A DNA stretch of 64,000 bases from an uncultured Bacteroidales bacterium (GTDB lineage Bacteria > Bacteroidota > Bacteroidia > Bacteroidales > Bacteroidaceae). The DNA lies in the NCBI GenBank assembly GCA_902799685.1, contig CADCBO010000009.1, positions 41,289 to 105,288 of the forward strand. The letters are read 5' to 3'. The first letter of the stretch is position 1. Every line of letters starts with the position of its first letter. Below, piece by piece: positions 1 to 64,000 of the stretch. The notes under the pieces were generated by a model. It saw only the letters and a program-made list of their open reading frames with translations. It was not told the origin of the DNA and ran no database searches. Position numbers and translations under genes: made by a program.

Positions 1-595
1 GTGACTCACCTGTCTTTGAATACTTACCTATACGCGGACCCAGTACCATAGCACCTGCAAGAGCAATGACACCACCGCAAGAGTGTACAACCGTTGAACC
101 TGCAAAATCATGGAAACCAAGCTCTGACAGCCAGCCGCCACCCCAGGTCCAGTGACCCTCAATGGGATAGATGATTACTGAAATAATGATTGATATAAGA
201 ATGTACATTGAGAACTTGGTACGCTCGGCCATACCGCCCGATACAATAGTGGCAGCAGTGGCGCAGAATACAGTCTGGAAAATCAGCGTACACTCTGCCG
301 GAATGTTTGTGTCGCCATAGAATGACCAGTCAAAAAGATGAAGGCTTCCTATGAAACCGTTGCCGCTTCCGTGCATCAGGCCGAATCCAATCATCCAGAA
401 CAGGAATGAACCTACCATGAAATCCACAAAGTTCTTCATCAATATGTTAGCCGTGTTCTTGGAACGGGTAAAACCAGCCTCAACCAGCGCAAAGCCTGGT
501 TGCATAAAGAACACCAGCATAGCTGCTATCAACACCCAGACTGTATCCAGTCCGCTTATGCTACTCCCACTTACTGTTGTGATAATGTCTTCCAT
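1..595 (-). CDS. amt: Ammonium transporter (Amt family), C-terminus cut by window edge
   Basis: Inner-membrane channel that takes up ammonium. The frame starts at ATG 595-593 and stays open to base 1, giving about 198 N-terminal residues of a roughly 400-residue family. Seen: 'FFMQPGFALVEAG' near residue 30, 'GHWTWGGGWL' near 145 and 'HDFAGSTVVHSCGG' near 165, all Amt signatures, with hydrophobic segments between them. It lies 27 bp downstream of the P-II gene on the same strand, the usual glnK-amt operon, in which the P-II trimer plugs the channel when nitrogen is plentiful. Expression probably depends on the leader-peptide attenuator at 1020-1199. Identification is firm; only the missing C-terminus is unknown. 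Confidence 0.95.
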   Translation of the reverse strand, partial: MEDIITTVSGSSISGLDTVWVLIAAMLVFFMQPGFALVEAGFTRSKNTANILMKNFVDFMVGSFLFWMIGFGLMHGSGNGFIGSLHLFDWSFYGDTNIPAECTLIFQTVFCATAATIVSGGMAERTKFSMYILISIIISVIIYPIEGHWTWGGGWLSELGFHDFAGSTVVHSCGGVIALAGAMVLGPRIGKYSKTGES

Positions 596-622
596 AACTT
601 AATGATTTAATTGTTTCTACAC

Positions 623-970
623 TTACTTCTTATCTCTCAATACGGTATCGCCGTGTTCTCCGGTACGGATTGACCATGTGTCATCCACGGGACTCACGAA
701 TATCCGGCCATCACCCACCTGACCGGTACGGGCTGCACCCATAATGGCATCGATGGCGGGCTGTACAAACTGGTCGCGGCAGATGATCGTTATCTCAATA
801 CGTGAGATAATGTCAGTGCTGTACATAACGCCACGATAGATGCGGTCCTGACGGGCCTGACCGATGGCATGTACCTCTGCGTAAGAGAACCAGTTGATGT
901 CAGCCTCAAAGAGTGCTTCTTTCACATCTTCAAACCGGGTTTTCCGGATGATTGCTTCAATCTTTTTCAT
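623..970 (-). CDS. glnK: P-II family nitrogen regulatory protein
   Basis: Small trimeric sensor of ATP/ADP and 2-oxoglutarate that controls ammonium uptake and nitrogen assimilation. It has 115 residues, the normal length. Seen: N-terminal 'MKKIEAIIRKTRFEDVKEAL', a T-loop region with 'YRGVMY' holding the conserved tyrosine, and the C-terminal signature 'DGRIFVSPVDDTWSIRTGEHG' split as 'DGRIFVSPVDD' and 'IRTGEHG'. The segment before the T-loop ('IGQARQDRIYRG') is unlike the enteric 'GFGRQKGHTE', so uridylylation control may differ. First full-length gene of the glnK-amt operon, 49 bp downstream of a terminator hairpin that belongs to an attenuator. Confidence 0.95.
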   Translation of the reverse strand: MKKIEAIIRKTRFEDVKEALFEADINWFSYAEVHAIGQARQDRIYRGVMYSTDIISRIEITIICRDQFVQPAIDAIMGAARTGQVGDGRIFVSPVDDTWSIRTGEHGDTVLRDKK

Positions 971-1019
971 TTGTGTTTTGTTTTGAGGTTAATTATTGTG
1001 TTTTGATGCATCGTTAAAC

Positions 1020-1051
1020 AAAAAAAGGCCGGTCTCAAAAAGACCAGCCTT
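1020..1051 (-). terminator. Attenuator terminator hairpin upstream of glnK
   Basis: On the minus strand AAGGCTGGTCT and AGACCGGCCTT form an 11-bp stem (one G-U pair) with loop TTTTG, followed at once by a run of T. This intrinsic terminator lies between the Asn/Gln-rich leader ORF and glnK, so it would stop transcription before glnK. The 5' arm can alternatively pair with GACCGGTC near the end of the leader ORF (8 bp, two G-U pairs). Confidence 0.85.
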
Positions 1052-1079
1052 ATTTCTTTTTCCTTATCTGATACAACAG

Positions 1080-1199
1080 TTACATACCTGACCGGTCAAA
1101 AGGTATAACCATCGGAACCTGATTATTCTGGTTCTGATTATTCTGCTGCTGGTTATTATTCAGCTGAACAGTGGTTATATTCTTACTACCGATAAACAT
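1080..1199 (-). CDS. Asn/Gln-rich leader peptide of glnK-amt
   Basis: A 39-residue ORF in which 16 residues are Asn or Gln, clustered as 'QLNNNQQQNNQNQNNQ'. The start at 1199 ('MFIGSKN') is preferred over an upstream ATG at 1274 because the likely -7 box lies at 1231-1238, between them. The stop is followed within 30 nt by a terminator hairpin and then glnK. The codons for 'DRS' near the end (GACCGGTC) are complementary to the terminator's 5' arm. The layout is that of a ribosome-stalling attenuator: scarce charged tRNA-Gln/Asn would stall the ribosome upstream and let the antiterminator form. Function is inferred; the composition and hairpins are seen. Confidence 0.7.
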   Translation of the reverse strand: MFIGSKNITTVQLNNNQQQNNQNQNNQVPMVIPFDRSGM

Positions 1200-1230
1200 A
1201 AAATTGTTCTGTTGTTCCTGATTTCTGCCG

Positions 1231-1238
1231 CGAAGGTA
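1231..1238 (-). promoter_or_regulatory. Possible -7 box for leader/glnK/amt transcript
   Basis: Minus-strand TACCTTCG fits the Bacteroidetes TAnnTTTG box with one mismatch and lies 32 nt upstream of the leader ORF start. No clear -33 TTTG is seen at the right spacing, so this is tentative. Confidence 0.35.
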
Positions 1239-1353
1239 CGCACTATTTTGATACATTGTTCTCAAAAATAGCAAAAATTTTACTTAATTCTATCAAAATT
1301 CCAAATAATCTGACATTTAGAAAGCACAACTGGCAAGTTTGCAGCATTTTGCC

Positions 1354-1397
1354 AAGGTGACAAGGGAGACGGTTCTAACCGTTCCCTTTGTCACCTT
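1354..1397. repeat. 44-bp palindrome overlapping the CotH gene promoter
   Basis: Arms AAGGTGACAAGGGA (1354-1367) and TTCCCTTTGTCACCTT (1382-1397) enclose a smaller palindrome ACGGTT-CT-AACCGT. The inner 'GACGGTTC' resembles the GTGCCA...TGGCAC repeat at 42984. The right arm includes the TTTG that serves as -33 box, so it may be an operator or an inserted REP-like repeat. Confidence 0.6.
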
Positions 1398-1417
1398 CAA
1401 CCAATTATCTATATTTA
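1387..1417 (+). promoter_or_regulatory. Promoter of the CotH-type gene
   Basis: -33 TTTG at 1387-1390 and -7 TATATTTA at 1410-1417, separated by 19 bp, match the Bacteroidetes promoter layout. The ATG of the gene follows 26 bp later. Confidence 0.55.
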
Positions 1418-1443
1418 CACCCAATAAAGAAACTCACCTGATT

Positions 1444-4400
1444 ATGAGAATATCAAACAACCTTTCAGTTATGGCCGTGCTGACCATATTGGCAGCAACG
1501 CCTGCAAAAGCACAGATTACAATAAATGAGGTGCTGGCATCAAACGGCAGCATCAATACGGATCCCGATTACGGCACAAATGCAGACTGGATAGAACTGT
1601 ACAATGCGGGACAGACCGACGTAAACCTGGGCGGATGGTCAGTTACGGACAATCTGGACAAACCCAAGAAATACATTCTGCCTGACGGTACTACCATCAA
1701 AGCCGGAGGTTATCTGCTGATATGGTGCGATGACATCGGCACCGGACTTCACGCCGCTTTCAAGCTGAGTGCCGACGGTGAGGAGGTGGGACTTTTTGAC
1801 ACTGCCGGCAAAATGGTTGACAGCATGAGTTTCGGTCCTCAGTATGGCGATATCAGTTTTGGCCGATCCATGGACAACGCCGCAGCAACAGTCTTCTTCA
1901 TGACCCCCACTCCCGGTGCCGCCAACACCACCCAGGGCTACACCGGCAGATCCAACCAGCCGGTAATACTGACGCAGGGCGGAGCCTATGCAGGATCAGT
2001 TACGGTAACTGTCACCAATGATCAGGGCGGCGTAGTTTATTATACCACCGATGGTTCAGAGCCTACCAGGGAGTCAAAAGTATACTCTACTCCCCTCACC
2101 TTTACCAAGACTACGGTACTGAGGGCACGCATCCTGGAGGACGGCAAGATGCCGGGTCAGACCAAGACCATGACATACTTCCTCAATAATGAGTTCCAGG
2201 GCCACAGCCTGCCGGTGGTATCGCTGGCAACAGAAAGCGATAATTTCTGGGACTCCGAGCATGGGATTTACGGTTGGACCAACGCTAATAATGAGAAGGC
2301 CGATTTTGAGATTCCGGTAAACATCGAGCTCTATGAGAACAACGGCAGTGACAGGGCTGCATTCAACGAGCCTGCAGGCGTAAAGATAAACGGTCTTTAT
2401 GCATGGCAGCTGCCGCAGAAAATGCTTGGAGTATATTTCAAGAAGAAATACGGCGAGAGCAAGCTGTCATACCAGCTGTTCCATGACGATGAGCGCACTG
2501 AGTTTGATGACTTTGCACTGCGTGCATCGGGCAATGACTGGAACTACACCATGTTCCGTGACGGACTACTGCAACAGGCTTGCCGCAGAGGCGGACTCAA
2601 TCTTGCCTTGCAGGCGTTCCGTCCGTCGGTGGTATATCTTAACGGCGAGTTCCTGGGCATCCATAATATACGCGAGAAAGTCAATGAGGAGTATATAGAG
2701 ACCCGCTACGGGCTTGAATCCGGCACATTTGACATGATTGAAGGTGACCAGAACGTCGAGGCCGGCGATTGGGATGAGTGGAAGCATTACAAGGAACTGT
2801 GGCAGAAAGACCTGAGCGTAAAGGCCAACTATGATGCCCTGGCCGCTATTATGGACGTTGAGAACTTTACCGACTTCATGGTAGCTCAGATTTACAGCCA
2901 CAACACATCGGTAGACCACAACCCTATGGCATGGAAGCCAAAGGGCAGCGGTCAGTGGCGCTGGATATTTACTGACGGTGACCGTGGTTTCAATAAATAT
3001 GCCGATGACTATGCCGACTGGTATGCCAGGAAGGCCAACATGCCTTTCGGGTCAATGCTCAAGAATGAAGGTTACCGCAAGTATTTCTGCAAACGTGCCG
3101 CCGACCTCCTTTTCACTGCCTTCAATCCGGAGGAGATACAGCGCCAGGTGACAGAGCACAGCAAGGATATAGAGCCGCTTATGGAACAGCAGGTTCAGAG
3201 ATGGCTGGGCACCAGCAGTTCCTACAGCGGAAATGCACTCACCTCGACCAGGCAATGGCGCAGCAGGATAAGCTATCTGCGGGATTTCTGTAACGGCCGC
3301 CCCATAATGCTGCTTTGGGATATGTATGAGAACTACGGCACGGGGCAGCCCGCCCTGCTCACCCTTACCGGCAAGTCAGGTTTCAAGTTCAACGGTCTCT
3401 CTATTGATAAGGACAAGTGGAGCGGATCATACCCTACCGATATGGAAATAACCCTTACCGCCGGACAGCGCGTAGGCTATACGTTCAAGGGGTGGCGTGA
3501 GAATGCCGTCAAGAAGCTGATATCCACAGGCAACCAATGGAAATATCTTGATAACGGAAGCAGCCCCACAAACTGGTATGCAGTTTCATTTGATGACTCA
3601 GCCTGGAAAACGGGAGCTTCGCCTCTGGGATATGACACCGGCAACAATATTACAGACCTGATAAAGACCACCGTGGACTACGGCTCAAGCAGTTCAAAAT
3701 ATGTCACTACATATTTCCGCCGTAAATTCACTGTTGAGGATGATCCCGCATCTTACCTGCAGATAAAGCTCCGCCTTTTACGCGATGACGGTGCTGTTGT
3801 ATGGATCAACGGCAAACAAATCATTCGCAGCAACCTCAGGGAGAACTTTGATTCGAGCCCGCTGGCCGACAATTATGCCATTCCCAAGCGTGCCTCCATC
3901 AGATATCTCACATATGATATCGATCCCTCCTGGCTCCGTCAAGGCGAAAACACCATTGCTGTTGAGGTACACCAGACATCAAGGAGCAGCTCGGATATCA
4001 TAATGGACGTCGAGCTTCTGGCCGTGCTCAACCGGACTGCATCGCAAAACCGTTTAAGCGGACAAAACAGCCCTACAATCAAATTGTCAATTGATTCTGA
4101 TATGGCAGTAGAGGCAATGTATGAGCCAGACGGCCTTAACATGCTTCCCGATACCATATTCACCGATATGACCCTGCTCAAGTCCAAGTCACCTTATTAT
4201 ACTGCGGCCGATGTCACTGTCCTTAAAGGTGCACACCTTACAATTGAGCCGGGAGTAGAGATAAGGTTTGCACCCAAATCCTGCATGATTGTACACGGAG
4301 GCCTTGATGCTCAGGGCACCCGTTCGGACAGCATACGTTTTGTGCTCAATCCGCATTATGCCGGACAGTCCTGGGGAGCTATATGCTTCATAAACAGCGA

Positions 4401-5787
4401 TTCCAAGTCAACGCTCAGTTATGCAACCATGCGCGATGCCAGCCAGGGACCCCGCCTGTACAACTGCGTGGCAGCCATATCGGCTTACAACTGTGAGCAA
4501 CTGGTGCTTGACCATCTGAACATCACAGATGTTATGAGCAATCCCATTGCAGCCCGCTACAGTGACGTGACGCTTACAAACAGCATAATTCACAGCCGTG
4601 TTACGGGTGACCTGATAAACATCAAGTACGGCAAGGGACGCGTGGAGCATTGCACATTCATAGGCAATGACCAGGTTGACACTGATGCTATTGACTTTGA
4701 CGGCATAAACGGCGGAATCATCAGGGATGTTGTAGCCCACCACTTCCTTGGCGACAACAGCGATGCCGTAGATATAGGCGAGCAGGCTGTTGGCGTAATA
4801 ATTGACAGCCTGTTGGCATACACCATAACTGACAAGGGCATAAGCGTAGGACAGCGCTCAACCGTCAAGGTGAGCAATTCGACATTCATTCAGACCAACA
4901 TGGGCATTGCCGTAAAGGACTCGTGCCATGCCGATGCAGATAAGTGCACATTCTTTGCCGTGGCAACTCCGGTAGCCTGCTATGAGAAAGTTGATGGTCG
5001 ACTGGGTGGAAATGCCGTTGTAACAGAATGCATACTTTCCAACAGCTATGACCAGACATACCAGTGTGATGCCAAGTCCAGCATCAGGTTCAGCGCATCA
5101 CTCTCAGACGGTGATACGCTCTCCGCAGGCAACCTGTACGGCGATCCGCAGTTTATATCGGCCACAAACTACGTATTGACACCTGCCAGCCTGAACATAG
5201 GCTCCACCTACCTGCCTGAGACGCCGCAGAGAGAACCCGTAATAAGTGAGATTTGCTATCACCCAATACTTGATTCCGAATCGGAGTACATAAGGATTTA
5301 CAATCCTGCTGATACTCCTCTCGACATTAGCGGATACGTACTGAGCCAGGCCTTTGACTTTGTATTCCCGGAAGGCAGCCTCATTCCGTCACATGGCAGC
5401 GTCTATGTTGCGGCTAAAGCATCCAAGCTCAAGACGGTAATCAAGGATGAGCAGGTATGGCAGTGGACTGACGGAAAACTATCCAACGACGGCGAATCCG
5501 TGCGTCTTAGCAATGCAGCGGGCATAGTGGTTGACCAGGTAAGCTATATGAGCGTGGCTCCGTGGCCTGTATCAGAGCAATCAGGCACAATAGTACTGCT
5601 GCTGCGTGACCTGAATTCCGATAACCACATGGCTGCCAACTGGGCCCTTAAACAGTATCCCGACAATGTAGAGCTGATACCCGCCACCCCAGGTACGAAT
5701 GTGTTTTATGACCTTAACGGCCGCCCAATAGAAGGCCCACCCCATGGCATAGTAATAATCAACGGCAAATTATATTTCTACAAATAG
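1444..5787 (+). CDS. Secreted CotH-kinase/lamin-tail-domain surface protein
   Basis: A 1447-residue exported protein. The start at 1444 is chosen because it opens a signal peptide ending 'ATPAKAQ'. Domains in order: lamin-tail domain (about 22-150, 'INEVLASNG', 'DWIELYNAG'); chitobiase C-terminal-like domain (about 180-240, 'VYYTTDGSEPT'); CotH-type atypical kinase (about 255-640, 'LRASGNDWNYTMFRDGL', 'WIFTDGDRGF'); a jelly-roll module (about 700-850); a right-handed beta-helix with a composite 'IEPGVEIRF' start (about 900-1270); a second lamin-tail domain (about 1290-1410); and a C-terminal 'FYDLNGRPI' tail seen in many Prevotella secreted proteins. CotH domains phosphorylate secreted proteins in spore formers; the target here is unknown. 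It is probably anchored or released at the surface through the tail. Confidence 0.85.
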   Translation: MRISNNLSVMAVLTILAATPAKAQITINEVLASNGSINTDPDYGTNADWIELYNAGQTDVNLGGWSVTDNLDKPKKYILPDGTTIKAGGYLLIWCDDIGTGLHAAFKLSADGEEVGLFDTAGKMVDSMSFGPQYGDISFGRSMDNAAATVFFMTPTPGAANTTQGYTGRSNQPVILTQGGAYAGSVTVTVTNDQGGVVYYTTDGSEPTRESKVYSTPLTFTKTTVLRARILEDGKMPGQTKTMTYFLNNEFQGHSLPVVSLATESDNFWDSEHGIYGWTNANNEKADFEIPVNIELYENNGSDRAAFNEPAGVKINGLYAWQLPQKMLGVYFKKKYGESKLSYQLFHDDERTEFDDFALRASGNDWNYTMFRDGLLQQACRRGGLNLALQAFRPSVVYLNGEFLGIHNIREKVNEEYIETRYGLESGTFDMIEGDQNVEAGDWDEWKHYKELWQKDLSVKANYDALAAIMDVENFTDFMVAQIYSHNTSVDHNPMAWKPKGSGQWRWIFTDGDRGFNKYADDYADWYARKANMPFGSMLKNEGYRKYFCKRAADLLFTAFNPEEIQRQVTEHSKDIEPLMEQQVQRWLGTSSSYSGNALTSTRQWRSRISYLRDFCNGRPIMLLWDMYENYGTGQPALLTLTGKSGFKFNGLSIDKDKWSGSYPTDMEITLTAGQRVGYTFKGWRENAVKKLISTGNQWKYLDNGSSPTNWYAVSFDDSAWKTGASPLGYDTGNNITDLIKTTVDYGSSSSKYVTTYFRRKFTVEDDPASYLQIKLRLLRDDGAVVWINGKQIIRSNLRENFDSSPLADNYAIPKRASIRYLTYDIDPSWLRQGENTIAVEVHQTSRSSSDIIMDVELLAVLNRTASQNRLSGQNSPTIKLSIDSDMAVEAMYEPDGLNMLPDTIFTDMTLLKSKSPYYTAADVTVLKGAHLTIEPGVEIRFAPKSCMIVHGGLDAQGTRSDSIRFVLNPHYAGQSWGAICFINSDSKSTLSYATMRDASQGPRLYNCVAAISAYNCEQLVLDHLNITDVMSNPIAARYSDVTLTNSIIHSRVTGDLINIKYGKGRVEHCTFIGNDQVDTDAIDFDGINGGIIRDVVAHHFLGDNSDAVDIGEQAVGVIIDSLLAYTITDKGISVGQRSTVKVSNSTFIQTNMGIAVKDSCHADADKCTFFAVATPVACYEKVDGRLGGNAVVTECILSNSYDQTYQCDAKSSIRFSASLSDGDTLSAGNLYGDPQFISATNYVLTPASLNIGSTYLPETPQREPVISEICYHPILDSESEYIRIYNPADTPLDISGYVLSQAFDFVFPEGSLIPSHGSVYVAAKASKLKTVIKDEQVWQWTDGKLSNDGESVRLSNAAGIVVDQVSYMSVAPWPVSEQSGTIVLLLRDLNSDNHMAANWALKQYPDNVELIPATPGTNVFYDLNGRPIEGPPHGIVIINGKLYFYK

Positions 5788-5810
5788 CAAAATCACAGCA
5801 ATTCCCCAGC

Positions 5811-7633
<1,823 letters not shown>

Positions 7634-7638
7634 TTACA

Positions 7639-7670
7639 ACAAAAAGGCCGGTCTTAAAAAAACCAGCCTT
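7639..7670 (-). terminator. Attenuator terminator hairpin upstream of pyrG
   Basis: On the minus strand AAGGCTGGT and ACCGGCCTT pair over 9 bp (one G-U) around a T/A-rich loop and are followed by TTTTTG. Arms are nearly identical to those of the glnK attenuator at 1020-1051. The 5' arm contains GGCTGG, a perfect partner for CCAGCC within the end of the leader ORF. Confidence 0.85.
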
Positions 7671-7696
7671 ATTTAATCAATCAATAACTTTAAATA

Positions 7697-7822
7697 TCAC
7701 ATTGTCCGGCTGGAAGAACAACAGCAATTATTCAGAACCTGGTTATCATTCAGATTCTGATTTACATTCTGCTTGTCATTCATCTGATTTGACAGGCAGT
7801 TATATGTAACCTTGCTCTCCAT
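7697..7822 (-). CDS. Asn/Gln-rich leader peptide of pyrG
   Basis: A 41-residue ORF beginning 'MESKVTYNCLSNQ', with 14 Asn or Gln residues ('NDKQNVNQNLNDNQ') and then 'NNCCCSSSRTM'. Its ATG lies about 20 bp from a perfect -7 box, so the transcript has a very short leader. The stop codon is 27 nt before the terminator stem. CCAGCC in the codons for the serines and arginine is complementary to GGCTGG in the terminator, giving the antiterminator. Length, composition, hairpin and position match the leader ahead of glnK, which supports a real translated regulatory ORF over a chance frame. Confidence 0.7.
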   Translation of the reverse strand: MESKVTYNCLSNQMNDKQNVNQNLNDNQVLNNCCCSSSRTM

Positions 7823-7841
7823 TGCCCATACAATTATGTCG

Positions 7842-7849
7842 CAAAGATA
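7842..7849 (-). promoter_or_regulatory. -7 box of the pyrG leader transcript
   Basis: Minus-strand TATCTTTG is a perfect TAnnTTTG box, with a TTG 19 bp upstream, and lies 19 bp before the leader ATG. Confidence 0.7.
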
Positions 7850-8142
7850 AATCTTTAATTTCATTCTGCAATACAAAATGTCAATAAAATCTCATATTGA
7901 CATTGAAAATATGAAATCATTTTCAGATTGTCACAAAAACAAGCATAGCAGAAGCAATCAGTCTCTGCAGTACAATGCTTAAACATAACAGTTTAAATCA
8001 CTTCTTACAGCTAAAGACATCAAATGATACGGAAAGATTTAATTCAGCATTTCTCCATTCAAAATACAAAGTTTTCATAAGCATTGACTATTTTTGCATT
8101 ACCCAGATTAGGAAAGATATTTATAACCTTTACTTTAATGTT
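7850..8142. other. Divergent intergenic region between the pyrG leader and the giant gene
   Basis: About 290 bp of A/T-rich DNA. The only sites recognised are the pyrG-leader promoter at its left border and a plus-strand -7 box TATTTTTG at 8089-8096, 46 bp before the ATG at 8143. No further gene is seen. Confidence 0.5.
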
Positions 8143-11100
8143 ATGAGAAGAATCGGCAAAACCGTAATCACAGTCCTTTTGATGGCGGTATCCTTACACG
8201 CTTATGCACAGTTCAATACAGAGTACCGGACTCCCGACGGACAGTTATATCTGCTTGATACGGACAGGAATATTGCCGTATTCACAGGAGTTGAGAATGC
8301 CGGCACATCGGTAGTCATACCTTCCGGTATCCAGAAAGACGGTATCGCCTATACGGTGGTTGCAACAGAAATCATGACAGGCAGCATAACCGAATCATAC
8401 CATAACGTCATCAGCCTCAGCCTGCCGGGCACCATACAGAGTATGGAATCCGGAAGCGCCAGTATGTTCCCCAACCTTAAGGAACTGCATATAGAAGCGG
8501 TCGTACCGCCTGTCATCGGCTATGGAAGGAATTATGAACACGTACTTTATGTTTCCGATGATACCGTACCGTTCTGCAAGCTGTACGTGCCGTCCATAAG
8601 CCTGGATCTGTATAAAGCCGATTCATGTTGGCAGACATTTGCTGAGATGGTTCCCGTGAACTCCGTTCCTGCCCAATTGTATATTGCTGATTCAATTGAT
8701 ATTAACAGCAACGCTAAAATATATGTTGACAAGACGGTAATAGGCGCACACATAAGGAATGACCTGTACGGACATCTTAGCCTGACCGGAGGCGGATTCC
8801 ACACCGTCAGTCTCAGCATGTTCTATAACCGTGCCTATGATTACTATTATGCCAACAGTGAAGACAAACGCACATTTGATGCCTCTCTCCTGGTAGAAAC
8901 CCAGGCAAGCGCCGATAATGCCGTTATTGATATGAGCCTTATACAGGATCGCTGGGCATTCATCTCATTACCTTATGATATAAAGGTGTCAGATATAGAG
9001 TACCCTGACAGCGCAGCCATAGTCATACGCCGATATGACGGCAGTGCACGTGCCAAATCAGATTACTCAGGCACATGGAAAGACCTTACCCCAGACAGCA
9101 CTCTGCATGCCGGATCAGGTTATATAATCCAGATACACAACTGCTCGCAGGACCCGTACGTTGACTATTACAACCCCATTGACGTAAAGTTCCCGGTAAC
9201 CGGTGCACAGGCTGCAAGCGGCCTCTTTGCAAACGGAAATGTAACCGTAGCGTTGCATGATTATCCGTCAGAGTTCAAGCAGAACAGAGCCTGGAACCTG
9301 GTAGGCAACCCCTACCCATGCTGCTTTGACATAAAGAACACAGACTATTCAGGCACATACTACGTATGGGATCCCGAGACAGAAAGTTTCAAGGAACTGT
9401 CCACCCATTATGATGATTACATACTGCTGCCTGGCGAGTCATTCTTTATCCAGGCACCCCAAGACAAGCAGTCAATAACATTCTATGCCGCCGGACGCAA
9501 GCACTGCAAGGTTGGCCCAGACTCACCAGCAGTCCAGGTCAGGAAATCCGCCAGGAGAACAGGCAAGCCTCAGTCAGTCATTGTACGCACAGGAATCGAT
9601 ACAGACTGGAATCCCGCCAATCCGGGTGATCCGGGGTGCAACCTGTGGAATCCCGAACTTGGAAAAGTAATGATTGATTATTATCAGAGCGGCTATCTCG
9701 GTGACGCCATAGACAACGCCATCGGTCTTACTGTAGGTAAAACTTTCATGGATGAAACCGTCACGGAGATCCGCGGCCGCGTAAAGGAGATTGTCATAGC
9801 GGGACCGTTCATAGCCGATGATATAAGAGCCTTTTACAATTATCCCAATTGCAAGGTTCTGGATCTGAGCCGCACCACAGGTCTTTCAAAAATACCGTCC
9901 GGGGCTTTTGAGGAGATAGCCTTAGGCACCATCATCCTGCCTGCGTCTGTTGACACCATTGACTACAACGCATTCAGGGCATACACAGGACTGGAAGCCA
10001 TACACCTGTACAGTCCAATGCCTCCTTATGTTGATGAACAAGCCTTTGACAGCATCCCCAAGGGATGTACCGTATATGTATCGGCCATCACCTACCCGCT
10101 CTATCTGGTCAATAATTTCTGGAGCCAGCTGAACATAAAGCCGTTTACTGACCAGACAGGAAGCCTCAAGGTAAGCCTGCCGCAAGACTGGACAGACGGC
10201 CGGTACCAGGGCTTGCGCGTACAGGTAACAAGCAATGAGTACGGCCACACCACCGGTTTCCTCATTACAGACAAGCAGACCTATCTGTTCAGCAACCTTA
10301 TCAAAGACGGTTCATACAAGGTTGAACTAAAGAGAAATGACGGCATCACGCTTAGCCGCATCAATGAGGTTGTAGTTGCAGGCAAGGATATTGAAGTCAG
10401 CCTGCCCGATGTAATCAGGATGCATTCCGTGGCCGCCAGGATATACACTCCGCAGGGATCAGACATTACAAGTGCATGTCACGTAACCTGGTCCGCTTAC
10501 GGCACCGTATTGGCAGACAGCTATTACCTGCAGGATATAACAGAGGGCACTGAGCTTGATTACACAGTCATTCTGCCCCAGAAATACGCCCTTGAGTACA
10601 TGTTGCCCGATACCCTGTTCCACGTCACCATAGGCACAGCCGATACAATGCTGGTACACAGGCTCACAGACATACCCAGGATAACACTGAGCGGTGTTGT
10701 GACCGATGCGGCAACGGGACAGCCCGTAAATGGTGCCCGTATCGTAACCGAATGCACAATGACCGGCCGTTACTCCAAGTCCTTCACCGCACAGAGTGCA
10801 GCAGACGGTACTTTCAGCATGTCAGTCCTTTCAACCGCCGCAACGGTACGGGTAATGGCTGACGGCTATTTTGACAGGACCGTAACGCTTGAATCAACTG
10901 AGACAGGTCAGCTGTCACTTGCTGTCAGCCGGTTGGCAGGACAGAAAGTAAGGGTTGAGACCACATACACTACAGCCGGCAATGACGAGTACCCGGTTGT
11001 CATCACCCGCGGTTACAGCGATATGAGTGATCTCAAGTATTCATTCTACAGTGAAGAACAGGAGAAAGAACTGACAGGATACATAATACAGTATCCTGAC

Positions 11101-14100
11101 ATATGGTTTGTAACAGATACCATTTCTTCTACAGACTGGATAGACGCAGTCATCATCAGCCGCAAGGGTATCTTTGACCCGGTAGAGACCTCATTCCGGA
11201 TTCAGGGCAGCGGTACCGACACCCTGTTTGTTGACATCCTTGAGCGAGGCAGCCTTATTGCGGGTTATGAAAAATCAGACAACAAGTATTTCAATGTCCA
11301 GCTGTTCAACCAAGACGGAGTAAAGATAGGCGGAGGCCAGACCACCGGTAAGGAGATGGCTTTCTACAATCTTGAAGAGGGACAATACACCGTCATAGCA
11401 TCATCGGGCAAGAACGGCAATATAAGCGTTGCCCGTCTGGAACAGTTTGAATCATTGGGACTTGAAATAGATGTTGACTATGTATTGATACCGGTATATA
11501 TAACATCGGGACAGATAGAAACCGTTCAGTTCCAGACACTGCCCGAACTCAACCTGACCGGCCGTAAATACCTGGTGAGCAACTCATTTGAGTCAGACAA
11601 GATTAAGGTTTACAACGGTGACTACACCTCACTTACCTGCCGCTTTGACCTGCGTCCTGACCTGGCCGGAAAACTAAATGACACATATGCCGTAATTGAT
11701 TTGCCGCGGGGCTGCTCGTATGTAAACGGCAGTGCACTTCTTAACGGTGTACAGAATGATGCCGATGTAGTTGCACAAGGTCAGGCTTACAGCATCCGTA
11801 TTCCCATCGATGACCGTAACCTTACAAATGAGATAAGGCTCTCAGTCATACCTACCCTTTCAGGTACAGCGGAATTCTCGGCTTCAATCAGTTTCTATGA
11901 AGACGATACAAAGCGTTCGGTACTCATAGGTGATGCCAGAGTACAAGTGGTAGGCATTACCGTCAATGCCCAGAGCATGACAATCAGGGATACCATATCC
12001 ATAAGCGGAACAGCACCCGCAAATGCATCAGTACTTGTATATGACGGTGATGCCCTTATTGCCAGTACAACAGCAACGCTTGCCAACAGCTGGTTTGTAA
12101 GGGCCGGACTGAATGATCCCAAAGTCATGTCATACCACCGCATTCATGCCAAAATCCAGTCTGAGAACGGTTGGGTTGATACCGATACCACCAAGTGCCT
12201 GTATAATCCTTACGGAGTTTACAATGCAGGCATTCTGATGGAGATATACAGCCCTAACGTAAAGATTGATGTATGTGAGGTATATGACGCACGCCAAAGG
12301 GGTGACAAGAGAATACCAAGAACTGTTACAGGTTACAGCCCCACAATAAACTACATCAATTATCCCATGCTGGCAGCTCATTCAGATAATGTAGCCAGAA
12401 GAGCAGCAGGCCTGGTACAGGGTTATAATTATGATCAGTTTGTTACTGAATTTGCAGGTGCAGGAGTCTACTTTGATTTTGAAAGGGGCGAAGCTGAACC
12501 ATATTACAACCTTGGAGCAAACGCCACATATGTGTATAAGTTCCAGGCTTATTTCCCGGGATGTGACAGCACTGAAGTTCAGGACGTTCAATTCACTCTC
12601 CTGCTAGAGGACAGCACCAAGACCATACTGCCTGCATATTATGTAGAACCTGGTCACTGGGAAGGAGCCAGGGCATTTAACTCTGATGGTGCACTGCCTG
12701 TAAACATTACGCAGATATATTATACGCCCAACAAACCTCTTCCATATGATTCTGTTGGAGTAAGGCAGACTATAAGTGAGTATCAGGCATTTGAAGCAGA
12801 TCACTTACGTAATAGAGAACGTCTGAAGGAACTCAAACAGACTGCTTATGACATTGAATCCAGACAGGACATCACTCCGCAGGATCAGGCCCATCTGCAA
12901 CAGTGTCTGGATGAGGCTTATAGCCTGGTGCAGACATCATCATTAGGTTATGAGTTCAATGAGGAACAGCTGGCATACATAAACTCATTAAGAGGACTTG
13001 ACTATGAAGAAATAGTCAGGGCATTCAAGAATATACCCGGAGTTGAGATATCTGATGAACTGATAGAGTTTGTGCTTGGTAATGAGAACTCCATACCATT
13101 GTTCGGTACGATTGAGCCCAGAGAACTGGCCACAGGCTACTATTCGCCGCGTGTCACATATAATTTCAACTATGCAGACAATTTTGCAGACCTTCTCAAC
13201 CCTGATAACGGCTGGAAGATAGAATTCAGTCAAGACTATACGGTCATGACACTGTCTGACTCAAACGGCAACTACATGAAGTTTGAGGACATGAACTATC
13301 CCAAATCCACCGGCTCGTTAGCTACTCCAAGAGGTGACGGATACAAGTTGAAAGAATACAGCCCTTCACATGAAGAGGTTATGTCAGGAATGGATATAGC
13401 CGGCAACATTAACACAGGTACAGGTTTAGGCGCATCAATTCTTGAAAGCGGAAGCCATCTCTTGCTGAACGGTGAAATGGGTTCTGTATATCAATCAATC
13501 GGTCTTGCAGGGGTAAAAGAAGCAGCCAGTGGATTAGGCAATTTGACAGGAGGCCTTGGTATGGTCTTGGATGGAAAGGCAGCCTGGGATGCTCTTAGCC
13601 GTGATAACTGGGGTGACTGGCTTGCTATGGGACGTCAGAATCAGGATGTAATGGGTATTGATTTCCTCATGCAGACTGAGCAGATCGGTGCAGGTCTGGC
13701 TAACTGGAACGCAGCTGTTGCTGTAGGTCATATAGCGCTTGCCACAATAGGAGCAATATCCATGGTGGCATTCGCCGCTTGTCCGCCGGTTGGATTGATT
13801 GTGGGAGTTCTGAGTGCTATTGGAGGTTATCTGCTTGACAAACAGGACCAGAAATTCCAGGCAGAGAGTGCCAATCTGCTTGCAAGATGGCAGAGCGTGA
13901 TTGACAAGAAGAGAGCCAACAACTCCAAGCCTAACCGCGACCCGTCGGGATTTGTATGTGAAGCTGTTGAAAGTAACCGTTTGCCTGGAGTAACCGCCAC
14001 CGTATATCACAAGTATATGGCTCAGGATGTTTATGGTGAATGGCATGAGATTGTTGAGCCTTGGGATGCAGAACTCTATGAGCAGGTAAATCCGCAGCAG

Positions 14101-15267
14101 ACCGATGATGACGGATTCTACGGTTGGGATGTTCCCGAGGGCCTGTGGCAGGTAAGGTTTGAGAAAGAAGGATATGTCTCAGACACCACAGACTGGCTCA
14201 TTGTTCCGCCTCCACAGCTTGACGTCAACATATCACTTACCAGTTACGCCACACCTTATGTCAAAGCAGTCAAGACTTATGAGCAAGGCATCAACATCAC
14301 ATTCAGCAAGTATATGCGTACAGCTACTCTCACTACCGATAACATAATGGTAATAAGCAACGGAACCGCTATACCGGGCACAGTAGAACTGCTTGACAAT
14401 GAATGGGGATTCAACACTGATGAGGAGTTTGCCTCAAGGATACGCTTTGTTCCTGCAGACATCTCATTCACCGCAGGTTCAGAGATAACACTCATACTGT
14501 CAGACCATCTGGAGAGTTATGCCGGTGTAGCGTTGGAGAACGGCTTTGTTCAGGACTTTACTGTGACACGTGAGGTTGAGTACCTGTCCGTACCGGAATA
14601 CATTGAGCTGAGAGTTGGCCAGACCGAGACAGTAACCATTCAGGCAGAGCCGGCCATTGCATCATACGGTCATAAAGCCGTTATAAGCAATTCCGCTAAG
14701 CAGATTGTTTCAATCAGTGCCGATACACTGTCGTTTGACACCCTTGGAACAGCCTCGCTCAGTATCAGGGGAACCAGCCTTGGAGAGACCACCATAAGCG
14801 TAATGCTTCCTGACTTTGAAATCATGAACATTATTACTGTTAACGTGCTGCCTGACAGCCTCTTCCCCGCCCCGCCGTACGCATCAGTAGAGAGCGGTCA
14901 GGCAGTGGATCCAGGTACAGCCGTAAGCCTGCTTTCAGACAGCACGGATTATATTATATGGTACACCCTTGACGGCAGCAATCCGCTCCTCAAGGACAAT
15001 CCTAACACCTTATATTATGATGAGCCCATTGTGATTGATACCACCACAACCATCATAGCGGTAGTACAGGTAGGCAGCCGATACAGTTATCCCGCCACAT
15101 TCACATATACTGTAGAGGATGGTTCATCAGTAAGCTCAAGCAAGGCCGATCCGGCAGTTCACAACCTGTATGACCTGATGGGCCGCAAGATCTATGAGGC
15201 GCCTGATCAGAAACCATACATCAATGGTAACCGGATTGAGATCAGAACAGATAAAGCTCATAAATAA
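8143..15267 (+). CDS. Giant secreted modular protein (2374 residues)
   Basis: An exported protein; the start at 8143 is chosen because it opens a signal peptide 'MRRIGKTVITVLLMAVSLHA-YAQ'. Seen: BspA-like leucine-rich repeats (early region, 'LPGTIQSMES'; again about 590-680 with 'IPSGAFEEI', 'LPASVDTIDYNAF'); carboxypeptidase-regulatory-like folds ('GVVTDAATGQPVNGARI' near 850; 'LPGVTATVYHKY' near 1950); a helical charged stretch near 1560-1610; a hydrophobic glycine-rich segment near 1870-1900 ('ATIGAISMVAF'); Ig-like modules; a chitobiase C-terminal-like domain ('IIWYTLDGSNPLL', near 2270); and a C-terminal 'LYDLMGRKIYE' tail. It is probably a surface adhesin or matrix protein. No catalytic site is recognised. 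Transcription probably ends at the hairpin 15290-15325. Confidence 0.75.
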   Translation: MRRIGKTVITVLLMAVSLHAYAQFNTEYRTPDGQLYLLDTDRNIAVFTGVENAGTSVVIPSGIQKDGIAYTVVATEIMTGSITESYHNVISLSLPGTIQSMESGSASMFPNLKELHIEAVVPPVIGYGRNYEHVLYVSDDTVPFCKLYVPSISLDLYKADSCWQTFAEMVPVNSVPAQLYIADSIDINSNAKIYVDKTVIGAHIRNDLYGHLSLTGGGFHTVSLSMFYNRAYDYYYANSEDKRTFDASLLVETQASADNAVIDMSLIQDRWAFISLPYDIKVSDIEYPDSAAIVIRRYDGSARAKSDYSGTWKDLTPDSTLHAGSGYIIQIHNCSQDPYVDYYNPIDVKFPVTGAQAASGLFANGNVTVALHDYPSEFKQNRAWNLVGNPYPCCFDIKNTDYSGTYYVWDPETESFKELSTHYDDYILLPGESFFIQAPQDKQSITFYAAGRKHCKVGPDSPAVQVRKSARRTGKPQSVIVRTGIDTDWNPANPGDPGCNLWNPELGKVMIDYYQSGYLGDAIDNAIGLTVGKTFMDETVTEIRGRVKEIVIAGPFIADDIRAFYNYPNCKVLDLSRTTGLSKIPSGAFEEIALGTIILPASVDTIDYNAFRAYTGLEAIHLYSPMPPYVDEQAFDSIPKGCTVYVSAITYPLYLVNNFWSQLNIKPFTDQTGSLKVSLPQDWTDGRYQGLRVQVTSNEYGHTTGFLITDKQTYLFSNLIKDGSYKVELKRNDGITLSRINEVVVAGKDIEVSLPDVIRMHSVAARIYTPQGSDITSACHVTWSAYGTVLADSYYLQDITEGTELDYTVILPQKYALEYMLPDTLFHVTIGTADTMLVHRLTDIPRITLSGVVTDAATGQPVNGARIVTECTMTGRYSKSFTAQSAADGTFSMSVLSTAATVRVMADGYFDRTVTLESTETGQLSLAVSRLAGQKVRVETTYTTAGNDEYPVVITRGYSDMSDLKYSFYSEEQEKELTGYIIQYPDIWFVTDTISSTDWIDAVIISRKGIFDPVETSFRIQGSGTDTLFVDILERGSLIAGYEKSDNKYFNVQLFNQDGVKIGGGQTTGKEMAFYNLEEGQYTVIASSGKNGNISVARLEQFESLGLEIDVDYVLIPVYITSGQIETVQFQTLPELNLTGRKYLVSNSFESDKIKVYNGDYTSLTCRFDLRPDLAGKLNDTYAVIDLPRGCSYVNGSALLNGVQNDADVVAQGQAYSIRIPIDDRNLTNEIRLSVIPTLSGTAEFSASISFYEDDTKRSVLIGDARVQVVGITVNAQSMTIRDTISISGTAPANASVLVYDGDALIASTTATLANSWFVRAGLNDPKVMSYHRIHAKIQSENGWVDTDTTKCLYNPYGVYNAGILMEIYSPNVKIDVCEVYDARQRGDKRIPRTVTGYSPTINYINYPMLAAHSDNVARRAAGLVQGYNYDQFVTEFAGAGVYFDFERGEAEPYYNLGANATYVYKFQAYFPGCDSTEVQDVQFTLLLEDSTKTILPAYYVEPGHWEGARAFNSDGALPVNITQIYYTPNKPLPYDSVGVRQTISEYQAFEADHLRNRERLKELKQTAYDIESRQDITPQDQAHLQQCLDEAYSLVQTSSLGYEFNEEQLAYINSLRGLDYEEIVRAFKNIPGVEISDELIEFVLGNENSIPLFGTIEPRELATGYYSPRVTYNFNYADNFADLLNPDNGWKIEFSQDYTVMTLSDSNGNYMKFEDMNYPKSTGSLATPRGDGYKLKEYSPSHEEVMSGMDIAGNINTGTGLGASILESGSHLLLNGEMGSVYQSIGLAGVKEAASGLGNLTGGLGMVLDGKAAWDALSRDNWGDWLAMGRQNQDVMGIDFLMQTEQIGAGLANWNAAVAVGHIALATIGAISMVAFAACPPVGLIVGVLSAIGGYLLDKQDQKFQAESANLLARWQSVIDKKRANNSKPNRDPSGFVCEAVESNRLPGVTATVYHKYMAQDVYGEWHEIVEPWDAELYEQVNPQQTDDDGFYGWDVPEGLWQVRFEKEGYVSDTTDWLIVPPPQLDVNISLTSYATPYVKAVKTYEQGINITFSKYMRTATLTTDNIMVISNGTAIPGTVELLDNEWGFNTDEEFASRIRFVPADISFTAGSEITLILSDHLESYAGVALENGFVQDFTVTREVEYLSVPEYIELRVGQTETVTIQAEPAIASYGHKAVISNSAKQIVSISADTLSFDTLGTASLSIRGTSLGETTISVMLPDFEIMNIITVNVLPDSLFPAPPYASVESGQAVDPGTAVSLLSDSTDYIIWYTLDGSNPLLKDNPNTLYYDEPIVIDTTTTIIAVVQVGSRYSYPATFTYTVEDGSSVSSSKADPAVHNLYDLMGRKIYEAPDQKPYINGNRIEIRTDKAHK

Positions 15268-15288
15268 ACAGTTTACTGTTTAAACAAA

Positions 15289-15329
15289 AAAATCAGCGGC
15301 AAACTCTATTTGCCGCTGATTTTTTATTT
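15289..15329. terminator. Two-way terminator between the giant gene and the GH27 gene
   Basis: AAATCAGCGGCAAA and TTTGCCGCTGATTT pair around CTCTA, with A-run on the left and T-run on the right, so it can stop transcripts from both convergent genes. Confidence 0.9.
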
Positions 15330-15342
15330 TTGTCAGCCTGTT

Positions 15343-16575
15343 TTATTTCTTACCCGGAGTAAGGCGGTACATAGCCACGTCGTGTCCCGGAACCGTAACC
15401 TTGAGAGCCTTCTTGGTGGTGCCCACCTTAGCCTTCTTGACATTCTCTTCCCACAGGTTCTCTATATTATAGGTAATGGCATCGAATGATGTGGAAAGAT
15501 GGCTCACCTCATCATCGGTCAGGTTGTATTCCTGCCAGTTTATGTTGCACTCCACAGGCTCGGTAGAACGGTTCAGCAGGCAGAACGCCCAGTCACCGCC
15601 CTCCAGCGGCTTGAACCAGTACTCAATATCGTTTTCAGTCTTGTAGCGCAGTCCCTGAACGCCCAGCTTGTCCTGGTCAATGGCTATCACCTTCTTGTTC
15701 AGTATTATGGCGCGGGTCTCATCGGTCATCTTTGACAGGTCATTGCCCAGAATCAGCGGAGCGGCCATCATGCACCACATGCTGAAGTGTGCGCGGTCCT
15801 CATTCACGCTCATGCCGTTGCCCACCTCAAGCATATCAGGATCGTTCCAGTGTCCCGGACCTGCATATTTACGCAGCGGAGCATTCTGGTCAATGATGCT
15901 CAGAACCGTCTGTCCCCAGCCGCGCTGACGCGGGTTACCTGCAAAACGGGCGGTGATGTCACCTGTGGTACGCCATGAATGACCCACGTTCTCAGCCCAT
16001 TCCCAGGGCTTGTTTGTACCCCACTCGCACATGCTGAAGAATATGGGGCGGCCTGCAGCACGCAATGCGTCACGCATAAGAGCGTATGCGCCGCGCGGGT
16101 TTATGTTTTCGGTAGAGCACCAGTCATATTTAAGGTAATCTATTCCCCAGCGTGCATACTGGATTGCATCCTGATACTCATGGCCAAAGCTTCCGGTACG
16201 GCCGGCGCAGGTCTTGCGGCCAGCATCAGAGTATATACCCAGCTTCATGCCCTTGGAGTGAACGTAATCAGCTAAGGCCTCTATGCCCGACGGGAATGTC
16301 TTGGGATCAGGCTGCACAAAGCCGTCGGCATCACGCTCGCCGTGCCAGCAGTCATCCATGTTAAGGTAAATGTATCCTGCATCCACCAAACCTTCGGCCA
16401 CCATGGCATCGGCCTGCTCGCGTATAAGTTTCTCACTTATGTTCTGTCCGAACTTGTTCCAGCTGTTCCATCCCATCTGGGGTGTATCGGCCAGACCTTC
16501 CCATTTCTGTGCCATGCCCCATCCCGGAACAAGCGCCATAGCTGCCACAAGCAGCACTTTTGTAAGTTTTCTCAT
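15343..16575 (-). CDS. Alpha-galactosidase, glycoside hydrolase family 27
   Basis: Secreted exo-enzyme that removes terminal alpha-galactose from plant galactosides such as galactomannan or raffinose-type sugars. It has 410 residues with a signal peptide ending 'GMA'. Seen: 'PPMGWNSW'-like 'TPQMGWNSWNKFG', 'YLNMDDCW', 'GIYSDAG', nucleophile Asp at about residue 151 in 'YLKYDWC', acid/base Asp in 'WRTTGDI', and 'GPGHWNDPDML'. The start at 16575 ('MRKLTK') is preferred; an ATG nine bases upstream is possible. It stands alone on the minus strand with its own promoter, near other hemicellulose enzymes but with no SusC/SusD pair in the window. Confidence 0.93.
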   Translation of the reverse strand: MRKLTKVLLVAAMALVPGWGMAQKWEGLADTPQMGWNSWNKFGQNISEKLIREQADAMVAEGLVDAGYIYLNMDDCWHGERDADGFVQPDPKTFPSGIEALADYVHSKGMKLGIYSDAGRKTCAGRTGSFGHEYQDAIQYARWGIDYLKYDWCSTENINPRGAYALMRDALRAAGRPIFFSMCEWGTNKPWEWAENVGHSWRTTGDITARFAGNPRQRGWGQTVLSIIDQNAPLRKYAGPGHWNDPDMLEVGNGMSVNEDRAHFSMWCMMAAPLILGNDLSKMTDETRAIILNKKVIAIDQDKLGVQGLRYKTENDIEYWFKPLEGGDWAFCLLNRSTEPVECNINWQEYNLTDDEVSHLSTSFDAITYNIENLWEENVKKAKVGTTKKALKVTVPGHDVAMYRLTPGKK

Positions 16576-16612
16576 AATTATCATGTTGTTAAGGTTATGT
16601 CTCTTGATGACA

Positions 16613-16620
16613 CAAAAATA
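16613..16620 (-). promoter_or_regulatory. -7 box of the GH27 gene
   Basis: Minus-strand TATTTTTG matches TAnnTTTG and lies 37 bp upstream of the GH27 ATG. Confidence 0.55.
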
Positions 16621-16683
16621 ACGGAAATGATTCCTACATGCTAATATTTATACCTAAAAATAAGTATATTCAGTTTTATGCGT

Positions 16684-16691
16684 TATCTTTG
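16684..16691 (+). promoter_or_regulatory. -7 box of the lipoprotein gene
   Basis: TATCTTTG, a perfect box, 32 bp before the ATG at 16724. Confidence 0.6.
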
Positions 16692-16723
16692 ACCCCAGTT
16701 TTCTAACCTAAAACAACTTAATT

Positions 16724-17692
16724 ATGAGCAAATTTGAAAGGATTATCTGCAAATCAGGCATTCTGGCAATCGTCGGATTATTGACAGTTCTGTCATTCTC
16801 ATCATGCAGCAAAGACGATGACGAGAACGTTCTGACTGATAACAGCGCCATCCTGGGAACATGGAGAATGATTGGCGAGGAGTATCATCCCGCCATAGCC
16901 ACATTCAAGTCCAACGGCGAGTACGAATGGGAATGGGGCGGCATAACCGGCCTTAAGGACAACGGCACCTACACTTATAAAGACGGTGTCATAACAATGA
17001 CCATGAAGGAGCGTTGGGAGCGTGATATGGATTGGGTTGACGGAGAGAGAGTTTTCGGCGAGTGGCAAAAGATGACCGAAATCAGCCCTGAAGATCCTAC
17101 CACAAGAGTATGCACCGTCTATACTGCCCAGGAGAGCTTCCTTATCTGGAATTTTGGCGGTGACTATTTTTACAGACCCTACAACGAACACGGCTACACT
17201 GAGTACAATGCCGTAATATTCATGCTCAACGACAAATTCCAGGAGCCCAATATAAATATTGACGAGAATCTGGTTAAAGGTGAATGGATATCCACTGATT
17301 CTGAAGGAAAACTGGACGGTCGTATTATAATTGAAGGCAACAATTATACCGCATACAGCGCTTACCCATTGAACATCATGGATGAAAGCGGCGAATGGAT
17401 TGAAGTGCTTACCTCAAACAAAACTACCGGTACATACCGTTTCGACAGAGGATTCTTTATAGTCAACGTAAGCAAATATGAATGTTCATCCGAATATAAA
17501 GGATATGACAGGGAGACCGGAAGGTCAATATACGAATACTCTACCGTCAATCCCACCACTCTTGAAGCAGAGAGATGGATTACCTCAGAAACGATAGAAA
17601 GTATGGAGCAGATTATGGTGTATGTTTACAACAACAGACTGTTCTTCCAGAAACAATACGATCGTGAGGCCAAAGTTTACAAGAAGAAATAA
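16724..17692 (+). CDS. Lipoprotein with two lipocalin-like domains
   Basis: A 322-residue predicted outer-membrane or periplasmic lipoprotein. The signal peptide ends in a lipobox 'SFSSC' followed by acidic 'SKDDDEN', a surface-export-like pattern in Bacteroidetes. The mature part seems to hold two similar beta-barrel-type repeats, one starting 'ILGTWRMIGEEYHP' (about 41-170) and one 'LVKGEWISTDSEGKL' (about 180-310), each with a 'GTY' turn as in lipocalin-like Bacteroides proteins. No ligand or catalytic residue is recognised. It has its own promoter and a strong terminator, so it is a single-gene unit. Confidence 0.65.
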   Translation: MSKFERIICKSGILAIVGLLTVLSFSSCSKDDDENVLTDNSAILGTWRMIGEEYHPAIATFKSNGEYEWEWGGITGLKDNGTYTYKDGVITMTMKERWERDMDWVDGERVFGEWQKMTEISPEDPTTRVCTVYTAQESFLIWNFGGDYFYRPYNEHGYTEYNAVIFMLNDKFQEPNINIDENLVKGEWISTDSEGKLDGRIIIEGNNYTAYSAYPLNIMDESGEWIEVLTSNKTTGTYRFDRGFFIVNVSKYECSSEYKGYDRETGRSIYEYSTVNPTTLEAERWITSETIESMEQIMVYVYNNRLFFQKQYDREAKVYKKK

Positions 17693-17722
17693 CACTTTCC
17701 TGTAACAACGCATTTGAACAAT

Positions 17723-17760
17723 CAACCCCGCCTGCATCAGCAAGCGGGGTTGTTTCTTTA
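17723..17760 (+). terminator. Terminator of the lipoprotein gene
   Basis: CAACCCCGC and GCGGGGTTG form a 9-bp stem followed by TTTCTTT, 31 bp after the stop. Confidence 0.9.
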
Positions 17761-17762
17761 AA

Positions 17763-17797
17763 ATGATACAAAAGGGGTCAGACCCCAATTGTATCAT
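17763..17797 (-). repeat. 35-bp palindromic repeat (REP-A) carrying the GH43 stop codon
   Basis: Arms ATGATACAA and TTGTATCAT around a GGGGTCAGACCCC hairpin core. The minus-strand TGA of the arm (17794-17796) is the stop codon of the GH43 gene. Confidence 0.9.
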
Positions 17798-19929
17798 TTG
17801 CTCACTACAATCCTTATGCGCGCTTTCTCCTTACCGGGAATCACCTGCATCTCCAGGGTACCGGTAGTCTTTGTGCCCTCGCCCAGCAGCGTCAGCTTTG
17901 ATGTTACGGTCGGTTTAGGATTTGCCTCATCCGATATCACCTGGGCCTCGGTAAGCTGACCCGACCACAGCACCGGACCGTATGAGTGGCTCAGCGTCCA
18001 GGTACCGGCGTCAATATCGTCAAACCAGTACTCATTCACGTTCTCCTTAAGCATGATGTACCTTGTGCCTGCGCCCTGGGCATATCCGGCATTGCCTCCG
18101 CCGCCACGCTTGGCAATCTGAAGTTCTGCACCAAGCCCTATGGTCTCACGCGGGTTCTCGCTATACACCGGCAGACCGCTTGTAAACGCCTCCACATCAA
18201 AGTAATACTCCGGTTTGGTGTTCATGCTGTGCATGTAAAGCTGGTTCTTGCCATAAACTATATAGCTGTTGTAAAGCTTGTTCTTCTCAATACCATAGCG
18301 TATTACATATCCGTCAGCACCGGCCACAGGCTCCCAAATCACGTTGGCTTCACGGCGGTCCTCAGGATTGCGTACGGCCATGAACTTAGTCACCTTCTGG
18401 GTCTTCATCTTCGATGTGGTTCCAAACACGCGCAGATCCTTTATCGAGAACTTGGCGTTATCGTATGTAGCCACATTCACCACCTTCACGTAACGGGCAT
18501 TGACCGGCTTCTCCAGCTCGTTGTAGTCATGCTTCAGTTCCATCATGTTCTGGGGCTTGCTTATAATACGTGTCCAGTTTGAGTTGTCGTTCGATACAAA
18601 CACCTCATAGCACTGGTACAGCTGCTCGGTCTGGGCCTGCTGCGGTCTTGCACCGCCCATTCCGCCCATACCGCCGAATCCGCCCATACCGCCACCGGCA
18701 CGAGCAGCACCTATATGGTCCCAGTTAATCTGTACGGCGTTGATAGAAGCCTGAGCACCCAGATCCACGGTAAAGAACTCACCCTTATCGCCCGTAGCGG
18801 CCACCCAGCAGGTCTTGAAATCCTCATCAAGAGCCTGGCTTGGAGCATAATTCTCAAATGTGGATGAAACCATAGCCTTCTTGTTTACCGACAGCAGCTT
18901 CCAGTTAACGTAGTTATCTACGCCGCCCACCTTGCGCTCATCGGGATAGTACTGCGGATAGTCACCCAGAGCGGTATTTGAATACATCACGCCCTGAGCA
19001 TCAACAGCCGTCGGATAGATGGCCAGCTCCGATCCGCGTCCACCCTCGCCGTACTGTGCGGGAATCATGCAGATGGTCCATAGGTTACCCTTCTTGTCGT
19101 GGAAGGTGCTTCCGTGTCCGGCACCCACCTGGAAACCGCTGGTCTTGAACGTGAGCGGGTTATGCTCGCTGTAGGTAAACGGACCCATGGGGCTGTCCGA
19201 CACATAGATACCGTGTGAATATGATATGAACTCAAGACCTATGGCTGCATACTGCAGATAGTACTTACCGTTATGCTTTATCATGTACGGGCCTTCAATC
19301 CATGGCAGCTCCTCGGGGCCGTAGTCACGGCGTCCGTTGAATATGGAATAGATCACATCCTCGGGCTTGCGCACCTCAAATCCGTGGTTCTTTATGTCAC
19401 TCCAAAACAGCGGCTTTGGCTCACCCTTCTCCTTGAATGTGGTCTTGTCCAGCTCCACAACCTGGAACGGCATGATCTGTGACCAGCCAAAATACATGTA
19501 CAGGCGGCCGTCATCGTCCACAAACATGTTGGCGTCACCGTAGCGGTCACTGCTCAGCTCGCCTATCTTCTCCCACTCGCCCTTGCGCGGGTCTATGGCG
19601 CGATACACGTTACGGTTGTTCATCGAGCAGCCTATCAGCTTGCCGTCCATCTCCACTACCGATACCACACCGGCAGGATAACCCGGAGCATCCACGTATG
19701 TCCAGTTGCGGAAATCGGGAGAATACCAGTATCCGCGTCTGTGCGATACGAACAGGAAATAGTCGTTGTCATAGATTATCACCACAGGTTCGCCGCCACG
19801 CACGGCTCTCTCGTTTCCCACCACCACATCCAGCGGATTACAGAAAGTATGCCGCGTCTGGGCCTGCACTGCAAGACCTGCCAACGGCACGGCAACACAC
19901 AAAAGTGATTTCAGCAAAAGATGTCTCAT
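17794..19929 (-). CDS. Secreted GH43-family glycosidase with CBM-like and FN3 domains
   Basis: A 711-residue exported enzyme, signal peptide ending 'AVQAQ'. Residues about 25-330 form a five-bladed beta-propeller of the GH43 type: 'GGEPVVIIYDNDYFLF', 'YGDANMFVDDDGRLYMYFG' and 'WIEGPYMIKHNGKYYLQYA', the last with the likely general acid Glu. Likely substrates are arabinose- or xylose-containing side chains. A discoidin (F5/8 C) type domain follows at about 355-510 ('SQALDEDFKTCWVAA'), interrupted by a Gly/Met-rich loop 'GGMGGFGGMGGMGG', then an FN3-like domain (about 515-610). The stop codon TGA comes from the flanking repeat. Exact substrate cannot be told. Confidence 0.85.
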   Translation of the reverse strand: MRHLLLKSLLCVAVPLAGLAVQAQTRHTFCNPLDVVVGNERAVRGGEPVVIIYDNDYFLFVSHRRGYWYSPDFRNWTYVDAPGYPAGVVSVVEMDGKLIGCSMNNRNVYRAIDPRKGEWEKIGELSSDRYGDANMFVDDDGRLYMYFGWSQIMPFQVVELDKTTFKEKGEPKPLFWSDIKNHGFEVRKPEDVIYSIFNGRRDYGPEELPWIEGPYMIKHNGKYYLQYAAIGLEFISYSHGIYVSDSPMGPFTYSEHNPLTFKTSGFQVGAGHGSTFHDKKGNLWTICMIPAQYGEGGRGSELAIYPTAVDAQGVMYSNTALGDYPQYYPDERKVGGVDNYVNWKLLSVNKKAMVSSTFENYAPSQALDEDFKTCWVAATGDKGEFFTVDLGAQASINAVQINWDHIGAARAGGGMGGFGGMGGMGGARPQQAQTEQLYQCYEVFVSNDNSNWTRIISKPQNMMELKHDYNELEKPVNARYVKVVNVATYDNAKFSIKDLRVFGTTSKMKTQKVTKFMAVRNPEDRREANVIWEPVAGADGYVIRYGIEKNKLYNSYIVYGKNQLYMHSMNTKPEYYFDVEAFTSGLPVYSENPRETIGLGAELQIAKRGGGGNAGYAQGAGTRYIMLKENVNEYWFDDIDAGTWTLSHSYGPVLWSGQLTEAQVISDEANPKPTVTSKLTLLGEGTKTTGTLEMQVIPGKEKARIRIVVSK

Positions 19930-19966
19930 ATAGAAAGTTATTAAGGTTAGTAAAACACTGCTTTCG

Positions 19967-19974
19967 CAAAAATA
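19967..19974 (-). promoter_or_regulatory. -7 box of the GH43 gene
   Basis: Minus-strand TATTTTTG, 37 bp upstream of the GH43 ATG, almost back-to-back with the gtrA promoter. Confidence 0.55.
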
Positions 19975-19987
19975 ATCAGATTCTCAT

Positions 19988-19995
19988 TATCTTTG
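19988..19995 (+). promoter_or_regulatory. -7 box of the GtrA-family gene
   Basis: TATCTTTG only 8 bp before the ATG at 20004, so the transcript should be leaderless or nearly so. Confidence 0.6.
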
Positions 19996-20003
19996 CAATC
20001 GTG

Positions 20004-20423
20004 ATGGAAAAAATTGGGGTATTGTTCAAAAAGAACAGGGAGCAGATAATGCAGTTCATAAGGTTCTGCATTGTAGGAACCATAGCGGCAGGCATCCACT
20101 ACGGAATCTACTATGTGCTCTTACGCATCGGTGCCGGGCATAACCCCGCATACGCAACCGGCTACATCATCTCATTCATCTGCAACTTCATAGCCACCAG
20201 CTATTTCACCTTCCATTCCAGCCCGTCATGGGGACGGTTCATCGGGTTCGCAGGCAGCCACGCGGTAAACTTCATCCTTCACATGGTGTTGCTCAACCTG
20301 TTCCTCTGGATGGGAATGCATGAACTCATTGCCCCCATAGCCGTAATGCTGGTGGCCATGCTGGTCCAATACACCATCCTAAACTTTGTCTTTAAAGGCG
20401 GCCGGAAGAAGACTGAAGATTGA
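20004..20423 (+). CDS. GtrA-family membrane protein
   Basis: A 139-residue protein with four predicted membrane segments ('FCIVGTIAAGIHYGIYYVLL', then 'YATGYIISFICNFIA', and two near 85-130). GtrA proteins are thought to flip lipid-linked sugars across the inner membrane for surface polysaccharide or teichoic acid decoration. The start at 20004 is chosen by the -7 box just upstream; the longer open frame runs back antisense into the GH43 gene. It converges with a GT2 enzyme of the GtrB type, so the two may form a flippase-transferase pair despite opposite strands. Confidence 0.88.
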   Translation: MEKIGVLFKKNREQIMQFIRFCIVGTIAAGIHYGIYYVLLRIGAGHNPAYATGYIISFICNFIATSYFTFHSSPSWGRFIGFAGSHAVNFILHMVLLNLFLWMGMHELIAPIAVMLVAMLVQYTILNFVFKGGRKKTED

Positions 20424-20429
20424 GAACTC

Positions 20430-21380
20430 TCAATTATCACTCAAAAGTGACCGGTCAATGATGTAGCGCGGCCTGCGTTTCATCTCCATGTACATCTTGC
20501 CTATATATGTGCCCACCACTCCTATTGCAATCGTCAGCACACTGCCTATGAACCAGACAGACAGCATGAGTGAACTCCAACCCGGCACATAGTGCCCCAT
20601 AATGACCGATACCAGAACATATATGAGCATGGCAAAAGCCAGTATCAGCATTACGACACCTATAACCGTTATGATCTGTATGGGTCTGATTGAGAATGAA
20701 GTAATACCGTCAAAAGCCAGATTCAGCATCTTGCGCAGCGTATATTTGGACTTGCCGTGCTCGCGGTTTGAAATCACATCATCTACGGTAGCGCTCTTGT
20801 AGCCTATCAGAGGAATCAGGCCGCGCAGATATATGTTGCGCTCCTCAAACAGAGCCAGCCCGTCAAGTGCCTTCCTGCCCATAAATCGGAAATCCGCGTG
20901 GTTATATACCGTCTGTACGCCCATGGACTCCTGGAGTTTGTAGAATGTCTGCGCAGTCATGCGTTTAAGAACCGGATCAGCCTCACGGCTCACCTTCACA
21001 CCATATATTATCTCGTTTCCCTGCTCATACAAGTCCACCATCTGCGGTATGCACCTTATGTCATCCTGCAGGTCGGCATCTATGGTAACCACACCGTCAA
21101 CCATGCCCCTGGCAGTCATCATTCCGGCCAGAATGGCATTCTGATGCCCTACATTGTGCGCCAGGCTTATTCCGCTTATCCGTTTGTCACCGGCATGAAG
21201 CTCCTCAATGATGCTCCACGATGCATCCAGGCTCCCGTCATTCACATACAGCACAAAACTGTCAGTACTGACCTTACCCTCCTTGACCATGGAATCCAGC
21301 AGTTCAATCAAGCGTCCTGCCGATACCCGGAGCATCTCCTCCTCATTGTAGCAGGGTGAAACAATAGCAAGTCTTATCAT
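20430..21380 (-). CDS. Family 2 glycosyltransferase, GtrB/DPM1 type
   Basis: A 316-residue inner-membrane enzyme that loads a sugar on undecaprenyl phosphate. The catalytic GT-A domain is at about 1-230 with 'VSPCYNEEE', 'VNDGSLDASW', 'DADLQDD' (metal site) and 'REHGKSKYTLRKM'; two membrane helices follow at about 232-300 ('IITVIGVVMLILAFAMLIYV'). Ends seven bases from the GtrA stop. Together with the deacetylase and GT87 gene on the other side of the divergent promoter it suggests a lipid-linked sugar pathway for envelope glycans. Confidence 0.93.
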   Translation of the reverse strand: MIRLAIVSPCYNEEEMLRVSAGRLIELLDSMVKEGKVSTDSFVLYVNDGSLDASWSIIEELHAGDKRISGISLAHNVGHQNAILAGMMTARGMVDGVVTIDADLQDDIRCIPQMVDLYEQGNEIIYGVKVSREADPVLKRMTAQTFYKLQESMGVQTVYNHADFRFMGRKALDGLALFEERNIYLRGLIPLIGYKSATVDDVISNREHGKSKYTLRKMLNLAFDGITSFSIRPIQIITVIGVVMLILAFAMLIYVLVSVIMGHYVPGWSSLMLSVWFIGSVLTIAIGVVGTYIGKMYMEMKRRPRYIIDRSLLSDN

Positions 21381-21397
21381 GTTTGATTATTTTGGCG

Positions 21398-21405
21398 TAA
21401 AGATA
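21398..21405 (-). promoter_or_regulatory. -7 box of the GT2 gene
   Basis: Minus-strand TATCTTTA, 17 bp before the GT2 ATG at 21380. Confidence 0.5.
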
Positions 21406-21428
21406 TAAAAAATAAGAAGCGGAAAGAG

Positions 21429-21436
21429 TATCTTTG
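21429..21436 (+). promoter_or_regulatory. -7 box of the deacetylase-GH3 operon
   Basis: TATCTTTG, 10 bp before the ATG at 21447; no other clear promoter is seen before the end of the operon at 29085. Confidence 0.6.
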
Positions 21437-21446
21437 CTTTTCAAAT

Positions 21447-22244
21447 ATGGTAGCACTTAGTTTTGACACCGAAGAGTTTGACGTACCCCGCGAGCACGGA
21501 GTTCAATGGGATACGCTTAACGAGGGCATGGAAGTCTCCGTCATCGGGACCAACCGCATCCTGGATTGTCTCAAGGAGTGTGGTGTAAAAGGCACATTCT
21601 TCTGTACATCCAATTTTGCAAAGAACGCCCCGCAAGTGATTGAACGTATTATTGCCGAAGGGCACGAGATAGCCGCACACGGCTGTGACCATTGGGAACC
21701 CAAACCCACGGACCTGGCCGACAGCAAACGCATCCTGGAAGCTCAGACAGGACTTTCTGTCAAGGGGTATCGTCAGCCACGCATGTTCCCGCTCTCCCTG
21801 CAGGAACTTAAAAGGAACGGCTACGTGTATAACGCATCGCTTAACCCCTGCTTCATTCCAGGCCGATATATGCACCTTTCTACTCCCAGAACCTGTTTCA
21901 TTGAGGACGGCATCATACAGATTCCCGCATCCGTATCGCCGCTGTTCAGGATTCCCATGTTCTGGCTGGCCCTTCATAACTTCCCGCTTTGGTACTACAA
22001 ACGGCTGGCCAGACGCATCCTGCGCCACGACGGATATTTCAACACATATTTCCATCCATGGGAGTTCTATCCGTTAGGAGAGCATCCGGAACTCAAGATG
22101 CCGTACATAATACGTCATAATGCAGGTGAAGGCATGTACAACCGTCTGCGTGATGTAATACAAGACCTTCAGAAACATGGTGCCAATTTCGTGACATACA
22201 GTGAACTGGCAGCCTCATACTCTGCAAACAAATTAGATAGATAA
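21447..22244 (+). CDS. Polysaccharide deacetylase (NodB-fold) family protein
   Basis: A 265-residue cytosolic enzyme, no signal peptide. The NodB fold is shown by 'VALSFDTEEFDVP' (catalytic Asp pair region), 'GVKGTFFCTSNFA', 'GHEIAAHGCDHW' (metal-binding His) and 'GYRQPRMF'. It resembles deacetylases of exopolysaccharide or lipid-linked sugar pathways; 'YFHPWEFYP' near the end is typical of that group. It likely removes an acetyl or formyl group from a lipid-linked sugar. First gene of a seven-gene plus-strand operon with gaps of a few bases, 8 bp before the GT87 gene. Confidence 0.87.
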   Translation: MVALSFDTEEFDVPREHGVQWDTLNEGMEVSVIGTNRILDCLKECGVKGTFFCTSNFAKNAPQVIERIIAEGHEIAAHGCDHWEPKPTDLADSKRILEAQTGLSVKGYRQPRMFPLSLQELKRNGYVYNASLNPCFIPGRYMHLSTPRTCFIEDGIIQIPASVSPLFRIPMFWLALHNFPLWYYKRLARRILRHDGYFNTYFHPWEFYPLGEHPELKMPYIIRHNAGEGMYNRLRDVIQDLQKHGANFVTYSELAASYSANKLDR

Positions 22245-22252
22245 CTGAAAAT

Positions 22253-23389
22253 ATGACAGATAACACCAGTAAGTTCAAGCAATTCTTTTCCAATCCCAGG
22301 AATGTGTATCTTATCGGATTGGTATTGGGTATGGCAGCCACATGCATTGAGTTGGCACGCTGCCGCGCCGAGAATCTGGTCGATTTCCGTGATGCCACAC
22401 ATCTTTTCTGGCAAGGTATCTCGGCCTATACGCAGGAATACGTGGATCTGCACGACGGACGTTTCTTCATCTACTCGCCCGTGTTCAACATCCTGTTCAC
22501 GCCGTTTGCATACATGCCACGCTGGATAAGCGGAATCCTGTGGAACCTGTGTAACTACACCCTGCTCTTCCTGGCTATCAGGAACCTGCCCGGACACCTT
22601 AAGGACAAATCCACTCAGATAATACTCTATCTCACACTTATCATCGTAGAGAGTCTCTTCTGCTTCCAATATAATGTAGTAGTCTGCTACATATTCCTGT
22701 GGGCATTCATACTGCTGGAGAGAGACCGTCCTTTCTGGGCTGTACTGCTCATAATGCTGTCAGCCACAACAAAGATTTACGGCATAGTTGAGCTTGGGCT
22801 CCTGTTCTGCTATCCCAAGGTATGGCGTAACCTGGGTTATGCAGTGCTGTGCGGATTGGTTCTGCTCCTGCTGCCTGTCCTCCAAACCGGATTCGACGGA
22901 CTCATTCCATGGTATATGGACTGGTTCAACGCTTTGGGCAGCCATCACGACACCACAGGCATCTACCCTTCAATTGTTTTCGCCATCCCCGGCATACTGC
23001 CCTATATGCGCATATTCCAGGCGTCAGTCATGGCAGTTCTCATAGCTGCATTCTTTGCCATGAAGAACCGCTGGAATGATTTCAGGTTCCGGGTACAGGC
23101 TCTTGGAATCCTCATGGGTTATATCATACTGTTCAGCGAGGCTGCCGAACCCCATACATACGTGATAGCACTCTCCGGATACATGATGTGCTGGTACACT
23201 TGGCGGGAACATACACTGTTTGACAAGATAATGTTCTGGGTAGTGTTTGTCCTGTTCAGCATAGTACCTACCGATGTACTCTGCCCCGCAAGCGTTCACC
23301 GGCTCATCAACAACACCCTGTTCTTCAACGTGTGGAGCTTTACTATAGTCTGGATAACAATGATTTACAAAACCGTTAAATACAACTAG
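22253..23389 (+). CDS. Membrane glycosyltransferase, GT87-like (DUF2029)
   Basis: A 378-residue polytopic membrane protein with about ten hydrophobic segments. The N-terminal loop has 'LVDFRDATHLFWQGISAYT' and 'FIYSPVFNILFTPFAYMP', typical of polyprenyl-phosphate-mannose-dependent transferases of the GT87 family; the Asp in 'VDFRD' is the expected catalytic base. It probably moves a lipid-carried sugar to a periplasmic acceptor. Placed between a NodB-type deacetylase and a SIMPL protein in one operon; the lipid-linked donor could be made by the neighbouring GT2. Confidence 0.8.
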   Translation: MTDNTSKFKQFFSNPRNVYLIGLVLGMAATCIELARCRAENLVDFRDATHLFWQGISAYTQEYVDLHDGRFFIYSPVFNILFTPFAYMPRWISGILWNLCNYTLLFLAIRNLPGHLKDKSTQIILYLTLIIVESLFCFQYNVVVCYIFLWAFILLERDRPFWAVLLIMLSATTKIYGIVELGLLFCYPKVWRNLGYAVLCGLVLLLLPVLQTGFDGLIPWYMDWFNALGSHHDTTGIYPSIVFAIPGILPYMRIFQASVMAVLIAAFFAMKNRWNDFRFRVQALGILMGYIILFSEAAEPHTYVIALSGYMMCWYTWREHTLFDKIMFWVVFVLFSIVPTDVLCPASVHRLINNTLFFNVWSFTIVWITMIYKTVKYN

Positions 23390-23397
23390 GATTGATT

Positions 23398-24081
23398 ATG
23401 AAAAGTTCAAGCAATTTCTGGGGTCTGCTGGCACTTGGTGTCTGCATAATCCTGTCGGTTAACAAGTTTACCGGTACAAAGCGTGTGGTAAATGTCAAAG
23501 GTCTGGCCACCCAGGAGGTTATGGCCGACCATGTAATCTGGCCCTTAGTCATTCAGGATGTTGACAATGACCTTATCAAGCTCTACTCGTCAATGGACAG
23601 CAAGAGCCAGGAGATAGTAAAGTTCCTCAAGGACGGCGGCATTAAGGAAAGTGAGATAAGCACCACAGCACCAACCGTTTATGACCGCAACGCCAACCGT
23701 TACTCAAACGAGTATATTGCATACCGCTATCAGATGCAGCAGGTTGTAACCGTCAGTTCAAGCAATGTGGAACTGGTTCGTCAGCTCATACTCAAGCAGG
23801 GAGACCTGCTCAAAAAAGGCATTGCCATAAGCGGCAATGACTACGAGCATCAGGTACAGTATGACTTCAACGGCCTCAACGACCTCAAGCCCCAGATGGT
23901 AGAGGTTGCAACCCGTAACGCCCGTGAGGTGGCTCAGAAGTTTGCCGATGACTCCGGCTCCAAGCTGGGCAAGATCCAGACCGCATCACAGGGCCAGTTC
24001 TCTATCTATGACCGTGACTCCAACACCCCCTGGATTAAGAACGTAAGAGTGGTTACATCAGTAACCTATTACCTCAAGTAA
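23398..24081 (+). CDS. SIMPL-domain (DUF541) protein
   Basis: A 227-residue protein with one N-terminal membrane anchor ('FWGLLALGVCIILSVNKF') and a SIMPL/DUF541 domain facing the periplasm: 'VKGLATQEVMADHVIWPL', repeated long helices, and 'YEHQVQYDFNGLNDLKPQM'. The domain is related to the oxidative-stress protein BP26/YggE, role unknown. ATG at 23398 is preferred to an in-frame TTG six bases upstream. Its TAA overlaps the rsmG ATG by one base, so the two are translationally coupled. Confidence 0.88.
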   Translation: MKSSSNFWGLLALGVCIILSVNKFTGTKRVVNVKGLATQEVMADHVIWPLVIQDVDNDLIKLYSSMDSKSQEIVKFLKDGGIKESEISTTAPTVYDRNANRYSNEYIAYRYQMQQVVTVSSSNVELVRQLILKQGDLLKKGIAISGNDYEHQVQYDFNGLNDLKPQMVEVATRNAREVAQKFADDSGSKLGKIQTASQGQFSIYDRDSNTPWIKNVRVVTSVTYYLK

Positions 24082-24704
24082 TGCAGCTCATAAGGAAATA
24101 CTTCCCGGACCTCACCAGCCTCCAGTATCAACAGCTGGAGGCTCTGGGGCCGTTATACACAGACTGGAACAGCAAAATCAACGTCATATCCCGCAAAGAT
24201 ATAGACAACCTGTATGAGCATCACGTGCTCCACTCCCTGGCCATAGCCAAGGTCATACGTTTTTCCGATGGCACACGTCTGGCCGATGTAGGCACCGGAG
24301 GAGGATTTCCCGGCATACCGCTTGCCATCATGTTCCCGGAGTGCAGTTTTACGCTCATAGACAGCATCGGAAAGAAGGTTCGTGTTGCACAGGATATAGC
24401 CGTTCAGATAGGCCTCAAGAATGTAATCTGCCGCCATGAGCGGGCCGAGGATGACAAGGACAGATATGAGTTCATACTGTCACGCGGAGTGATGCCCCTG
24501 CCCGACCTCTGTTCCGTAGCCGGGCGCCTTCTGGACCGCAAGGTACAGCGCAACGCCTACCCCAACGGAATCATTTGTCTTAAAGGCGGTGACCTTAGCG
24601 CAGAGACAGCCAAATTCCGTAAGGTCACAGAGATTACAGAGATAAGCAAGTATTTCACCGAGGAATTCTTCAAGGACAAGAAAACCGTTTACGTACAGAT
24701 ATGA
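24081..24704 (+). CDS. rsmG: 16S rRNA (guanine-N7)-methyltransferase RsmG
   Basis: A 207-residue SAM-dependent enzyme that methylates G527 of 16S rRNA. Seen: 'WNSKINVISRKD' and 'HVLHSLAIAK' in the N-terminal part, the SAM motif 'LADVGTGGGFPGIPLAI', and 'FTLIDSIGKKVR'. Loss in other bacteria gives low-level streptomycin resistance. Starts inside the stop of the SIMPL gene and overlaps the next gene by four bases (ATGA). Confidence 0.96.
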   Translation: MQLIRKYFPDLTSLQYQQLEALGPLYTDWNSKINVISRKDIDNLYEHHVLHSLAIAKVIRFSDGTRLADVGTGGGFPGIPLAIMFPECSFTLIDSIGKKVRVAQDIAVQIGLKNVICRHERAEDDKDRYEFILSRGVMPLPDLCSVAGRLLDRKVQRNAYPNGIICLKGGDLSAETAKFRKVTEITEISKYFTEEFFKDKKTVYVQI

Positions 24705-25336
24705 TGCAAGTTAAGTGCTTTGAGTTCAACTTCCTTCCGGTCAACACCTACGTAATCTGGGATGAGACAAAACAGGCCGCCGTCATAGATCCCGGCTGTT
24801 TCTATCCCGGCGAGACGGAGCAACTGGCAGCATTCATACGTGATAACGGTCTGGAGGTAAAACTGTTATTGAACACACACTTGCATTTTGACCACGTATT
24901 CGGCAACACCTTCGTAGAGGAGACTTACGGAGTCAAGGCCCGCGCCAATGACCTGGATATGCCATGGATAAAGACCATGAGTGCCCGGCTGTCGGTTTTC
25001 GGAATCAATTATCAGGGTCAAGTAAACCCCATAGAGCCGCAGAACGTACTGAATGAAGGCGATACGGTGAGTTTTGGCAGCACCACCCTGCACGTGCTGC
25101 ACATACCCGGTCATTCTCCAGGCAGCGTGGTATTCTGGAACAAGAATCAGCAGTGCGTCTTTACAGGCGACGTCATATTCCAGGGCAGCTACGGCCGTAC
25201 CGATTTCCCCGACGGCAACCATCAGGCGCTTATGACCGGCATACGCACCAAACTGCTCACCATGCCAGATGAGACAATCGTCTATCCCGGCCACGGCCCG
25301 GCCACCACAATCAAACACGAGAAAGCATATTACTGA
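24701..25336 (+). CDS. Metallo-beta-lactamase-fold hydrolase (glyoxalase II-like)
   Basis: A 211-residue cytosolic enzyme. The zinc-binding signature 'THLHFDH' (near residue 60), 'GHSPGSVVF', 'FTGDVIFQGSYGRTD' and 'YPGHGPATT' are all present. Family members hydrolyse thioesters such as hydroxyacyl-glutathione or act on related substrates. The C-terminal substrate domain of true glyoxalase II is missing, so the substrate is open. Overlaps rsmG by four bases and is one base from the next ATG. Confidence 0.9.
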   Translation: MMQVKCFEFNFLPVNTYVIWDETKQAAVIDPGCFYPGETEQLAAFIRDNGLEVKLLLNTHLHFDHVFGNTFVEETYGVKARANDLDMPWIKTMSARLSVFGINYQGQVNPIEPQNVLNEGDTVSFGSTTLHVLHIPGHSPGSVVFWNKNQQCVFTGDVIFQGSYGRTDFPDGNHQALMTGIRTKLLTMPDETIVYPGHGPATTIKHEKAYY

Positions 25337-25337
25337 C

Positions 25338-26420
25338 ATGAAAACCAAAGCATTACTGACCTTATCCGCACTGTTGGCCTGTGTATGTGTTTACGCGCAG
25401 GACCAGCCCACATCGGCAATGGTGTTTGACAGCTACGAATGGGATTTCGGACCTATCAATGAGGCCGACGGCCCCGTGATGCACACATTCCGCTTTGTCA
25501 ACATATCCAATAACCCCATCCAGATAGACAACGTGGCCACCAGCTGCGGCTGTACCACCGTCCAGTACTCCACCGAGCCCATACACGGCGGCGAGGAAGG
25601 TGAGATTACCGTAGTCTTTGACCCCTCCCGCTACGACGGCCGCGTGTTCCGCGAGGTTGAGATAATCACCAAGGACCGCATCAACTACGCATATCTCACT
25701 GTTTATGCCGATGTCACCCCCATACCCATGGGACTGGAGCAGATATATCCCTACCTGCTGGCAGGAACCATAAAAACCAACTCCAAGCACTGCACCTTCG
25801 GTTATATCAACCAGGGAGAGAGCGTCACCAAGGTAGTGCGCATAGCCAATGTAGGTGACAAAACCGTTAAGCTATCAACAGTCACCTCCGGAAACCGCTA
25901 CGGAATGAGCGTAGATTGCCCCCAGAGCATAGCCCCGCAAGAGGTAGTGAGCATACACATTACATATGATATCCCCAAGGGCAAGAACTACTTTGGAATA
26001 GCCCGTGACACCGTCTGGATCGTAGCCGACGGAGCGAAGAGCCAGGAGCCCATAACCGTAAACGCCATTCGTATCGAAAAACTCTCCAACGCCGACAACA
26101 AACCCAAGCCTGTCATGCGCATAGAGCCCACATACGTGGAGTTCGGAGAGAAATCGCCCGGCAAGATCTACAAGAAGACAATAGTGATAGGCAACACCGG
26201 AAATGCCGACCTCATATTCCGCAACATCGAGCCCATGCCAGGCACAGCCATCAGCATCAGCAGCGGCCAGGTAATCAAGCCCGGCAAGGAGATGAAAGTA
26301 ACCGTAGCCGTCACCAACTCCCGCCAGCCCCACTACACCACCATGGGCTCCATCAACCTAACCACCAACGACCCCATCCGCCCCTTCTACGAATTAAGAC
26401 TGCAAATCGACACAAAATAA
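25338..26420 (+). CDS. Secreted DUF1573 protein
   Basis: A 360-residue exported protein, signal peptide ending 'CVYAQ'. Two Ig-like DUF1573 repeats are seen: 'EWDFGPINEADGPVMHTFRF' with 'TSCGCTTVQYS' (about 35-130) and 'YVEFGEKSPGKIYKKTIVI' (about 270-350). The 'SCGCT' motif is typical of this Bacteroidetes family, function unknown, probably periplasmic. Start at 25338 is chosen by the signal peptide and by adjacency to the previous stop. Ten bases separate it from the GH3 gene. Confidence 0.85.
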   Translation: MKTKALLTLSALLACVCVYAQDQPTSAMVFDSYEWDFGPINEADGPVMHTFRFVNISNNPIQIDNVATSCGCTTVQYSTEPIHGGEEGEITVVFDPSRYDGRVFREVEIITKDRINYAYLTVYADVTPIPMGLEQIYPYLLAGTIKTNSKHCTFGYINQGESVTKVVRIANVGDKTVKLSTVTSGNRYGMSVDCPQSIAPQEVVSIHITYDIPKGKNYFGIARDTVWIVADGAKSQEPITVNAIRIEKLSNADNKPKPVMRIEPTYVEFGEKSPGKIYKKTIVIGNTGNADLIFRNIEPMPGTAISISSGQVIKPGKEMKVTVAVTNSRQPHYTTMGSINLTTNDPIRPFYELRLQIDTK

Positions 26421-26430
26421 CCCAAAATTT

Positions 26431-29085
26431 ATGAAAATCCTAAAAGTATTGGCCGGAGCGGCAGTAGCGCTGTCACTAACGGCTTGCGGAGGCGGCAACT
26501 CAGCCAAGTATGAGTATCCCTTCCAGAACCCCAATCTCAAAATTGAGAAACGTGTAGAGAACCTTCTGTCACTGCTTACACCCGAAGAAAAAGTAGGCCT
26601 GATGATGAACGGTTCAATCTCCATCGACAGCCTTGGCATCCCCGCCTACAACTGGTGGTCAGAGGCCTGTCACGGCATCTGCATGAACGGAGCAACCGTG
26701 TTCCCGCAGGCAATAGCATTGGCCGCCACATTCGATGACGCCCAGCAGTATGAGGTATATACCGCCGTGTCCGATGAGGCCCGCGCCCACTGGAATACCA
26801 GTGACCACAACCAGTTCGGCAAGACCCGTGCTACAGGCGGTTCCTGGCATCAGGGACTCTCATTCTGGTGCCCCAACATCAACATCTTCCGTGACCCGCG
26901 CTGGGGACGCGGCCAGGAGACCAGCGGCGAGGACCCCTACCTTACCGGCAAGATGGGAACCGCCCTTGTAAAAGGTATGCAGGGCGATAACCCCAAATAC
27001 TACAAGACCCACGCCTGTGCCAAGCACTACGCAGTACACAGCGGTCTGGAAGCCAACCGTCACCGCTTTAACGTAGCGGTATCCATGCGTGACCTGTGGG
27101 AGACCTACCTTCCCGCTTTCAAGACCCTGGTAACTGAGGCCAACGTGCAGGAGGTAATGTGTGCCTACAACGCATATGAGGGCGAACCCTGCTGCGGCAG
27201 CGACCGTCTGCTCACCGACATCCTGCGCAACAAGTGGGGATTCAAGGCCCTGGTAGTATCAGACTGCGGCGCCATCAACAACTTCTACAACCGCGGCCAG
27301 CATGAGACCCACGCCAACGCCGTCGAGGCCAGTGTTGATGCAGTACTCTCAGGCACCGATATCGAGTGCGGCACCAGCTACAACGCCCTTGTCCAGGCCA
27401 TGCAGGAAGGCAAGATAAGCGAGGCCGACATAGACGTATCCCTGCGCCGCATCCTGCGCTCACGCTTTGAGCTGGGCATGCATGATCCCGTCGAGATGGA
27501 TCCCTGGAAAGACCTTGGTGCCGATGACATAAGCAGCCCCGCACACACCGCACTCGCCCACAAGGCAGCCGATGAGGCAATGGTCCTGCTCAAGAACCAG
27601 GGCAACATCCTGCCTCTTAAGAAAGAGGGACTGACAATCGCCATCGTAGGTCCCAACGCCGACAACGTATCAATGCAGTACGGTAACTACAACGGCACCC
27701 CAACCCGCGAGAACCAGATCTCCATCCTCCAGGCCATCAAGGCCAAGGCTCCAAACGCCAAGATAATATATGACCGCGCATGCGAGCTTGCCGATGACTA
27801 CCTGACCGTAAACCACATCCAGGATCTGAACGGCGGCAAGGGCCTCTATGCCGAGTTCTGGAACAACACCACCATGAGCGGCACCCCCGTTGCCAAAGGT
27901 TACTACGATGAAATCAACATGCGCACCATGGGTGACTACCGTTTTGCCGATGGAGTCGAGTTCACAAACTTCTCAGCCCGTATGACCGGCAGGTACGTAG
28001 CCGACTTTACCGGTGACCTTAGCTACAACCTGCGCGGCAACGACACCTGGAAACTTATCGTCAACGGCAAGGTCATAGCCGAGCAGAAACAGCCCGCACA
28101 GGGACGCGGCGGATTCGGCCGTGGCATGCAGCAACAGACACCCTCATTCAAGGTCGTAAAGGGTCAGACCTACAACATCCAGCTTGACTTCACAAAGGGA
28201 GAATCAGGTTCAGCTTACCTTACATTCGAGCTCAGCCAGCGCAAGCTTGCCGAATTCCAGTCTGTAGCCCAGAAGGTTAAGGATGCCGATGTAATCATCA
28301 TGGTATCAGGCATCTCCGCCCGTCTTGAGGGTGAAGAGATGCGCGTCAACTATGAGGGATTCTCGGGCGGTGACCGCACCAAGATAGAGCTCCCCAAGGT
28401 TCAGCTCAATCTGCTTGAGGCCATGTACAAGACCGGCAAGCCCGTCATCCTGGTCAACTGCTCAGGTTCTGCTATCGGATTCGGTGCTGTAGAGAACCAG
28501 TATCAGGCACTCCTGCAGGCATGGTACGGCGGTCAGGCCGGAGGTCTGGCTGTAGCCGATGTCCTGTTTGGCGACTACAACCCCGCAGGCCGTCTGCCCG
28601 TAACCTTCTACAAGAGCACCGACCAGCTGCCAGGCGATGTCGAGGATTACAACATGGACCACGGCTTCACCTACCGCTACTTCAAGGGCGAGCCTCTGTA
28701 CGCATTCGGCTACGGTCTTAGCTACACCACATTCAGCTACGGCGATGCCACCCTCTCCAAGCAGAGCATCAAGGCCGGCGGCACAGTCGATATCACCGTT
28801 CCCGTAACCAACACCGGCAAGCGTGACGGCGACGAGGTAGTACAGATCTACATCAAGTCACTCGACAACCCCCAGGCCCCCATCAAGTCCCTCAAGGGAT
28901 TCAAGCGCGTCAACATCCCCGCCGGCCAGACCGCCCAGGTAAAGATCACCCTCGAGCCCAAGGCCTTCGAGTACTACGACGAAAAGATCGATGAGCTTGC
29001 AGCCATGCCCGGCCGCTACAAGATCCTCTACGGTCCCTCATCCCTAGACAAAGACCTCAAATCCCTCGACTTCACCGTAAAGTAA
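26431..29085 (+). CDS. Glycoside hydrolase family 3 lipoprotein with PA14 domain
   Basis: An 884-residue exo-glycosidase, most like bacterial beta-glucosidase/beta-xylosidase enzymes for plant hemicellulose. Lipobox 'LSLTACGG' at the N-terminus. Order: GH3 N-terminal barrel (about 35-350; 'CHGICMNGATVFPQAI', 'NINIFRDPRWGRGQET', 'KHYAVHSG', nucleophile Asp278 in 'VVSDCG'), GH3 C-terminal domain split by a PA14 domain (about 465-600; 'GLYAEFWNNTTMSG'), and an FN3-like domain (about 770-880). The PA14 part carries a Gly/Arg/Gln-rich loop 'QGRGGFGRGMQQQ'. Last gene of the 21.4-29.1 kb operon. Confidence 0.93.
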   Translation: MKILKVLAGAAVALSLTACGGGNSAKYEYPFQNPNLKIEKRVENLLSLLTPEEKVGLMMNGSISIDSLGIPAYNWWSEACHGICMNGATVFPQAIALAATFDDAQQYEVYTAVSDEARAHWNTSDHNQFGKTRATGGSWHQGLSFWCPNINIFRDPRWGRGQETSGEDPYLTGKMGTALVKGMQGDNPKYYKTHACAKHYAVHSGLEANRHRFNVAVSMRDLWETYLPAFKTLVTEANVQEVMCAYNAYEGEPCCGSDRLLTDILRNKWGFKALVVSDCGAINNFYNRGQHETHANAVEASVDAVLSGTDIECGTSYNALVQAMQEGKISEADIDVSLRRILRSRFELGMHDPVEMDPWKDLGADDISSPAHTALAHKAADEAMVLLKNQGNILPLKKEGLTIAIVGPNADNVSMQYGNYNGTPTRENQISILQAIKAKAPNAKIIYDRACELADDYLTVNHIQDLNGGKGLYAEFWNNTTMSGTPVAKGYYDEINMRTMGDYRFADGVEFTNFSARMTGRYVADFTGDLSYNLRGNDTWKLIVNGKVIAEQKQPAQGRGGFGRGMQQQTPSFKVVKGQTYNIQLDFTKGESGSAYLTFELSQRKLAEFQSVAQKVKDADVIIMVSGISARLEGEEMRVNYEGFSGGDRTKIELPKVQLNLLEAMYKTGKPVILVNCSGSAIGFGAVENQYQALLQAWYGGQAGGLAVADVLFGDYNPAGRLPVTFYKSTDQLPGDVEDYNMDHGFTYRYFKGEPLYAFGYGLSYTTFSYGDATLSKQSIKAGGTVDITVPVTNTGKRDGDEVVQIYIKSLDNPQAPIKSLKGFKRVNIPAGQTAQVKITLEPKAFEYYDEKIDELAAMPGRYKILYGPSSLDKDLKSLDFTVK

Positions 29086-29200
29086 ATTGAGAATTGAGAA
29101 TTGAGAATTGAGAATTATAAAAAAGGTTCGGAATGATTTCCGAACCTTTTTTAATGTCGCGGGATTTACGCAGGTGCGTGTAATTCTCAATTCTCAATTC
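29086..29200. repeat. Composite repeat cassette with two-way terminator (copy 1)
   Basis: Tandem GAATTGA units at the left, inverted TCAATTC units at the right, and between them a hairpin AAAAAAGGTTCGGAA / TTCCGAACCTTTTTT (29119-29152) plus a 30-bp conserved tail containing 'TGTCGCGGGA' and 'TTTACGCAGGTGC'. It lies between the convergent GH3 and phosphatase genes. A second copy in opposite orientation is at 36790-36954. Confidence 0.85.
29119..29152. terminator. Two-way terminator inside composite cassette 1
   Basis: A 15-bp stem with loop TGA, A-run before and T-run after, serving GH3 (+) and the histidine phosphatase (-). Confidence 0.9.
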
Positions 29201-30596
29201 AGTTTGTGGCTGTATTGATTTCGGAGCGGAAGCTGCTGCGGCGTGATGAAGACGATTCCTCCACCGGAGTCTCATCATGAGCCTTGAAATCCTCCCAGTA
29301 GGCAATCTTGTCCAGATAGAACTTCCTCACGTCCTCCCAGCGGTAGTAAGGCCTCTGTTCCCTACCCTTGGCATCCTTGTAGAAAGGTACCTCATCCGGC
29401 AGAGTTGCCTCAACCTCATTCATCAGGAACTTCACTATCACGTTGCCCTTCTTGTCACGGAAGAAAATCCACTGCACGTTGCCGCCCATGCATGCCAGGT
29501 CATAAGCCACCCAATGGTCAGCCACACTCTCCAGGTCATCCGTGCTGTAACCCGAACCGTTCAGGCACAGAAGCGAGAAGTATGACATCAGCGTAACCTC
29601 ATGGCCATAACGCAGCATCACGCTCACACCGTTTCCGGCCAGCGCCTCATCGGCAAAGTCAATAAAATTCTGCAGCGTCACGCAGTGGCCGTAAGGCACC
29701 ACATTGTCTGTCAGAGGTGTGAAACCGCCCTGTGAGTACCAGCGCATGTTGTTCATAAGGAACAAATCATACCACTCATCATAAGTGAAAACGTCATTCA
29801 GGTCAACGCCCGGATCCGAGCCCTGAACATACGATGCCACGTCATAAAGTGAAGTAAACAGGCTGCCGCTCTGGTCGCGTCCCTGCCCCTGATAATTGGT
29901 TATGAACTCCGTATCCTTGAACAGGGCCTTCATAAGACGCTCCGGATGAGTATGATTCTTGTTGAACTCCGATACGGCGGCGCTGGCCTTGCGCTTATGG
30001 GCCGATACGCCACGGTCCTCGGTGTACATCCAGGGCTCATCGTGGTTGCTGGAGTCATAGTCGAACTTAATCCTGGGACGCATGCGCAGAATCTGCATCA
30101 GGGCCGAGTACTCACTCACCAGCACACGGTGCGACGTAGTGGAACGGGCCATAATGGTCTTGTCGTTTGTAAACAGCTCCGGATAGTTCTCAACCATACG
30201 GCGGGCAATGTCACGGTGCTGTTGCATACCCTTCTGCGTCAGGTCACCGGCACGCTGGTCAGCCTCGGCACGTATAATCTCCAGACGGCGCAGCACATCC
30301 TTGCCGAAAGCCGTCAGTGCTCCGGCGTCATCGGCCTCCTTGAGTATGTTATACGGACGGTCGTAGTTGGATGCGTTATCCAGAAAACGTGAACCGTGCC
30401 GCCCGAAATGCGTCAGATAAACCGGTTTGAAACCCTTGGGAACAGCAGTGAGCGGTTCCGTAGGAGCCTCATACGCATACACTGAACCTGCAAACTTCTT
30501 TAAGTTTTCAGCGTTCATCTGGTCCTTTTTAATCACTTTCGCGTTAATCCCGACAAGGGCAATTGAAAACGCGACAAAAGCCAATAGTTTTCTCAT
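29199..30596 (-). CDS. Histidine-type (acid) phosphatase, MINPP-like
   Basis: A 465-residue exported enzyme. The phosphate-binding motif 'FGRHGSR' (His at residue 67) and the distal 'RYGHEVTL' (His-Glu catalytic pair) mark the histidine phosphatase superfamily, branch 2. Bacteroides relatives act as multiple inositol polyphosphate phosphatases on phytate. The C-terminus is Ser/Arg-rich ('EESSSSRRSSF'). Start at 30596 ('MRKLLAF') gives a signal peptide; ten more codons upstream are open but unlikely. The final codons touch the repeat cassette 29086-29200. Confidence 0.87.
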   Translation of the reverse strand: MRKLLAFVAFSIALVGINAKVIKKDQMNAENLKKFAGSVYAYEAPTEPLTAVPKGFKPVYLTHFGRHGSRFLDNASNYDRPYNILKEADDAGALTAFGKDVLRRLEIIRAEADQRAGDLTQKGMQQHRDIARRMVENYPELFTNDKTIMARSTTSHRVLVSEYSALMQILRMRPRIKFDYDSSNHDEPWMYTEDRGVSAHKRKASAAVSEFNKNHTHPERLMKALFKDTEFITNYQGQGRDQSGSLFTSLYDVASYVQGSDPGVDLNDVFTYDEWYDLFLMNNMRWYSQGGFTPLTDNVVPYGHCVTLQNFIDFADEALAGNGVSVMLRYGHEVTLMSYFSLLCLNGSGYSTDDLESVADHWVAYDLACMGGNVQWIFFRDKKGNVIVKFLMNEVEATLPDEVPFYKDAKGREQRPYYRWEDVRKFYLDKIAYWEDFKAHDETPVEESSSSRRSSFRSEINTATN

Positions 30597-30613
30597 AAGC
30601 CTATTTATTTTCG

Positions 30614-30621
30614 TAAAGGTA
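30614..30621 (-). promoter_or_regulatory. -7-like box of the phosphatase gene
   Basis: Minus-strand TACCTTTA, 17 bp upstream of the ATG at 30596. Confidence 0.4.
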
Positions 30622-30623
30622 AT

Positions 30624-30659
30624 CAATTCTCAATTTTCAATTCTCAATTCTCAATTAAT
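30624..30659. repeat. Tandem TCAATTCTC repeat in a divergent promoter
   Basis: Four imperfect units of TCAATTCTC, like the ends of the cassettes at 29086 and 36790 but without the hairpin, between the promoters of the phosphatase and MgtC-like genes. Confidence 0.6.
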
Positions 30660-30662
30660 TTC

Positions 30663-30670
30663 TATCTTTG
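30663..30670 (+). promoter_or_regulatory. -7 box of the MgtC-like gene
   Basis: TATCTTTG, 22 bp before the ATG at 30693. Confidence 0.6.
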
Positions 30671-30692
30671 TTTGTCTTAAAGACTAATCATC

Positions 30693-31193
30693 ATGCTTAC
30701 CGAGAGTATCGCCATAACCAGAATCCTGATAAGCGCCCTCCTGGGCTGCTGCATAGGAATAGAACGTTACATACACAAGCACCCCGCAGGAGTACGCACC
30801 TTCATGCTCATCTGCATGGCCTCCACGCTGGCCACGCTAGCCTCCATCTGGATCTGCCAGACCAACCTGAACCTCATAAACGGTGACCCCGGACGTATAG
30901 CAGCCCAGGTAGTCACCGGCATAGGCTTCATCGGTGCCGGCCTCATCATAAAGAACAAGTACGATGTCTCCGGCCTCACCACCGCCGCCAGCATCTTCGC
31001 CACAAGTATAATAGGTATAGCCGTAGGCGTAGGCCTTATCTGGGTATCGGCATTGGTCACATTCATCACCATCCTGGTGCTGGCGTCATCATTCCTTTTC
31101 CACGATAACAACTCCCGCCAGCTGGCTATGGAACAGGAGGCAAAGGAGGCCAGGGAGAAAGCCGAAAAAGAGAAAACAAACAATAACAAATAA
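30693..31193 (+). CDS. MgtC/SapB-family membrane protein
   Basis: A 166-residue inner-membrane protein with four or five hydrophobic segments. 'LLGCCIGIERYIHKHPAGVRT' region (near 20-40; conserved Gly-Arg-Glu like face), 'RIAAQVVTGIGFIGAGLII' and 'GLTTAASIFATSIIGIAVG' are family signatures. The C-terminus is a charged tail ('QEAKEAREKAEKEKTN'). MgtC proteins modulate F-type ATPase and magnesium adaptation in other bacteria; short SapB-type members are of unknown role. Six bases upstream of the GH51 gene, with a common promoter. Confidence 0.9.
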   Translation: MLTESIAITRILISALLGCCIGIERYIHKHPAGVRTFMLICMASTLATLASIWICQTNLNLINGDPGRIAAQVVTGIGFIGAGLIIKNKYDVSGLTTAASIFATSIIGIAVGVGLIWVSALVTFITILVLASSFLFHDNNSRQLAMEQEAKEAREKAEKEKTNNNK

Positions 31194-31199
31194 ATCATA

Positions 31200-34100
31200 A
31201 TGAAGTACAGATTACTCACTATCGCTGCAGCACTGCTCATCACTCTGCAGCTCCAGGCACAGCAGCCTGACCCCAATTTCTTTATCTATCTCTGCTTTGG
31301 CCAGTCTAACATGGAAGCCGGCGCCACCCCTGCCGATCAGGACAAGGACTGGAACGACCCCCGTTTCCAGTTCGTATCTGCAGTTGATATGCCGCGTTAC
31401 AACCGTGTAAAAGGTGAATGGTACACCGCCACACCCCCTATCTGCCGTCAGAGCAACAACATGGGCCCGGTAGATTTCTTCGGCCGCAAGATGATAGAGG
31501 AGCTTCCCAGCCAGTACCGTGTAGGCGTAATCAACGTCTCCGTAGCCGGTGCCAAGCTGGAACTCTGGGACAAGGATGCTTGTGAGGAATATCTAGCCAT
31601 GGAGGCCGCCGACCAAAGCCGTGCATGGCTTGTAAATATGGCCAAGGAGTATGACATGAGCCCCTACCAGCGAATAGTCGATATGGCTAAAATCGCCCAA
31701 AAGAGCGGCGTCATCAAAGGCATGCTGGTACATCAGGGCGAATCCAACCCCGATGATGACCAGTGGTGCGCCCGCCTCAAGAAGATACATGATGACCTCT
31801 GCGCAGACCTTGGTCTGAACCCCGACGAGATACCTCTGCTGGCCGGTGAGCTCAAGCAGGCCGAGCAGGGCGGTGTCTGTGCCGCATTCAACCAGGTAGT
31901 GCTGGCCAATCTGCCCAAGGTCATGAAGAACGGCTACGTCATCTCATCCCTGGGCTGCGAGAGCACGGGTGACCAGTTCCACTTCAGCACCGAGGGTATG
32001 CGCCTCATGGGCTACCGTATGGCCGACAAGATGCTCCAGCTGCAGGGATTCAAGCCCGTCCAGGAGCGTCAGGTAACCCTCAACCTCAAGAAGAAAGGCC
32101 TGGGCATAGAGATAAGCCCCACCCTTGCCGGCATATTCTTCGAGGACATCAACCAGTCACTCGACGGCGGCATCTGCGCCCAGCTTATCCAGAACCACTC
32201 ATTCCAGGCATACAACGTGCCCGATGCACCAGTACGTGACAAAGCCCGTGAATTCTCATATTCCGATACCGTATTCTTTGGCTGGACCGTAATAAAGAAA
32301 GAAGGCGCACAGGGCCTGGCCCATGCCGTGGCCGACAAACCTCTGGTCAAGGACCTTAAGCGCTACTATGACTTTGACCCTAACGATAAGTATGATGATG
32401 AACTGCGCTACGCCCAGTACAGCGTCCGCTTCGACATCCAGGATGCAGGCCAGGGATTCGGAATAGCAGCCAATGGTTACGGCACAGCCCCTAACGAAAG
32501 AGGCGGCTACTATTCAAACAACACCCAGAAAGCATCCATCCCCGCACAGCAGGGCGTAAGCTATGACCTCACCCTCTATCTTGCAGGCCAGTCCTATCCC
32601 GGCACCATAACCGTACAGCTTGAGGACGCCAACGGTCAGCCCAACTCAAACGCCATCACCATATCACGCCTCACCAATGACTGGAAGAAATACACCGGCC
32701 AGCTCAAGGCAGAGCGCTCTGTCGATAGCCGCCTCTCTATCATAGCCGATAAGCCCGGCACCTTCTGGCTGGATTACGTGACCCTGCTGCCTGAAGCCTC
32801 ACAGCTCTGGCAGGAGGGCAAGTACGGCCCGTTCCGCAAGGATCTGATGCAGGCTCTGGCAGACCTTCACCCCACATTCATGCGCTTTCCCGGCGGATGC
32901 GCCAGCGAGGGTACCAACTACTTTGGCCAGCCCTTCTGGAAGAATTCCGTAGGTCCCGAAGAAGAGCGAATAGGCTTCCGCAACCATTGGGGATACTGGA
33001 CTTCGCAGTACGTAGGCTTCTACGAATACCTGCTTATGGCAGAGTCTCTGGGCGCCACACCCCTGCCCGTCCTCAACAACGGCGTAACCTGCCAGTTTGC
33101 CGGCCACCAGTACATCGCACCCCTTGAAACCGAGGCCGACCGCAAGCGTTTCCATGACATATTTGTGAATGATGCACTAGACTTCATAGAGTTCTGCAAC
33201 GGCGCAACCGACACCAAATGGGGTAAGATGCGTGCTGACATGGGACACCCTGAGCCCTTCAACCTCAAGTACCTGGGCATAGGCAATGAGAACAAAGGCC
33301 CGGAGTTCTGGGAGCGTTTTGACATCATCTATAATGAGGTTCAGGCCAAGTACCCTGACATCATAATAGTATCCACAGCAGGTTCTGCCGCCGATGGCCC
33401 CGAGTTCAACGCCAACATGCATGAGATAGACACCAAGTACCAGAACACCGTAGTTGATGAGCACTACTACCGGGGTAACCAGTGGTTCTACACCAACGGT
33501 GACCGCTACCATGCCGATAAGGTTCGCGGCGCCGACGGTATCACATATGACCGCAACCGCCCCACCCGCGTATTCGTAGGTGAGTTCGCCAACAACAACA
33601 GCAACAACGATTACGCATCAGCTATGGCTGAGGCCGCATACTGGACCAGCCTGGAGCGCAACTCCGATATGGTAGTCATGGCCGCCTACGCCCCGCTCTT
33701 CTGCAAGAAAGGCTACAACAAGTGGAACTCCAACCTTATATGGTTTGATAACCGCGGAATGTGGCGCACCACCAACTACTACTATCAGGCCCTCTTCTCA
33801 CAAGCCGGAAACCGAGCCTTCCAGATGACCGACGTCATGAACGGCACCGAACCCGATGGCACCATCTACACCTCACCCACCATCAACACACAGACCGGTG
33901 AAATATACATCAAGTTCGTCAACTCCGAGGCCATTGACAAAGAACTAACCATCAACATGGGCAAAGGCCAAAATAAGAAGAAATACACCGCCACAGTAGA
34001 TTTCATCTCCTCACACAACACCGCCATCAAGAACCAGGGAGACCAAAACACCTACGCCGGAGCCCAGCCCCAAGCCCAGGCAGTCACTGGCGGTCGTCCC

Positions 34101-34256
34101 GGCCAGTTCGGAGGATTCGGAGGAAACCGTAACCGCGTCAGCTACACCGAAGCCGTCGTCCCCCACACCAAAGACTACGGCACCATCCAAAAGCAGTTCA
34201 CCCTAACCCTCCCCGAAAACTCCATCGGCCTCATCAAACTCACACCCACCAAGTAA
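31200..34256 (+). CDS. Esterase (SASA/CE6-like) fused to GH51 alpha-L-arabinofuranosidase
   Basis: A 1018-residue secreted two-enzyme protein, signal peptide ending 'LQLQAQ'. Residues about 25-270 are an SGNH-type carbohydrate acetylesterase: 'CFGQSNMEAG' (nucleophile Ser) and 'LVHQGESN'. From about 285 the GH51 part follows: 'GIFFEDINQSLDGGI', a carbohydrate-binding insert, 'RFPGGCASEGTNY', acid/base Glu697 in 'GNEN' and nucleophile Glu795 in 'VGEF'. It would deacetylate and de-arabinosylate arabinoxylan. Near the C-terminus lies a Gly-rich loop 'GGRPGQFGGFGGNRNR'. Second gene after MgtC-like. Confidence 0.92.
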   Translation: MKYRLLTIAAALLITLQLQAQQPDPNFFIYLCFGQSNMEAGATPADQDKDWNDPRFQFVSAVDMPRYNRVKGEWYTATPPICRQSNNMGPVDFFGRKMIEELPSQYRVGVINVSVAGAKLELWDKDACEEYLAMEAADQSRAWLVNMAKEYDMSPYQRIVDMAKIAQKSGVIKGMLVHQGESNPDDDQWCARLKKIHDDLCADLGLNPDEIPLLAGELKQAEQGGVCAAFNQVVLANLPKVMKNGYVISSLGCESTGDQFHFSTEGMRLMGYRMADKMLQLQGFKPVQERQVTLNLKKKGLGIEISPTLAGIFFEDINQSLDGGICAQLIQNHSFQAYNVPDAPVRDKAREFSYSDTVFFGWTVIKKEGAQGLAHAVADKPLVKDLKRYYDFDPNDKYDDELRYAQYSVRFDIQDAGQGFGIAANGYGTAPNERGGYYSNNTQKASIPAQQGVSYDLTLYLAGQSYPGTITVQLEDANGQPNSNAITISRLTNDWKKYTGQLKAERSVDSRLSIIADKPGTFWLDYVTLLPEASQLWQEGKYGPFRKDLMQALADLHPTFMRFPGGCASEGTNYFGQPFWKNSVGPEEERIGFRNHWGYWTSQYVGFYEYLLMAESLGATPLPVLNNGVTCQFAGHQYIAPLETEADRKRFHDIFVNDALDFIEFCNGATDTKWGKMRADMGHPEPFNLKYLGIGNENKGPEFWERFDIIYNEVQAKYPDIIIVSTAGSAADGPEFNANMHEIDTKYQNTVVDEHYYRGNQWFYTNGDRYHADKVRGADGITYDRNRPTRVFVGEFANNNSNNDYASAMAEAAYWTSLERNSDMVVMAAYAPLFCKKGYNKWNSNLIWFDNRGMWRTTNYYYQALFSQAGNRAFQMTDVMNGTEPDGTIYTSPTINTQTGEIYIKFVNSEAIDKELTINMGKGQNKKKYTATVDFISSHNTAIKNQGDQNTYAGAQPQAQAVTGGRPGQFGGFGGNRNRVSYTEAVVPHTKDYGTIQKQFTLTLPENSIGLIKLTPTK

Positions 34257-34258
34257 GC

Positions 34259-34358
34259 ATGATATAATTGGGGTCTGACCCCTTTTGTCACCTGAAAAAG
34301 CTAGCGATTCCAGCAAATTTCACCAAGTGCAAAAGGGGTCAGACCCCAATTGTATCAT
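34259..34358. repeat. REP-A inverted pair between GH51 and guaA
   Basis: A degenerate copy (34259-34290, ATGATATAA arm, core GGGGTCTGACCCC) and a second copy (34329-34358, core GGGGTCAGACCCC, arm TTGTATCAT) in opposite orientation, 38 bp apart, between convergent genes. The right copy ends 10 bp from the guaA stop. Confidence 0.85.
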
Positions 34359-34368
34359 CAGATACTTC

Positions 34369-35352
34369 TTACTCCCACTCAATAGTCCCAGTAGGTTTCG
34401 GAGTCAAATCATATAAAACGCGGTTAACCCCCGCAACCTCAGTAATAATCCGTTGAGTAATATGGTGCAGCAACTCATAAGGAATCTCCTCAACAGTAGC
34501 CGTCATAGCATCCCTGGTATTCACCGCCCTGATAATCACCGGCCAATCCCAGCTGCGCTTATTATCCTTAACCCCAGTTGACTTATAATCCGGAACAATA
34601 GTAAAGTACTGCCAAACCTTCCCCTCCAGACCATTCTTTGCAAACTCCTCACGCAGAATAGCATCACTCTCCCTAACAGCCTCCAGCCTATCACGAGTAA
34701 TAGCACCCGTACACCGCACGCCCAGACCCGGCCCCGGGAACGGCTGACGATAAACCATATTGTCAGGAAGTCCCAGCTCCTTACCAACCACACGAACCTC
34801 ATCCTTAAACAGCAGCTTAATAGGCTCCACCAGCTCAAACTTCAAGTCCTCAGGCAGACCGCCCACATTATGATGAGACTTCACGGGACCGGATTCCACG
34901 ATATCGGGATAAATGGTACCCTGAGCCAGAAAACTAATCCCGGAAAGCTTCCGAGCCTCCTCCTCAAACACCCGGATAAACTCCGCGCCAATAATCTTGC
35001 GCTTCTGCTCCGGATCAGCCACACCAGCCAGCTTGTTAAGGAATCTGTCAACCGCATCCACATAAATCAGGTTAGCCTTAAGCTCATCGCGGAACACGCG
35101 CACTACCTGCTCGGGCTCACCCTTACGCAGCAGACCGTGGTTGACATGCACCGATACCAGCTGCTGCCCCACAGCCTTGATAAGCAGCGCTGCCACTACC
35201 GATGAATCCACACCGCCTGACAGCGCCAGCAACACCTTCTTGCTGCCAATCTGAGCCCTAAGTTCCTTAATCTGTTCATCAATGAATTTCTTGGCCAATG
35301 CGGGCGTAGTAATGCGCTCCATCGTGGCCGGACGTACGTTACCTGTAGCCAT
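34369..35352 (-). CDS. guaA: GMP synthase, ATP-pyrophosphatase subunit (no glutaminase domain)
   Basis: A 327-residue cytosolic enzyme that aminates XMP to GMP. It has the PP-loop 'LLALSGGVDSSVVAALL' (residues about 40-55), 'AQGTIYPDIVES', 'LFKDEVRVVGKELGLP' and the C-terminal dimerisation domain ending 'KPTGTIEWE'. The N-terminal class I glutaminase found in the usual 510-520-residue GuaA is absent, so this is the split form known in archaea and some Bacteroidetes; a separate glutaminase partner or free ammonia is needed. Start may be ATG 35352 or Met11 at 35322. Confidence 0.93.
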   Translation of the reverse strand: MATGNVRPATMERITTPALAKKFIDEQIKELRAQIGSKKVLLALSGGVDSSVVAALLIKAVGQQLVSVHVNHGLLRKGEPEQVVRVFRDELKANLIYVDAVDRFLNKLAGVADPEQKRKIIGAEFIRVFEEEARKLSGISFLAQGTIYPDIVESGPVKSHHNVGGLPEDLKFELVEPIKLLFKDEVRVVGKELGLPDNMVYRQPFPGPGLGVRCTGAITRDRLEAVRESDAILREEFAKNGLEGKVWQYFTIVPDYKSTGVKDNKRSWDWPVIIRAVNTRDAMTATVEEIPYELLHHITQRIITEVAGVNRVLYDLTPKPTGTIEWE

Positions 35353-35391
35353 ATTCTGTAATTATTTATAGGTTAATATATTTCCTGTTCA

Positions 35392-35399
35392 CAAAAATA
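35392..35399 (-). promoter_or_regulatory. -7 box of guaA
   Basis: Minus-strand TATTTTTG, 39 bp before the guaA ATG. Confidence 0.5.
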
Positions 35400-35452
35400 T
35401 CATAATTCACATAAAATGAATACCCCGCTGGTACCTTACTTTTCAACAGCGT

Positions 35453-35480
35453 GCAAAAGGGGTCAGACCCCAATTATATC
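35453..35480 (-). repeat. REP-A copy upstream of guaA/adk
   Basis: Truncated or diverged copy with core GGGGTCAGACCCC and flanks GCAAAA / CAATTATATC, lying in the divergent guaA-adk region. Confidence 0.8.
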
Positions 35481-35629
35481 CACGCAGTTTCCTTTCTTTT
35501 CAACAGTTTCAATCCGTTCGTTTATTAATTATTGTACCAATCCTCTCCACAAATCCCCCAAAAATGGAATAAACCCAAATGTTTAAACCACATACGCAAA
35601 TCATTAAATAATTATTTTCAGGAATATTC

Positions 35630-35651
35630 TCAGCCCCCGGGGCTAATTTTG
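35630..35651 (+). promoter_or_regulatory. Possible adk promoter with overlapping palindrome
   Basis: TAATTTTG (35644-35651) fits the -7 box. Directly upstream AGCCCC-C-GGGGCT is a perfect palindrome in the spacer, a possible operator. Confidence 0.4.
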
Positions 35652-35673
35652 TGTTGTGCAAACAAATTATTTT

Positions 35674-35746
35674 AAGTCGATTCCGGACTTATACCGAATC
35701 AGATTATTAAGATCTCCTGTCTGTGAAGACGGGAGTTCTTGTTTTT
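35674..35746 (+). promoter_or_regulatory. Structured leader with terminator upstream of adk
   Basis: After the likely promoter come two overlapping helices, AAGTC/GACTT (35674-35690) and GATTC-C-GG/CCGAATC (35679-35700), which exclude each other or form a pseudoknot. Then a 14-position stem (35709-35722 with 35727-35740, one mismatch, loop GTGA) is followed by GTTTTTG. No plus-strand gene ends upstream, so this terminator most likely regulates adk. Confidence 0.5.
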
Positions 35747-35803
35747 GTCACGGAGTTGCAGTAAATTCGCACTCGGATTCTGTGAAACCAATAGCAACAA
35801 TAT

Positions 35804-36787
35804 ATGAAATACTACATCCTATTCGGCCCCCCCGGGGCAGGCAAAGGCACACAGGCCGGCGCCATATCACAAAAATACAACCTTAAGCACATCAGCACCG
35901 GCGAGATGCTCCGTGCAGAAATTGCAGCAGGTACAGAACTTGGCAAGCAGGCAAAAGAGTTGATCGATGCCGGTAACCTAGTCCCCGACAGCGTAGTAGA
36001 GGGAATGATAGAAAGCACCTTCAACAAGAACAAGGACGTAGCCGGCTTCCTCCTTGACGGATTCCCCCGCACCCTTGGCCAGGCCGTAGACCTGGACGAG
36101 ATGCTGGCCCGCCGCGGCGAGAAAGTCAACGCCGTCATCTCCATCATGATCAAGGATGAGACCATCAAGGAGCGCATCCGTCACCGCGCCGAGATAGAAG
36201 GCCGTGCCGATGACGCCAATGATGAGACCATCAACAACCGCATAGCAACCTACCACAAGCAGACCGAGCCCCTTATAACCTATTATAAGAACGCCGGCAA
36301 GTATCAGGAGGTAGATGGCGAATGCGGCGATATAGAGGCCGTACGCAAGGCCATGTTCCGCGTCTTCAAGGGCATAGACCGCAAATTCATGGAGCGTCAG
36401 GTAGTTCTGGATGACTCACTGCTTGATAAAGTACAGATGCTGGCTCAGGAATCACCCCGTCTGCGCATGAACTACGATCTGCGCAACAGTGAGGATGACC
36501 AGTCACAGCGCATGCTCAACGTAATGCTCCCCGGCACACACACCACCATCCACAAGCACAACCTCTCCAGCGAGACCGTAATGCTCATGCGTGGCCGCAT
36601 GGATACCGTATTCTTCAACAACAAGGGAGTAGAGATGCAGCGCATCCATATGGGTGGCGATACCGGCGTCTTTGGCGTTAACATCCCCAAAGGCCAGTGG
36701 CACACCTTCGAAGTCTATGACCTCTCCATCATCTTCATGGCCCAAGACGGCCCCTGGAGTCCCCTCTCCAAAGAGAACATGCTCTAA
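35804..36787 (+). CDS. adk: Adenylate kinase fused to a WbuC-type cupin
   Basis: A 327-residue fusion. Residues 1-190 are adenylate kinase (ATP + AMP to 2 ADP): P-loop 'GPPGAGKGTQ', 'HISTGEMLR', 'GFLLDGFPRT' and a short LID, as in other Bacteroidetes. From about 195 there is a cupin of the WbuC type, known from O-antigen loci: 'SPRLRMNYDLRNSEDDQSQR', 'HKHNLSSETVMLMRGRM', 'IPKGQWHTFEVYD' and 'DGPWSP'; the histidines can bind a metal. The join is in one continuous frame with no sign of error. The exopolysaccharide cluster lies just downstream on the other strand, so the cupin part may serve that pathway. Confidence 0.92.
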   Translation: MKYYILFGPPGAGKGTQAGAISQKYNLKHISTGEMLRAEIAAGTELGKQAKELIDAGNLVPDSVVEGMIESTFNKNKDVAGFLLDGFPRTLGQAVDLDEMLARRGEKVNAVISIMIKDETIKERIRHRAEIEGRADDANDETINNRIATYHKQTEPLITYYKNAGKYQEVDGECGDIEAVRKAMFRVFKGIDRKFMERQVVLDDSLLDKVQMLAQESPRLRMNYDLRNSEDDQSQRMLNVMLPGTHTTIHKHNLSSETVMLMRGRMDTVFFNNKGVEMQRIHMGGDTGVFGVNIPKGQWHTFEVYDLSIIFMAQDGPWSPLSKENML

Positions 36788-36789
36788 CC

Positions 36790-36954
36790 CAATTGAGAAT
36801 TGAAAATTGAGAATTGAGAATTACAAGCACCTGCGTAAAAAAGAACCTGCGTAAATTCCCGCGACATTAAAAAAGGTTCGGAAAAATTCCGAACCTTTTT
36901 TATAATTCTCAATTCTCAATTCTCAACTCTCAATTCTCAACTCTCAATTTTATC
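36790..36954. repeat. Composite repeat cassette with two-way terminator (copy 2)
   Basis: Inverted relative to copy 1 at 29086: tandem GAATTGA units, then a block containing 'TTTACGCAGG'-type sequence (here partly doubled) and 'TGTCGCGGGA' in reverse, the hairpin GGTTCGGAA/TTCCGAACC (36869-36901), then TCAATTCTC-type units. It sits between the convergent adk and Wzz genes; the Wzz TGA lies at its edge. Confidence 0.85.
36869..36901. terminator. Two-way terminator inside composite cassette 2
   Basis: AAAAAAGGTTCGGAA / TTCCGAACCTTTTTT stem with short loop, identical in stem to the one at 29119-29152. Confidence 0.9.
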
Positions 36955-38088
36955 TCAATTCTTCCCAAACTGTTCCTTAAGTTTAGGCCAGTAGTTCTTA
37001 CCCAAAACTATTCCGCACCCCAGTATAACCCCAAAGAAAGTCCAAACAATCAAAGTCTTAGCCCGACTGTTAGCCGACTTCATCGGCACCGTAACCGGCT
37101 GGATCACAGTAAACACCGGAGTATCCTTCTTAACCTGCATCTTGGCCTGCTCCAGCTGCTTAGCCATCTCATTGTAAATGGAGCTAGCCACATTGTACTT
37201 GGCCTGCACGCGTTCAAGTTCAATGCTGGCACGTGTAGTTGCCACATTCTTTGAACGGTCTTTCAGAGTAGCCAGCTGCTCCTGATAACGGTCATTCTCC
37301 AGCTTCACCTCATCATACCGCGCCTGTATATACTCCAGCTCGCTCTCAGACTTCTCTATACGGAATCTGGTCACCTCATCCTGTAGTTTCTGCTGCGCCT
37401 TCATAGCCAGCTCTGCAGTCTGTATAGGCTCACAGCCTTTTACAGAAAGTGTAATATAACCCTCTTTCTTATCTACAGCCAGTGACATTATCGCACCGAA
37501 ATTCTCCAGCATCTCATTCTCTTTTACAGTCACAACTAGTGGTTTGGCAGCTCCTTCAGCATCGTTTCCGTCATCTTCAAGCACCACCTCGGGCTGTTCG
37601 CCGCGAATAGCCTTCATGATCACTCCCGGAAGCCCCAACGTGTATTTCTTTACCACGCCAAAGATTGAAGGTTTCTCATATCCGGCTTCGGAATAGTCTA
37701 TCATGCTTATCATGGTGTCACACTTGGAATAATGCAGCGGAGTGTGCATCATCTCCAGTCTGAAAGGAACGCTGCTTACTATCTGCGGATAAATAAGCGG
37801 TGACAGTTCTGCACTCGATGACATTGAACTCAAGTCAAACCCGGCCAGTGATGCCAGGCTGCTCAATGATGAAGAACTTGACTTGGAGTTCAGCTGCGGC
37901 ACCATCACAGTACTTACAGAGTACTCCCTCTTCATTGTAAGGGCTGCCACCAGTCCTAGCAGCATGAATGCAATCGTACATATGATAACAGTCTTGCGGC
38001 CGTCCCATAGGCTCTTTACAAGGGCCATTATGTCAATGCCCTCCTCCTCTTCCTGGCCTATAGGAGTATTGTTCAAATTCTCCTGCAT
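36955..38088 (-). CDS. Wzz-type chain-length determinant protein
   Basis: A 377-residue inner-membrane protein of polysaccharide export. The N-terminal helix 'TVIICTIAFMLLGLVAAL' (about 35-55) and C-terminal helix 'TLIVWTFFGVILGCGIVLG' (about 345-365) frame a large periplasmic part with coiled coils at about 225-325. A Ser-rich stretch 'SKSSSSSLSSLASL' follows the first helix. A Pro-rich motif precedes the last helix ('VIQPVTVPMK'). No tyrosine kinase domain is attached. Start at Met 38088 ('MQENLNN') is one base after the upstream stop, so the two are coupled. Confidence 0.9.
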   Translation of the reverse strand: MQENLNNTPIGQEEEEGIDIMALVKSLWDGRKTVIICTIAFMLLGLVAALTMKREYSVSTVMVPQLNSKSSSSSLSSLASLAGFDLSSMSSSAELSPLIYPQIVSSVPFRLEMMHTPLHYSKCDTMISMIDYSEAGYEKPSIFGVVKKYTLGLPGVIMKAIRGEQPEVVLEDDGNDAEGAAKPLVVTVKENEMLENFGAIMSLAVDKKEGYITLSVKGCEPIQTAELAMKAQQKLQDEVTRFRIEKSESELEYIQARYDEVKLENDRYQEQLATLKDRSKNVATTRASIELERVQAKYNVASSIYNEMAKQLEQAKMQVKKDTPVFTVIQPVTVPMKSANSRAKTLIVWTFFGVILGCGIVLGKNYWPKLKEQFGKN

Positions 38089-38089
38089 G

Positions 38090-40774
38090 TCACTTAAGGT
38101 TTTTAAGTAGAACAACCAGTGATATAACCGATGTCATCGTAGTTATTGACTGGCTTATCGTATTGTTCAAGTTCACCTTCTCCTTTGGAGTATCCAGTTT
38201 CTCACGCTTCTCGCGGTCTATGCTTACGGTTACCACGCCACCCGGCTGGACCTTAGGATAACGGCGTATCCCGAACATTCCGCGCGTGGTTCCTAGAGCC
38301 TGGTTGTTAGGCATCGTAACGGTAACGCTGTTCTTGTTGGCTACCTTCTGGAAGCCGCCTGCATAATGGCGTATATACCATGCTGCATTCTTCTTGCCTT
38401 GATATACAAAGATCTTTTGTGTCGATGAGAACTCATCCGGAACATACTGGGCCATACGTGTACCAACCTCACGTATTGTCACAATGTTCTCCTGACGTGT
38501 AATATTGACCACATCTCCATCCATCAATATAAGGTCGGCCGAAACTTTACCCTTACTGCTCTTGGCTTTATTAAGGTCCATACCTATCAGACCTCTGTTG
38601 TTTTCCGTACGGAACACGCGTGCATAAGGATCGGCGTCATCAAGCAGTCCGCCTGCCATCTGTATTATCTCCCATAACTGAGTACGGTTATCGGTCAGCA
38701 TATAGAATCCGGGATACTTTACACGGCCGTTAATCTCAACGGTACGTCCAGTCGTAAAGTTCGGGATAAGATGAACCACAATGTTATCGTAAGGATATAT
38801 CTGGAAATCGCCGCCCTTTACGTTGTACTCCTCATCCAGGTCCAGTGTCAACACATCAAACTTTACATTCTTATTGTCCGATATGTTCAGACGGAACACC
38901 TGTACGTTACTCAGTGAAGCACCTACCTCTGTTCCGCCTGCCATCTCAATCAGGTTACGGACGCTAAGGGATTCATCGAATGTAGTCTTGAGAGGATTCT
39001 TTACTGCACCGCTCACGCTCACCTCACCTATGTTTGTATAGGTAGTGTTGTCATATACATTCAGGTTGTCACCGGGCTGAAGCTCCACATCCAGGTCATT
39101 GTCAAGCGATATGCGCAGATACTCCATCTTGTCAGGGTTGGTCAGATCCTTGCGGAATATGTAAGCTACGGGATAAACGCTTGGCTTAAGTCCGCCAGCA
39201 TACTCAATTGCCTGCCCCACTGTCATGCGGTCATTCAAACCAAACTCGCGTGAGAAAGGTTCACGAACCTGTCCGCTTACCGATATTGTACCCAGGTCAC
39301 GGTATGTTGACTGCTCCAGCACCGTAACCACATCACGGGGCATAAGCCTGAAATCAGGATTACCGCCTACACCGGGGAATGGAACCGTAAGAACCTCAAC
39401 GGTCTCATCTGGCTTTGTGCGCTCCACAAACACATAGTCAGTCTTGGCGGTATAGCGAGGTTTGGCATTCTCTATCAGAGTCTTCAGCATGCCGTTCTTC
39501 TCTATGTCATAGTTACCGCCGTAATAGACACAGCCGTTTATGGCCACATACTGCTCCATAGGCTTGTTCGATTTACGCACGCGTACTATGTCACCGTTGT
39601 ACAGGCTCACCTGCTGACTGCCGTTCATCACACTCTGCAGGTCAAACTCCATAAACTTTATCTCGCCGTTCTCCATACGCTCCACCTGCACAAACTCAGG
39701 ATACACATTGTATGTCAGTCCGCCTGCATAGTTAATCAGGTCCTTCAGCGTTTCACCGGCCAGCATCTCATAACGCATCGGACGGTTAACCGCACCCTCC
39801 ATAGTCACTATGTTCTGTGCCACGGGAACATACAGCACATCGCCGTTCTGCAAGTCATAGTTGGCATTCTGGTTGGGATTTATCATATACTGGTACAGGT
39901 CCAGCTTACTGGACTTGCCTCCGCGTGACAGCTGTACGTTACGTACCGAACCTATTGCGGTTGGACCGCCTGCTGCAGCCAGGGCGTTGAAAGCGGTGTT
40001 TAGGGCACTCAGGGTAAAACCGCCCTGTACACCCACCTCACCGTATATGCTCACCTGTATGGTACGGGCAGTGGTTATGGTTACGGCTATCTGGTCCGGG
40101 CGGAATGAATAGTGGCTTGACAGCTTACTGGTAATAGCCTGACGAGCCTGCTCCATGGTCAGACCCTTAAGGAATATCTTTGAACCGTTTGCAGGCTGTA
40201 TTGAACCGTCTGCACCTACGCGCTGATGAATCTCGGTCTGTGATGAACCGAATATTGAAATATGAACCTCATCACCTTCACCCAGCACATAGGTACTGGG
40301 AGCCTGGGCACCATCGGTAGTACGATATACGTCAAATGACTGGGTTGTAAACAGGGAATGACCGTAAATGGCCTTAGGGTCCTGCGGTCCCTTCTCCGCC
40401 TCTTCATTCATTGCAATTGCAGTCTCCAGCGCCTGCTCGGCTGCGGCCTCACCGTTGGTTGTCTGTGGCATATCCTGAGCGGCGGTCACCACCTCTACAC
40501 CTCCTGTGGCAGCTCCTGCCGGATTGGTGTCAGCAGCAGCCTTCTCAGCCTGCATCTTGTTTATTATCTGCATCACCCTGCTCTGATAGTTGGAATACTC
40601 GGTAGGCGGAATGTTATCCACGTCAATACCCTCCTCCATCAGGCGCGTACGCACCTCAGTCTCGGTCAGTCCGCGTTTCTGCAGTTCGGCCTGAGCCATC
40701 GTCAACATCGATGCAGTCTGTCCCCATGCCAGCAACGGCATCAGCACAGCAACAAAAAACAGAATTTTCTTCAT
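38090..40774 (-). CDS. Polysaccharide export outer-membrane protein (Wza-like, multiple SLBB domains)
   Basis: An 894-residue exported protein, signal peptide 'MKKILFFVAVLMPLLAWGQ'. After an acidic/Ala-rich linker (about 60-130) comes the Poly_export domain ('YVLGEGDEVHISIFGSSQTE', about 165-250) and then about five to six SLBB repeats ('GEVGVQGGFTLSALNTAF', 'GAVNRPMRYEMLAGETL', 'GQVREPFSREFGLNDRM', 'GAVKNPLKTTFDESLSV', 'GRVKYPGFYMLTDNRT'). It is much longer than enteric Wza and lacks a lipobox. A C-terminal helix ('TTMTSVISLVVLLK') may span the outer membrane. Forms the export channel working with the Wzz protein. Confidence 0.92.
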   Translation of the reverse strand: MKKILFFVAVLMPLLAWGQTASMLTMAQAELQKRGLTETEVRTRLMEEGIDVDNIPPTEYSNYQSRVMQIINKMQAEKAAADTNPAGAATGGVEVVTAAQDMPQTTNGEAAAEQALETAIAMNEEAEKGPQDPKAIYGHSLFTTQSFDVYRTTDGAQAPSTYVLGEGDEVHISIFGSSQTEIHQRVGADGSIQPANGSKIFLKGLTMEQARQAITSKLSSHYSFRPDQIAVTITTARTIQVSIYGEVGVQGGFTLSALNTAFNALAAAGGPTAIGSVRNVQLSRGGKSSKLDLYQYMINPNQNANYDLQNGDVLYVPVAQNIVTMEGAVNRPMRYEMLAGETLKDLINYAGGLTYNVYPEFVQVERMENGEIKFMEFDLQSVMNGSQQVSLYNGDIVRVRKSNKPMEQYVAINGCVYYGGNYDIEKNGMLKTLIENAKPRYTAKTDYVFVERTKPDETVEVLTVPFPGVGGNPDFRLMPRDVVTVLEQSTYRDLGTISVSGQVREPFSREFGLNDRMTVGQAIEYAGGLKPSVYPVAYIFRKDLTNPDKMEYLRISLDNDLDVELQPGDNLNVYDNTTYTNIGEVSVSGAVKNPLKTTFDESLSVRNLIEMAGGTEVGASLSNVQVFRLNISDNKNVKFDVLTLDLDEEYNVKGGDFQIYPYDNIVVHLIPNFTTGRTVEINGRVKYPGFYMLTDNRTQLWEIIQMAGGLLDDADPYARVFRTENNRGLIGMDLNKAKSSKGKVSADLILMDGDVVNITRQENIVTIREVGTRMAQYVPDEFSSTQKIFVYQGKKNAAWYIRHYAGGFQKVANKNSVTVTMPNNQALGTTRGMFGIRRYPKVQPGGVVTVSIDREKREKLDTPKEKVNLNNTISQSITTMTSVISLVVLLKNLK

Positions 40775-40890
40775 TATGGAATTTTTAAGTTTAAATTCAG
40801 TACAACTAACCCAATTGTTTTATTCCCAATTGTTTTCGGGCCGCAAAATTACTAAAAACCGTCCGTATTCACAACAAATAGTGCTAATAA

Positions 40891-42837
<1,947 letters not shown>

Positions 42838-42940
42838 ATCCTAATGAATGTATTTAACTTCTGTAATATAAATATATTTAATTAGCAAATTTAAACATTA
42901 TTTCAATACAACCTCCTCCCTCCCCCCTTTTTTTCCAAAA

Positions 42941-42975
42941 ATGATACAATTGGGGTCAGGCCCCTTTTGTACTAT
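42941..42975 (+). repeat. REP-A copy downstream of manC
   Basis: Arms ATGATACAA / TTGTACTAT (mixed types) around GGGGTCAGGCCCC. Confidence 0.9.
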
Positions 42976-42983
42976 TTTTCCAT

Positions 42984-43012
42984 GTGCCATTGGGGACGGT
43001 TCCGTTTGGCAC
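42984..43012. repeat. Second palindrome family (REP-B)
   Basis: GTGCCA...TGGCAC arms around TTGGGGACGGTTCCGT, immediately beside a REP-A copy and 10 bp from the manC stop. A partial copy is at 63701-63730 and a fragment at 53417-53434. Confidence 0.75.
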
Positions 43013-43021
43013 TGTTTTCCA

Positions 43022-44074
43022 TTATTTGTCCGATGAAAACTCCTTGATCCTTTGCTCCTCAGAGCGCTTACAAACCAAAAGTTGCCCGTTCTTTTCCGAT
43101 ACAATATAACCCTCCAAACCCTGCAGAACCACTCTGCGCAGGCCTTCTGCATGAATCACGCAATCCTTGCACTCATGCATCTCCACATGCCCCACAACAC
43201 CATTATTATCAGAATCCTTCTGCAGTTTCTCATGCAGCGACTGCCAGTTCCCCAAATCGCTCCACCCAAAATCCGCCGGGCAAGTATAAACCTTCCCCTC
43301 AGCCGCCGCCGGCTCCATCACCGCATAGTCAATCGAAATCTTCTCACAAGTCGGAAAAATCTCCAAAACGGTACAATTGGGGTCAGGCCCCTTTTGTATC
43401 ATTTTATCCATCTGCTCCGCCAAAACCGGCTTATATGCTCTAATCGAATCGGTAATCGTCTTCACATTCCACACAAAAATCCCCGCATTCCAAAGGTAAT
43501 TTCCATCAGCCAAATACCTCTTAGCCGTCTCCAAATCCGGTTTCTCCCTAAACTCCTCCACCAAAATGATACAATTGGGGTCAGACCCCTTTTGTACCGT
43601 TTTAACATATCCATACCCCGTCTCCGGCCTATTAGGTTTAATTCCGATGGTCACGATATAGTCATGGCCCGATGTAAACTCCAATGCGCCCGATATCACC
43701 CGCCTGAACTCCTCCGGATTCATCACCACAGCATCGCTCGGAGTAACCACCACGTTTGCATCGGGATCCTCCTGACGTATGCTCCAGCATGCCCAGGCTA
43801 TGCACGGAGCCGTGTTTCGGGCAGCCGGCTCGGCCAGAATATGGGCCGATGGAATACCAGGAATCTGCTCCTTTACAATATCCACGTACGCCTGATTAGT
43901 CACCACCCAGAAATTCTCCGGAGGGCATATACCTTTGAATCGGTCCACAGTAAGCTGTATCAAGCTCCTGCCGCAACCTAGAATATCAATAAACTGCTTG
44001 GGAAACTCCGGGGTGCTGAGCGGCCAGAACCTGCTCCCGATACCCCCCGCCATAATAACTACATGATTAGCCAT
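43022..44074 (-). CDS. manC: Mannose-1-phosphate guanylyltransferase with two in-frame repeat insertions
   Basis: A 350-residue cytosolic enzyme making GDP-mannose. Seen: 'IMAGGIGSRFWPLSTPEFPK' (nucleotide-binding), 'ILAEPAARNTAPCIAWA', 'NVVVTPSDAVV', 'FREKPDLETAKRYL', 'LWNAGIFVWN' and 'SIDYAVMEPA', 'FGWSDLGNW'. Two palindromic repeats lie inside the gene (43368-43402 and 43566-43600) and are read in frame as 'IQKGPDPNCT' and 'VQKGSDPNCI', in two loops that vary in the family. Conserved blocks on both sides stay in frame, so the protein is probably active. Operon order on this strand: manA, manC, dehydratase, export genes. Confidence 0.93.
   Translation of the reverse strand: MANHVVIMAGGIGSRFWPLSTPEFPKQFIDILGCGRSLIQLTVDRFKGICPPENFWVVTNQAYVDIVKEQIPGIPSAHILAEPAARNTAPCIAWACWSIRQEDPDANVVVTPSDAVVMNPEEFRRVISGALEFTSGHDYIVTIGIKPNRPETGYGYVKTVQKGSDPNCIILVEEFREKPDLETAKRYLADGNYLWNAGIFVWNVKTITDSIRAYKPVLAEQMDKMIQKGPDPNCTVLEIFPTCEKISIDYAVMEPAAAEGKVYTCPADFGWSDLGNWQSLHEKLQKDSDNNGVVGHVEMHECKDCVIHAEGLRRVVLQGLEGYIVSEKNGQLLVCKRSEEQRIKEFSSDK
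43368..43402 (+). repeat. REP-A copy inside manC (in frame)
   Basis: Arms ACGGTACAA / TTGTATCAT; read on the minus strand as part of the manC protein ('MIQKGPDPNCTV'). Confidence 0.9.
43566..43600 (+). repeat. REP-A copy inside manC (in frame)
   Basis: Arms ATGATACAA / TTGTACCGT; read on the minus strand as 'VQKGSDPNCII'. Confidence 0.9.
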
Positions 44075-44094
44075 ATCATCATTTTTTAGCCAAA

Positions 44095-44129
44095 ATGATA
44101 CAATTGGGGTCAGGCCCCTTTTGTACTAT
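44095..44129 (+). repeat. REP-A copy carrying the manA stop codon
   Basis: Arms ATGATACAA / TTGTACTAT; minus-strand TAG at 44126-44128 inside the arm is the manA stop. Confidence 0.9.
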
Positions 44130-45175
44130 TTTTCTGTTTTTCTAAAAGTTTGCCAGAGCCAGCGACGGATAATTCCGCGCTTCTGATTGTCGATAAATGC
44201 ATCAAGAACACGCGTGGAAGCACCCATCGGCTCAATATCATAATTCGCGATCGCCGCCGGAATCAGGCAGCTGCAGCCCTCACGCAACACAATTCCATCG
44301 CCTGTCTCTCTAACCTTAATCCTGCAATCGCCTTTAAGACACATAGTTATGATGAAACTGTCATACTTCTTTAGGTCCCTGTGAAAACGTTGTCCGATGT
44401 CCGTAACGCGGGCGCTGAAAAACGCCGTCTCCACCACCCTGTTGGCGTGATTCGCCTTCACAGAATAAGCGGTCCGATATCGGCTCTCAACCTTGTAATT
44501 CAGAGCCTTAGCCGCCAGTTCCGTATGCAACTGTCGCGGTTTTCCGTCCAGCCCCAGGCGGTTATAATCATATATTCTGTAAGTTACGTCGCTTGACTGC
44601 TGAATCTCGGCCAGCATGATCCCGCCGCAGATGGCATGCACACGACCCGCCGGAATGTAAAACACATCGCCCGCATGAGCCTCATGACGCGCCAGGGCAT
44701 CGGTAATGGTACCGTCCCGGACCATCCGCTTGTACTCATCGGCCGTAAGTGATTTCTTGAAACCGGAATAGATGCACGCACCAGGCTCAGCATCAATGAT
44801 ATACCACATCTCGGTCTTACCCATTTTGCCGTGCTCGCGCATAGCCATCGCATCGTCGGGATGCACCTGGATGGAAAGGTCCTTCTGCGCATCGATAAAT
44901 TTGACCAGCAGCGGCATCTTACCGCCATAATGCTTAGCCACAGCCTTGCCCAGAATACCCTCAGGGGCCGATTCCACCACCTCCGGCAGGGTCCGTCCCG
45001 CCCAGGCGCCATTAGCCACAACCGTAGGCGAGCTCTCCACAGCGCTAACCTCCCAGCTCTCGCCGATATGCTCCTGATCCGGAAGTCCCTTCCAACGGCA
45101 CAACTTATCACCGCCCCACACTATCTCATGCAGGTTCGGCTCAAACAGCAACGGATACAATTTTGCCCCTTCCAT
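44126..45175 (-). CDS. manA: Mannose-6-phosphate isomerase, class I
   Basis: A 349-residue zinc enzyme converting fructose-6-phosphate to mannose-6-phosphate for GDP-mannose synthesis. Seen: 'LHEIVWGGDKL', 'GESWEVSAVESS', the zinc motif 'LSIQVHPDD', 'KTEMWYIIDAEPGA' and 'YIPAGRVHAICGGIMLAEIQ'. Start Met 45175 ('MEGAKLYPLLF') is chosen because a perfect -7 box lies only 8 bp upstream; a frame running nine codons further would begin before the promoter. Stop codon TAG comes from the REP-A repeat. 51 bp before manC, so probably co-transcribed. Confidence 0.95.
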   Translation of the reverse strand: MEGAKLYPLLFEPNLHEIVWGGDKLCRWKGLPDQEHIGESWEVSAVESSPTVVANGAWAGRTLPEVVESAPEGILGKAVAKHYGGKMPLLVKFIDAQKDLSIQVHPDDAMAMREHGKMGKTEMWYIIDAEPGACIYSGFKKSLTADEYKRMVRDGTITDALARHEAHAGDVFYIPAGRVHAICGGIMLAEIQQSSDVTYRIYDYNRLGLDGKPRQLHTELAAKALNYKVESRYRTAYSVKANHANRVVETAFFSARVTDIGQRFHRDLKKYDSFIITMCLKGDCRIKVRETGDGIVLREGCSCLIPAAIANYDIEPMGASTRVLDAFIDNQKRGIIRRWLWQTFRKTEK

Positions 45176-45183
45176 ACTGCCCG

Positions 45184-45213
45184 CAAAGATACAAAATATC
45201 AAAATTGATACAA
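45184..45213 (-). promoter_or_regulatory. manA promoter with -33 box inside a REP-A copy
   Basis: -7 TATCTTTG (plus-strand 45184-45191) and, 19 bp upstream, TTG which is part of the CAATTG end of the repeat at 45205-45239. The spacing matches the Bacteroidetes promoter. Confidence 0.55.
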
Positions 45214-45239
45214 TTGGGGTCAGGCCCCTTTTGTATCAT
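45205..45239 (+). repeat. REP-A copy between TRIC gene and manA
   Basis: Arms TTGATACAA / TTGTATCAT around GGGGTCAGGCCCC; two bases from the TRIC stop, and overlapping the manA promoter. Confidence 0.9.
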
Positions 45240-45241
45240 TT

Positions 45242-45835
45242 TTACATCTTCACCTTGGGAAGCTGCCAGTGGTATTTGGTGGCAAGGAGTCTGATAATTA
45301 TCACTCCGGCAATGCATCCGGTCCGATACACGCCCGGGCCCAGATTGAAATATTCCAACAAAAAGAAGACGATTCCGCCCGCGACGCATGCCAGAGCATA
45401 TATCTCCTTGCGGAAAATGAGCGGCTCCTCATTGATGAAAATATCGCGCAGAACACCGCCGCCGGCACCCGTAATCGTACCAATCACAATCGCGATAACG
45501 GCCGAGCACCCCATATCCAGTGCCTTAGTCATACCCAGAAGCGTAAAAATGGCTAGTCCGATGGTATCGAACAGAAATATGGTGCCCGCTATCCGATCCA
45601 CCAACTTATGGAAAAAAAAGTACAACACCAGTGCTCCTGCAACTATCAGCAGCGACATCAGATCATCAAACCAGAACGGCCTCACGCCCAGCATAACATC
45701 TCTGATTGTTCCGCCGCCGACAGCCGTGACGAACCCCACAATGAACAGTCCGAACAAATCAAATTGCTTGGCCGCCGCCAGCCGGATGCCGCTTACGGCA
45801 AACGCAAACGTACCAATAATCTCAATCCAATACAT
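45242..45835 (-). CDS. TRIC-type (UPF0126) cation channel family protein
   Basis: A 197-residue inner-membrane protein with seven predicted helices and two similar halves. Each half has the glycine motif: 'AVGGGTIRDVMLGVRPFW' near residue 38 and 'GAGGGVLRDIFINEEPLIF' near 122. Prokaryotic TRIC homologues form potassium-permeable trimers; older annotation calls them YicG/UPF0126. A -7 box TAACTTTG lies 4 bp upstream of the ATG, so the transcript is essentially leaderless. Repeats flank the gene closely on both sides. Confidence 0.92.
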   Translation of the reverse strand: MYWIEIIGTFAFAVSGIRLAAAKQFDLFGLFIVGFVTAVGGGTIRDVMLGVRPFWFDDLMSLLIVAGALVLYFFFHKLVDRIAGTIFLFDTIGLAIFTLLGMTKALDMGCSAVIAIVIGTITGAGGGVLRDIFINEEPLIFRKEIYALACVAGGIVFFLLEYFNLGPGVYRTGCIAGVIIIRLLATKYHWQLPKVKM

Positions 45836-45838
45836 GCT

Positions 45839-45846
45839 GCAAAGTT
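45839..45846 (-). promoter_or_regulatory. -7 box of the TRIC gene
   Basis: Minus-strand TAACTTTG between the ATG (45835) and the REP-A copy starting at 45852. Confidence 0.55.
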
Positions 45847-45851
45847 AGCAA

Positions 45852-45932
45852 ATAGTACAATTGGGGTCAGGCCCCTTTTGTACTATTTTCCCCAAAAATG
45901 ATACAATTGGGGTCAGGCCCCTTTTGTATCAT
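45852..45932 (+). repeat. REP-A doublet downstream of the RAYT gene
   Basis: Copies 45852-45886 (arms ATAGTACAA/TTGTACTAT) and 45898-45932 (ATGATACAA/TTGTATCAT), same orientation, joined by TTTCCCCAAAA. The second supplies the TGA stop of the RAYT gene (45929-45931). Confidence 0.92.
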
Positions 45933-46726
45933 TTATCCAGCCTGATGATCACGCCACGGCTTATTCCGGTCACCCGCGATATCTGCATCACATTCTGGCA
46001 AAACTCCAGCAGCCTAATCACAATCTCATTCCGCTTCTCCTTATCAAGATGCTGAATAACAGCCACTTCCGATATTCCAAACTCCTCCTTGATAAACTCT
46101 CGCAACCTCTCATCGCTCACGCGCCTACCCGTATCACTGTCAAAATCCAGGATCCTCTGCGTCTTAGGCAGCGGTGTATTGACCAGTTCCGCCAGCGCTT
46201 CAAAAGAGATTTTGTTAAAGACCGATGCCGTCGCGCAAATCGGAACATCACAAACCATCTCCGGGTCGAACTCGCGCCAACTGCTCCACCTGTAATACCT
46301 CACATCACTCACCAGCCCTCCCGCAATCGGATTCTGATGAATGTACCGCAGCAGAGTCAGAAAATACTCCCAATCATTCACCACCTCACTCCTGAATCGC
46401 CCCTGAAAAAGGTGACCCACATGCTCATATTTCAAGTTAAAGTAACCCGCATAAGTGCCTGACAACCACTTTATTGCACTAGCCAACCCGCACTTCTGCT
46501 CCCTAACCAGCAAGTGCACGTGATTTGGCATCAGACAATACGCGTAAATGACCAGCAAAGGCGGAATTCGCTGCCCCGTCTCATCCACCGGGAACGCCAC
46601 ACGCTCCATCAGACCCAAAAACTTAAGGAAATCCTTATCACTCTCAAAAATATCCTGCTTGTTTACGCCTCGCAGGATCACATGGTAAACGCCAGAATCA
46701 CTGACCGATCTTAATTTACGTGCCAT
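45929..46726 (-). CDS. REP-associated tyrosine transposase (RAYT, Y1/HUH family)
   Basis: A 265-residue DNA-processing enzyme. 'YHVILRGVNKQDIF' near the start, 'YCLMPNHVHLLVRE' with the HUH pair His69 and His71, 'GHLFQGRFRSEVV', and the catalytic Tyr128 in 'LLRYIHQNPIAGG' are the Y1 transposase signatures; the C-terminus (about 205-262) looks like a DnaA-type helix-turn-helix. RAYTs cut single-stranded hairpins of REP repeats. Start at 46726 ('MARKLRS') is chosen since the upstream frame crosses the promoter. REP-A doublets bound the gene on both sides and the stop lies in one; twenty copies occur in the window. No second IS end or target duplication is evident. Confidence 0.95.
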   Translation of the reverse strand: MARKLRSVSDSGVYHVILRGVNKQDIFESDKDFLKFLGLMERVAFPVDETGQRIPPLLVIYAYCLMPNHVHLLVREQKCGLASAIKWLSGTYAGYFNLKYEHVGHLFQGRFRSEVVNDWEYFLTLLRYIHQNPIAGGLVSDVRYYRWSSWREFDPEMVCDVPICATASVFNKISFEALAELVNTPLPKTQRILDFDSDTGRRVSDERLREFIKEEFGISEVAVIQHLDKEKRNEIVIRLLEFCQNVMQISRVTGISRGVIIRLDK

Positions 46727-46765
46727 GGTTAATAATAAAATGGTAATTATAGATTGATTATACCG

Positions 46766-46773
46766 CAAAGATA
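46766..46773 (-). promoter_or_regulatory. -7 box of the RAYT gene
   Basis: Minus-strand TATCTTTG, 39 bp before the ATG and 4 bp from the neighbouring REP-A copy. Confidence 0.55.
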
Positions 46774-46777
46774 TAAA

Positions 46778-46858
46778 AAAGTACAAAAGGGGTCAGGCCC
46801 CAATTGTACTTTTTTTCCAAAAAATGATACAATTGGGGCCTGACCCCTTTTGTATCAT
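46778..46858. repeat. REP-A doublet upstream of the RAYT gene
   Basis: Copies 46778-46812 (arms AAAGTACAA/TTGTACTTT, minus orientation) and 46824-46858 (ATGATACAA/TTGTATCAT, plus orientation). The second contains the serB TGA (46855-46857). The arms differ in sequence but each pair matches. Confidence 0.92.
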
Positions 46859-48084
46859 AATTTGCCCTGCTCACCGAGGTAGGAGTCTTTGAAGCCCAGG
46901 AAATAGAGCACTCCGTCAAGGCCGATGGTATTGATGCTCTGCTCGGCAGTGGCAACCACACGAGGCTTGGCATGGAACGCAATACCCAGACCCGCCTCCG
47001 ATATCATCGGCAGATCATTTGCCCCATCGCCCACAGCGATTGTCTGTGCCAGGTTCACCTTCTCCACCTGCGCAATCAGATGCAGCAGCTCAGCCTTGCG
47101 GTGCCCATCCACAATCTCGCCCACGTACCGTCCGGTCAGCTTACCGTCCTCGCCTATCTCCAGCTCGTTAGCGTACACATAATCAATACCATAGCGCCTC
47201 TGCAGATACTCCCCGAAATACGTAAATCCGCCGCTCAGAATGGCAATTTTATACCCGCAGGTCTTAAGAACCGACATAAGACGGTCCACGCCCTCAGTCA
47301 TCGGAAGATGCTCCGCAATATCGCGCATCACACTGACATCCAACCCCTTAAGCAGCGCCACCCGACGGGTAAAACTCTCCTTGAAATCAATCTCACCACG
47401 CATGGCACTCTCAGTGATGGCGCGAACCTGCGCCCCCACACCGTTGCGCTCGGCCAATTCGTCAATGCACTCCGTCTGAATCAGTGTGGAATCCATATCA
47501 AAACAGATTAACCGCCTCATTCTGCGGAACATATCGTCCTTCTGGAACGAGAAATCCATCTCCATCTGCTGCGACATCCGCATCAGCTTAGAGTGCATCT
47601 CGCTCCTATTCACAGGCTCTCCGCGCAATGAAAACTCAATGCACGCGCGCGTCTGCTTGTCAAGTTTCTTGATACTCTTGCGCCCCGTCAGTCGGATAAT
47701 ACTGTCGATGTTAAGCCCCTGGTCAGCAAGAATCTGCGTTGCCGCCTCAATCTGCCTGGCCTCCAGCTGACGCCCCAGCACAGTAAGGATATATCGGTTC
47801 TTACCCTGATGCCCCACCCAATCCTCGTACTCATCGTCGCTAATCGGAGAGAACCCGATATTAACCCCAAGTTCGGTAGCCTTAAACAGCAACTCCTTCA
47901 TGGCCAAGCCCGATTTCATCTCGTCCATGCGCATTAAAATACCCAATGACAGCGTGTTATGAATGTCCGCCTGACCGATGTCCAGCACCGTAGCATCGTA
48001 CCGCGCCAAAATCCCCATGACCGCCGCAGTCAGACCCGGCCGGTCCTGTCCCGTAATCCTGATTAAAATCTGCTCCTCTTTCAT
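46855..48084 (-). CDS. serB: Phosphoserine phosphatase with N-terminal ACT domains
   Basis: A 409-residue cytosolic enzyme for the last step of serine synthesis. Two ACT-like domains cover about 1-165 ('IRITGQDRPGLTAAVMGIL', 'YILTVLGRQLEARQ'), then the HAD domain with 'ICFDMDSTLIQTECIDELA', 'ILSGGFTYF' and 'VGDGANDLPMISEAGLGIAF'. The ACT part probably senses serine. Start Met 48084 is preferred to a GTG six bases upstream; the -7 box TATCTTTG ends five bases before it. The TGA stop lies in a REP-A arm. Confidence 0.96.
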   Translation of the reverse strand: MKEEQILIRITGQDRPGLTAAVMGILARYDATVLDIGQADIHNTLSLGILMRMDEMKSGLAMKELLFKATELGVNIGFSPISDDEYEDWVGHQGKNRYILTVLGRQLEARQIEAATQILADQGLNIDSIIRLTGRKSIKKLDKQTRACIEFSLRGEPVNRSEMHSKLMRMSQQMEMDFSFQKDDMFRRMRRLICFDMDSTLIQTECIDELAERNGVGAQVRAITESAMRGEIDFKESFTRRVALLKGLDVSVMRDIAEHLPMTEGVDRLMSVLKTCGYKIAILSGGFTYFGEYLQRRYGIDYVYANELEIGEDGKLTGRYVGEIVDGHRKAELLHLIAQVEKVNLAQTIAVGDGANDLPMISEAGLGIAFHAKPRVVATAEQSINTIGLDGVLYFLGFKDSYLGEQGKL

Positions 48085-48089
48085 ACCCA

Positions 48090-48097
48090 CAAAGATA
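48090..48097 (-). promoter_or_regulatory. -7 box of serB
   Basis: Minus-strand TATCTTTG immediately before the serB ATG; a REP-A copy begins four bases upstream. Confidence 0.55.
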
Positions 48098-48101
48098 TAA
48101 A

Positions 48102-48180
48102 ATGATACAATTGGGGTCAGACCCCTTTTGCTCTATTTTTCAAAAATGATACAAAAGGGGTCTGACCCCAATTGTATCAT
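48102..48180. repeat. REP-A inverted doublet between serB and the iminopeptidase gene
   Basis: Copies 48102-48136 (right arm decayed to TTGCTCTAT) and 48146-48180 in opposite orientation, joined by TTTTCAAAA. Ends two bases from the iminopeptidase stop. Confidence 0.92.
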
Positions 48181-48182
48181 TT

Positions 48183-49064
48183 TCAGTCGTGAGCAGTGAG
48201 CCAGGCCGTCAATACATCGCAATACTCCCGATGAGCATCCACAAAGCACATATGGCGGGAGCCACGGAACAGATGCCACTCGCTGCCCGGAATATTCTCA
48301 TAAAGCGATGCCGCCACCACCGGCGTACAAATATCGCGCGTACCGCTGCAAATCAGCGTCGGCTGTGTAATCCTGCACAGCTTATCCGTGTACTCAAAAT
48401 CCTTCAGACTACCCAGCGGCTGATACTCATTCGGCCCCCAACCATAAAGATAAGACTCTGTGCCAGAGCGCTTTGGCCTACGCAAACACTCAGGCGAGCC
48501 ATCATCCACGCTAGTCACAAACAGCTCAAAATAATGCTCATTTGCGCGAATGTAGTCCGCATCATCCCATGCCCCCGTCGCCTCAGCCCGACGTATAGCC
48601 TCCTGGTCCTCGGCCGACATATATTTTATAAGCCGATGCTGCTCGCTGGCCCATAACGAACTCGATGCGTGGCCCGATGAAAGAATCATCGATTGTACAC
48701 CAACAGGCTCATTATCAATAGCATACGCAATAGCCTGCATCGCGCCCCAAGACTGTCCCAGGATATGAACCCTATCCAACTTCAGGTACTCGCGCAGGGC
48801 AATCAGCTCATCAATCCACGTCTTGAGCGTCCACAGCTCCGGATGCCCGTCCAGATACGAATTCCCGCACCCAATCTGATCGTACGAAATCACCTGCCGG
48901 CCCGTGTCGGCCATGCAATCCAGCACCTCAAAATAATTGTGCGTACTCCCCGGCCCGCCGTGCAGCAGCAGTAGCGGAGCCTTGTCCGATGCCTCCCCCA
49001 CTATCCGGTAGTACGTCTCATGCCCCAAAAACGGCATGTAACCCTCAGTAATTTTTCTGTCCAT
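48183..49064 (-). CDS. Proline iminopeptidase-family alpha/beta hydrolase
   Basis: A 293-residue cytosolic serine peptidase that removes N-terminal residues, usually proline. Seen: oxyanion 'LLLHGGPGSTHNYF', 'VISYDQIGCGNS', nucleophile elbow 'ILGQSWGAMQA' (Ser about 105), Asp in 'CSGTRDICTP' and His in 'GSRHMCF'. It is the S33 family, tricorn-interacting factor F1 type ('proline-specific peptidase'). Lies between repeats on both sides; no operon partner is evident. Confidence 0.9.
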   Translation of the reverse strand: MDRKITEGYMPFLGHETYYRIVGEASDKAPLLLLHGGPGSTHNYFEVLDCMADTGRQVISYDQIGCGNSYLDGHPELWTLKTWIDELIALREYLKLDRVHILGQSWGAMQAIAYAIDNEPVGVQSMILSSGHASSSLWASEQHRLIKYMSAEDQEAIRRAEATGAWDDADYIRANEHYFELFVTSVDDGSPECLRRPKRSGTESYLYGWGPNEYQPLGSLKDFEYTDKLCRITQPTLICSGTRDICTPVVAASLYENIPGSEWHLFRGSRHMCFVDAHREYCDVLTAWLTAHD

Positions 49065-49084
49065 TTTATATCAAATCCAACAAA

Positions 49085-49119
49085 ATAGTACAATTGGGGT
49101 CAGGCCCCTTTTGTATCAT
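49085..49119 (+). repeat. REP-A copy upstream of the iminopeptidase gene
   Basis: Arms ATAGTACAA / TTGTATCAT, core GGGGTCAGGCCCC; five bases after the stop of the next upstream gene. Confidence 0.9.
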
Positions 49120-49124
49120 TTTTA

Positions 49125-49712
49125 TCATTCCCAGTGAACAAGCAGCGGATTGAGCCGGATTTTGCGTGGGCTACCGTTGTGCCCACGGATCTGATAATCA
49201 CCCGCAATCTCATCAGGCAGCAGTTCTTTAAGCCGTGCATTCAGGACCGATGCCTTCTCGCTGAAAGAATTGTCCTCCAGATCCACCAAGCGCGCCACCC
49301 GAGCTTTTACATCCTCCATAAAAGTATTAGGATTAATCGTGGAATAAATCTCCTCCAGCTCCGTCCTATAATCATCCCGATGCTTAAGCAGAATGCCCTC
49401 CGGATGCCGTAAAAACAAGATAAACAGCGTCTTAACCAACGGCCGCAGCTGTAGAATCTGCCCATCGGCCACACCCATTCTAATATTAAATTCCTTATCA
49501 ATATACAATTCAACTGGCTCAGCCAGCCGTTCCACACCGACCCCAAGATCCTTAAGCCGCTCCTGAACCATAACCATAAGCGCCATCAGCTGGGTCGCCT
49601 CCATACCATCCAGCAAATCGCCATAATCAACCGGCGGTTCACACAGCATCCCGGCCGCTCCGCTAAACAGCAAGCGCCACATCATCCGGGCCTCAAAAGT
49701 TCCACTTGTCAT
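49125..49712 (-). CDS. Unknown protein sharing a domain with the product of 49867-50244
   Basis: A 195-residue protein with no signal peptide or recognised family. The C-terminal 100 residues contain 'LVKTLFILFLRHPEGILL', 'ELEEIYSTI', 'SFSEKASVLNARLKELL' and 'IRGHNGSPRKIRLNP', and align block by block with the neighbouring 125-residue product, where the first block reads 'RTLYQLFINHPEGIRAD'. The N-terminal half (about 1-85) is unique to this copy. Start Met 49712 is chosen by a -7-like box TATCTTTA eight bases upstream. The shared domain may be a winged-helix type, but this is a guess. Confidence 0.6.
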   Translation of the reverse strand: MTSGTFEARMMWRLLFSGAAGMLCEPPVDYGDLLDGMEATQLMALMVMVQERLKDLGVGVERLAEPVELYIDKEFNIRMGVADGQILQLRPLVKTLFILFLRHPEGILLKHRDDYRTELEEIYSTINPNTFMEDVKARVARLVDLEDNSFSEKASVLNARLKELLPDEIAGDYQIRGHNGSPRKIRLNPLLVHWE

Positions 49713-49800
49713 CACACCATAAAGATACGCAAAAATCCATCACCAACCAAGACCAAGCACCATTTTTCCATAAAAAAACGATCAACAATTCCAAACAAAT

Positions 49801-49815
49801 ACAAGCTTGTAATCA
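49801..49815. repeat. ACAAGCTTGT palindrome upstream of 49867
   Basis: ACAAGCTTGTAATCA recurs at 53367-53381 within a perfect 16-bp palindrome. Here it is followed by TTTG (49817-49820), 19 bp from CACCTTTG, a possible promoter for the 49867 gene. Confidence 0.4.
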
Positions 49816-49866
49816 CTTTGAATTGCCGATTAAGGACACCACCTTTGTCCAATAAACAATAGTCCG

Positions 49867-50244
49867 ATGAATAACCAGCATCCAATCATCCCCGGCCCAC
49901 GTCCAGGCCAGTTCCATCTGCCCGACAACGACATCATAGTATATCTCAACCCAATGGAACGGACTCTATACCAACTATTTATAAATCATCCCGAAGGCAT
50001 TCGGGCCGATGCCCTGTCACTACACTGGCAAGAACTGTACCGCCTCTACGCCCACGAATCGGTCTTTGATGATAAGCAACTGATGCTAAACAAAATAGAA
50101 AACCTTTGCAGCAAATCAAAAATCGTTTTCTACTCCAACATCTCCAGGATAAAGCACAAGTTCATCAGCACCCTAGGCACCCGCAAAGCTAAAAACCTCA
50201 TCATAATCCGCCACCCGGACGGCCGATATCGCATCGGCCACTAA
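49867..50244 (+). CDS. Unknown protein, short relative of 49125-49712
   Basis: A 125-residue basic protein. 'PMERTLYQLFINHPEGIRAD', 'WQELYRLYAHES', 'FYSNISRIKHKFISTLG' and 'IIIRHPDGRYRI' correspond to blocks in the divergent neighbour. It starts with a Pro-rich segment ('HPIIPGPRPGQFHLP'). The pair flanks a 150-bp divergent region. Such a pair could be regulator and partner, but no DNA-binding motif can be named with confidence. Confidence 0.6.
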   Translation: MNNQHPIIPGPRPGQFHLPDNDIIVYLNPMERTLYQLFINHPEGIRADALSLHWQELYRLYAHESVFDDKQLMLNKIENLCSKSKIVFYSNISRIKHKFISTLGTRKAKNLIIIRHPDGRYRIGH

Positions 50245-50260
50245 AACACACTCATAATTA

Positions 50261-50950
50261 TTACAAGTTTTTTATAGTATCCTCTATCTCCCAAACAACC
50301 TCCTTTAGCGCCGCTTTAAGTGTCTGACGTTCAAGTTCATCAAAATTCTCCGGGGCATTTTTATTAAGAAAATGTGCCTTGAACCAAGAGGCGTTCTCTC
50401 CATAATAATCTTTAGCCAATGTGCCCCATTTAATCCATCGGCCCAAACATAGCAAGTAATCCTTCATAGAGAGCTCTATACGCATTTGGTCAGGCTTAAA
50501 TTCATGTAACGTCTCCGGATGTTCTTTTGATTCTTTAATTGAATCCTCTATTCTCTGCCTCTCTTGATCTATCATTTCTTCGGTGGAGCCATAGAAAGTC
50601 ATATCAAAGAGGCAATTAGCCACAATCCGACTGGCAGAAAAGGAATCAAGCGTTTCTTGGCAAACAACCATTCCCAACCACTCCTTCCACGGACAAAATG
50701 ACAGAGCCCATCTTTCATCATCACCCTCCTTAATACCAATTACTTCGGGATAGACACGTTTAGGCTCCAAAATATCAGGCGTCAATTCAATCTTAATACT
50801 ACACTCCGAATCTACAGGATCCATGAGAGACAATGTTTCAAAAACAATCTCGAAACTCTCCAGTCTCTTTCTAAACCAAGGATGGTCAGACACCAAGGCC
50901 ACCGCCACATCTTGCCATTGTACCTGATTAATCAACTCTTTCAGTATCAT
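50261..50950 (-). CDS. Unknown protein, DUF6557-like
   Basis: A 229-residue acidic cytosolic protein. 'LKELINQVQWQDVAVAL' at the N-terminus and 'WALSFCPWKEWLGMVV' in the middle recall small Bacteroidetes proteins often found in accessory clusters (possibly DUF6557), but the assignment is from memory of the pattern only. No catalytic motif or membrane segment is seen. Its promoter (-7 TACATTTG at 50972-50979, -33 TTTG at 51001-51004) shares the palindrome at 51000-51030 with the divergent gene at 51077. Confidence 0.6.
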   Translation of the reverse strand: MILKELINQVQWQDVAVALVSDHPWFRKRLESFEIVFETLSLMDPVDSECSIKIELTPDILEPKRVYPEVIGIKEGDDERWALSFCPWKEWLGMVVCQETLDSFSASRIVANCLFDMTFYGSTEEMIDQERQRIEDSIKESKEHPETLHEFKPDQMRIELSMKDYLLCLGRWIKWGTLAKDYYGENASWFKAHFLNKNAPENFDELERQTLKAALKEVVWEIEDTIKNL

Positions 50951-50971
50951 AACTCCAAATCAATATTTGCA

Positions 50972-51057
50972 CAAATGTACAGCGGCCACCAGACCCTCTC
51001 CAAATCTCTGCAAGGTTTGCAAGGATTTGGCCGCACGGGATATACTTCCAATCTTTG
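50972..51057. promoter_or_regulatory. Bidirectional promoter built on the 31-bp palindrome (copy 1)
   Basis: CCAAATC...GATTTGG palindrome at 51000-51030. Outward TTTG boxes lie 21 bp from TACATTTG (minus, 50972-50979) and 20 bp from AATCTTTG (plus, 51050-51057). Drives 50261-50950 and 51077-51943. Confidence 0.6.
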
Positions 51058-51076
51058 CCGAAAAGCAAGCACGATT

Positions 51077-51943
51077 ATGACCAAACGCATTACTAGAGAT
51101 GACCCCATGTACATAGAAGCCCTTTCCTGGATGTCATACCGATACGCAATCGGCATAACAGAGTACCCCCATCGCAATGGACTTAGTGAAGCCGAGCGAT
51201 ACCGCATGTTTCGGGACATAGAGTTCAACACCCCCGAATTCCAAGCACTCTCAGCTGCATTCACAGACTTCCTTAAGCGAAAGAAAATAACGGACGTAGT
51301 GGCTCTAAGAGACCAATACCGCGAGAACGACCTCATCTGGCTCTCACGCAATTATGCTATGGGGCGTCACTCTTATGCGGCATCTCATTGCAATGACATC
51401 TTAAGCTATTCCAACGATGTGCTGTCCCCCGAGAGGAAAGAGTTTATGGCCCGCGATATCCGCAGCCAAATTGCTGATCACCTTCGTTGGCACTCCTTCT
51501 TTATTCCTCGCGAACTGGAAGAAACGTACAGTCCGCTTGACCTATTTCTCCAATTCATTACCGAGAACAATATTGATTCCGATGAAAAATACCAGGAATA
51601 CAGCCGTATAGATGTATATCTTTCTTCCGATGGTCAGATATCATTTGCCACAGAAAAGAAAGAACATAATAAATCATATTTCAGTTTCATGTCCGACATA
51701 GACGATTACCTTGGTTGGGACCAACTAGCCTCATTTTTCTTCCCACCCTGTCATAAGAAATGCCGAATCAGATTCAATGGTCAGGAATCTATCATCCCGT
51801 ATATAAACTCATGGTCAAGGATTTATTACGGTAGTGGTAATTACCGCTATGAACGCGTCAAAATACCAATCGACAAACTCCCCAACCTGTTTGTACGAAC
51901 ATACATCAATCAAGACTACATTGTGGAAGACAATATTCTGTAA
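51077..51943 (+). CDS. Unknown protein (288 residues)
   Basis: A soluble, Tyr/Arg/Asp-rich protein beginning 'MTKRITRDDPMYIEALSWM'. No recognised domain. Seen: 'LDLFLQFITENNIDSDEKY', 'LGWDQLASFFFPPCHKKC' with two cysteines, and 'VKIPIDKLPNLFVRTYI'. Start 51077 is preferred since the upstream part of the frame crosses the palindromic promoter at 51000-51057. Codon use and composition are like the other unknown genes of the 49-59 kb region. Function cannot be stated. Confidence 0.55.
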   Translation: MTKRITRDDPMYIEALSWMSYRYAIGITEYPHRNGLSEAERYRMFRDIEFNTPEFQALSAAFTDFLKRKKITDVVALRDQYRENDLIWLSRNYAMGRHSYAASHCNDILSYSNDVLSPERKEFMARDIRSQIADHLRWHSFFIPRELEETYSPLDLFLQFITENNIDSDEKYQEYSRIDVYLSSDGQISFATEKKEHNKSYFSFMSDIDDYLGWDQLASFFFPPCHKKCRIRFNGQESIIPYINSWSRIYYGSGNYRYERVKIPIDKLPNLFVRTYINQDYIVEDNIL

Positions 51944-51983
51944 ATCATGAAAGAAACCCGTCCACGCAAACGTAAAAAATAGT

Positions 51984-52313
51984 ATGGCAATCAAAGCACA
52001 TGACACTTTCTGGCAGCGGCGAAAGATCCGAGGCCTACAACCAATCCTTCTCGAAATCATAAAAGTTGAGGAAATCATCGGCACACACGCCATCTGCAAA
52101 GTCCGATGGCATATTCTAGGCAAAGACGCCCCATCCAAGTCCGTCTTCCCAATGGCCACCATAACCGACAATCATTTTGCAGACTTTGTCCCAATCCAGC
52201 GTACGGTCTATCTCAAAGCCCTTGGCATCCTAAATGACACTACCCTAGACTATCACAAACGCAAGAGCCGGATCCTTTATCTCATGAGAGACCTCAATTA
52301 CACTGACGATTAG
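51984..52313 (+). CDS. Unknown protein, paralogue of the C-terminal part of 57316-57807
   Basis: A 109-residue basic protein: 'QRRKIRGLQPILLEIIKVEE', 'VRWHILGKDAPSKSVFPMAT', 'HFADFVPIQRTVYLKAL' and a 'YTDD' end. The same blocks in the same order form residues about 55-163 of the protein at 57316, where they follow a shortened metallophosphoesterase. Here the copy stands alone and is followed 24 bp later by a different broken metallophosphoesterase. The family is not recognised; it may be an accessory partner of phosphoesterases. Confidence 0.6.
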   Translation: MAIKAHDTFWQRRKIRGLQPILLEIIKVEEIIGTHAICKVRWHILGKDAPSKSVFPMATITDNHFADFVPIQRTVYLKALGILNDTTLDYHKRKSRILYLMRDLNYTDD

Positions 52314-52336
52314 CAATGAAATAAAAAGGCAGAACA

Positions 52337-52574
52337 ATGAAAATACAATACATGAGTGACCTCCACCTGGAGTTCACTGAAAACCTGCATTACATTAAGA
52401 CAAAACCGTTCCAACCAGTTGGAGAAATACTGGTTTTGGCTGGCGATACCTTCTACCTGCGCGACACCATCGCCCCGCAAATGAATTTCTGGAGTTTGTA
52501 ACCAACTCGGTTACGTCTATTACAAAGAACACTTGACAAACGGGTTTGATCCCTGTAAAACGATTGAAATATAA
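52337..52574 (+). pseudogene. Metallophosphoesterase remnant (internal deletion and frameshift)
   Basis: From ATG 52337 the frame reads 'MKIQYMSDLHLEFTENLHYI' and 'EILVLAGDTFYLRD', the first two metal-binding blocks (DLH, GDT) of calcineurin-like phosphoesterases, then stops at 52499-52501. In the +1 frame the DNA continues as 'VCNQLGYVYYKEHLTNGFDP' to TAA 52572, which looks like the family C-terminus. The GNHE and later His blocks are missing. So a deletion of roughly 150-200 codons joined head to tail out of frame. Not functional. Confidence 0.7.
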
Positions 52575-52673
52575 GGTATTAGACTTATTTTTGATTAAGA
52601 AAATTCTCAAATTCCTTCCTTGTCACACCCATTGTCCTCAAACAATTAAGGATAATAAACTCAGGTATGGGAT

Positions 52674-53009
52674 CTATGTGAGTTTGAATAATAAATCATC
52701 CTCCAACGTATTGTTCTCAAGACCATAACGGAGATACTCAGACACAACCACCTTAAAGGATTGCTTCGCCTCCTCAACAGTAGATCCATACCCACACAAG
52801 TCTAAAGCAGGGGCATACATCATCTGTACGCCGTTATCCTTGTATGAGAAAACGTCCAATAAAACCCTAATGGTTGTACTATCGATATCAATACGGTTCA
52901 TAGTCAAAAAGAGTTGGCTAGCAAAATTAGGCACTTCATCCGAATAATCCAAAATTATCATTGAATTCCCTATCCTTGCTGCACAGTTGATAATCATCTT
53001 ACTTTTCAT
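52674..53009 (-). CDS. HicB-like (antitoxin-type) protein
   Basis: A 111-residue protein. 'YAPALDLCGYGSTVEEAKQS' and 'VVVSEYLRYGLENNTLEDDL' match the partial RNase-H fold of HicB-type antitoxins common in Bacteroidetes. Its ATG overlaps the end of the upstream gene by 11 bases, so translation is coupled. No HicA toxin with the usual double-stranded RNA-binding fold is seen next to it; a short open frame directly downstream in another frame (to about 52585, 'GVTRKEFENFLNQK') may be a frameshifted tail. Orphan or decayed system. Confidence 0.55.
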   Translation of the reverse strand: MKSKMIINCAARIGNSMIILDYSDEVPNFASQLFLTMNRIDIDSTTIRVLLDVFSYKDNGVQMMYAPALDLCGYGSTVEEAKQSFKVVVSEYLRYGLENNTLEDDLLFKLT

Positions 53010-53310
53010 ACATCTCCTTGGGGATGTTTGCCAAATGATTGGCCGATGTTTGTGTGAGACCTGTTTCTTTTAATACTGCATTCATATAATCATCGGCCAT
53101 CTTACCCATGTTGTGGGTAATATTCCCGTGCCAATAATCCTCATCGGTATAATCATACTCATGAATGTGCAACAGATCAGAATCAGGAAAATGCGCCCTA
53201 ACCTCCTCCATCGTCTTCAATTCAACATTTCGTCCATTCTCACGGATATAAACGCTAGTTCCATGTTTTACCACTGGTTTTGGTGAAATAATGTACAGAT
53301 CAAGAGACAT
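52999..53310 (-). CDS. Small phage-type protein of the 'NITHNLGKMA' kind
   Basis: A 103-residue protein starting 'MSLDLYIISPKPVVKHGTSV' with 'VYIRENGRNVELKTMEEV' and 'GNITHNMGKMADD'. Proteins of this pattern occur in phages and accessory regions of many bacteria, function unknown. It appears a little shorter at the C-terminus than relatives I recall. A -7 box TAGATTTG (53330-53337) and the ACAAGCTTGT palindrome lie upstream. Coupled to the HicB-like gene. Confidence 0.6.
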   Translation of the reverse strand: MSLDLYIISPKPVVKHGTSVYIRENGRNVELKTMEEVRAHFPDSDLLHIHEYDYTDEDYWHGNITHNMGKMADDYMNAVLKETGLTQTSANHLANIPKEMYEK

Positions 53311-53363
53311 AACAAATACTATTTTTCTGCAAATCTACACCCATAAAGCAGCAAATAAAAGCA

Positions 53364-53381
53364 ATTACAAGCTTGTAATCA
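53364..53381. repeat. Perfect palindrome ATTACAAGCTTGTAAT upstream of 53310
   Basis: A 16-bp perfect dyad, 27 bp upstream of the -7 box of the small phage-type gene; shares ACAAGCTTGTAATCA with 49801-49815. Confidence 0.45.
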
Positions 53382-53432
53382 TTTGTTTATTTCTACAGTT
53401 TTTCTAATGGGAGGCTGCCAAAGATGACGGTT

Positions 53433-53484
53433 CCTTGCAAACCTTGCAAAGATTTGACATCCCCAATCATACTCCCGAACTTTA
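53433..53484 (+). promoter_or_regulatory. Promoter with half-decayed 31-bp palindrome (copy 2)
   Basis: CCTTGCAAACCTTGCAAAGATTTG keeps the right half and centre of the palindrome (53433-53456); -33 TTTG 53453-53456 is 20 bp from GAACTTTA (53477-53484). The left half is replaced by a REP-B fragment. Confidence 0.5.
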
Positions 53485-53491
53485 CAAAAAA

Positions 53492-55057
53492 ATGAATCGT
53501 ATGGACCACTTCAGAATCACACAACCCATTCTAAACAGCATTATGCACAGTACGCTCAGCGACGATGTGTATCTGGACGAAAAATCCTTTGCCCTGCTGC
53601 TGGAGATACAGAAAACGCTCTCGGTCTTTGAACCTATAGAAGACGATGAAGCCAGGAAACTCTGGCTGGAGATTCCTCGTGGTTCTGCCGAAGAGTGGAA
53701 AGCGTTTGAGGACACACATAGTTGGTATTCAGATGACCTGGAAGGTTATCGTGAAGCCCTGGATGAGGATTATCCCCGTGAGACGGAATGGTTCTTTATG
53801 GTAACCTCAACCTATCGCGAACACACCTTCCTTAAAATCTCGGACCGTGATTATCGGTATGTAATCTTCACCAACAGGTCTTTCCACAAAGATGCTACAC
53901 CCTCAGATATGACTTGGTTTCTGGAACCGCTTCTCACGCTGATCCAAGAACGGGTTGCAACCATCGCTAAAGATACCAATGCTTACAACCTTCATATAGA
54001 AAAGGATCTTCCCTACCGACAGCGCTCGGGCCAGATCAAAAGCAAAGACCTGAACAGGATTATCCCTGAATGGCGATTGGAAGTCGAGGACCGTGAATAT
54101 TGCATCAAGGTGATGGAGGAACTTCTGCGCAGAGAAAAGGTCTATGAATCCACAAAAGACGCGTCGAAGGTCGATTGGGAAAGCATAGGTGTGCCTACCC
54201 CGTTTGATACTATGACTATCCGTACGTTCTGCAAATACTATCGAATAGCAGACGGAATTTTCCTGTGCGGATCGGAAGAGTCTCAGAGCAAGATGGCAAA
54301 CAGCACAGAAAGCGACGTGGATTACTATTCCCAGCAAGGTTTACACCATAATCTTGACGATTGTGATTGTGACAGCGAGAAGGCATTCCAGGACTTCGCA
54401 CAGGACCACTACGGAGAACTCGGCCTGTCCAGAATGAACGTAAGGGCCACCAACCATTATGCCGGCGGGAAATGGATAATTTCATTCAGTATCAGCTACT
54501 CCGCATCCGTCGAAACCGGCCTTAAGATTGCAATGGCGCTATACAAGACAGGGGCGCCTTTTGTCTTTTATGATGCAAACAATCTACTCCATATCCTAAA
54601 GGAAACGGGCCAGGTGCGCATCCTTCCATTCACATTCCACGACTATATTGGCGGGGGTGATGATGAGGGGGTATTCGATCTTCCATACATTGAGGACTGC
54701 GACAAGGAAGGCGAAATCACGCGCAAGCAGTACGATGAAATCGTCCGATTGGCCAAGTGGGAGCCGGATGTGAAGCTGAAACTGGACGCGCCTATTCCGC
54801 TGTACGATGCCGTCTATGACCTGATCCGAGATGAAGCCGATGCCCCTATGACGTTAAGCGAAATCCGCCGCCGGATTGAAAATAAGTATGACACCTACCT
54901 GTCCGTTTACCGGGATGATGGCAACAAAGGATACTACTACATCAAACCATCAAAGGCCAACAAATACTCCGACAAAAAGAGCAATAAGCACTACCCCACC
55001 TTCAACGAGGCTATGAAGGCCTTGATACTAAGCATCAAAGACTTTAAATTAGACTAA
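53492..55057 (+). CDS. Unknown large soluble protein (521 residues)
   Basis: Not recognised. Acidic, Tyr/Asp-rich, no signal peptide or membrane segment. N-terminal part 'MNRMDHFRITQPILN', a charged middle with 'DDCDCDSEKAF' near 310, and a C-terminal region 'PIPLYDAVYDLIRDEADAP' followed by 'TLSEIRRRIENKY', which resembles a winged-helix (HARE-type) DNA-binding fold. Start at 53492 or the Met three codons later is set by the promoter just upstream. Member of the group with the CCAAATC palindrome promoter. Confidence 0.5.
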   Translation: MNRMDHFRITQPILNSIMHSTLSDDVYLDEKSFALLLEIQKTLSVFEPIEDDEARKLWLEIPRGSAEEWKAFEDTHSWYSDDLEGYREALDEDYPRETEWFFMVTSTYREHTFLKISDRDYRYVIFTNRSFHKDATPSDMTWFLEPLLTLIQERVATIAKDTNAYNLHIEKDLPYRQRSGQIKSKDLNRIIPEWRLEVEDREYCIKVMEELLRREKVYESTKDASKVDWESIGVPTPFDTMTIRTFCKYYRIADGIFLCGSEESQSKMANSTESDVDYYSQQGLHHNLDDCDCDSEKAFQDFAQDHYGELGLSRMNVRATNHYAGGKWIISFSISYSASVETGLKIAMALYKTGAPFVFYDANNLLHILKETGQVRILPFTFHDYIGGGDDEGVFDLPYIEDCDKEGEITRKQYDEIVRLAKWEPDVKLKLDAPIPLYDAVYDLIRDEADAPMTLSEIRRRIENKYDTYLSVYRDDGNKGYYYIKPSKANKYSDKKSNKHYPTFNEAMKALILSIKDFKLD

Positions 55058-55101
55058 CATTATGGAAAGACTGGAAGAAGAATGTTTACAACATAAGCGA
55101 T

Positions 55102-55785
55102 TTACCACTTAAAATCATACGGTGGCTTATCATAGTCATAGGTAAGCTGTGATATCTCGCAATCCAGACTCTTGGCGGTCTTCTTCAAGCGCTGCAGTAT
55201 TTCCTTGTAATAAAAAGTATTATATACCGATCCGAACATATAATCCGCAAGATAGCCAAAAGCGGTTTTTTGAGAAGCCCACCGCAGCGCATGCAAATGT
55301 TTATAATTAATATCCTCCATATACTGCATCAAGTACGGATTTGCGCAGTATACCGCCCCATCTAAAAACGGCATCATCGCGTCTGCATAGCGCTTTGAAT
55401 AAGTTCTGATAGCATCTCGAAGGGCATCTTCGGCCATACTGATTACCTTGACATCCTTCTTTGAGCAAGGACGCTCCCGCATATTATATCTAAGAACAGC
55501 AAAGTAGAAGATAATATGGGTCCAGGTAATCTCAACGCCAAAGAATTCCCCGGGACTATTGTCCACCGGATGCTTCTTAGCCGTTGTACGCATACCCATG
55601 AACCCATGCCGGATATCATAACAAAAACTGGCGAGGATATTATCCCTGTCATATTCATTCACATCAGAAGCCTCTTCCTGCGGATTCCAGAACTTTTCAA
55701 CGGTTTCATAAAGATCGTGAAGCTCCATCTGCGTCCCCCAGAGCCGGACACCAGCACCGTGAGGGGTTGGAATAAATGTAATCAT
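55102..55785 (-). CDS. Unknown protein, DUF6904-like
   Basis: A 227-residue protein. 'MITFIPTPHGAGVRLWGTQM' then 'LHDLYETVEKFW' and 'SFCYDIRHGFMGMRTTAKK' resemble a family I recall as DUF6904, found in accessory loci of many bacteria. No catalytic residues are known. The 3' ends of this gene and of 53492-55057 converge, 44 bp apart, with no clear terminator. Confidence 0.55.
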   Translation of the reverse strand: MITFIPTPHGAGVRLWGTQMELHDLYETVEKFWNPQEEASDVNEYDRDNILASFCYDIRHGFMGMRTTAKKHPVDNSPGEFFGVEITWTHIIFYFAVLRYNMRERPCSKKDVKVISMAEDALRDAIRTYSKRYADAMMPFLDGAVYCANPYLMQYMEDINYKHLHALRWASQKTAFGYLADYMFGSVYNTFYYKEILQRLKKTAKSLDCEISQLTYDYDKPPYDFKW

Positions 55786-55889
55786 AAATATATCTACCTT
55801 ATGATGTCAGAAACTCTTTCCTTTCTGCAAAAATATCAATCTTTCCTTTGATATTATACAATTATCAGGTATTCATAGGCATTTGGGGC

Positions 55890-55921
55890 GTTTTTTCGGA
55901 CGCCGTTGGATTAGAACCAAT
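55890..55921 (-). other. Degenerate tRNA 3'-end fragment
   Basis: Minus strand CATTGGTTCTAATCCAACGG resembles the T-arm and acceptor of the tRNA at 55966-56036 (GTTGGTTCGAATCCAACCG). No other tRNA parts are present. Confidence 0.4.
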
Positions 55922-55925
55922 GTAG

Positions 55926-55965
55926 AAAATGTGGAATTGGAGCCAGTCCCCTTTTCCACATTTTG
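55926..55965 (+). repeat. Diverged REP-A-like palindrome between tRNA fragments
   Basis: AAAATGTGGAATTGG ... CCCCTTTTCCACATTTT: same centre layout (AATTGG, CAG, CCCCTTTT) as REP-A, but arms ATGTGGAA/TTCCACAT, changed on both sides so that pairing is kept. Confidence 0.6.
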
Positions 55966-56036
55966 TGGCCGCGGTTGGATTCGAACCAACGTATCGACAT
56001 TACAAGTGTTGTCCTTTGCCACTAAGGTACGCGGCC
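55966..56036 (-). tRNA. tRNA-Thr (UGU)-like gene, divergent
   Basis: A 71-nt cloverleaf: acceptor GGCCGCG/CGCGGCC (7 bp), T8-A9, D stem CCTT/AAGG with loop AGTGGCA, anticodon stem CAACA/TGTCG (one A-C mismatch) with loop CTTGTAA (anticodon TGT), variable ATAC, T stem GTTGG/CCAAC with loop TTCGAAT, discriminator A. CCA is not encoded. The short D-loop and the mismatch suggest a phage-type or decaying tRNA, not the housekeeping copy. Confidence 0.6.
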
Positions 56037-56160
56037 TGGACCGGGATTCTTATCCTTCTTCCCGGCCCCAGGTTGGCCGATAGGATTCAGAGTATTTCAA
56101 GCTGATGCTGTTAGCCCATGATCTGCCAATTAATCTAACCCGCCGTATAATAAGTTGATT

Positions 56161-56225
56161 TAGAGGCGGGTGCGGGACTTGAACCCGCAGCCTTGGACAT
56201 TCTTGTCGAAACACTAAACCTCTGT
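56161..56225 (-). other. tRNA-like remnant (T-arm and 3' acceptor only)
   Basis: Minus strand GCGGG-TTCAAGT-CCCGC is a perfect T-arm followed by ACCCGCC, but the matching 5' acceptor GGCGGGT and a 7-nt anticodon loop are missing. Together with 55890 and 55966 it suggests a decayed tRNA cluster. The rest of 55786-56345 contains a repeated ATTGGCAGATCA and a 9-bp hairpin near 56038-56068; no ORF is supported. Confidence 0.4.
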
Positions 56226-56345
56226 AGAGCCTATGCTTTGAACCATAATGCAGAAGCTTTGGCACGATGCTGATGCTTACATACACCCCACCGGGATGCA
56301 AATAACTCTAAGTCATAATGCTAACGCTGATCTGCCAATCAGGAA

Positions 56346-57152
56346 TCATTCCGTCCCGTAGAAGATATACCCCAAGAACTTGTCCGCAGCAAGATTAGGT
56401 TCCATAGTAGGCGTATCATTAACCGTTTTAGTTGCTTCTATTACAGCATTCAAAAGTCTGCTAATACGCTCTTGAACCAATTGTTTCTGCCTCAGCGGCC
56501 ACTCTCCAGAGAATTTCTGCGACGTATATGATCCTCGTTTTATAGTAGTTTTAACCTCTTTAGTAATAGGCCGATAACTGGACGGAAGATGCTCCTTGTC
56601 AATATTGGGATCCAGCAGAATCTCAGTATCCGTGATAGTAGTGAAACTATCCCCTTCCAGCCGCGGGGTCTCAAAAATATCATCACGACCCTGGTAGTCT
56701 TCATTCTCACTTGCCTTCCAAATCTCGGAATCAGACCTTACGGGAATATTGGCAATCAGATTCTTCAGATTCTCATCGGTCAAGATATTCTTGAGTCTTA
56801 GAAGTTCCGTAGCCGACAGATCTCCCAGATTGAGCCCATCCACCATAAACGGCACTCTTGCCGAACCGGCTGCATTAGTAGCCTCAATCGCAAACTGATC
56901 CTTAAGATAAGGCAGCAGCGACCCATTCACCAACCTCTTGATTTCTTCCGATACCGTTGTAGCCACTACCGTGTGCCCCATCTTTGTAGGATCCTCCAAT
57001 TGGCCCTCGGCAGCATGGAAAGTCTTCTTCTCCCCTTTAAAAGAAGAGGTATTCCTCTTAAAAAAGTCCACCTGCCTCCTAAGCGATTCCGTATAAACCG
57101 ACCGCTCATGCTCGGCCTTAGCCAGCGTAACATTCATCTTTTCCTGTGTCAT
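56346..57152 (-). CDS. Unknown protein found with AAA ATPases (DUF7873-like)
   Basis: A 268-residue soluble protein, 'MTQEKMNVTLAKAEHERSVY' at the start, 'GHTVVATTVSEEIKRLVNG', 'FMVDGLNLGDLSATELLRL' and 'LRQKQLVQERISRLLNAV'. It looks like a family found next to phage-type AAA ATPases in Bacteroidetes accessory loci (possibly DUF7873), named from memory. Start 57152 is preferred to an upstream codon since the -7 box TAACTTTG is at 57221-57228. It shares its palindromic promoter with the divergent gene at 57316, and its promoter type with the AAA ATPase at 58455-59627. Confidence 0.6.
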   Translation of the reverse strand: MTQEKMNVTLAKAEHERSVYTESLRRQVDFFKRNTSSFKGEKKTFHAAEGQLEDPTKMGHTVVATTVSEEIKRLVNGSLLPYLKDQFAIEATNAAGSARVPFMVDGLNLGDLSATELLRLKNILTDENLKNLIANIPVRSDSEIWKASENEDYQGRDDIFETPRLEGDSFTTITDTEILLDPNIDKEHLPSSYRPITKEVKTTIKRGSYTSQKFSGEWPLRQKQLVQERISRLLNAVIEATKTVNDTPTMEPNLAADKFLGYIFYGTE

Positions 57153-57220
57153 ATCATAAGTTTTAATAGTTTTCCAATAGCCGTGACTCAAACATGAGAC
57201 AACTCCGGCATTTCCAAAGG

Positions 57221-57306
57221 CAAAGTTATACCCACCGCATCACCCCCTCCAAATCTCTGCAAACCTTGCAAAGATTTGGCTTATCAGCACAAACTTCCGA
57301 GATTTG
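57221..57306. promoter_or_regulatory. Bidirectional promoter built on the 31-bp palindrome (copy 3)
   Basis: Palindrome CCAAATC...GATTTGG at 57249-57279. Minus: TTTG (57250-57253) 21 bp from TAACTTTG (57221-57228). Plus: TTTG (57275-57278) 20 bp from GAGATTTG (57299-57306). Confidence 0.65.
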
Positions 57307-57315
57307 TCAAAAACT

Positions 57316-57807
57316 ATGATTATGAACTACAATTTTGACCCGGGACACACTTTGTTTACGTCCGACACGCACTTCAATCACGCCAATATCATAAGATTAT
57401 GCGGCCGCCTGCAGTATCTCTACCCCACCCAATATGACGTAGGAGTGGATAACAACAACTTCACCCCCGTCTCATTCTGCCAGAGGCGGAAACTCCGCGG
57501 CATGCAGCCTATACTTTTGGAGGTGCTGGAGGTAGAAGAGGTTATAGGGACCCGTGATATCTGCCAAGTCCGCTGGCATATTCTTGGCAAAAACTCCGTC
57601 TCCACGTCCGTTTTTCCGATGGCCACAATCACAGAAGGGCATTTTGCCAGCTTCGTCCCCATACCCCGTGAACAATTCCTTAAGGCAATGGACATCCTGA
57701 ACACGCCCTCCATCGACTATCCAAAATGCAAGCGGCGGATCCTAAGACTAATGAAAGATTATCATTACACCGACGATGAACCGCTGTGTTCCTCACATCC
57801 GATATGA
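57316..57807 (+). CDS. Shortened metallophosphoesterase fused to a paralogue of 51984-52313
   Basis: A 163-residue composite. Residues about 10-30 'TLFTSDTHFNHANIIRLCGR' are the first metal-binding block (DTH) of a calcineurin-like phosphoesterase; 'YDVGVDNNNFTPVSF' (about 40-55) is the C-terminal end of the same family. The middle, with the GNHD and other catalytic histidines, is missing without loss of frame, so phosphatase activity is unlikely. From 'CQRRKLRGMQPILLEVLEVE' to 'YTDD' it matches the 109-residue protein at 51984. Start may be 57316 or Met at 57322. Confidence 0.6.
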   Translation: MIMNYNFDPGHTLFTSDTHFNHANIIRLCGRLQYLYPTQYDVGVDNNNFTPVSFCQRRKLRGMQPILLEVLEVEEVIGTRDICQVRWHILGKNSVSTSVFPMATITEGHFASFVPIPREQFLKAMDILNTPSIDYPKCKRRILRLMKDYHYTDDEPLCSSHPI

Positions 57808-57811
57808 GCAT

Positions 57812-58312
57812 ATGGGAACAAATGTTTATATGAGAAGGATTCCGACTGAAGCGCAGAAAGAAGAGCTCAAGCGGCTGCTGAAGAAGCAATACGAGGATTC
57901 CATAGAGTCAATCGACCGGGACGAAGACCTGAGACCCGCCGAGGGTGACTGGCAACTAGCCGATGAAATCGAAAAGACGCGAAAAAGAATTTATGAGGAA
58001 GTGCACATCGGAAAACGCTCCTGCGGCTGGAAATTCCTCTTTGCCCCGAGTCCGGAACATTATGACGAAACCAAAGAGTCCATCTTGCAGTTCATCCATC
58101 AAGACGGCTGGCAACTGTTCGACGAATACGGAGACAAAATCGCCCCGGACAAATTCTGGGATGAATACGTCACCTGCATGGAAGACGGCTGGACAGGCGA
58201 AACTTACGACCGCTGGGAAAGGGAGCAAGGGCATTACTACCATTCTGCTGCCAGCTATGAGCATGTTACCTCAGCTGGCCTCCGCTTCGCAAGAGACACA
58301 GATTTCTGCTAG
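57812..58312 (+). CDS. Unknown protein of the 'MGTNVY' phage-associated type
   Basis: A 166-residue acidic protein. 'MGTNVYMRRIP', 'VHIGKRSCGWKFLF', 'ILQFIHQDGWQLFDEYGDKI' and 'DKFWDEYVTCME' form a pattern seen in small phage and accessory proteins that begin 'MGTNYY'. Role unknown. Start at 57812 lies four bases after the previous stop; an in-frame upstream codon inside the neighbour is less likely. Cotranscribed with the phosphoesterase fusion. Confidence 0.6.
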   Translation: MGTNVYMRRIPTEAQKEELKRLLKKQYEDSIESIDRDEDLRPAEGDWQLADEIEKTRKRIYEEVHIGKRSCGWKFLFAPSPEHYDETKESILQFIHQDGWQLFDEYGDKIAPDKFWDEYVTCMEDGWTGETYDRWEREQGHYYHSAASYEHVTSAGLRFARDTDFC

Positions 58313-58363
58313 TTTCTGTTAAGACACAGCTGAGCCTAGTCTTTTTGGTTGTCAATTACTCGT

Positions 58364-58450
58364 ACAAAATGGGAACAGTCCCCTTTGATATGAACCCCGA
58401 AAGTTGAACAAAAAACTTTCGAGGTTCATATCAGTTTGGAACTGTTTTGC
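58364..58450. repeat. 85-bp hairpin between convergent genes
   Basis: CAAAATGGGAACAGT... GATATGAACCCCGAAAGTT pairs with AACTTTCGAGGTTCATATC ...GGAACTGTTTTG around a short A-rich loop. The end lies five bases from the AAA gene stop. No typical T-run, so it is either a transcript-end structure or another REP-like insertion ('GGGAACAGTCCC' core). Confidence 0.65.
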
Positions 58451-58454
58451 ACCA

Positions 58455-59627
58455 TCACACCAACATCCCCCGATACAAGGAAGGTGTTTCTTTCCTCTTA
58501 AGGAGCAGACAGAGTGCGTCCGAGTCATCGTACCGTGAACGCATCATAAAGAACCCGTCTGCATCCGGTTCGCTTACAATTGAACCCATTGATGTTGTGG
58601 ATTCGCGCCACAGGGATGATGACGTCGATGTCATGGTATGCTTAGAAACATAATCAAATTCTTCACGCAGCAGATCCATGGCATCGTTATCACCATCCTT
58701 TGATTTCCATTTGGCAATCCACTCATTTATAGACGAATAACCACTTTCAGCCATCTTGGAGCGGATAAAATTCACCACCTCCACCTTAGATTCCATACTC
58801 TCCAGATAATGGAACTGAAGTATTTCATAAGCAAACTTGGCCACAGGAATATTCAGACAAGGCTTATCAGGCAACTCTCCATGAATATTCACCTCATCCA
58901 CCAAAGCTTTAAGAATATCTATGGTCGATATCTCCAGCAGGTCAATCTGCTGCAGAATCTTCTCCTTCTGATCCGACATTTCCGGCCTCAGATTGTCCTT
59001 CAGATACTCATCGATAGCCTCCGGCAGCAGGTTAGAGAACTCAAATCGGTAACGGATTCGTCCGGGTCGGCCCAGCAGATTATCATTCAGAGTCAACTGA
59101 TTGGTAGTCAATATATACAACCTGCGACACGCATTATACACGCCATCAATCAGTCTGAGCAGGATATCATCATCATCTCCCTTCTTAAAGGTCTTTTCGG
59201 CCTCATCAATAAACACAACGCATTCAAAATTCAGAGACTGCAGGAAAGGCAGCAGCCCTTCAGAGTTATTCTGAACAATCACCACCGGCAGGCCGATAGC
59301 ATTGCATAACAGCTTGGCCGATATGGTCTTACCCGTTCCTTTAATACCGTTGAAAATAATTCCCAGATTCTTGTTTCCTTCAATAAAAGGGGCCGAAAAC
59401 CATGTTTTCTTAACCAGACCTATTATCGGCTCAACGCCCAACTCATAGATTTTGAAATCAAAATCGAACCGGTCTCCAATCCTTTTAAGACCTATCCTCT
59501 TCATCATGGCAGTGCTGGTCTGAACCACCACAAAAACGCCGTCACCCGGCGATTCAAGCAAACGGGTATCGCCGCTCACAGGGAAAAAAGTACCCGATTC
59601 ATTAATCCATTGCTGATTATTTTTCAT
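58455..59627 (-). CDS. AAA-family ATPase of phage/accessory type
   Basis: A 390-residue cytosolic ATPase. Walker A 'FNGIKGTGKTISAKLLCNA' (Lys100), Walker B 'CVVFIDEAEKTF' (about 150), sensor 1 'LYILTTNQ' and arginine finger region 'LLGRPGRIRYRF' (about 185-200). The N-terminal 80 residues are a separate cap. The C-terminus ends with a Ser/Arg-rich tail. Classic AAA members remodel proteins; the target is unknown, perhaps the DUF7873-like product. Start Met 59627 is set by -7 TACCTTTG upstream. Its promoter holds a truncated palindrome copy of the same kind as the other genes here. Confidence 0.85.
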   Translation of the reverse strand: MKNNQQWINESGTFFPVSGDTRLLESPGDGVFVVVQTSTAMMKRIGLKRIGDRFDFDFKIYELGVEPIIGLVKKTWFSAPFIEGNKNLGIIFNGIKGTGKTISAKLLCNAIGLPVVIVQNNSEGLLPFLQSLNFECVVFIDEAEKTFKKGDDDDILLRLIDGVYNACRRLYILTTNQLTLNDNLLGRPGRIRYRFEFSNLLPEAIDEYLKDNLRPEMSDQKEKILQQIDLLEISTIDILKALVDEVNIHGELPDKPCLNIPVAKFAYEILQFHYLESMESKVEVVNFIRSKMAESGYSSINEWIAKWKSKDGDNDAMDLLREEFDYVSKHTMTSTSSSLWRESTTSMGSIVSEPDADGFFMMRSRYDDSDALCLLLKRKETPSLYRGMLV

Positions 59628-59650
59628 ACCTCCAACGTTAAATAACGCCG

Positions 59651-59697
59651 CAAAGGTACAACCCACCCTAACCAACCTCCAAATCTCTGCAAGGTCC
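59651..59697 (-). promoter_or_regulatory. AAA gene promoter with truncated 31-bp palindrome (copy 4)
   Basis: CCAAATCTCTGCAAGG (59679-59694) is the proximal half of the palindrome; TTTG (59680-59683, minus) is 21 bp from TACCTTTG (59651-59658). The distal half is lost, and a REP-A doublet begins at 59705. Confidence 0.6.
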
Positions 59698-59704
59698 AGC
59701 AAAA

Positions 59705-59784
59705 ATGATACAATTGGGGTCAGGCCCCTTTTGTACTATTTTTCAAAAAATGATACAATTGGGGCCTGACCCCTTTTGTATCAT
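59705..59784 (+). repeat. REP-A doublet between the AAA gene and bcp
   Basis: Copies 59705-59739 (arms ATGATACAA/TTGTACTAT) and 59750-59784 (ATGATACAA/TTGTATCAT, core GGGGCCTGACCCC), joined by TTTTCAAAAA. The second holds the bcp TGA (59781-59783). Confidence 0.92.
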
Positions 59785-60233
59785 TTTAGAATTTGTTCTG
59801 CAGCATTCTTAGTGTCCACCTTCTCGATGATGCGCTCTAAAACGCCCTCCTCGGAGAAGATGAAGGTGCGGCGCAGAGTACCCAGGACGGTCTTGCCGTA
59901 CATCTTTTTCTCACCCCAGGCTCCAAATGCCTGCAGCATCTCGGTGCTAGTGTCTGCCAGCAACCTAAACGGCAGCTCATACTTGGCCCTGAAACCAGTG
60001 TGAGACTTGGCGCTGTCCTTGCTCACGCCCACCACGTTGTACCCCGCAGCCGTCAGAGCCGCATAATTATCGCGGAACGAGCACGCCTCGGCCGTGCAGC
60101 CCGACGTGTTGTCCTTGGGGTAAAAATACACAATCGTCTTGCGGCCATTCCCTATAAAGTCCGATGACCGAACCACCTGACCATCCTGGTCAACCACCTC
60201 AAACTGAGGCATCTTATCTCCAACTTTCAGCAT
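59781..60233 (-). CDS. bcp: Thioredoxin-dependent thiol peroxidase (Bcp/PrxQ)
   Basis: A 150-residue cytosolic peroxiredoxin that reduces peroxides using thioredoxin. Peroxidatic Cys46 in 'DNTSGCTAEAC' and resolving Cys51, 'VYFYPKDNTSG', 'VVGVSKDSAKSH' and 'LLADTSTEM' are typical. 'GEKKMYGKTVLGTLRRTFIF' holds the active-site Arg. Lies downstream of sodB on the same strand, 89 bp apart with a repeat doublet between, so the two oxidative-stress genes may form one transcript. The stop is supplied by a REP-A arm. Confidence 0.96.
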   Translation of the reverse strand: MLKVGDKMPQFEVVDQDGQVVRSSDFIGNGRKTIVYFYPKDNTSGCTAEACSFRDNYAALTAAGYNVVGVSKDSAKSHTGFRAKYELPFRLLADTSTEMLQAFGAWGEKKMYGKTVLGTLRRTFIFSEEGVLERIIEKVDTKNAAEQILK

Positions 60234-60245
60234 AATTTATCAAAA

Positions 60246-60326
60246 ATAGTACAATTGGGGTCAGGCCCCTTTTGTACTATTTTTCCCAAAAATGATACAA
60301 AAGGGGCCTGACCCCAATTGTATCAT
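60246..60326. repeat. REP-A inverted doublet between bcp and sodB
   Basis: Copies 60246-60280 (arms ATAGTACAA/TTGTACTAT, plus orientation) and 60292-60326 (ATGATACAA/TTGTATCAT, minus), joined by TTTTCCCAAAA. The second holds the sodB TGA (60323-60325). Confidence 0.92.
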
Positions 60327-60928
60327 TTGTATCGTTTTTCAATAACACTCCAATCCAGAATCTGCCAGAGGGCATCCAGATGTGCGGCACGGCGGTTCTG
60401 ATAATCAAGGTAGTAGGCGTGCTCCCAGACATCGAACGTAAGCAACGGCTTGAGACCGCGCACAACTGGGTTAGAAGCGCCCGGCTCCTGCGTAATCACC
60501 AGCTCTCCATTAGCGTCACGGGACAGCCATACCCATCCGCTGCCAAACAGCCCCACGCCCTTGGCCACGAACTCCGCCTGGAATGCCTCCACGCCGCCCC
60601 ACTGCTTGACAATCTGAGCCTTCAAGCCACCATCATCGGCCAAAGCAACGCCCTTAGCGGCAAATTGCGTAAAATAAAGATTATGGTTCAGAATCTGCCC
60701 CGCATTATTAAACACCCCCTGATTGGCCGATGCACCACCAGCCGGATCAGCCCTGCACACAATCTCCTCCAGCGACAAATCCTCAGAAAGCCCGCTCCCA
60801 GGCAGCAACTTATTAAGATTATCCACATACCCCTGCAGATGCTTCCCATGATGGAAACTCAGCGTCTGAGCACTAATAACCGGCTCCAGATCCTTGGAAC
60901 CGTACGGCAATGTAATCAGTTCAAACAT
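60323..60928 (-). CDS. sodB: Superoxide dismutase (Fe/Mn type)
   Basis: A 201-residue cytosolic enzyme that dismutates superoxide. 'LSFHHGKHLQGYVDNLNK' (metal-ligand His near 26), 'ILNHNLYFTQF' (second His near 82), 'LFGSGWVWLS' and 'FDVWEHAYYLDYQNRR' (Asp and His ligands) are all present. Bacteroides homologues are cambialistic (Fe or Mn). A possible -7 box TATTTTCG lies at 60961-60968. The stop codon comes from the flanking repeat. Confidence 0.97.
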   Translation of the reverse strand: MFELITLPYGSKDLEPVISAQTLSFHHGKHLQGYVDNLNKLLPGSGLSEDLSLEEIVCRADPAGGASANQGVFNNAGQILNHNLYFTQFAAKGVALADDGGLKAQIVKQWGGVEAFQAEFVAKGVGLFGSGWVWLSRDANGELVITQEPGASNPVVRGLKPLLTFDVWEHAYYLDYQNRRAAHLDALWQILDWSVIEKRYK

Positions 60929-61059
60929 ATCTCAATAGCATTAATTGGTTCAACATTAAGCGAAAATAAACAATTGTTCGCTACAATCCAAATATCGACC
61001 TTTTATTCGATAATCACGTATTATCAATTTTTTCTTAGATATTATCCCAAGATTTCCGA

Positions 61060-61116
61060 CAAAAAACAAAAAAAACGCCCCTCAAGTATGCTGTCTAAAT
61101 GACACACCTGAGGGGC
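61060..61116 (-). terminator. Hairpin with T-run on the minus strand
   Basis: GCCCCTCA/TGAGGGGC with an inner TGTC/GACA pair, followed on the minus strand by GTTTTTTTTGTTTTTTG. No obvious gene ends directly upstream on that strand, so it may end a decayed unit or act ahead of sodB. The remaining 60969-61305 shows nothing else that can be supported, apart from a -7-like TATCTTTA at 61272-61279. Confidence 0.55.
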
Positions 61117-61305
61117 TTATTATTGAATAATACGCTTGTCCTCATCATTGAGGCAACCCATGGTAATCCAGAAATTATCTAAGGTAATTGCAAAAAAAGA
61201 TCGCTAGTATCATAATAAAGGTCTATCGCAAAAAATACGCCATTCCAATATGCAATGTCACAAAATTACCTTATCTTTACAATCACAATCTCAAATAATC
61301 TATAT

Positions 61306-61404
61306 ATGGAATCAAAAAGAAACTACCAGTCGCTCAAGACAGAAGTGATTGAGGCAGAGTTGAACCAGATCCTTTGCGAGAGCGGCATTAATTCTGACGA
61401 ATAA
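61306..61404 (+). CDS. Small peptide, first of a pair (32 residues)
   Basis: 'MESKRNYQSLKTEVIEAE' then 'LNQILCESGINSDE'. It aligns with the next peptide: a basic start with 'NY', an 'EV(I/V)' block, then 'L/IL..S' followed by an acidic short tail. Such short Bacteroidetes peptides (MKK..Y..P...V.......LL..S) occur in small tandem families and look like secreted or modified peptide precursors; no modification enzyme is adjacent. A TATCTTTA box lies 26 bp upstream. Coding status is inferred from the pair. Confidence 0.5.
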   Translation: MESKRNYQSLKTEVIEAELNQILCESGINSDE

Positions 61405-61494
61405 TAATATGTGAACCATCAAACGTTTCTTGCAAAAAGAGACACGTTAATAATTCCCGATATTTGCATCAGTACATTCCAATAATAAGAAATT

Positions 61495-61623
61495 ATGAAA
61501 ACAAACACTACCAATCGTAAGAATTACAAGAAACCGTCAATTGAGGTAGTCAAGTTTGCAACTAAGCCCCTTCTGCTGGTTGATAGCGACGAGTACTACT
61601 ACGAGGGAGCACCGGACGATTAA
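61495..61623 (+). CDS. Small peptide, second of a pair (42 residues)
   Basis: 'MKTNTTNRKNYKKPSIEVVK' then 'FATKPLLLVDSDEYYYEG' and 'APDD'. Typical of the Prevotella/Bacteroides small-peptide type with 'Y.KP.IEVV' and 'LL..S' motifs and an acidic, Tyr-rich tail that could be the mature part. Preceded by 'AAATT' directly before the ATG. Function is unknown. Confidence 0.55.
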   Translation: MKTNTTNRKNYKKPSIEVVKFATKPLLLVDSDEYYYEGAPDD

Positions 61624-61663
61624 TCCTGGACAATAGCTTACCCTGTTTTTCCTGCCTGCAGGG

Positions 61664-61897
61664 TCAGGCGTATTGATTCTTCCGTTTATTCTCCTCCATC
61701 AACGCCAGCAACTCCTTAAACCTCTCCACCCTATCCGGCTTCAATTCTCCAGCGGCATAGAGCTTCTTGTTATGCTTGATCCAATTGAGATACAGCCCAC
61801 GCTCCTCATCATCATGCTTAGACGGATTACGCTTATTGTTCTCTATAAACACAACCACCTCATTGTACTTCAATTGCCACTTCTCGTCTTGTGTCAT
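61664..61897 (-). CDS. Helicase-associated-domain-like small protein
   Basis: A 77-residue basic protein: 'KWQLKYNEVVVFIENNKRNP', 'LYLNWIKHNKKLYAAGELKP' and 'RVERFKELLALM' match the helicase-associated (HA, PF03457-type) repeat, usually found at the C-terminus of helicases and restriction enzymes. Here it stands alone. Its ATG overlaps the TGA of the upstream ATPase gene by four bases, so they are co-translated. Confidence 0.75.
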   Translation of the reverse strand: MTQDEKWQLKYNEVVVFIENNKRNPSKHDDEERGLYLNWIKHNKKLYAAGELKPDRVERFKELLALMEENKRKNQYA

Positions 61898-63321
61898 GCT
61901 CCAGTCACCCCAAACAAGTCCTCCATTGTCACAGCCACGGGTGATATTTCTGAGTACATATTGTCCTTCAGCGCATAAGTTGTCACTATCGTGGCCTGGA
62001 CGCCACCCTTGTGACCCGTTTCCTGGCTGAACACCTCCATGCGTCTCACAATCTTACGGTATTCCGACTCAGGCAGGCTATAGTCGTCTTTCGAATACTT
62101 CATCTCGCATACAGTCACAATGCCGTCAGCGCGGTCAATTATCATGTCTATCTGTACTGCCGGACTACTCTCCTTACTGCGCCACGAGTAATACTCATGC
62201 GCAATTGTGTCCAAGTGCAGTCCACGGATAATCTGTCTGATGTGCCACATGCACACCCGTTCAAACGTCAACCCATACCAGTTATTCTGCTCAGGTGTAC
62301 CCAGGTGGTTACGCCAGAAATGTTCGTCCGTCACCTTCTTCGCTCCATAGCGGAAATGGAATAGGGAGAAGAAATCCATCAACTGATAGATACCCCCGTT
62401 CTGATTTTGCCCGTTATTATAGCGGCGGATGAAATCGCACTGTTCCAAGTCTTCCAGCATATCACCCAGCGCACCATTGTCACTGACCTTCAACGTCACT
62501 GAAATCTCCTTTCGCGTAAAGCCTTCCTTTCTCGTACTCAGCAAACGGATAATCTCCATATACGTGTCAGCACTCTTGAACAGCGACTTAAACAACCTTC
62601 CGAACTCCCCTTCCAACTCAGCCTCAGCAGAGAAGAACAGCGCATCGATATTGTCGGGCACATTCTTTTTGGGGTCAAGCAGGCTCAGATAGTAAGGCAC
62701 ACCACCTATCACCATATACGCCTGCAGTATAGCCAAACGAGGCCAGTGGAACTTCCGGCTTATTAAATACTCCTCTGTCTGGCCTAATGAGAACGGACGC
62801 AAATGAATAGTATGTGTAGTTCGCTTATGCAGGCCCGCCTTATTGTTCACGATGTTTTTCAACATCCACGACGTTGCTGAGCCACATACTACAAAATAAA
62901 CATTGTCTATCCACGATGCCCTGCCGTTCCAAAACAAGTCCAGCGCATGCAGGAATCCCGACCGCTTTGTGTCAAAGCAAGGTAACTCATCTATAAACAC
63001 CACCAATCTACGCTGGCGGTTTCTGTTCTTACGCTCCAGAAGAGCAGCCAAGTTGTCGAAAGCTTTTATCCATGATGTGGCTTTCCCGCCCTTGAAACCA
63101 TAGCGCACCAGGGCAAGATGAAAAGCCTCAAGCTCCTCCTCCATTGTACCGTCTATAATGCCGGTAGCATAGAAATCAAACTTATCCTTGAAGAAACTGC
63201 GTATCAGGAATGTCTTGCCCACTCGTCTGCGACCATATACGGCCACAAACTCACTGCGCCCCGACTGCATATAGTCAGACAGTTTCTCCAGTTCCCGTTC
63301 TCTACCTATTATCTTTTCCAT
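61894..63321 (-). CDS. ATP-binding protein, archaeal-ATPase/DUF234 type
   Basis: A 475-residue protein. N-terminal STAND/AAA-like domain: 'IGRERELEKLSDYMQSG', Walker A 'YGRRRVGKTFLIRSF' (about 28-42), Walker B 'LVVFIDELPCF' (about 108), 'RPFSLGQTEEYL'; then a winged-helix part ('GFTRKEISVTLKVSDNGAL') and the C-terminal DUF234 nuclease-like domain ('QIDMIIDRADGIVTVCEMKY'), whose Asp-Glu-Lys set resembles a PD-(D/E)xK fold. Widespread in Bacteroidetes in many copies; role unknown. Overlaps the HA-like gene by four bases. Confidence 0.88.
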   Translation of the reverse strand: MEKIIGRERELEKLSDYMQSGRSEFVAVYGRRRVGKTFLIRSFFKDKFDFYATGIIDGTMEEELEAFHLALVRYGFKGGKATSWIKAFDNLAALLERKNRNRQRRLVVFIDELPCFDTKRSGFLHALDLFWNGRASWIDNVYFVVCGSATSWMLKNIVNNKAGLHKRTTHTIHLRPFSLGQTEEYLISRKFHWPRLAILQAYMVIGGVPYYLSLLDPKKNVPDNIDALFFSAEAELEGEFGRLFKSLFKSADTYMEIIRLLSTRKEGFTRKEISVTLKVSDNGALGDMLEDLEQCDFIRRYNNGQNQNGGIYQLMDFFSLFHFRYGAKKVTDEHFWRNHLGTPEQNNWYGLTFERVCMWHIRQIIRGLHLDTIAHEYYSWRSKESSPAVQIDMIIDRADGIVTVCEMKYSKDDYSLPESEYRKIVRRMEVFSQETGHKGGVQATIVTTYALKDNMYSEISPVAVTMEDLFGVTGA

Positions 63322-63729
63322 ACATCCATTTGCGGTTTAATTTACGCAAAAGTACTAAAAATCAGCCAGTTTATAAAATTATAATTAGCGAAAGCCTCAA
63401 TTTTTAACAAACTTTCGCCAATTATAGCAGAGTTCATTCTTGGCTAATATCAGCATGCATTTGCCACATATCATTCACGCTTCACTCTCCCCTCACCCAT
63501 ACTCTACCCATACTCATTGAGTAAGCCTGGAGAGAGCCTGGAGTATGGCTAAAGGTTATCTGCGGCCTTTTTGTGGAATGGTATTATTACCTATTCTGGC
63601 ATTGCCTTCATCCAGCCTCAACGCACTAGCAATTCTTATTCGAGCGAAGTGAGTCTTAAGAAAGCGAAGCGACTGAAAGAAGGTTTAGCTCGACGAAGTC
63701 AACCGTCCCCAATGGCACCCAATGGCACC
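63322..63729. other. Intergenic region with REP-B fragment
   Basis: About 400 bp without a supported gene. It contains a short direct repeat GAGAGAGCCTGGAG-like (63525-63545), a stretch with AGCGAAG repeats (63650-63675), and a partial REP-B copy (GTCCCCAATGGCACC with the TGGCACC part doubled, 63704-63730) touching the stop codon of the next gene. Confidence 0.4.
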
Positions 63730-64000
63730 TTAGCGGAAGATGATAACCTTAACCAGATCCTTAACCACCCCCCCAGCTCCATGCTGAGAATCCGAAATCA
63801 AAATCAACGTCCGCCCGCCATCCGGCATTAAAGGCCCCAGACACATCCCTTCATAATCTGCAAATCGGCCCGATGTCAGTTTGGTTGTGAAAGTGTACAT
63901 TAGCGTCTTTCTCAATATTCCCGATGCACCATCAGTAGGGTTCACAACATACAGATTCATCTTAGAGAATGACTTCCTTATCTTATTGAGAGTACTACCC
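63730..64000 (-). CDS. Esterase-like phytase-family protein, C-terminal end only
   Basis: The frame is open from the window edge to TAA 63730-63732 and gives the last 89 residues. 'FADYEGMCLGPLMPDGGRTL' and 'ILISDSQHGAGG' match the C-terminal signature of the esterase-like activity of phytase family (PF13449 type), which are secreted beta-propeller-like proteins. The N-terminus lies outside the window. The stop codon touches a REP-B fragment. Confidence 0.65.
   Translation of the reverse strand, partial: GSTLNKIRKSFSKMNLYVVNPTDGASGILRKTLMYTFTTKLTSGRFADYEGMCLGPLMPDGGRTLILISDSQHGAGGVVKDLVKVIIFR

Follow-up and report, generated by a model that had tools for sequence, protein, structure and literature searches.

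Within about 9 kb of the window (the whole 64,000-nucleotide stretch of Bacteroidales DNA that was analysed), a palindrome recurs between genes, and the question that it raises is what this element does, which genes stand behind it and which protein reads it. A sequence-only reading had proposed that a 31-bp palindrome, present four times with its TTTG at 20-21 bp from a TAnnTTTG-like box, is a shared bidirectional operator-promoter, and that the genes behind it may form a single accessory system under one regulator. Our own reading, to which we give a probability of roughly 55%, is that the dyad is an operator within the sigma-A-type promoter of accessory units that likely serve RNA repair or defence, with an adjacent pair of winged-helix (wHTH) proteins as the likeliest regulator.

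Palindromes and promoter boxes

The palindromes of the window and the boxes that accompany them are as follows.

51000-51030, unstranded: palindrome of the full 31 bp, both sides with promoter geometry
57249-57279, unstranded: palindrome of the full 31 bp, both sides with promoter geometry
53435-53456, forward strand: incomplete palindrome, inner core and right arm kept
59679-59692, reverse strand: half palindrome, one half kept
50972-50979, reverse strand: -7 box TACATTTG, exact TAnnTTTG, 21 bp from GATTTG
57221-57228, reverse strand: -7 box TAACTTTG, exact TAnnTTTG, 21 bp from GATTTG
59651-59658, reverse strand: -7 box TACCTTTG, exact TAnnTTTG, 21 bp from GATTTG
51050-51057, forward strand: -7 box AATCTTTG, imperfect, 20 bp from GATTTG
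53477-53484, forward strand: -7-like box GAACTTTA, weak and imperfect, 20 bp from GATTTG
57299-57306, forward strand: -7 box GAGATTTG, imperfect, 20 bp from GATTTG

The count of four copies thus holds for 51000 and 57249, which are full, and fails for 53433 and 59679, which are incomplete. The proposed fixed spacing was borne out: all three leftward promoters have 21 bp and all three rightward ones 20 bp. The palindrome has a centre of three bases, none of 100 dinucleotide shuffles matched its 31-bp pattern, and in the five window units listed the ATG codon lies 9-68 nt past the -7 box. The three exact boxes are all leftward and the three imperfect ones all rightward. An Rfam scan of 48000-60500 matched a tRNA alone.

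A collection of 84,980 species yielded 46 stretches with the palindrome, and the scans together gave 53 distinct full palindromes, all from records titled Bacteroidales, Bacteroidia or groups within them; many of the palindrome genomes are close kin, so that these counts are not independent. The gut bacteria that carry it come mostly from ruminants. Exact TAnnTTTG boxes stand at 20 or 21 bp in 45 of the 106 arms (38 at 20 and 7 at 21), against 0.17 expected, and the remaining offsets between 0 and 59 yielded a single one. If one mismatch is tolerated, both arms carry a box in 16 palindromes, one arm in 32 and neither in 5, leaving 42 of the 106 arms without a recognised box; counting exact boxes only, the numbers are 7, 31 and 15. 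A sequence logo was built from 52 non-redundant arms. The Bacteroides sigma-ABfr promoter has TTTG around -33 and TAnnTTTG at -7, according to PMC7366714, and the arms carry both elements in the same order, with the -7 box at a fixed distance from the TTTG. In the present case the -33 TTTG doubles as the outer end of a palindrome, which can be common to two promoters. A promoter role of the arms, which the sequence-only reading had preferred to a random repeat, is therefore strongly supported by these sequence statistics, and a shared operator-promoter is supported by them as well. The -33 element would be the TTTG at each end of a 29-31-bp dyad, with the -7 element 20 or 21 bp further out. 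Since TTTG stands at both ends, a pair of divergent promoters could use one dyad, each at roughly the same distance. The geometry would place the putative operator inside a sigma-A-type Bacteroidetes promoter.

The 2.8-Mb assembly of the organism itself holds two full palindromes. Half-sites with at most one mismatch number 16, of which six lie in this region and ten elsewhere; none of these ten has an exact -7 box or a partner half, and eight sit inside stop-to-stop frames of at least 245 codons, so we regard them as chance-like. Promoter-bearing copies in this genome were found in this region only, and copies elsewhere without promoters or within genes, which the earlier reading had named as evidence against itself, amount here to chance-like half-sites only.

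REP/RAYT elements consist of many dispersed copies of a hairpin used by a Y1 transposase. A Y1_Tnp transposase (45929-46786) lies about 5 kb away and has relatives in stretches L027-L029, yet it is extremely improbable that the palindromes are REP-type hairpins spread by this enzyme. Both full copies in the genome have promoter geometry, two copies are not the many of a dispersed family, and the abundant hairpin near the transposase is a different sequence, GGGGTCAGGCCCC, matched 13 times between 42.9 and 60.3 kb of the window.

Among 61 related genomes, five carry the full palindrome (at most two mismatches). A half-site with an exact promoter occurs 26 times in 14 of the 61, nine of them further relatives without the full palindrome, and the reversed control pattern was found in none of the 61. 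Ten of these matches lie inside palindrome islands and 16 outside, so that one-armed copies with promoters exist beyond the accessory-gene islands too. Three of the 16 outside copies keep the inner core TTGCAANNNTTGCAA, one each in genomes G006, G022 and G032. No exact palindrome was found in viral contigs, and TTTG-N19-21-TAnnTTTG was not found in the phage stretches L097-L099.

Accessory genes behind the palindromes

The genes around the window palindromes are listed below.

50261-50950, reverse strand: DUF6557 and DUF5053 protein (Pfam 2.3e-32 and 2.9e-7), behind the 51000 palindrome
51077-51943, forward strand: 288-aa protein, function unassigned, no Pfam match, behind the rightward arm of the 51000 palindrome
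51984-52313, forward strand: 109-aa family protein; a second member lies within 57304-57807 and one in L026
53492-55057, forward strand: 521-aa member of a 521-546-aa family, no Pfam match
56346-57152, reverse strand: DUF7873 protein (Pfam 1.2e-25), behind the 57249 palindrome
57316-57807, forward strand: chimeric open frame that begins like a metallophosphoesterase family and continues as the 109-aa family
57776-58312, forward strand: 178-aa protein, function unassigned, downstream of 57316
58455-59627, reverse strand: 390-aa AAA ATPase (Pfam AAA 3.5e-10; phrog_2376 1.2e-45)

Several of these genes have relatives that also stand at palindromes or in phages. The DUF6557 gene begins 21 nt past its -7 box. 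The 288-aa protein has a relative in L044 and others in 15 Prevotella (Lak) phage records; in the six of these that are listed, identity is about 32% across 70-78% of the 288-aa protein. The 109-aa family is the first gene behind palindromes in L036 and L052; its position suggests that the window copy is perhaps co-transcribed with 51077. Six family members from other palindrome loci were aligned with the 521-aa protein and are 35-66% identical to it; the predicted model for the family is of low confidence (pLDDT 59.9). For DUF7873, the ATG at 57152 is a likelier start than the TTG at 57191 of the open-reading-frame list; its aligned relatives are about 91% alike, it is 45-46% identical to a Prevotella (Lak) phage protein in the ten listed of 15 records, and a sequence search found no relative in the PDB. 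The chimeric frame matches the phosphoesterase phrog_547 (2.1e-7) over residues 8-30. The AAA ATPase stands behind the half-palindrome at 59679 and has a relative behind a full palindrome in L029; its PADLOC matches are only weak ones, to IetA.

Behind 100 promoter-like arms we counted 22 metallophosphoesterases, eight RNA ligases and one RlaP protein, and AAA ATPases, DUF7873, DUF6557 and the 521-546-aa family recur there as well. The ligase, found behind palindromes in relatives and absent from the organism's own genome (PF09414), is of the Rnl2 type: it matches PF09414, T4_Rnl2_C and the T4 Rnl2 structure 2hvq (1.8e-31), and scores 171 bits against NCBIfam TIGR02307, below the cut-off of 197. 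RlaP (7.5e-71) and Thg1 (6.3e-32) are among the proteins at the palindrome loci of relatives. The set in the window is a reduced one, made up of DUF6557, the 288-, 109- and 521-aa proteins, DUF7873, the chimeric phosphoesterase-like frame and the AAA ATPase.

This recurrence agrees with the proposal of a shared accessory regulon, whereas 'a single accessory system' was too strong a term, because the families change partners. An accessory regulon under a shared palindromic promoter is thus supported by sequence, the dyad units being predicted to drive accessory genes of recurrent families. Judged by the families found in relatives, its theme is most likely RNA repair together with a defence-type stress response. 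DNA repair is another possible theme, given a DNA_alkylation protein and a Y-family polymerase near some palindromes. PADLOC models matched a 705-aa AAA protein (IetA, 7e-25), one metallophosphoesterase (PDC-S10, 1e-11) and a 1219-aa protein (JetC, 3.7e-6); the likeness observed is to single proteins of these systems.

Two known arrangements come closest. According to PMC7790460, the Salmonella rsr-yrlBA-rtcBA RNA repair operon is controlled by RtcR; as here, RNA ligase and end-processing functions are combined, under a dedicated regulator there and a candidate one here. The Salmonella system is one operon with RtcB/RtcA and a CARF-domain regulator, whereas we find many separate units, an Rnl2-type ligase, phosphoesterases and winged-helix candidates. 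Jumbo phages are described in PMC7824862 as having an ATP-grasp RNA ligase, RlaP and phosphoesterases as one RNA-repair set. RNA ligase, RlaP and phosphoesterases stand behind the palindromes too, and DUF7873 and the 288-aa protein have the phage relatives named above; however, the present units lie on bacterial chromosomes and share a palindromic promoter. A search of one open-access library of papers returned none on the motif, on DUF7873 or on such a palindrome regulon in Bacteroidales. The rule of a dyad plus a fixed -7 box would gather into one regulon unknown genes of Bacteroidales that are uncultured and in many cases come from ruminants. It would also provide a candidate regulator, and for several DUF families it raises RNA repair as a possible theme.

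A candidate regulator

Near the 51000 palindrome lie two candidate regulators, accompanied by palindromes of a second type.

49125-49715, reverse strand: candidate regulator, a 196-aa winged-helix-like paralogue of the 125-aa protein
49867-50244, forward strand: 125-aa OmpR/PhoB-like winged-helix protein, first candidate regulator
49792-49820: type-2 sister palindrome with a TACAAGCTTGTA core and CAAA...TTTG ends, between the two divergent wHTH genes
53362-53381: second type-2 palindrome (ATTACAAGCTTGTAAT), upstream of 52999-53310

Neither protein has a Pfam or NCBIfam match. The AlphaFold model of the 125-aa protein (pLDDT 85.9, pTM 0.80) has the element order of an OmpR/PhoB DNA-binding domain, namely beta strands, a helical core and a C-terminal beta hairpin. 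Response regulators, or DNA-binding domains of such, fill the top 13 Foldseek rows, with E-values from 0.11 to 0.98 and TM-scores by query of 0.42-0.48; the best E-value, 0.11, is not significant, and TM stays below 0.5. Unlike OmpR/PhoB response regulators, the 125-aa protein has no receiver domain. The 196-aa protein shares a region with it, and its relatives adjoin palindromes. Of 20 distinct 125-type genes, 13 have the type-2 pattern T.CAAGCTTG.A upstream, and so do 14 of 19 distinct 196-type genes; the other seven 125-type genes have variant palindromes (three reported by script, four read by eye), and five of the 19 196-type genes lack the type-2 core.

The distribution of these proteins largely follows that of the palindrome. 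The five palindrome carriers among the 61 relatives are five of the six with a strong 125-aa homologue in a single-sequence search; genome G012 has the protein and lacks the full palindrome. An alignment of the family, A1, matches 35 of 41 palindrome genomes at 1e-10, 34 of them at 1e-49 or better, though its rows came from 17 of these 41, which match by construction. Of 393 genomes of the order, only the organism's own has a strong A1 match. Of the six palindrome genomes without the 125-aa protein, three have its 196-aa relative in an examined locus and three have neither. With both types taken together, the wHTH family is the commonest neighbour of the palindrome, occurring in the examined loci of 27 of 41 genomes, whereas the second-ranked family reaches 19.

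From this linkage and co-distribution, and from the predicted fold, we infer that the adjacent 125-aa and 196-aa pair is most likely the regulator. The proteins may bind the dyad as dimers and control their own genes through the sister palindromes. The co-distribution may, however, be mere linkage on one island, and we give perhaps one chance in four to a different arrangement, in which the dyad is an operator bound by another, perhaps chromosomal, factor, with the wHTH genes as island passengers. Such a factor would account for G022 and G032, which have core and promoter copies and neither a full palindrome nor a strong 125-aa homologue, for the six genomes without the 125-aa protein, and for the lack of a wHTH gene in 26 of the 46 examined stretches (each at most 8 kb). 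It accounts less well for the wHTH family as commonest neighbour, with a predicted DNA-binding fold and sister palindromes in most of its own promoters, and an HTH_3/HipA pair is found in the examined loci of only three genomes. The copies in G022 and G032 do imply that the wHTH pair is not needed for every use of the core, and copies outside islands argue against its exclusive control.

Homology breaks at the palindromes

Homology between related genomes stops at 51030, 57279 and 59692, and in the last case the homology to L029 ends at the centre of the palindrome. Two-sided units number 34, of which 16 share a single dyad and 18 are built on a pair of dyads; they show 27 combinations of gene labels, 20 of which are free of the labels 'other' and 'none'. 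In paired palindromes the two centres are 72 bp apart in all 12 non-redundant cases listed. The breaks, and the change of partners across them, suggest that the element also marks a junction of module exchange. With the same dyad at the end of every unit, copies could recombine and so exchange the genes behind a ready-made regulated promoter; the breakpoints are observed, and this mechanism would explain them. If the operator is also an exchange junction, accessory genes could be shuffled without losing their regulation. We tentatively suggest that the palindromic promoter acts as a socket: any accessory gene that brings a half-dyad and a -7 box could be linked by recombination to any other and come at once under the local winged-helix regulator. 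Were this so, an exchangeable RNA-repair and defence regulon would be assembled gene by gene, with the operator as both switch and joint.

A stronger version, in which the palindrome is primarily a recombination or cassette junction, with the promoter carried along and a recombinase acting on the dyad to swap genes, we consider unlikely. The three breaks at a palindrome end or centre, the changing partners and the constant 72 bp would suit it, but homologous recombination at any repeated promoter would leave the same breaks, the conserved -7 spacing requires promoter function, and no recombinase family is prominent in the neighbour ranking (a Y1 transposase occurs in four of 41 genomes). In integron-like arrays, cassettes stand in one orientation behind a common promoter, with an integron integrase. 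In the 34 units here the genes stand head-to-head, each side having its own promoter-like box, and nothing of the kind of an integron integrase is prominent among the neighbours.

Our preferred reading of the dyad as an operator also has to be set against a constitutive promoter part, spread by duplication and read by no regulator. Part of the conservation calls for no regulator, the outer TTTG being a core promoter element, and half-site promoters occur outside the islands; even so, we hold this to be very unlikely, since in most of the 12 non-redundant pairs the second dyad, too, retains the inner core, and the distinct inner cores at the wHTH promoters fit specific recognition.

Palindrome copies and promoter geometry

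The 31-bp palindrome is present in the window as two full copies (51000-51030 and 57249-57279) and two incomplete ones (53435-53456 and 59679-59692); none of 100 dinucleotide-shuffled sequences had a match to it. The sequence-only reading had described a palindrome occurring four times at a fixed spacing from −7 boxes. All four sites are present, but two are partial; likewise, all six promoters have a box 20 or 21 bp beyond GATTTG, the outer end of each palindrome arm, but three of the six boxes are imperfect. The three leftward promoters all have an exact TAnnTTTG at 21 bp, and the imperfect −7-like boxes (AATCTTTG, GAACTTTA and GAGATTTG) are those of the rightward promoters, at 20 bp. A tRNA-Thr gene (55965-56036) lies between two of the units, with a similar partial stretch, seen by eye, just before it near 55905.

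The geometry recurs in a sample of 53 distinct full palindromes (106 arms), drawn from four same-genus loci and 46 further stretches besides the window. An exact TAnnTTTG follows GATTTG after 20 bp in 38 arms and after 21 bp in 7, and only once at any other offset from 0 to 59. The background frequency of the box on the outward side of these sites gives an expectation of 0.17 exact boxes at 20 or 21 bp. With one mismatch allowed, to which that expectation does not apply, 64 of the 106 arms are promoter-like: both arms in 16 palindromes, one in 32 and none in 5. In the 52 non-redundant arms that have the 20-bp spacing, the logo reads TAnCTTTGC plus an A-rich stretch, and the elements match those of Bacteroides promoters as described in PMC7366714; the palindrome unit fits as a promoter of the sigma-A type. 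Of the remaining arms, 12 non-redundant ones are followed after 43 bp by a second palindrome (72 bp centre to centre), and the spacer of such pairs is partly conserved and A+T-rich (loci L031, L035, L041, L046, L054 and others). By a count from the −7 box, each promoter has the dyad centre near −46, a position where an activator could sit beside RNA polymerase; with the −33 elements inside the outer arms, a repressor would be possible too.

That the palindrome is a REP element belonging to the Y1 transposase nearby is disfavoured, since the abundant hairpin there is a different sequence, GGGGTCAGGCCCC, matched 10 times forward and 3 times in reverse at 42950-60303 around the Y1_Tnp gene (45929-46786). 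As far as its features were tested, an integron-like array was not matched either. Nothing on the palindrome motif was found among the open-access papers searched.

Distribution in the own genome and in relatives

In the own assembly (2.8 Mb in 37 contigs, about 86% complete), the half-site TTGCAARGATTTG with at most one mismatch has 16 matches, 6 in the window region and 10 elsewhere. The promoter role proposed from the sequence holds up in this search for copies without promoters: those elsewhere are isolated half-sites, all 10 without an exact −7 box and without a partner half, and 8 of them sit inside stop-to-stop frames of at least 245 codons. The half-site with an exact promoter has three matches, all at this locus.

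Among 61 relatives, five, all members of the same genus, have the full palindrome with at most two mismatches. A looser half-site-plus-promoter pattern gave 26 matches in 14 of the 61, 10 inside palindrome islands and 16 outside, and its reversed control gave none in these relatives. The inner core TTGCAANNNTTGCAA is kept in three of the 16 outside (genomes G006, G022 and G032). The frames behind several of the 16 (L105, L106, L107, L108, L110 and L089) resemble each other, and are presumably of RhuM or Bro-N type. An exact palindrome scan of 84,980 species genomes returned 46 stretches, whose titles name Bacteroidales, Bacteroidia, Bacteroidaceae, Prevotellaceae or Paludibacteraceae and, in 26 cases, a ruminant stomach compartment; the scan of viral contigs returned none. 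Across 393 genomes of the order, the palindrome was found in the own genome, plus one match with two mismatches.

Genes behind the promoters and proposed exchange at the palindrome

A looser scan of the collected loci gave 100 promoter-like arms, 92 of them with an open frame downstream, although close kin among the genomes means that arm counts are not independent. Metallophosphoesterases of three families stand behind 22 arms (10, 9 and 3, including the chimeric frame of the window), followed by an Rnl2-type RNA ligase (8), DUF7873 (7), a 705-aa AAA protein (6), a 521-546-aa family (6), a 390-aa AAA ATPase (4) and RlaP (1); a further 14 are labelled ‘other’, 8 none, and the remainder fall into smaller groups. 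Together with the geometry and its conservation, these recurrent families support the proposal of a shared, often bidirectional operator-promoter marking an accessory regulon, with the corrections to copies and boxes described.

Pfam matches behind the promoters are RNA_ligase with T4_Rnl2_C, Metallophos, AAA and RlaP, and Thg1 is found farther down one gene group (L079). The ligase can be aligned with T4 RNA ligase 2 and scores 171 bits against TIGR02307, under the cut-off of 197. RNA ligases, RlaP and phosphoesterases of jumbo phages are presented as a repair set in PMC7824862. The window itself encodes DUF6557, 288-aa, 109-aa and 521-aa proteins, DUF7873, the AAA ATPase and the chimeric frame (57316-57807), in which the start of metallophosphoesterase family II is joined to the 109-aa family. 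This is a reduced version of the relatives' set, and the PF09414 ligase was absent when the own genome was searched; RNA repair as a theme would thus come from the relatives and is not established for the own genome. Relatives of DUF7873 (45-46% identity) and of the 288-aa protein (about 32%) occur in 15 Prevotella phage records each; the records listed are of Lak phages.

Several observations concern the surroundings. A remnant of metallophosphoesterase family I lies at 52333-52574, where pieces of 44 and 78 bp correspond to the two ends, start and stop side, of the gene in L026, with little in between. Twelve of the 41 palindrome genomes have, in their collected loci, a DUF3584/JetC-like 1219-aa protein (weak JetC match, 3.7e-6; L084:6832-10488, L073:3309-7506, L036:1424-2686), adjoined in some by frames of no assigned family. 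An HTH_3/HipA pair, AbiEii and KilA-N proteins also lie close to palindromes (L037:1917-3535, L029:8038-8904, L039:106-924). L097 (MT837973.1, labelled Bacteriophage sp.) has adjacent frames of metallophosphoesterases II and I and the 521-546-aa family; another of its frames, which we take from its look to be a bacterial decarboxylase, makes the phage label doubtful.

Homology to other loci breaks off at the palindrome. The match to L028 spans 49123-51030 and that to L027 comprises 55784-57172 and 57218-57279, each ending at a palindrome end; that to L029 covers the ATPase unit (58441-59692) and ends at a palindrome centre. The sequence past the breakpoint differs every time. A separate L027 piece (57238-57409) crosses the palindrome into the chimeric frame. 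Partners change as well: of the two-sided units, 16 sit on one dyad and 18 on two, and these 34 carry 27 different label pairs, or 20 once ‘other’ and ‘none’ are set aside. Metallophosphoesterase family I is paired with five named families. Recombination between like dyads would account for both breakpoints and partner changes; the family ranking of neighbouring genes showed no prominent recombinase.

A candidate regulator pair and its sister palindromes

Two divergent winged-helix-like (wHTH) paralogues adjoin the first unit, with a sister palindrome between them:

49125-49715, divergent from the next gene: 196-aa wHTH protein
49792-49820: sister (type-2) palindrome, CAAA...TTTG ends, TACAAGCTTGTA core
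49867-50244, divergent from the 196-aa gene: 125-aa wHTH protein

In the 125-aa model (pLDDT 85.9, pTM 0.80) the elements follow one another as in an OmpR/PhoB winged helix. Its top 13 Foldseek rows all come from response regulators or from the DNA-binding domains of such proteins, as weak matches (E 0.11 to 0.98, TM by query 0.42-0.48). A strong homologue (E below 1e-50, single-sequence search) is present in six of the 61 relatives, namely all five palindrome genomes and G012, and five more have weak matches. The alignment A1, built for this protein and searched against 42 genomes including G012, finds a match at 1e-10 in 35 of the 41 distinct palindrome genomes, 34 of them reaching 1e-49 or better; 17 of the 41 match by construction, having contributed rows. 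Of the six lacking the protein, three have a 196-aa relative in a collected locus and three have neither. Across the order (393 genomes), 12 reach 1e-10, but the own genome alone matches strongly.

In the loci examined, the wHTH family (both types counted together) leads the neighbours, being present in 27 of 41 genomes; two metallophosphoesterase clusters follow (19 and 16), then two families in 12 genomes each, of which one is DUF3584/JetC-like. Of the 46 stretches (each at most 8 kb), 20 have a wHTH frame at a distance of 60 to 4873 bp from a palindrome. One-armed copies are not confined to islands, which counts against the pair as sole regulator; G022 and G032 have neither a full palindrome nor a strong 125-aa homologue.

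In the mechanism we propose, the wHTH proteins would bind the dyad and the dyad would control both promoters; the signal may be damage to RNA or translation, and units could be swapped by recombination at dyads. Our certainty falls from the regulator to the RNA-repair theme and then to the exchange role. The regulon logic resembles that of the RtcR-controlled repair operon described in PMC7790460, from which the palindrome regulon differs in its enzymes, the kind of its candidate regulator and its many units.

The sister motif T.CAAGCTTG.A precedes 13 of the 20 distinct 125-type genes and 14 of the 19 distinct 196-type genes; upstream of the other five 196-type genes it is absent. The other seven 125-type genes have variant palindromes in a like position (three found by script, four candidates read by eye), with cores such as TTGGCAAGCCTTGCCAA or ACAAGGCTTGT. 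Exact TNACAAGCTTGTAAT, which misses the wHTH-gene copy by one base, occurs in two places in the own genome: at 53365, upstream of 52999-53310, and on contig C2 (L100, C2:18500-24500), upstream of a 217-aa frame with no Pfam match, in what we take to be a restriction-modification island.
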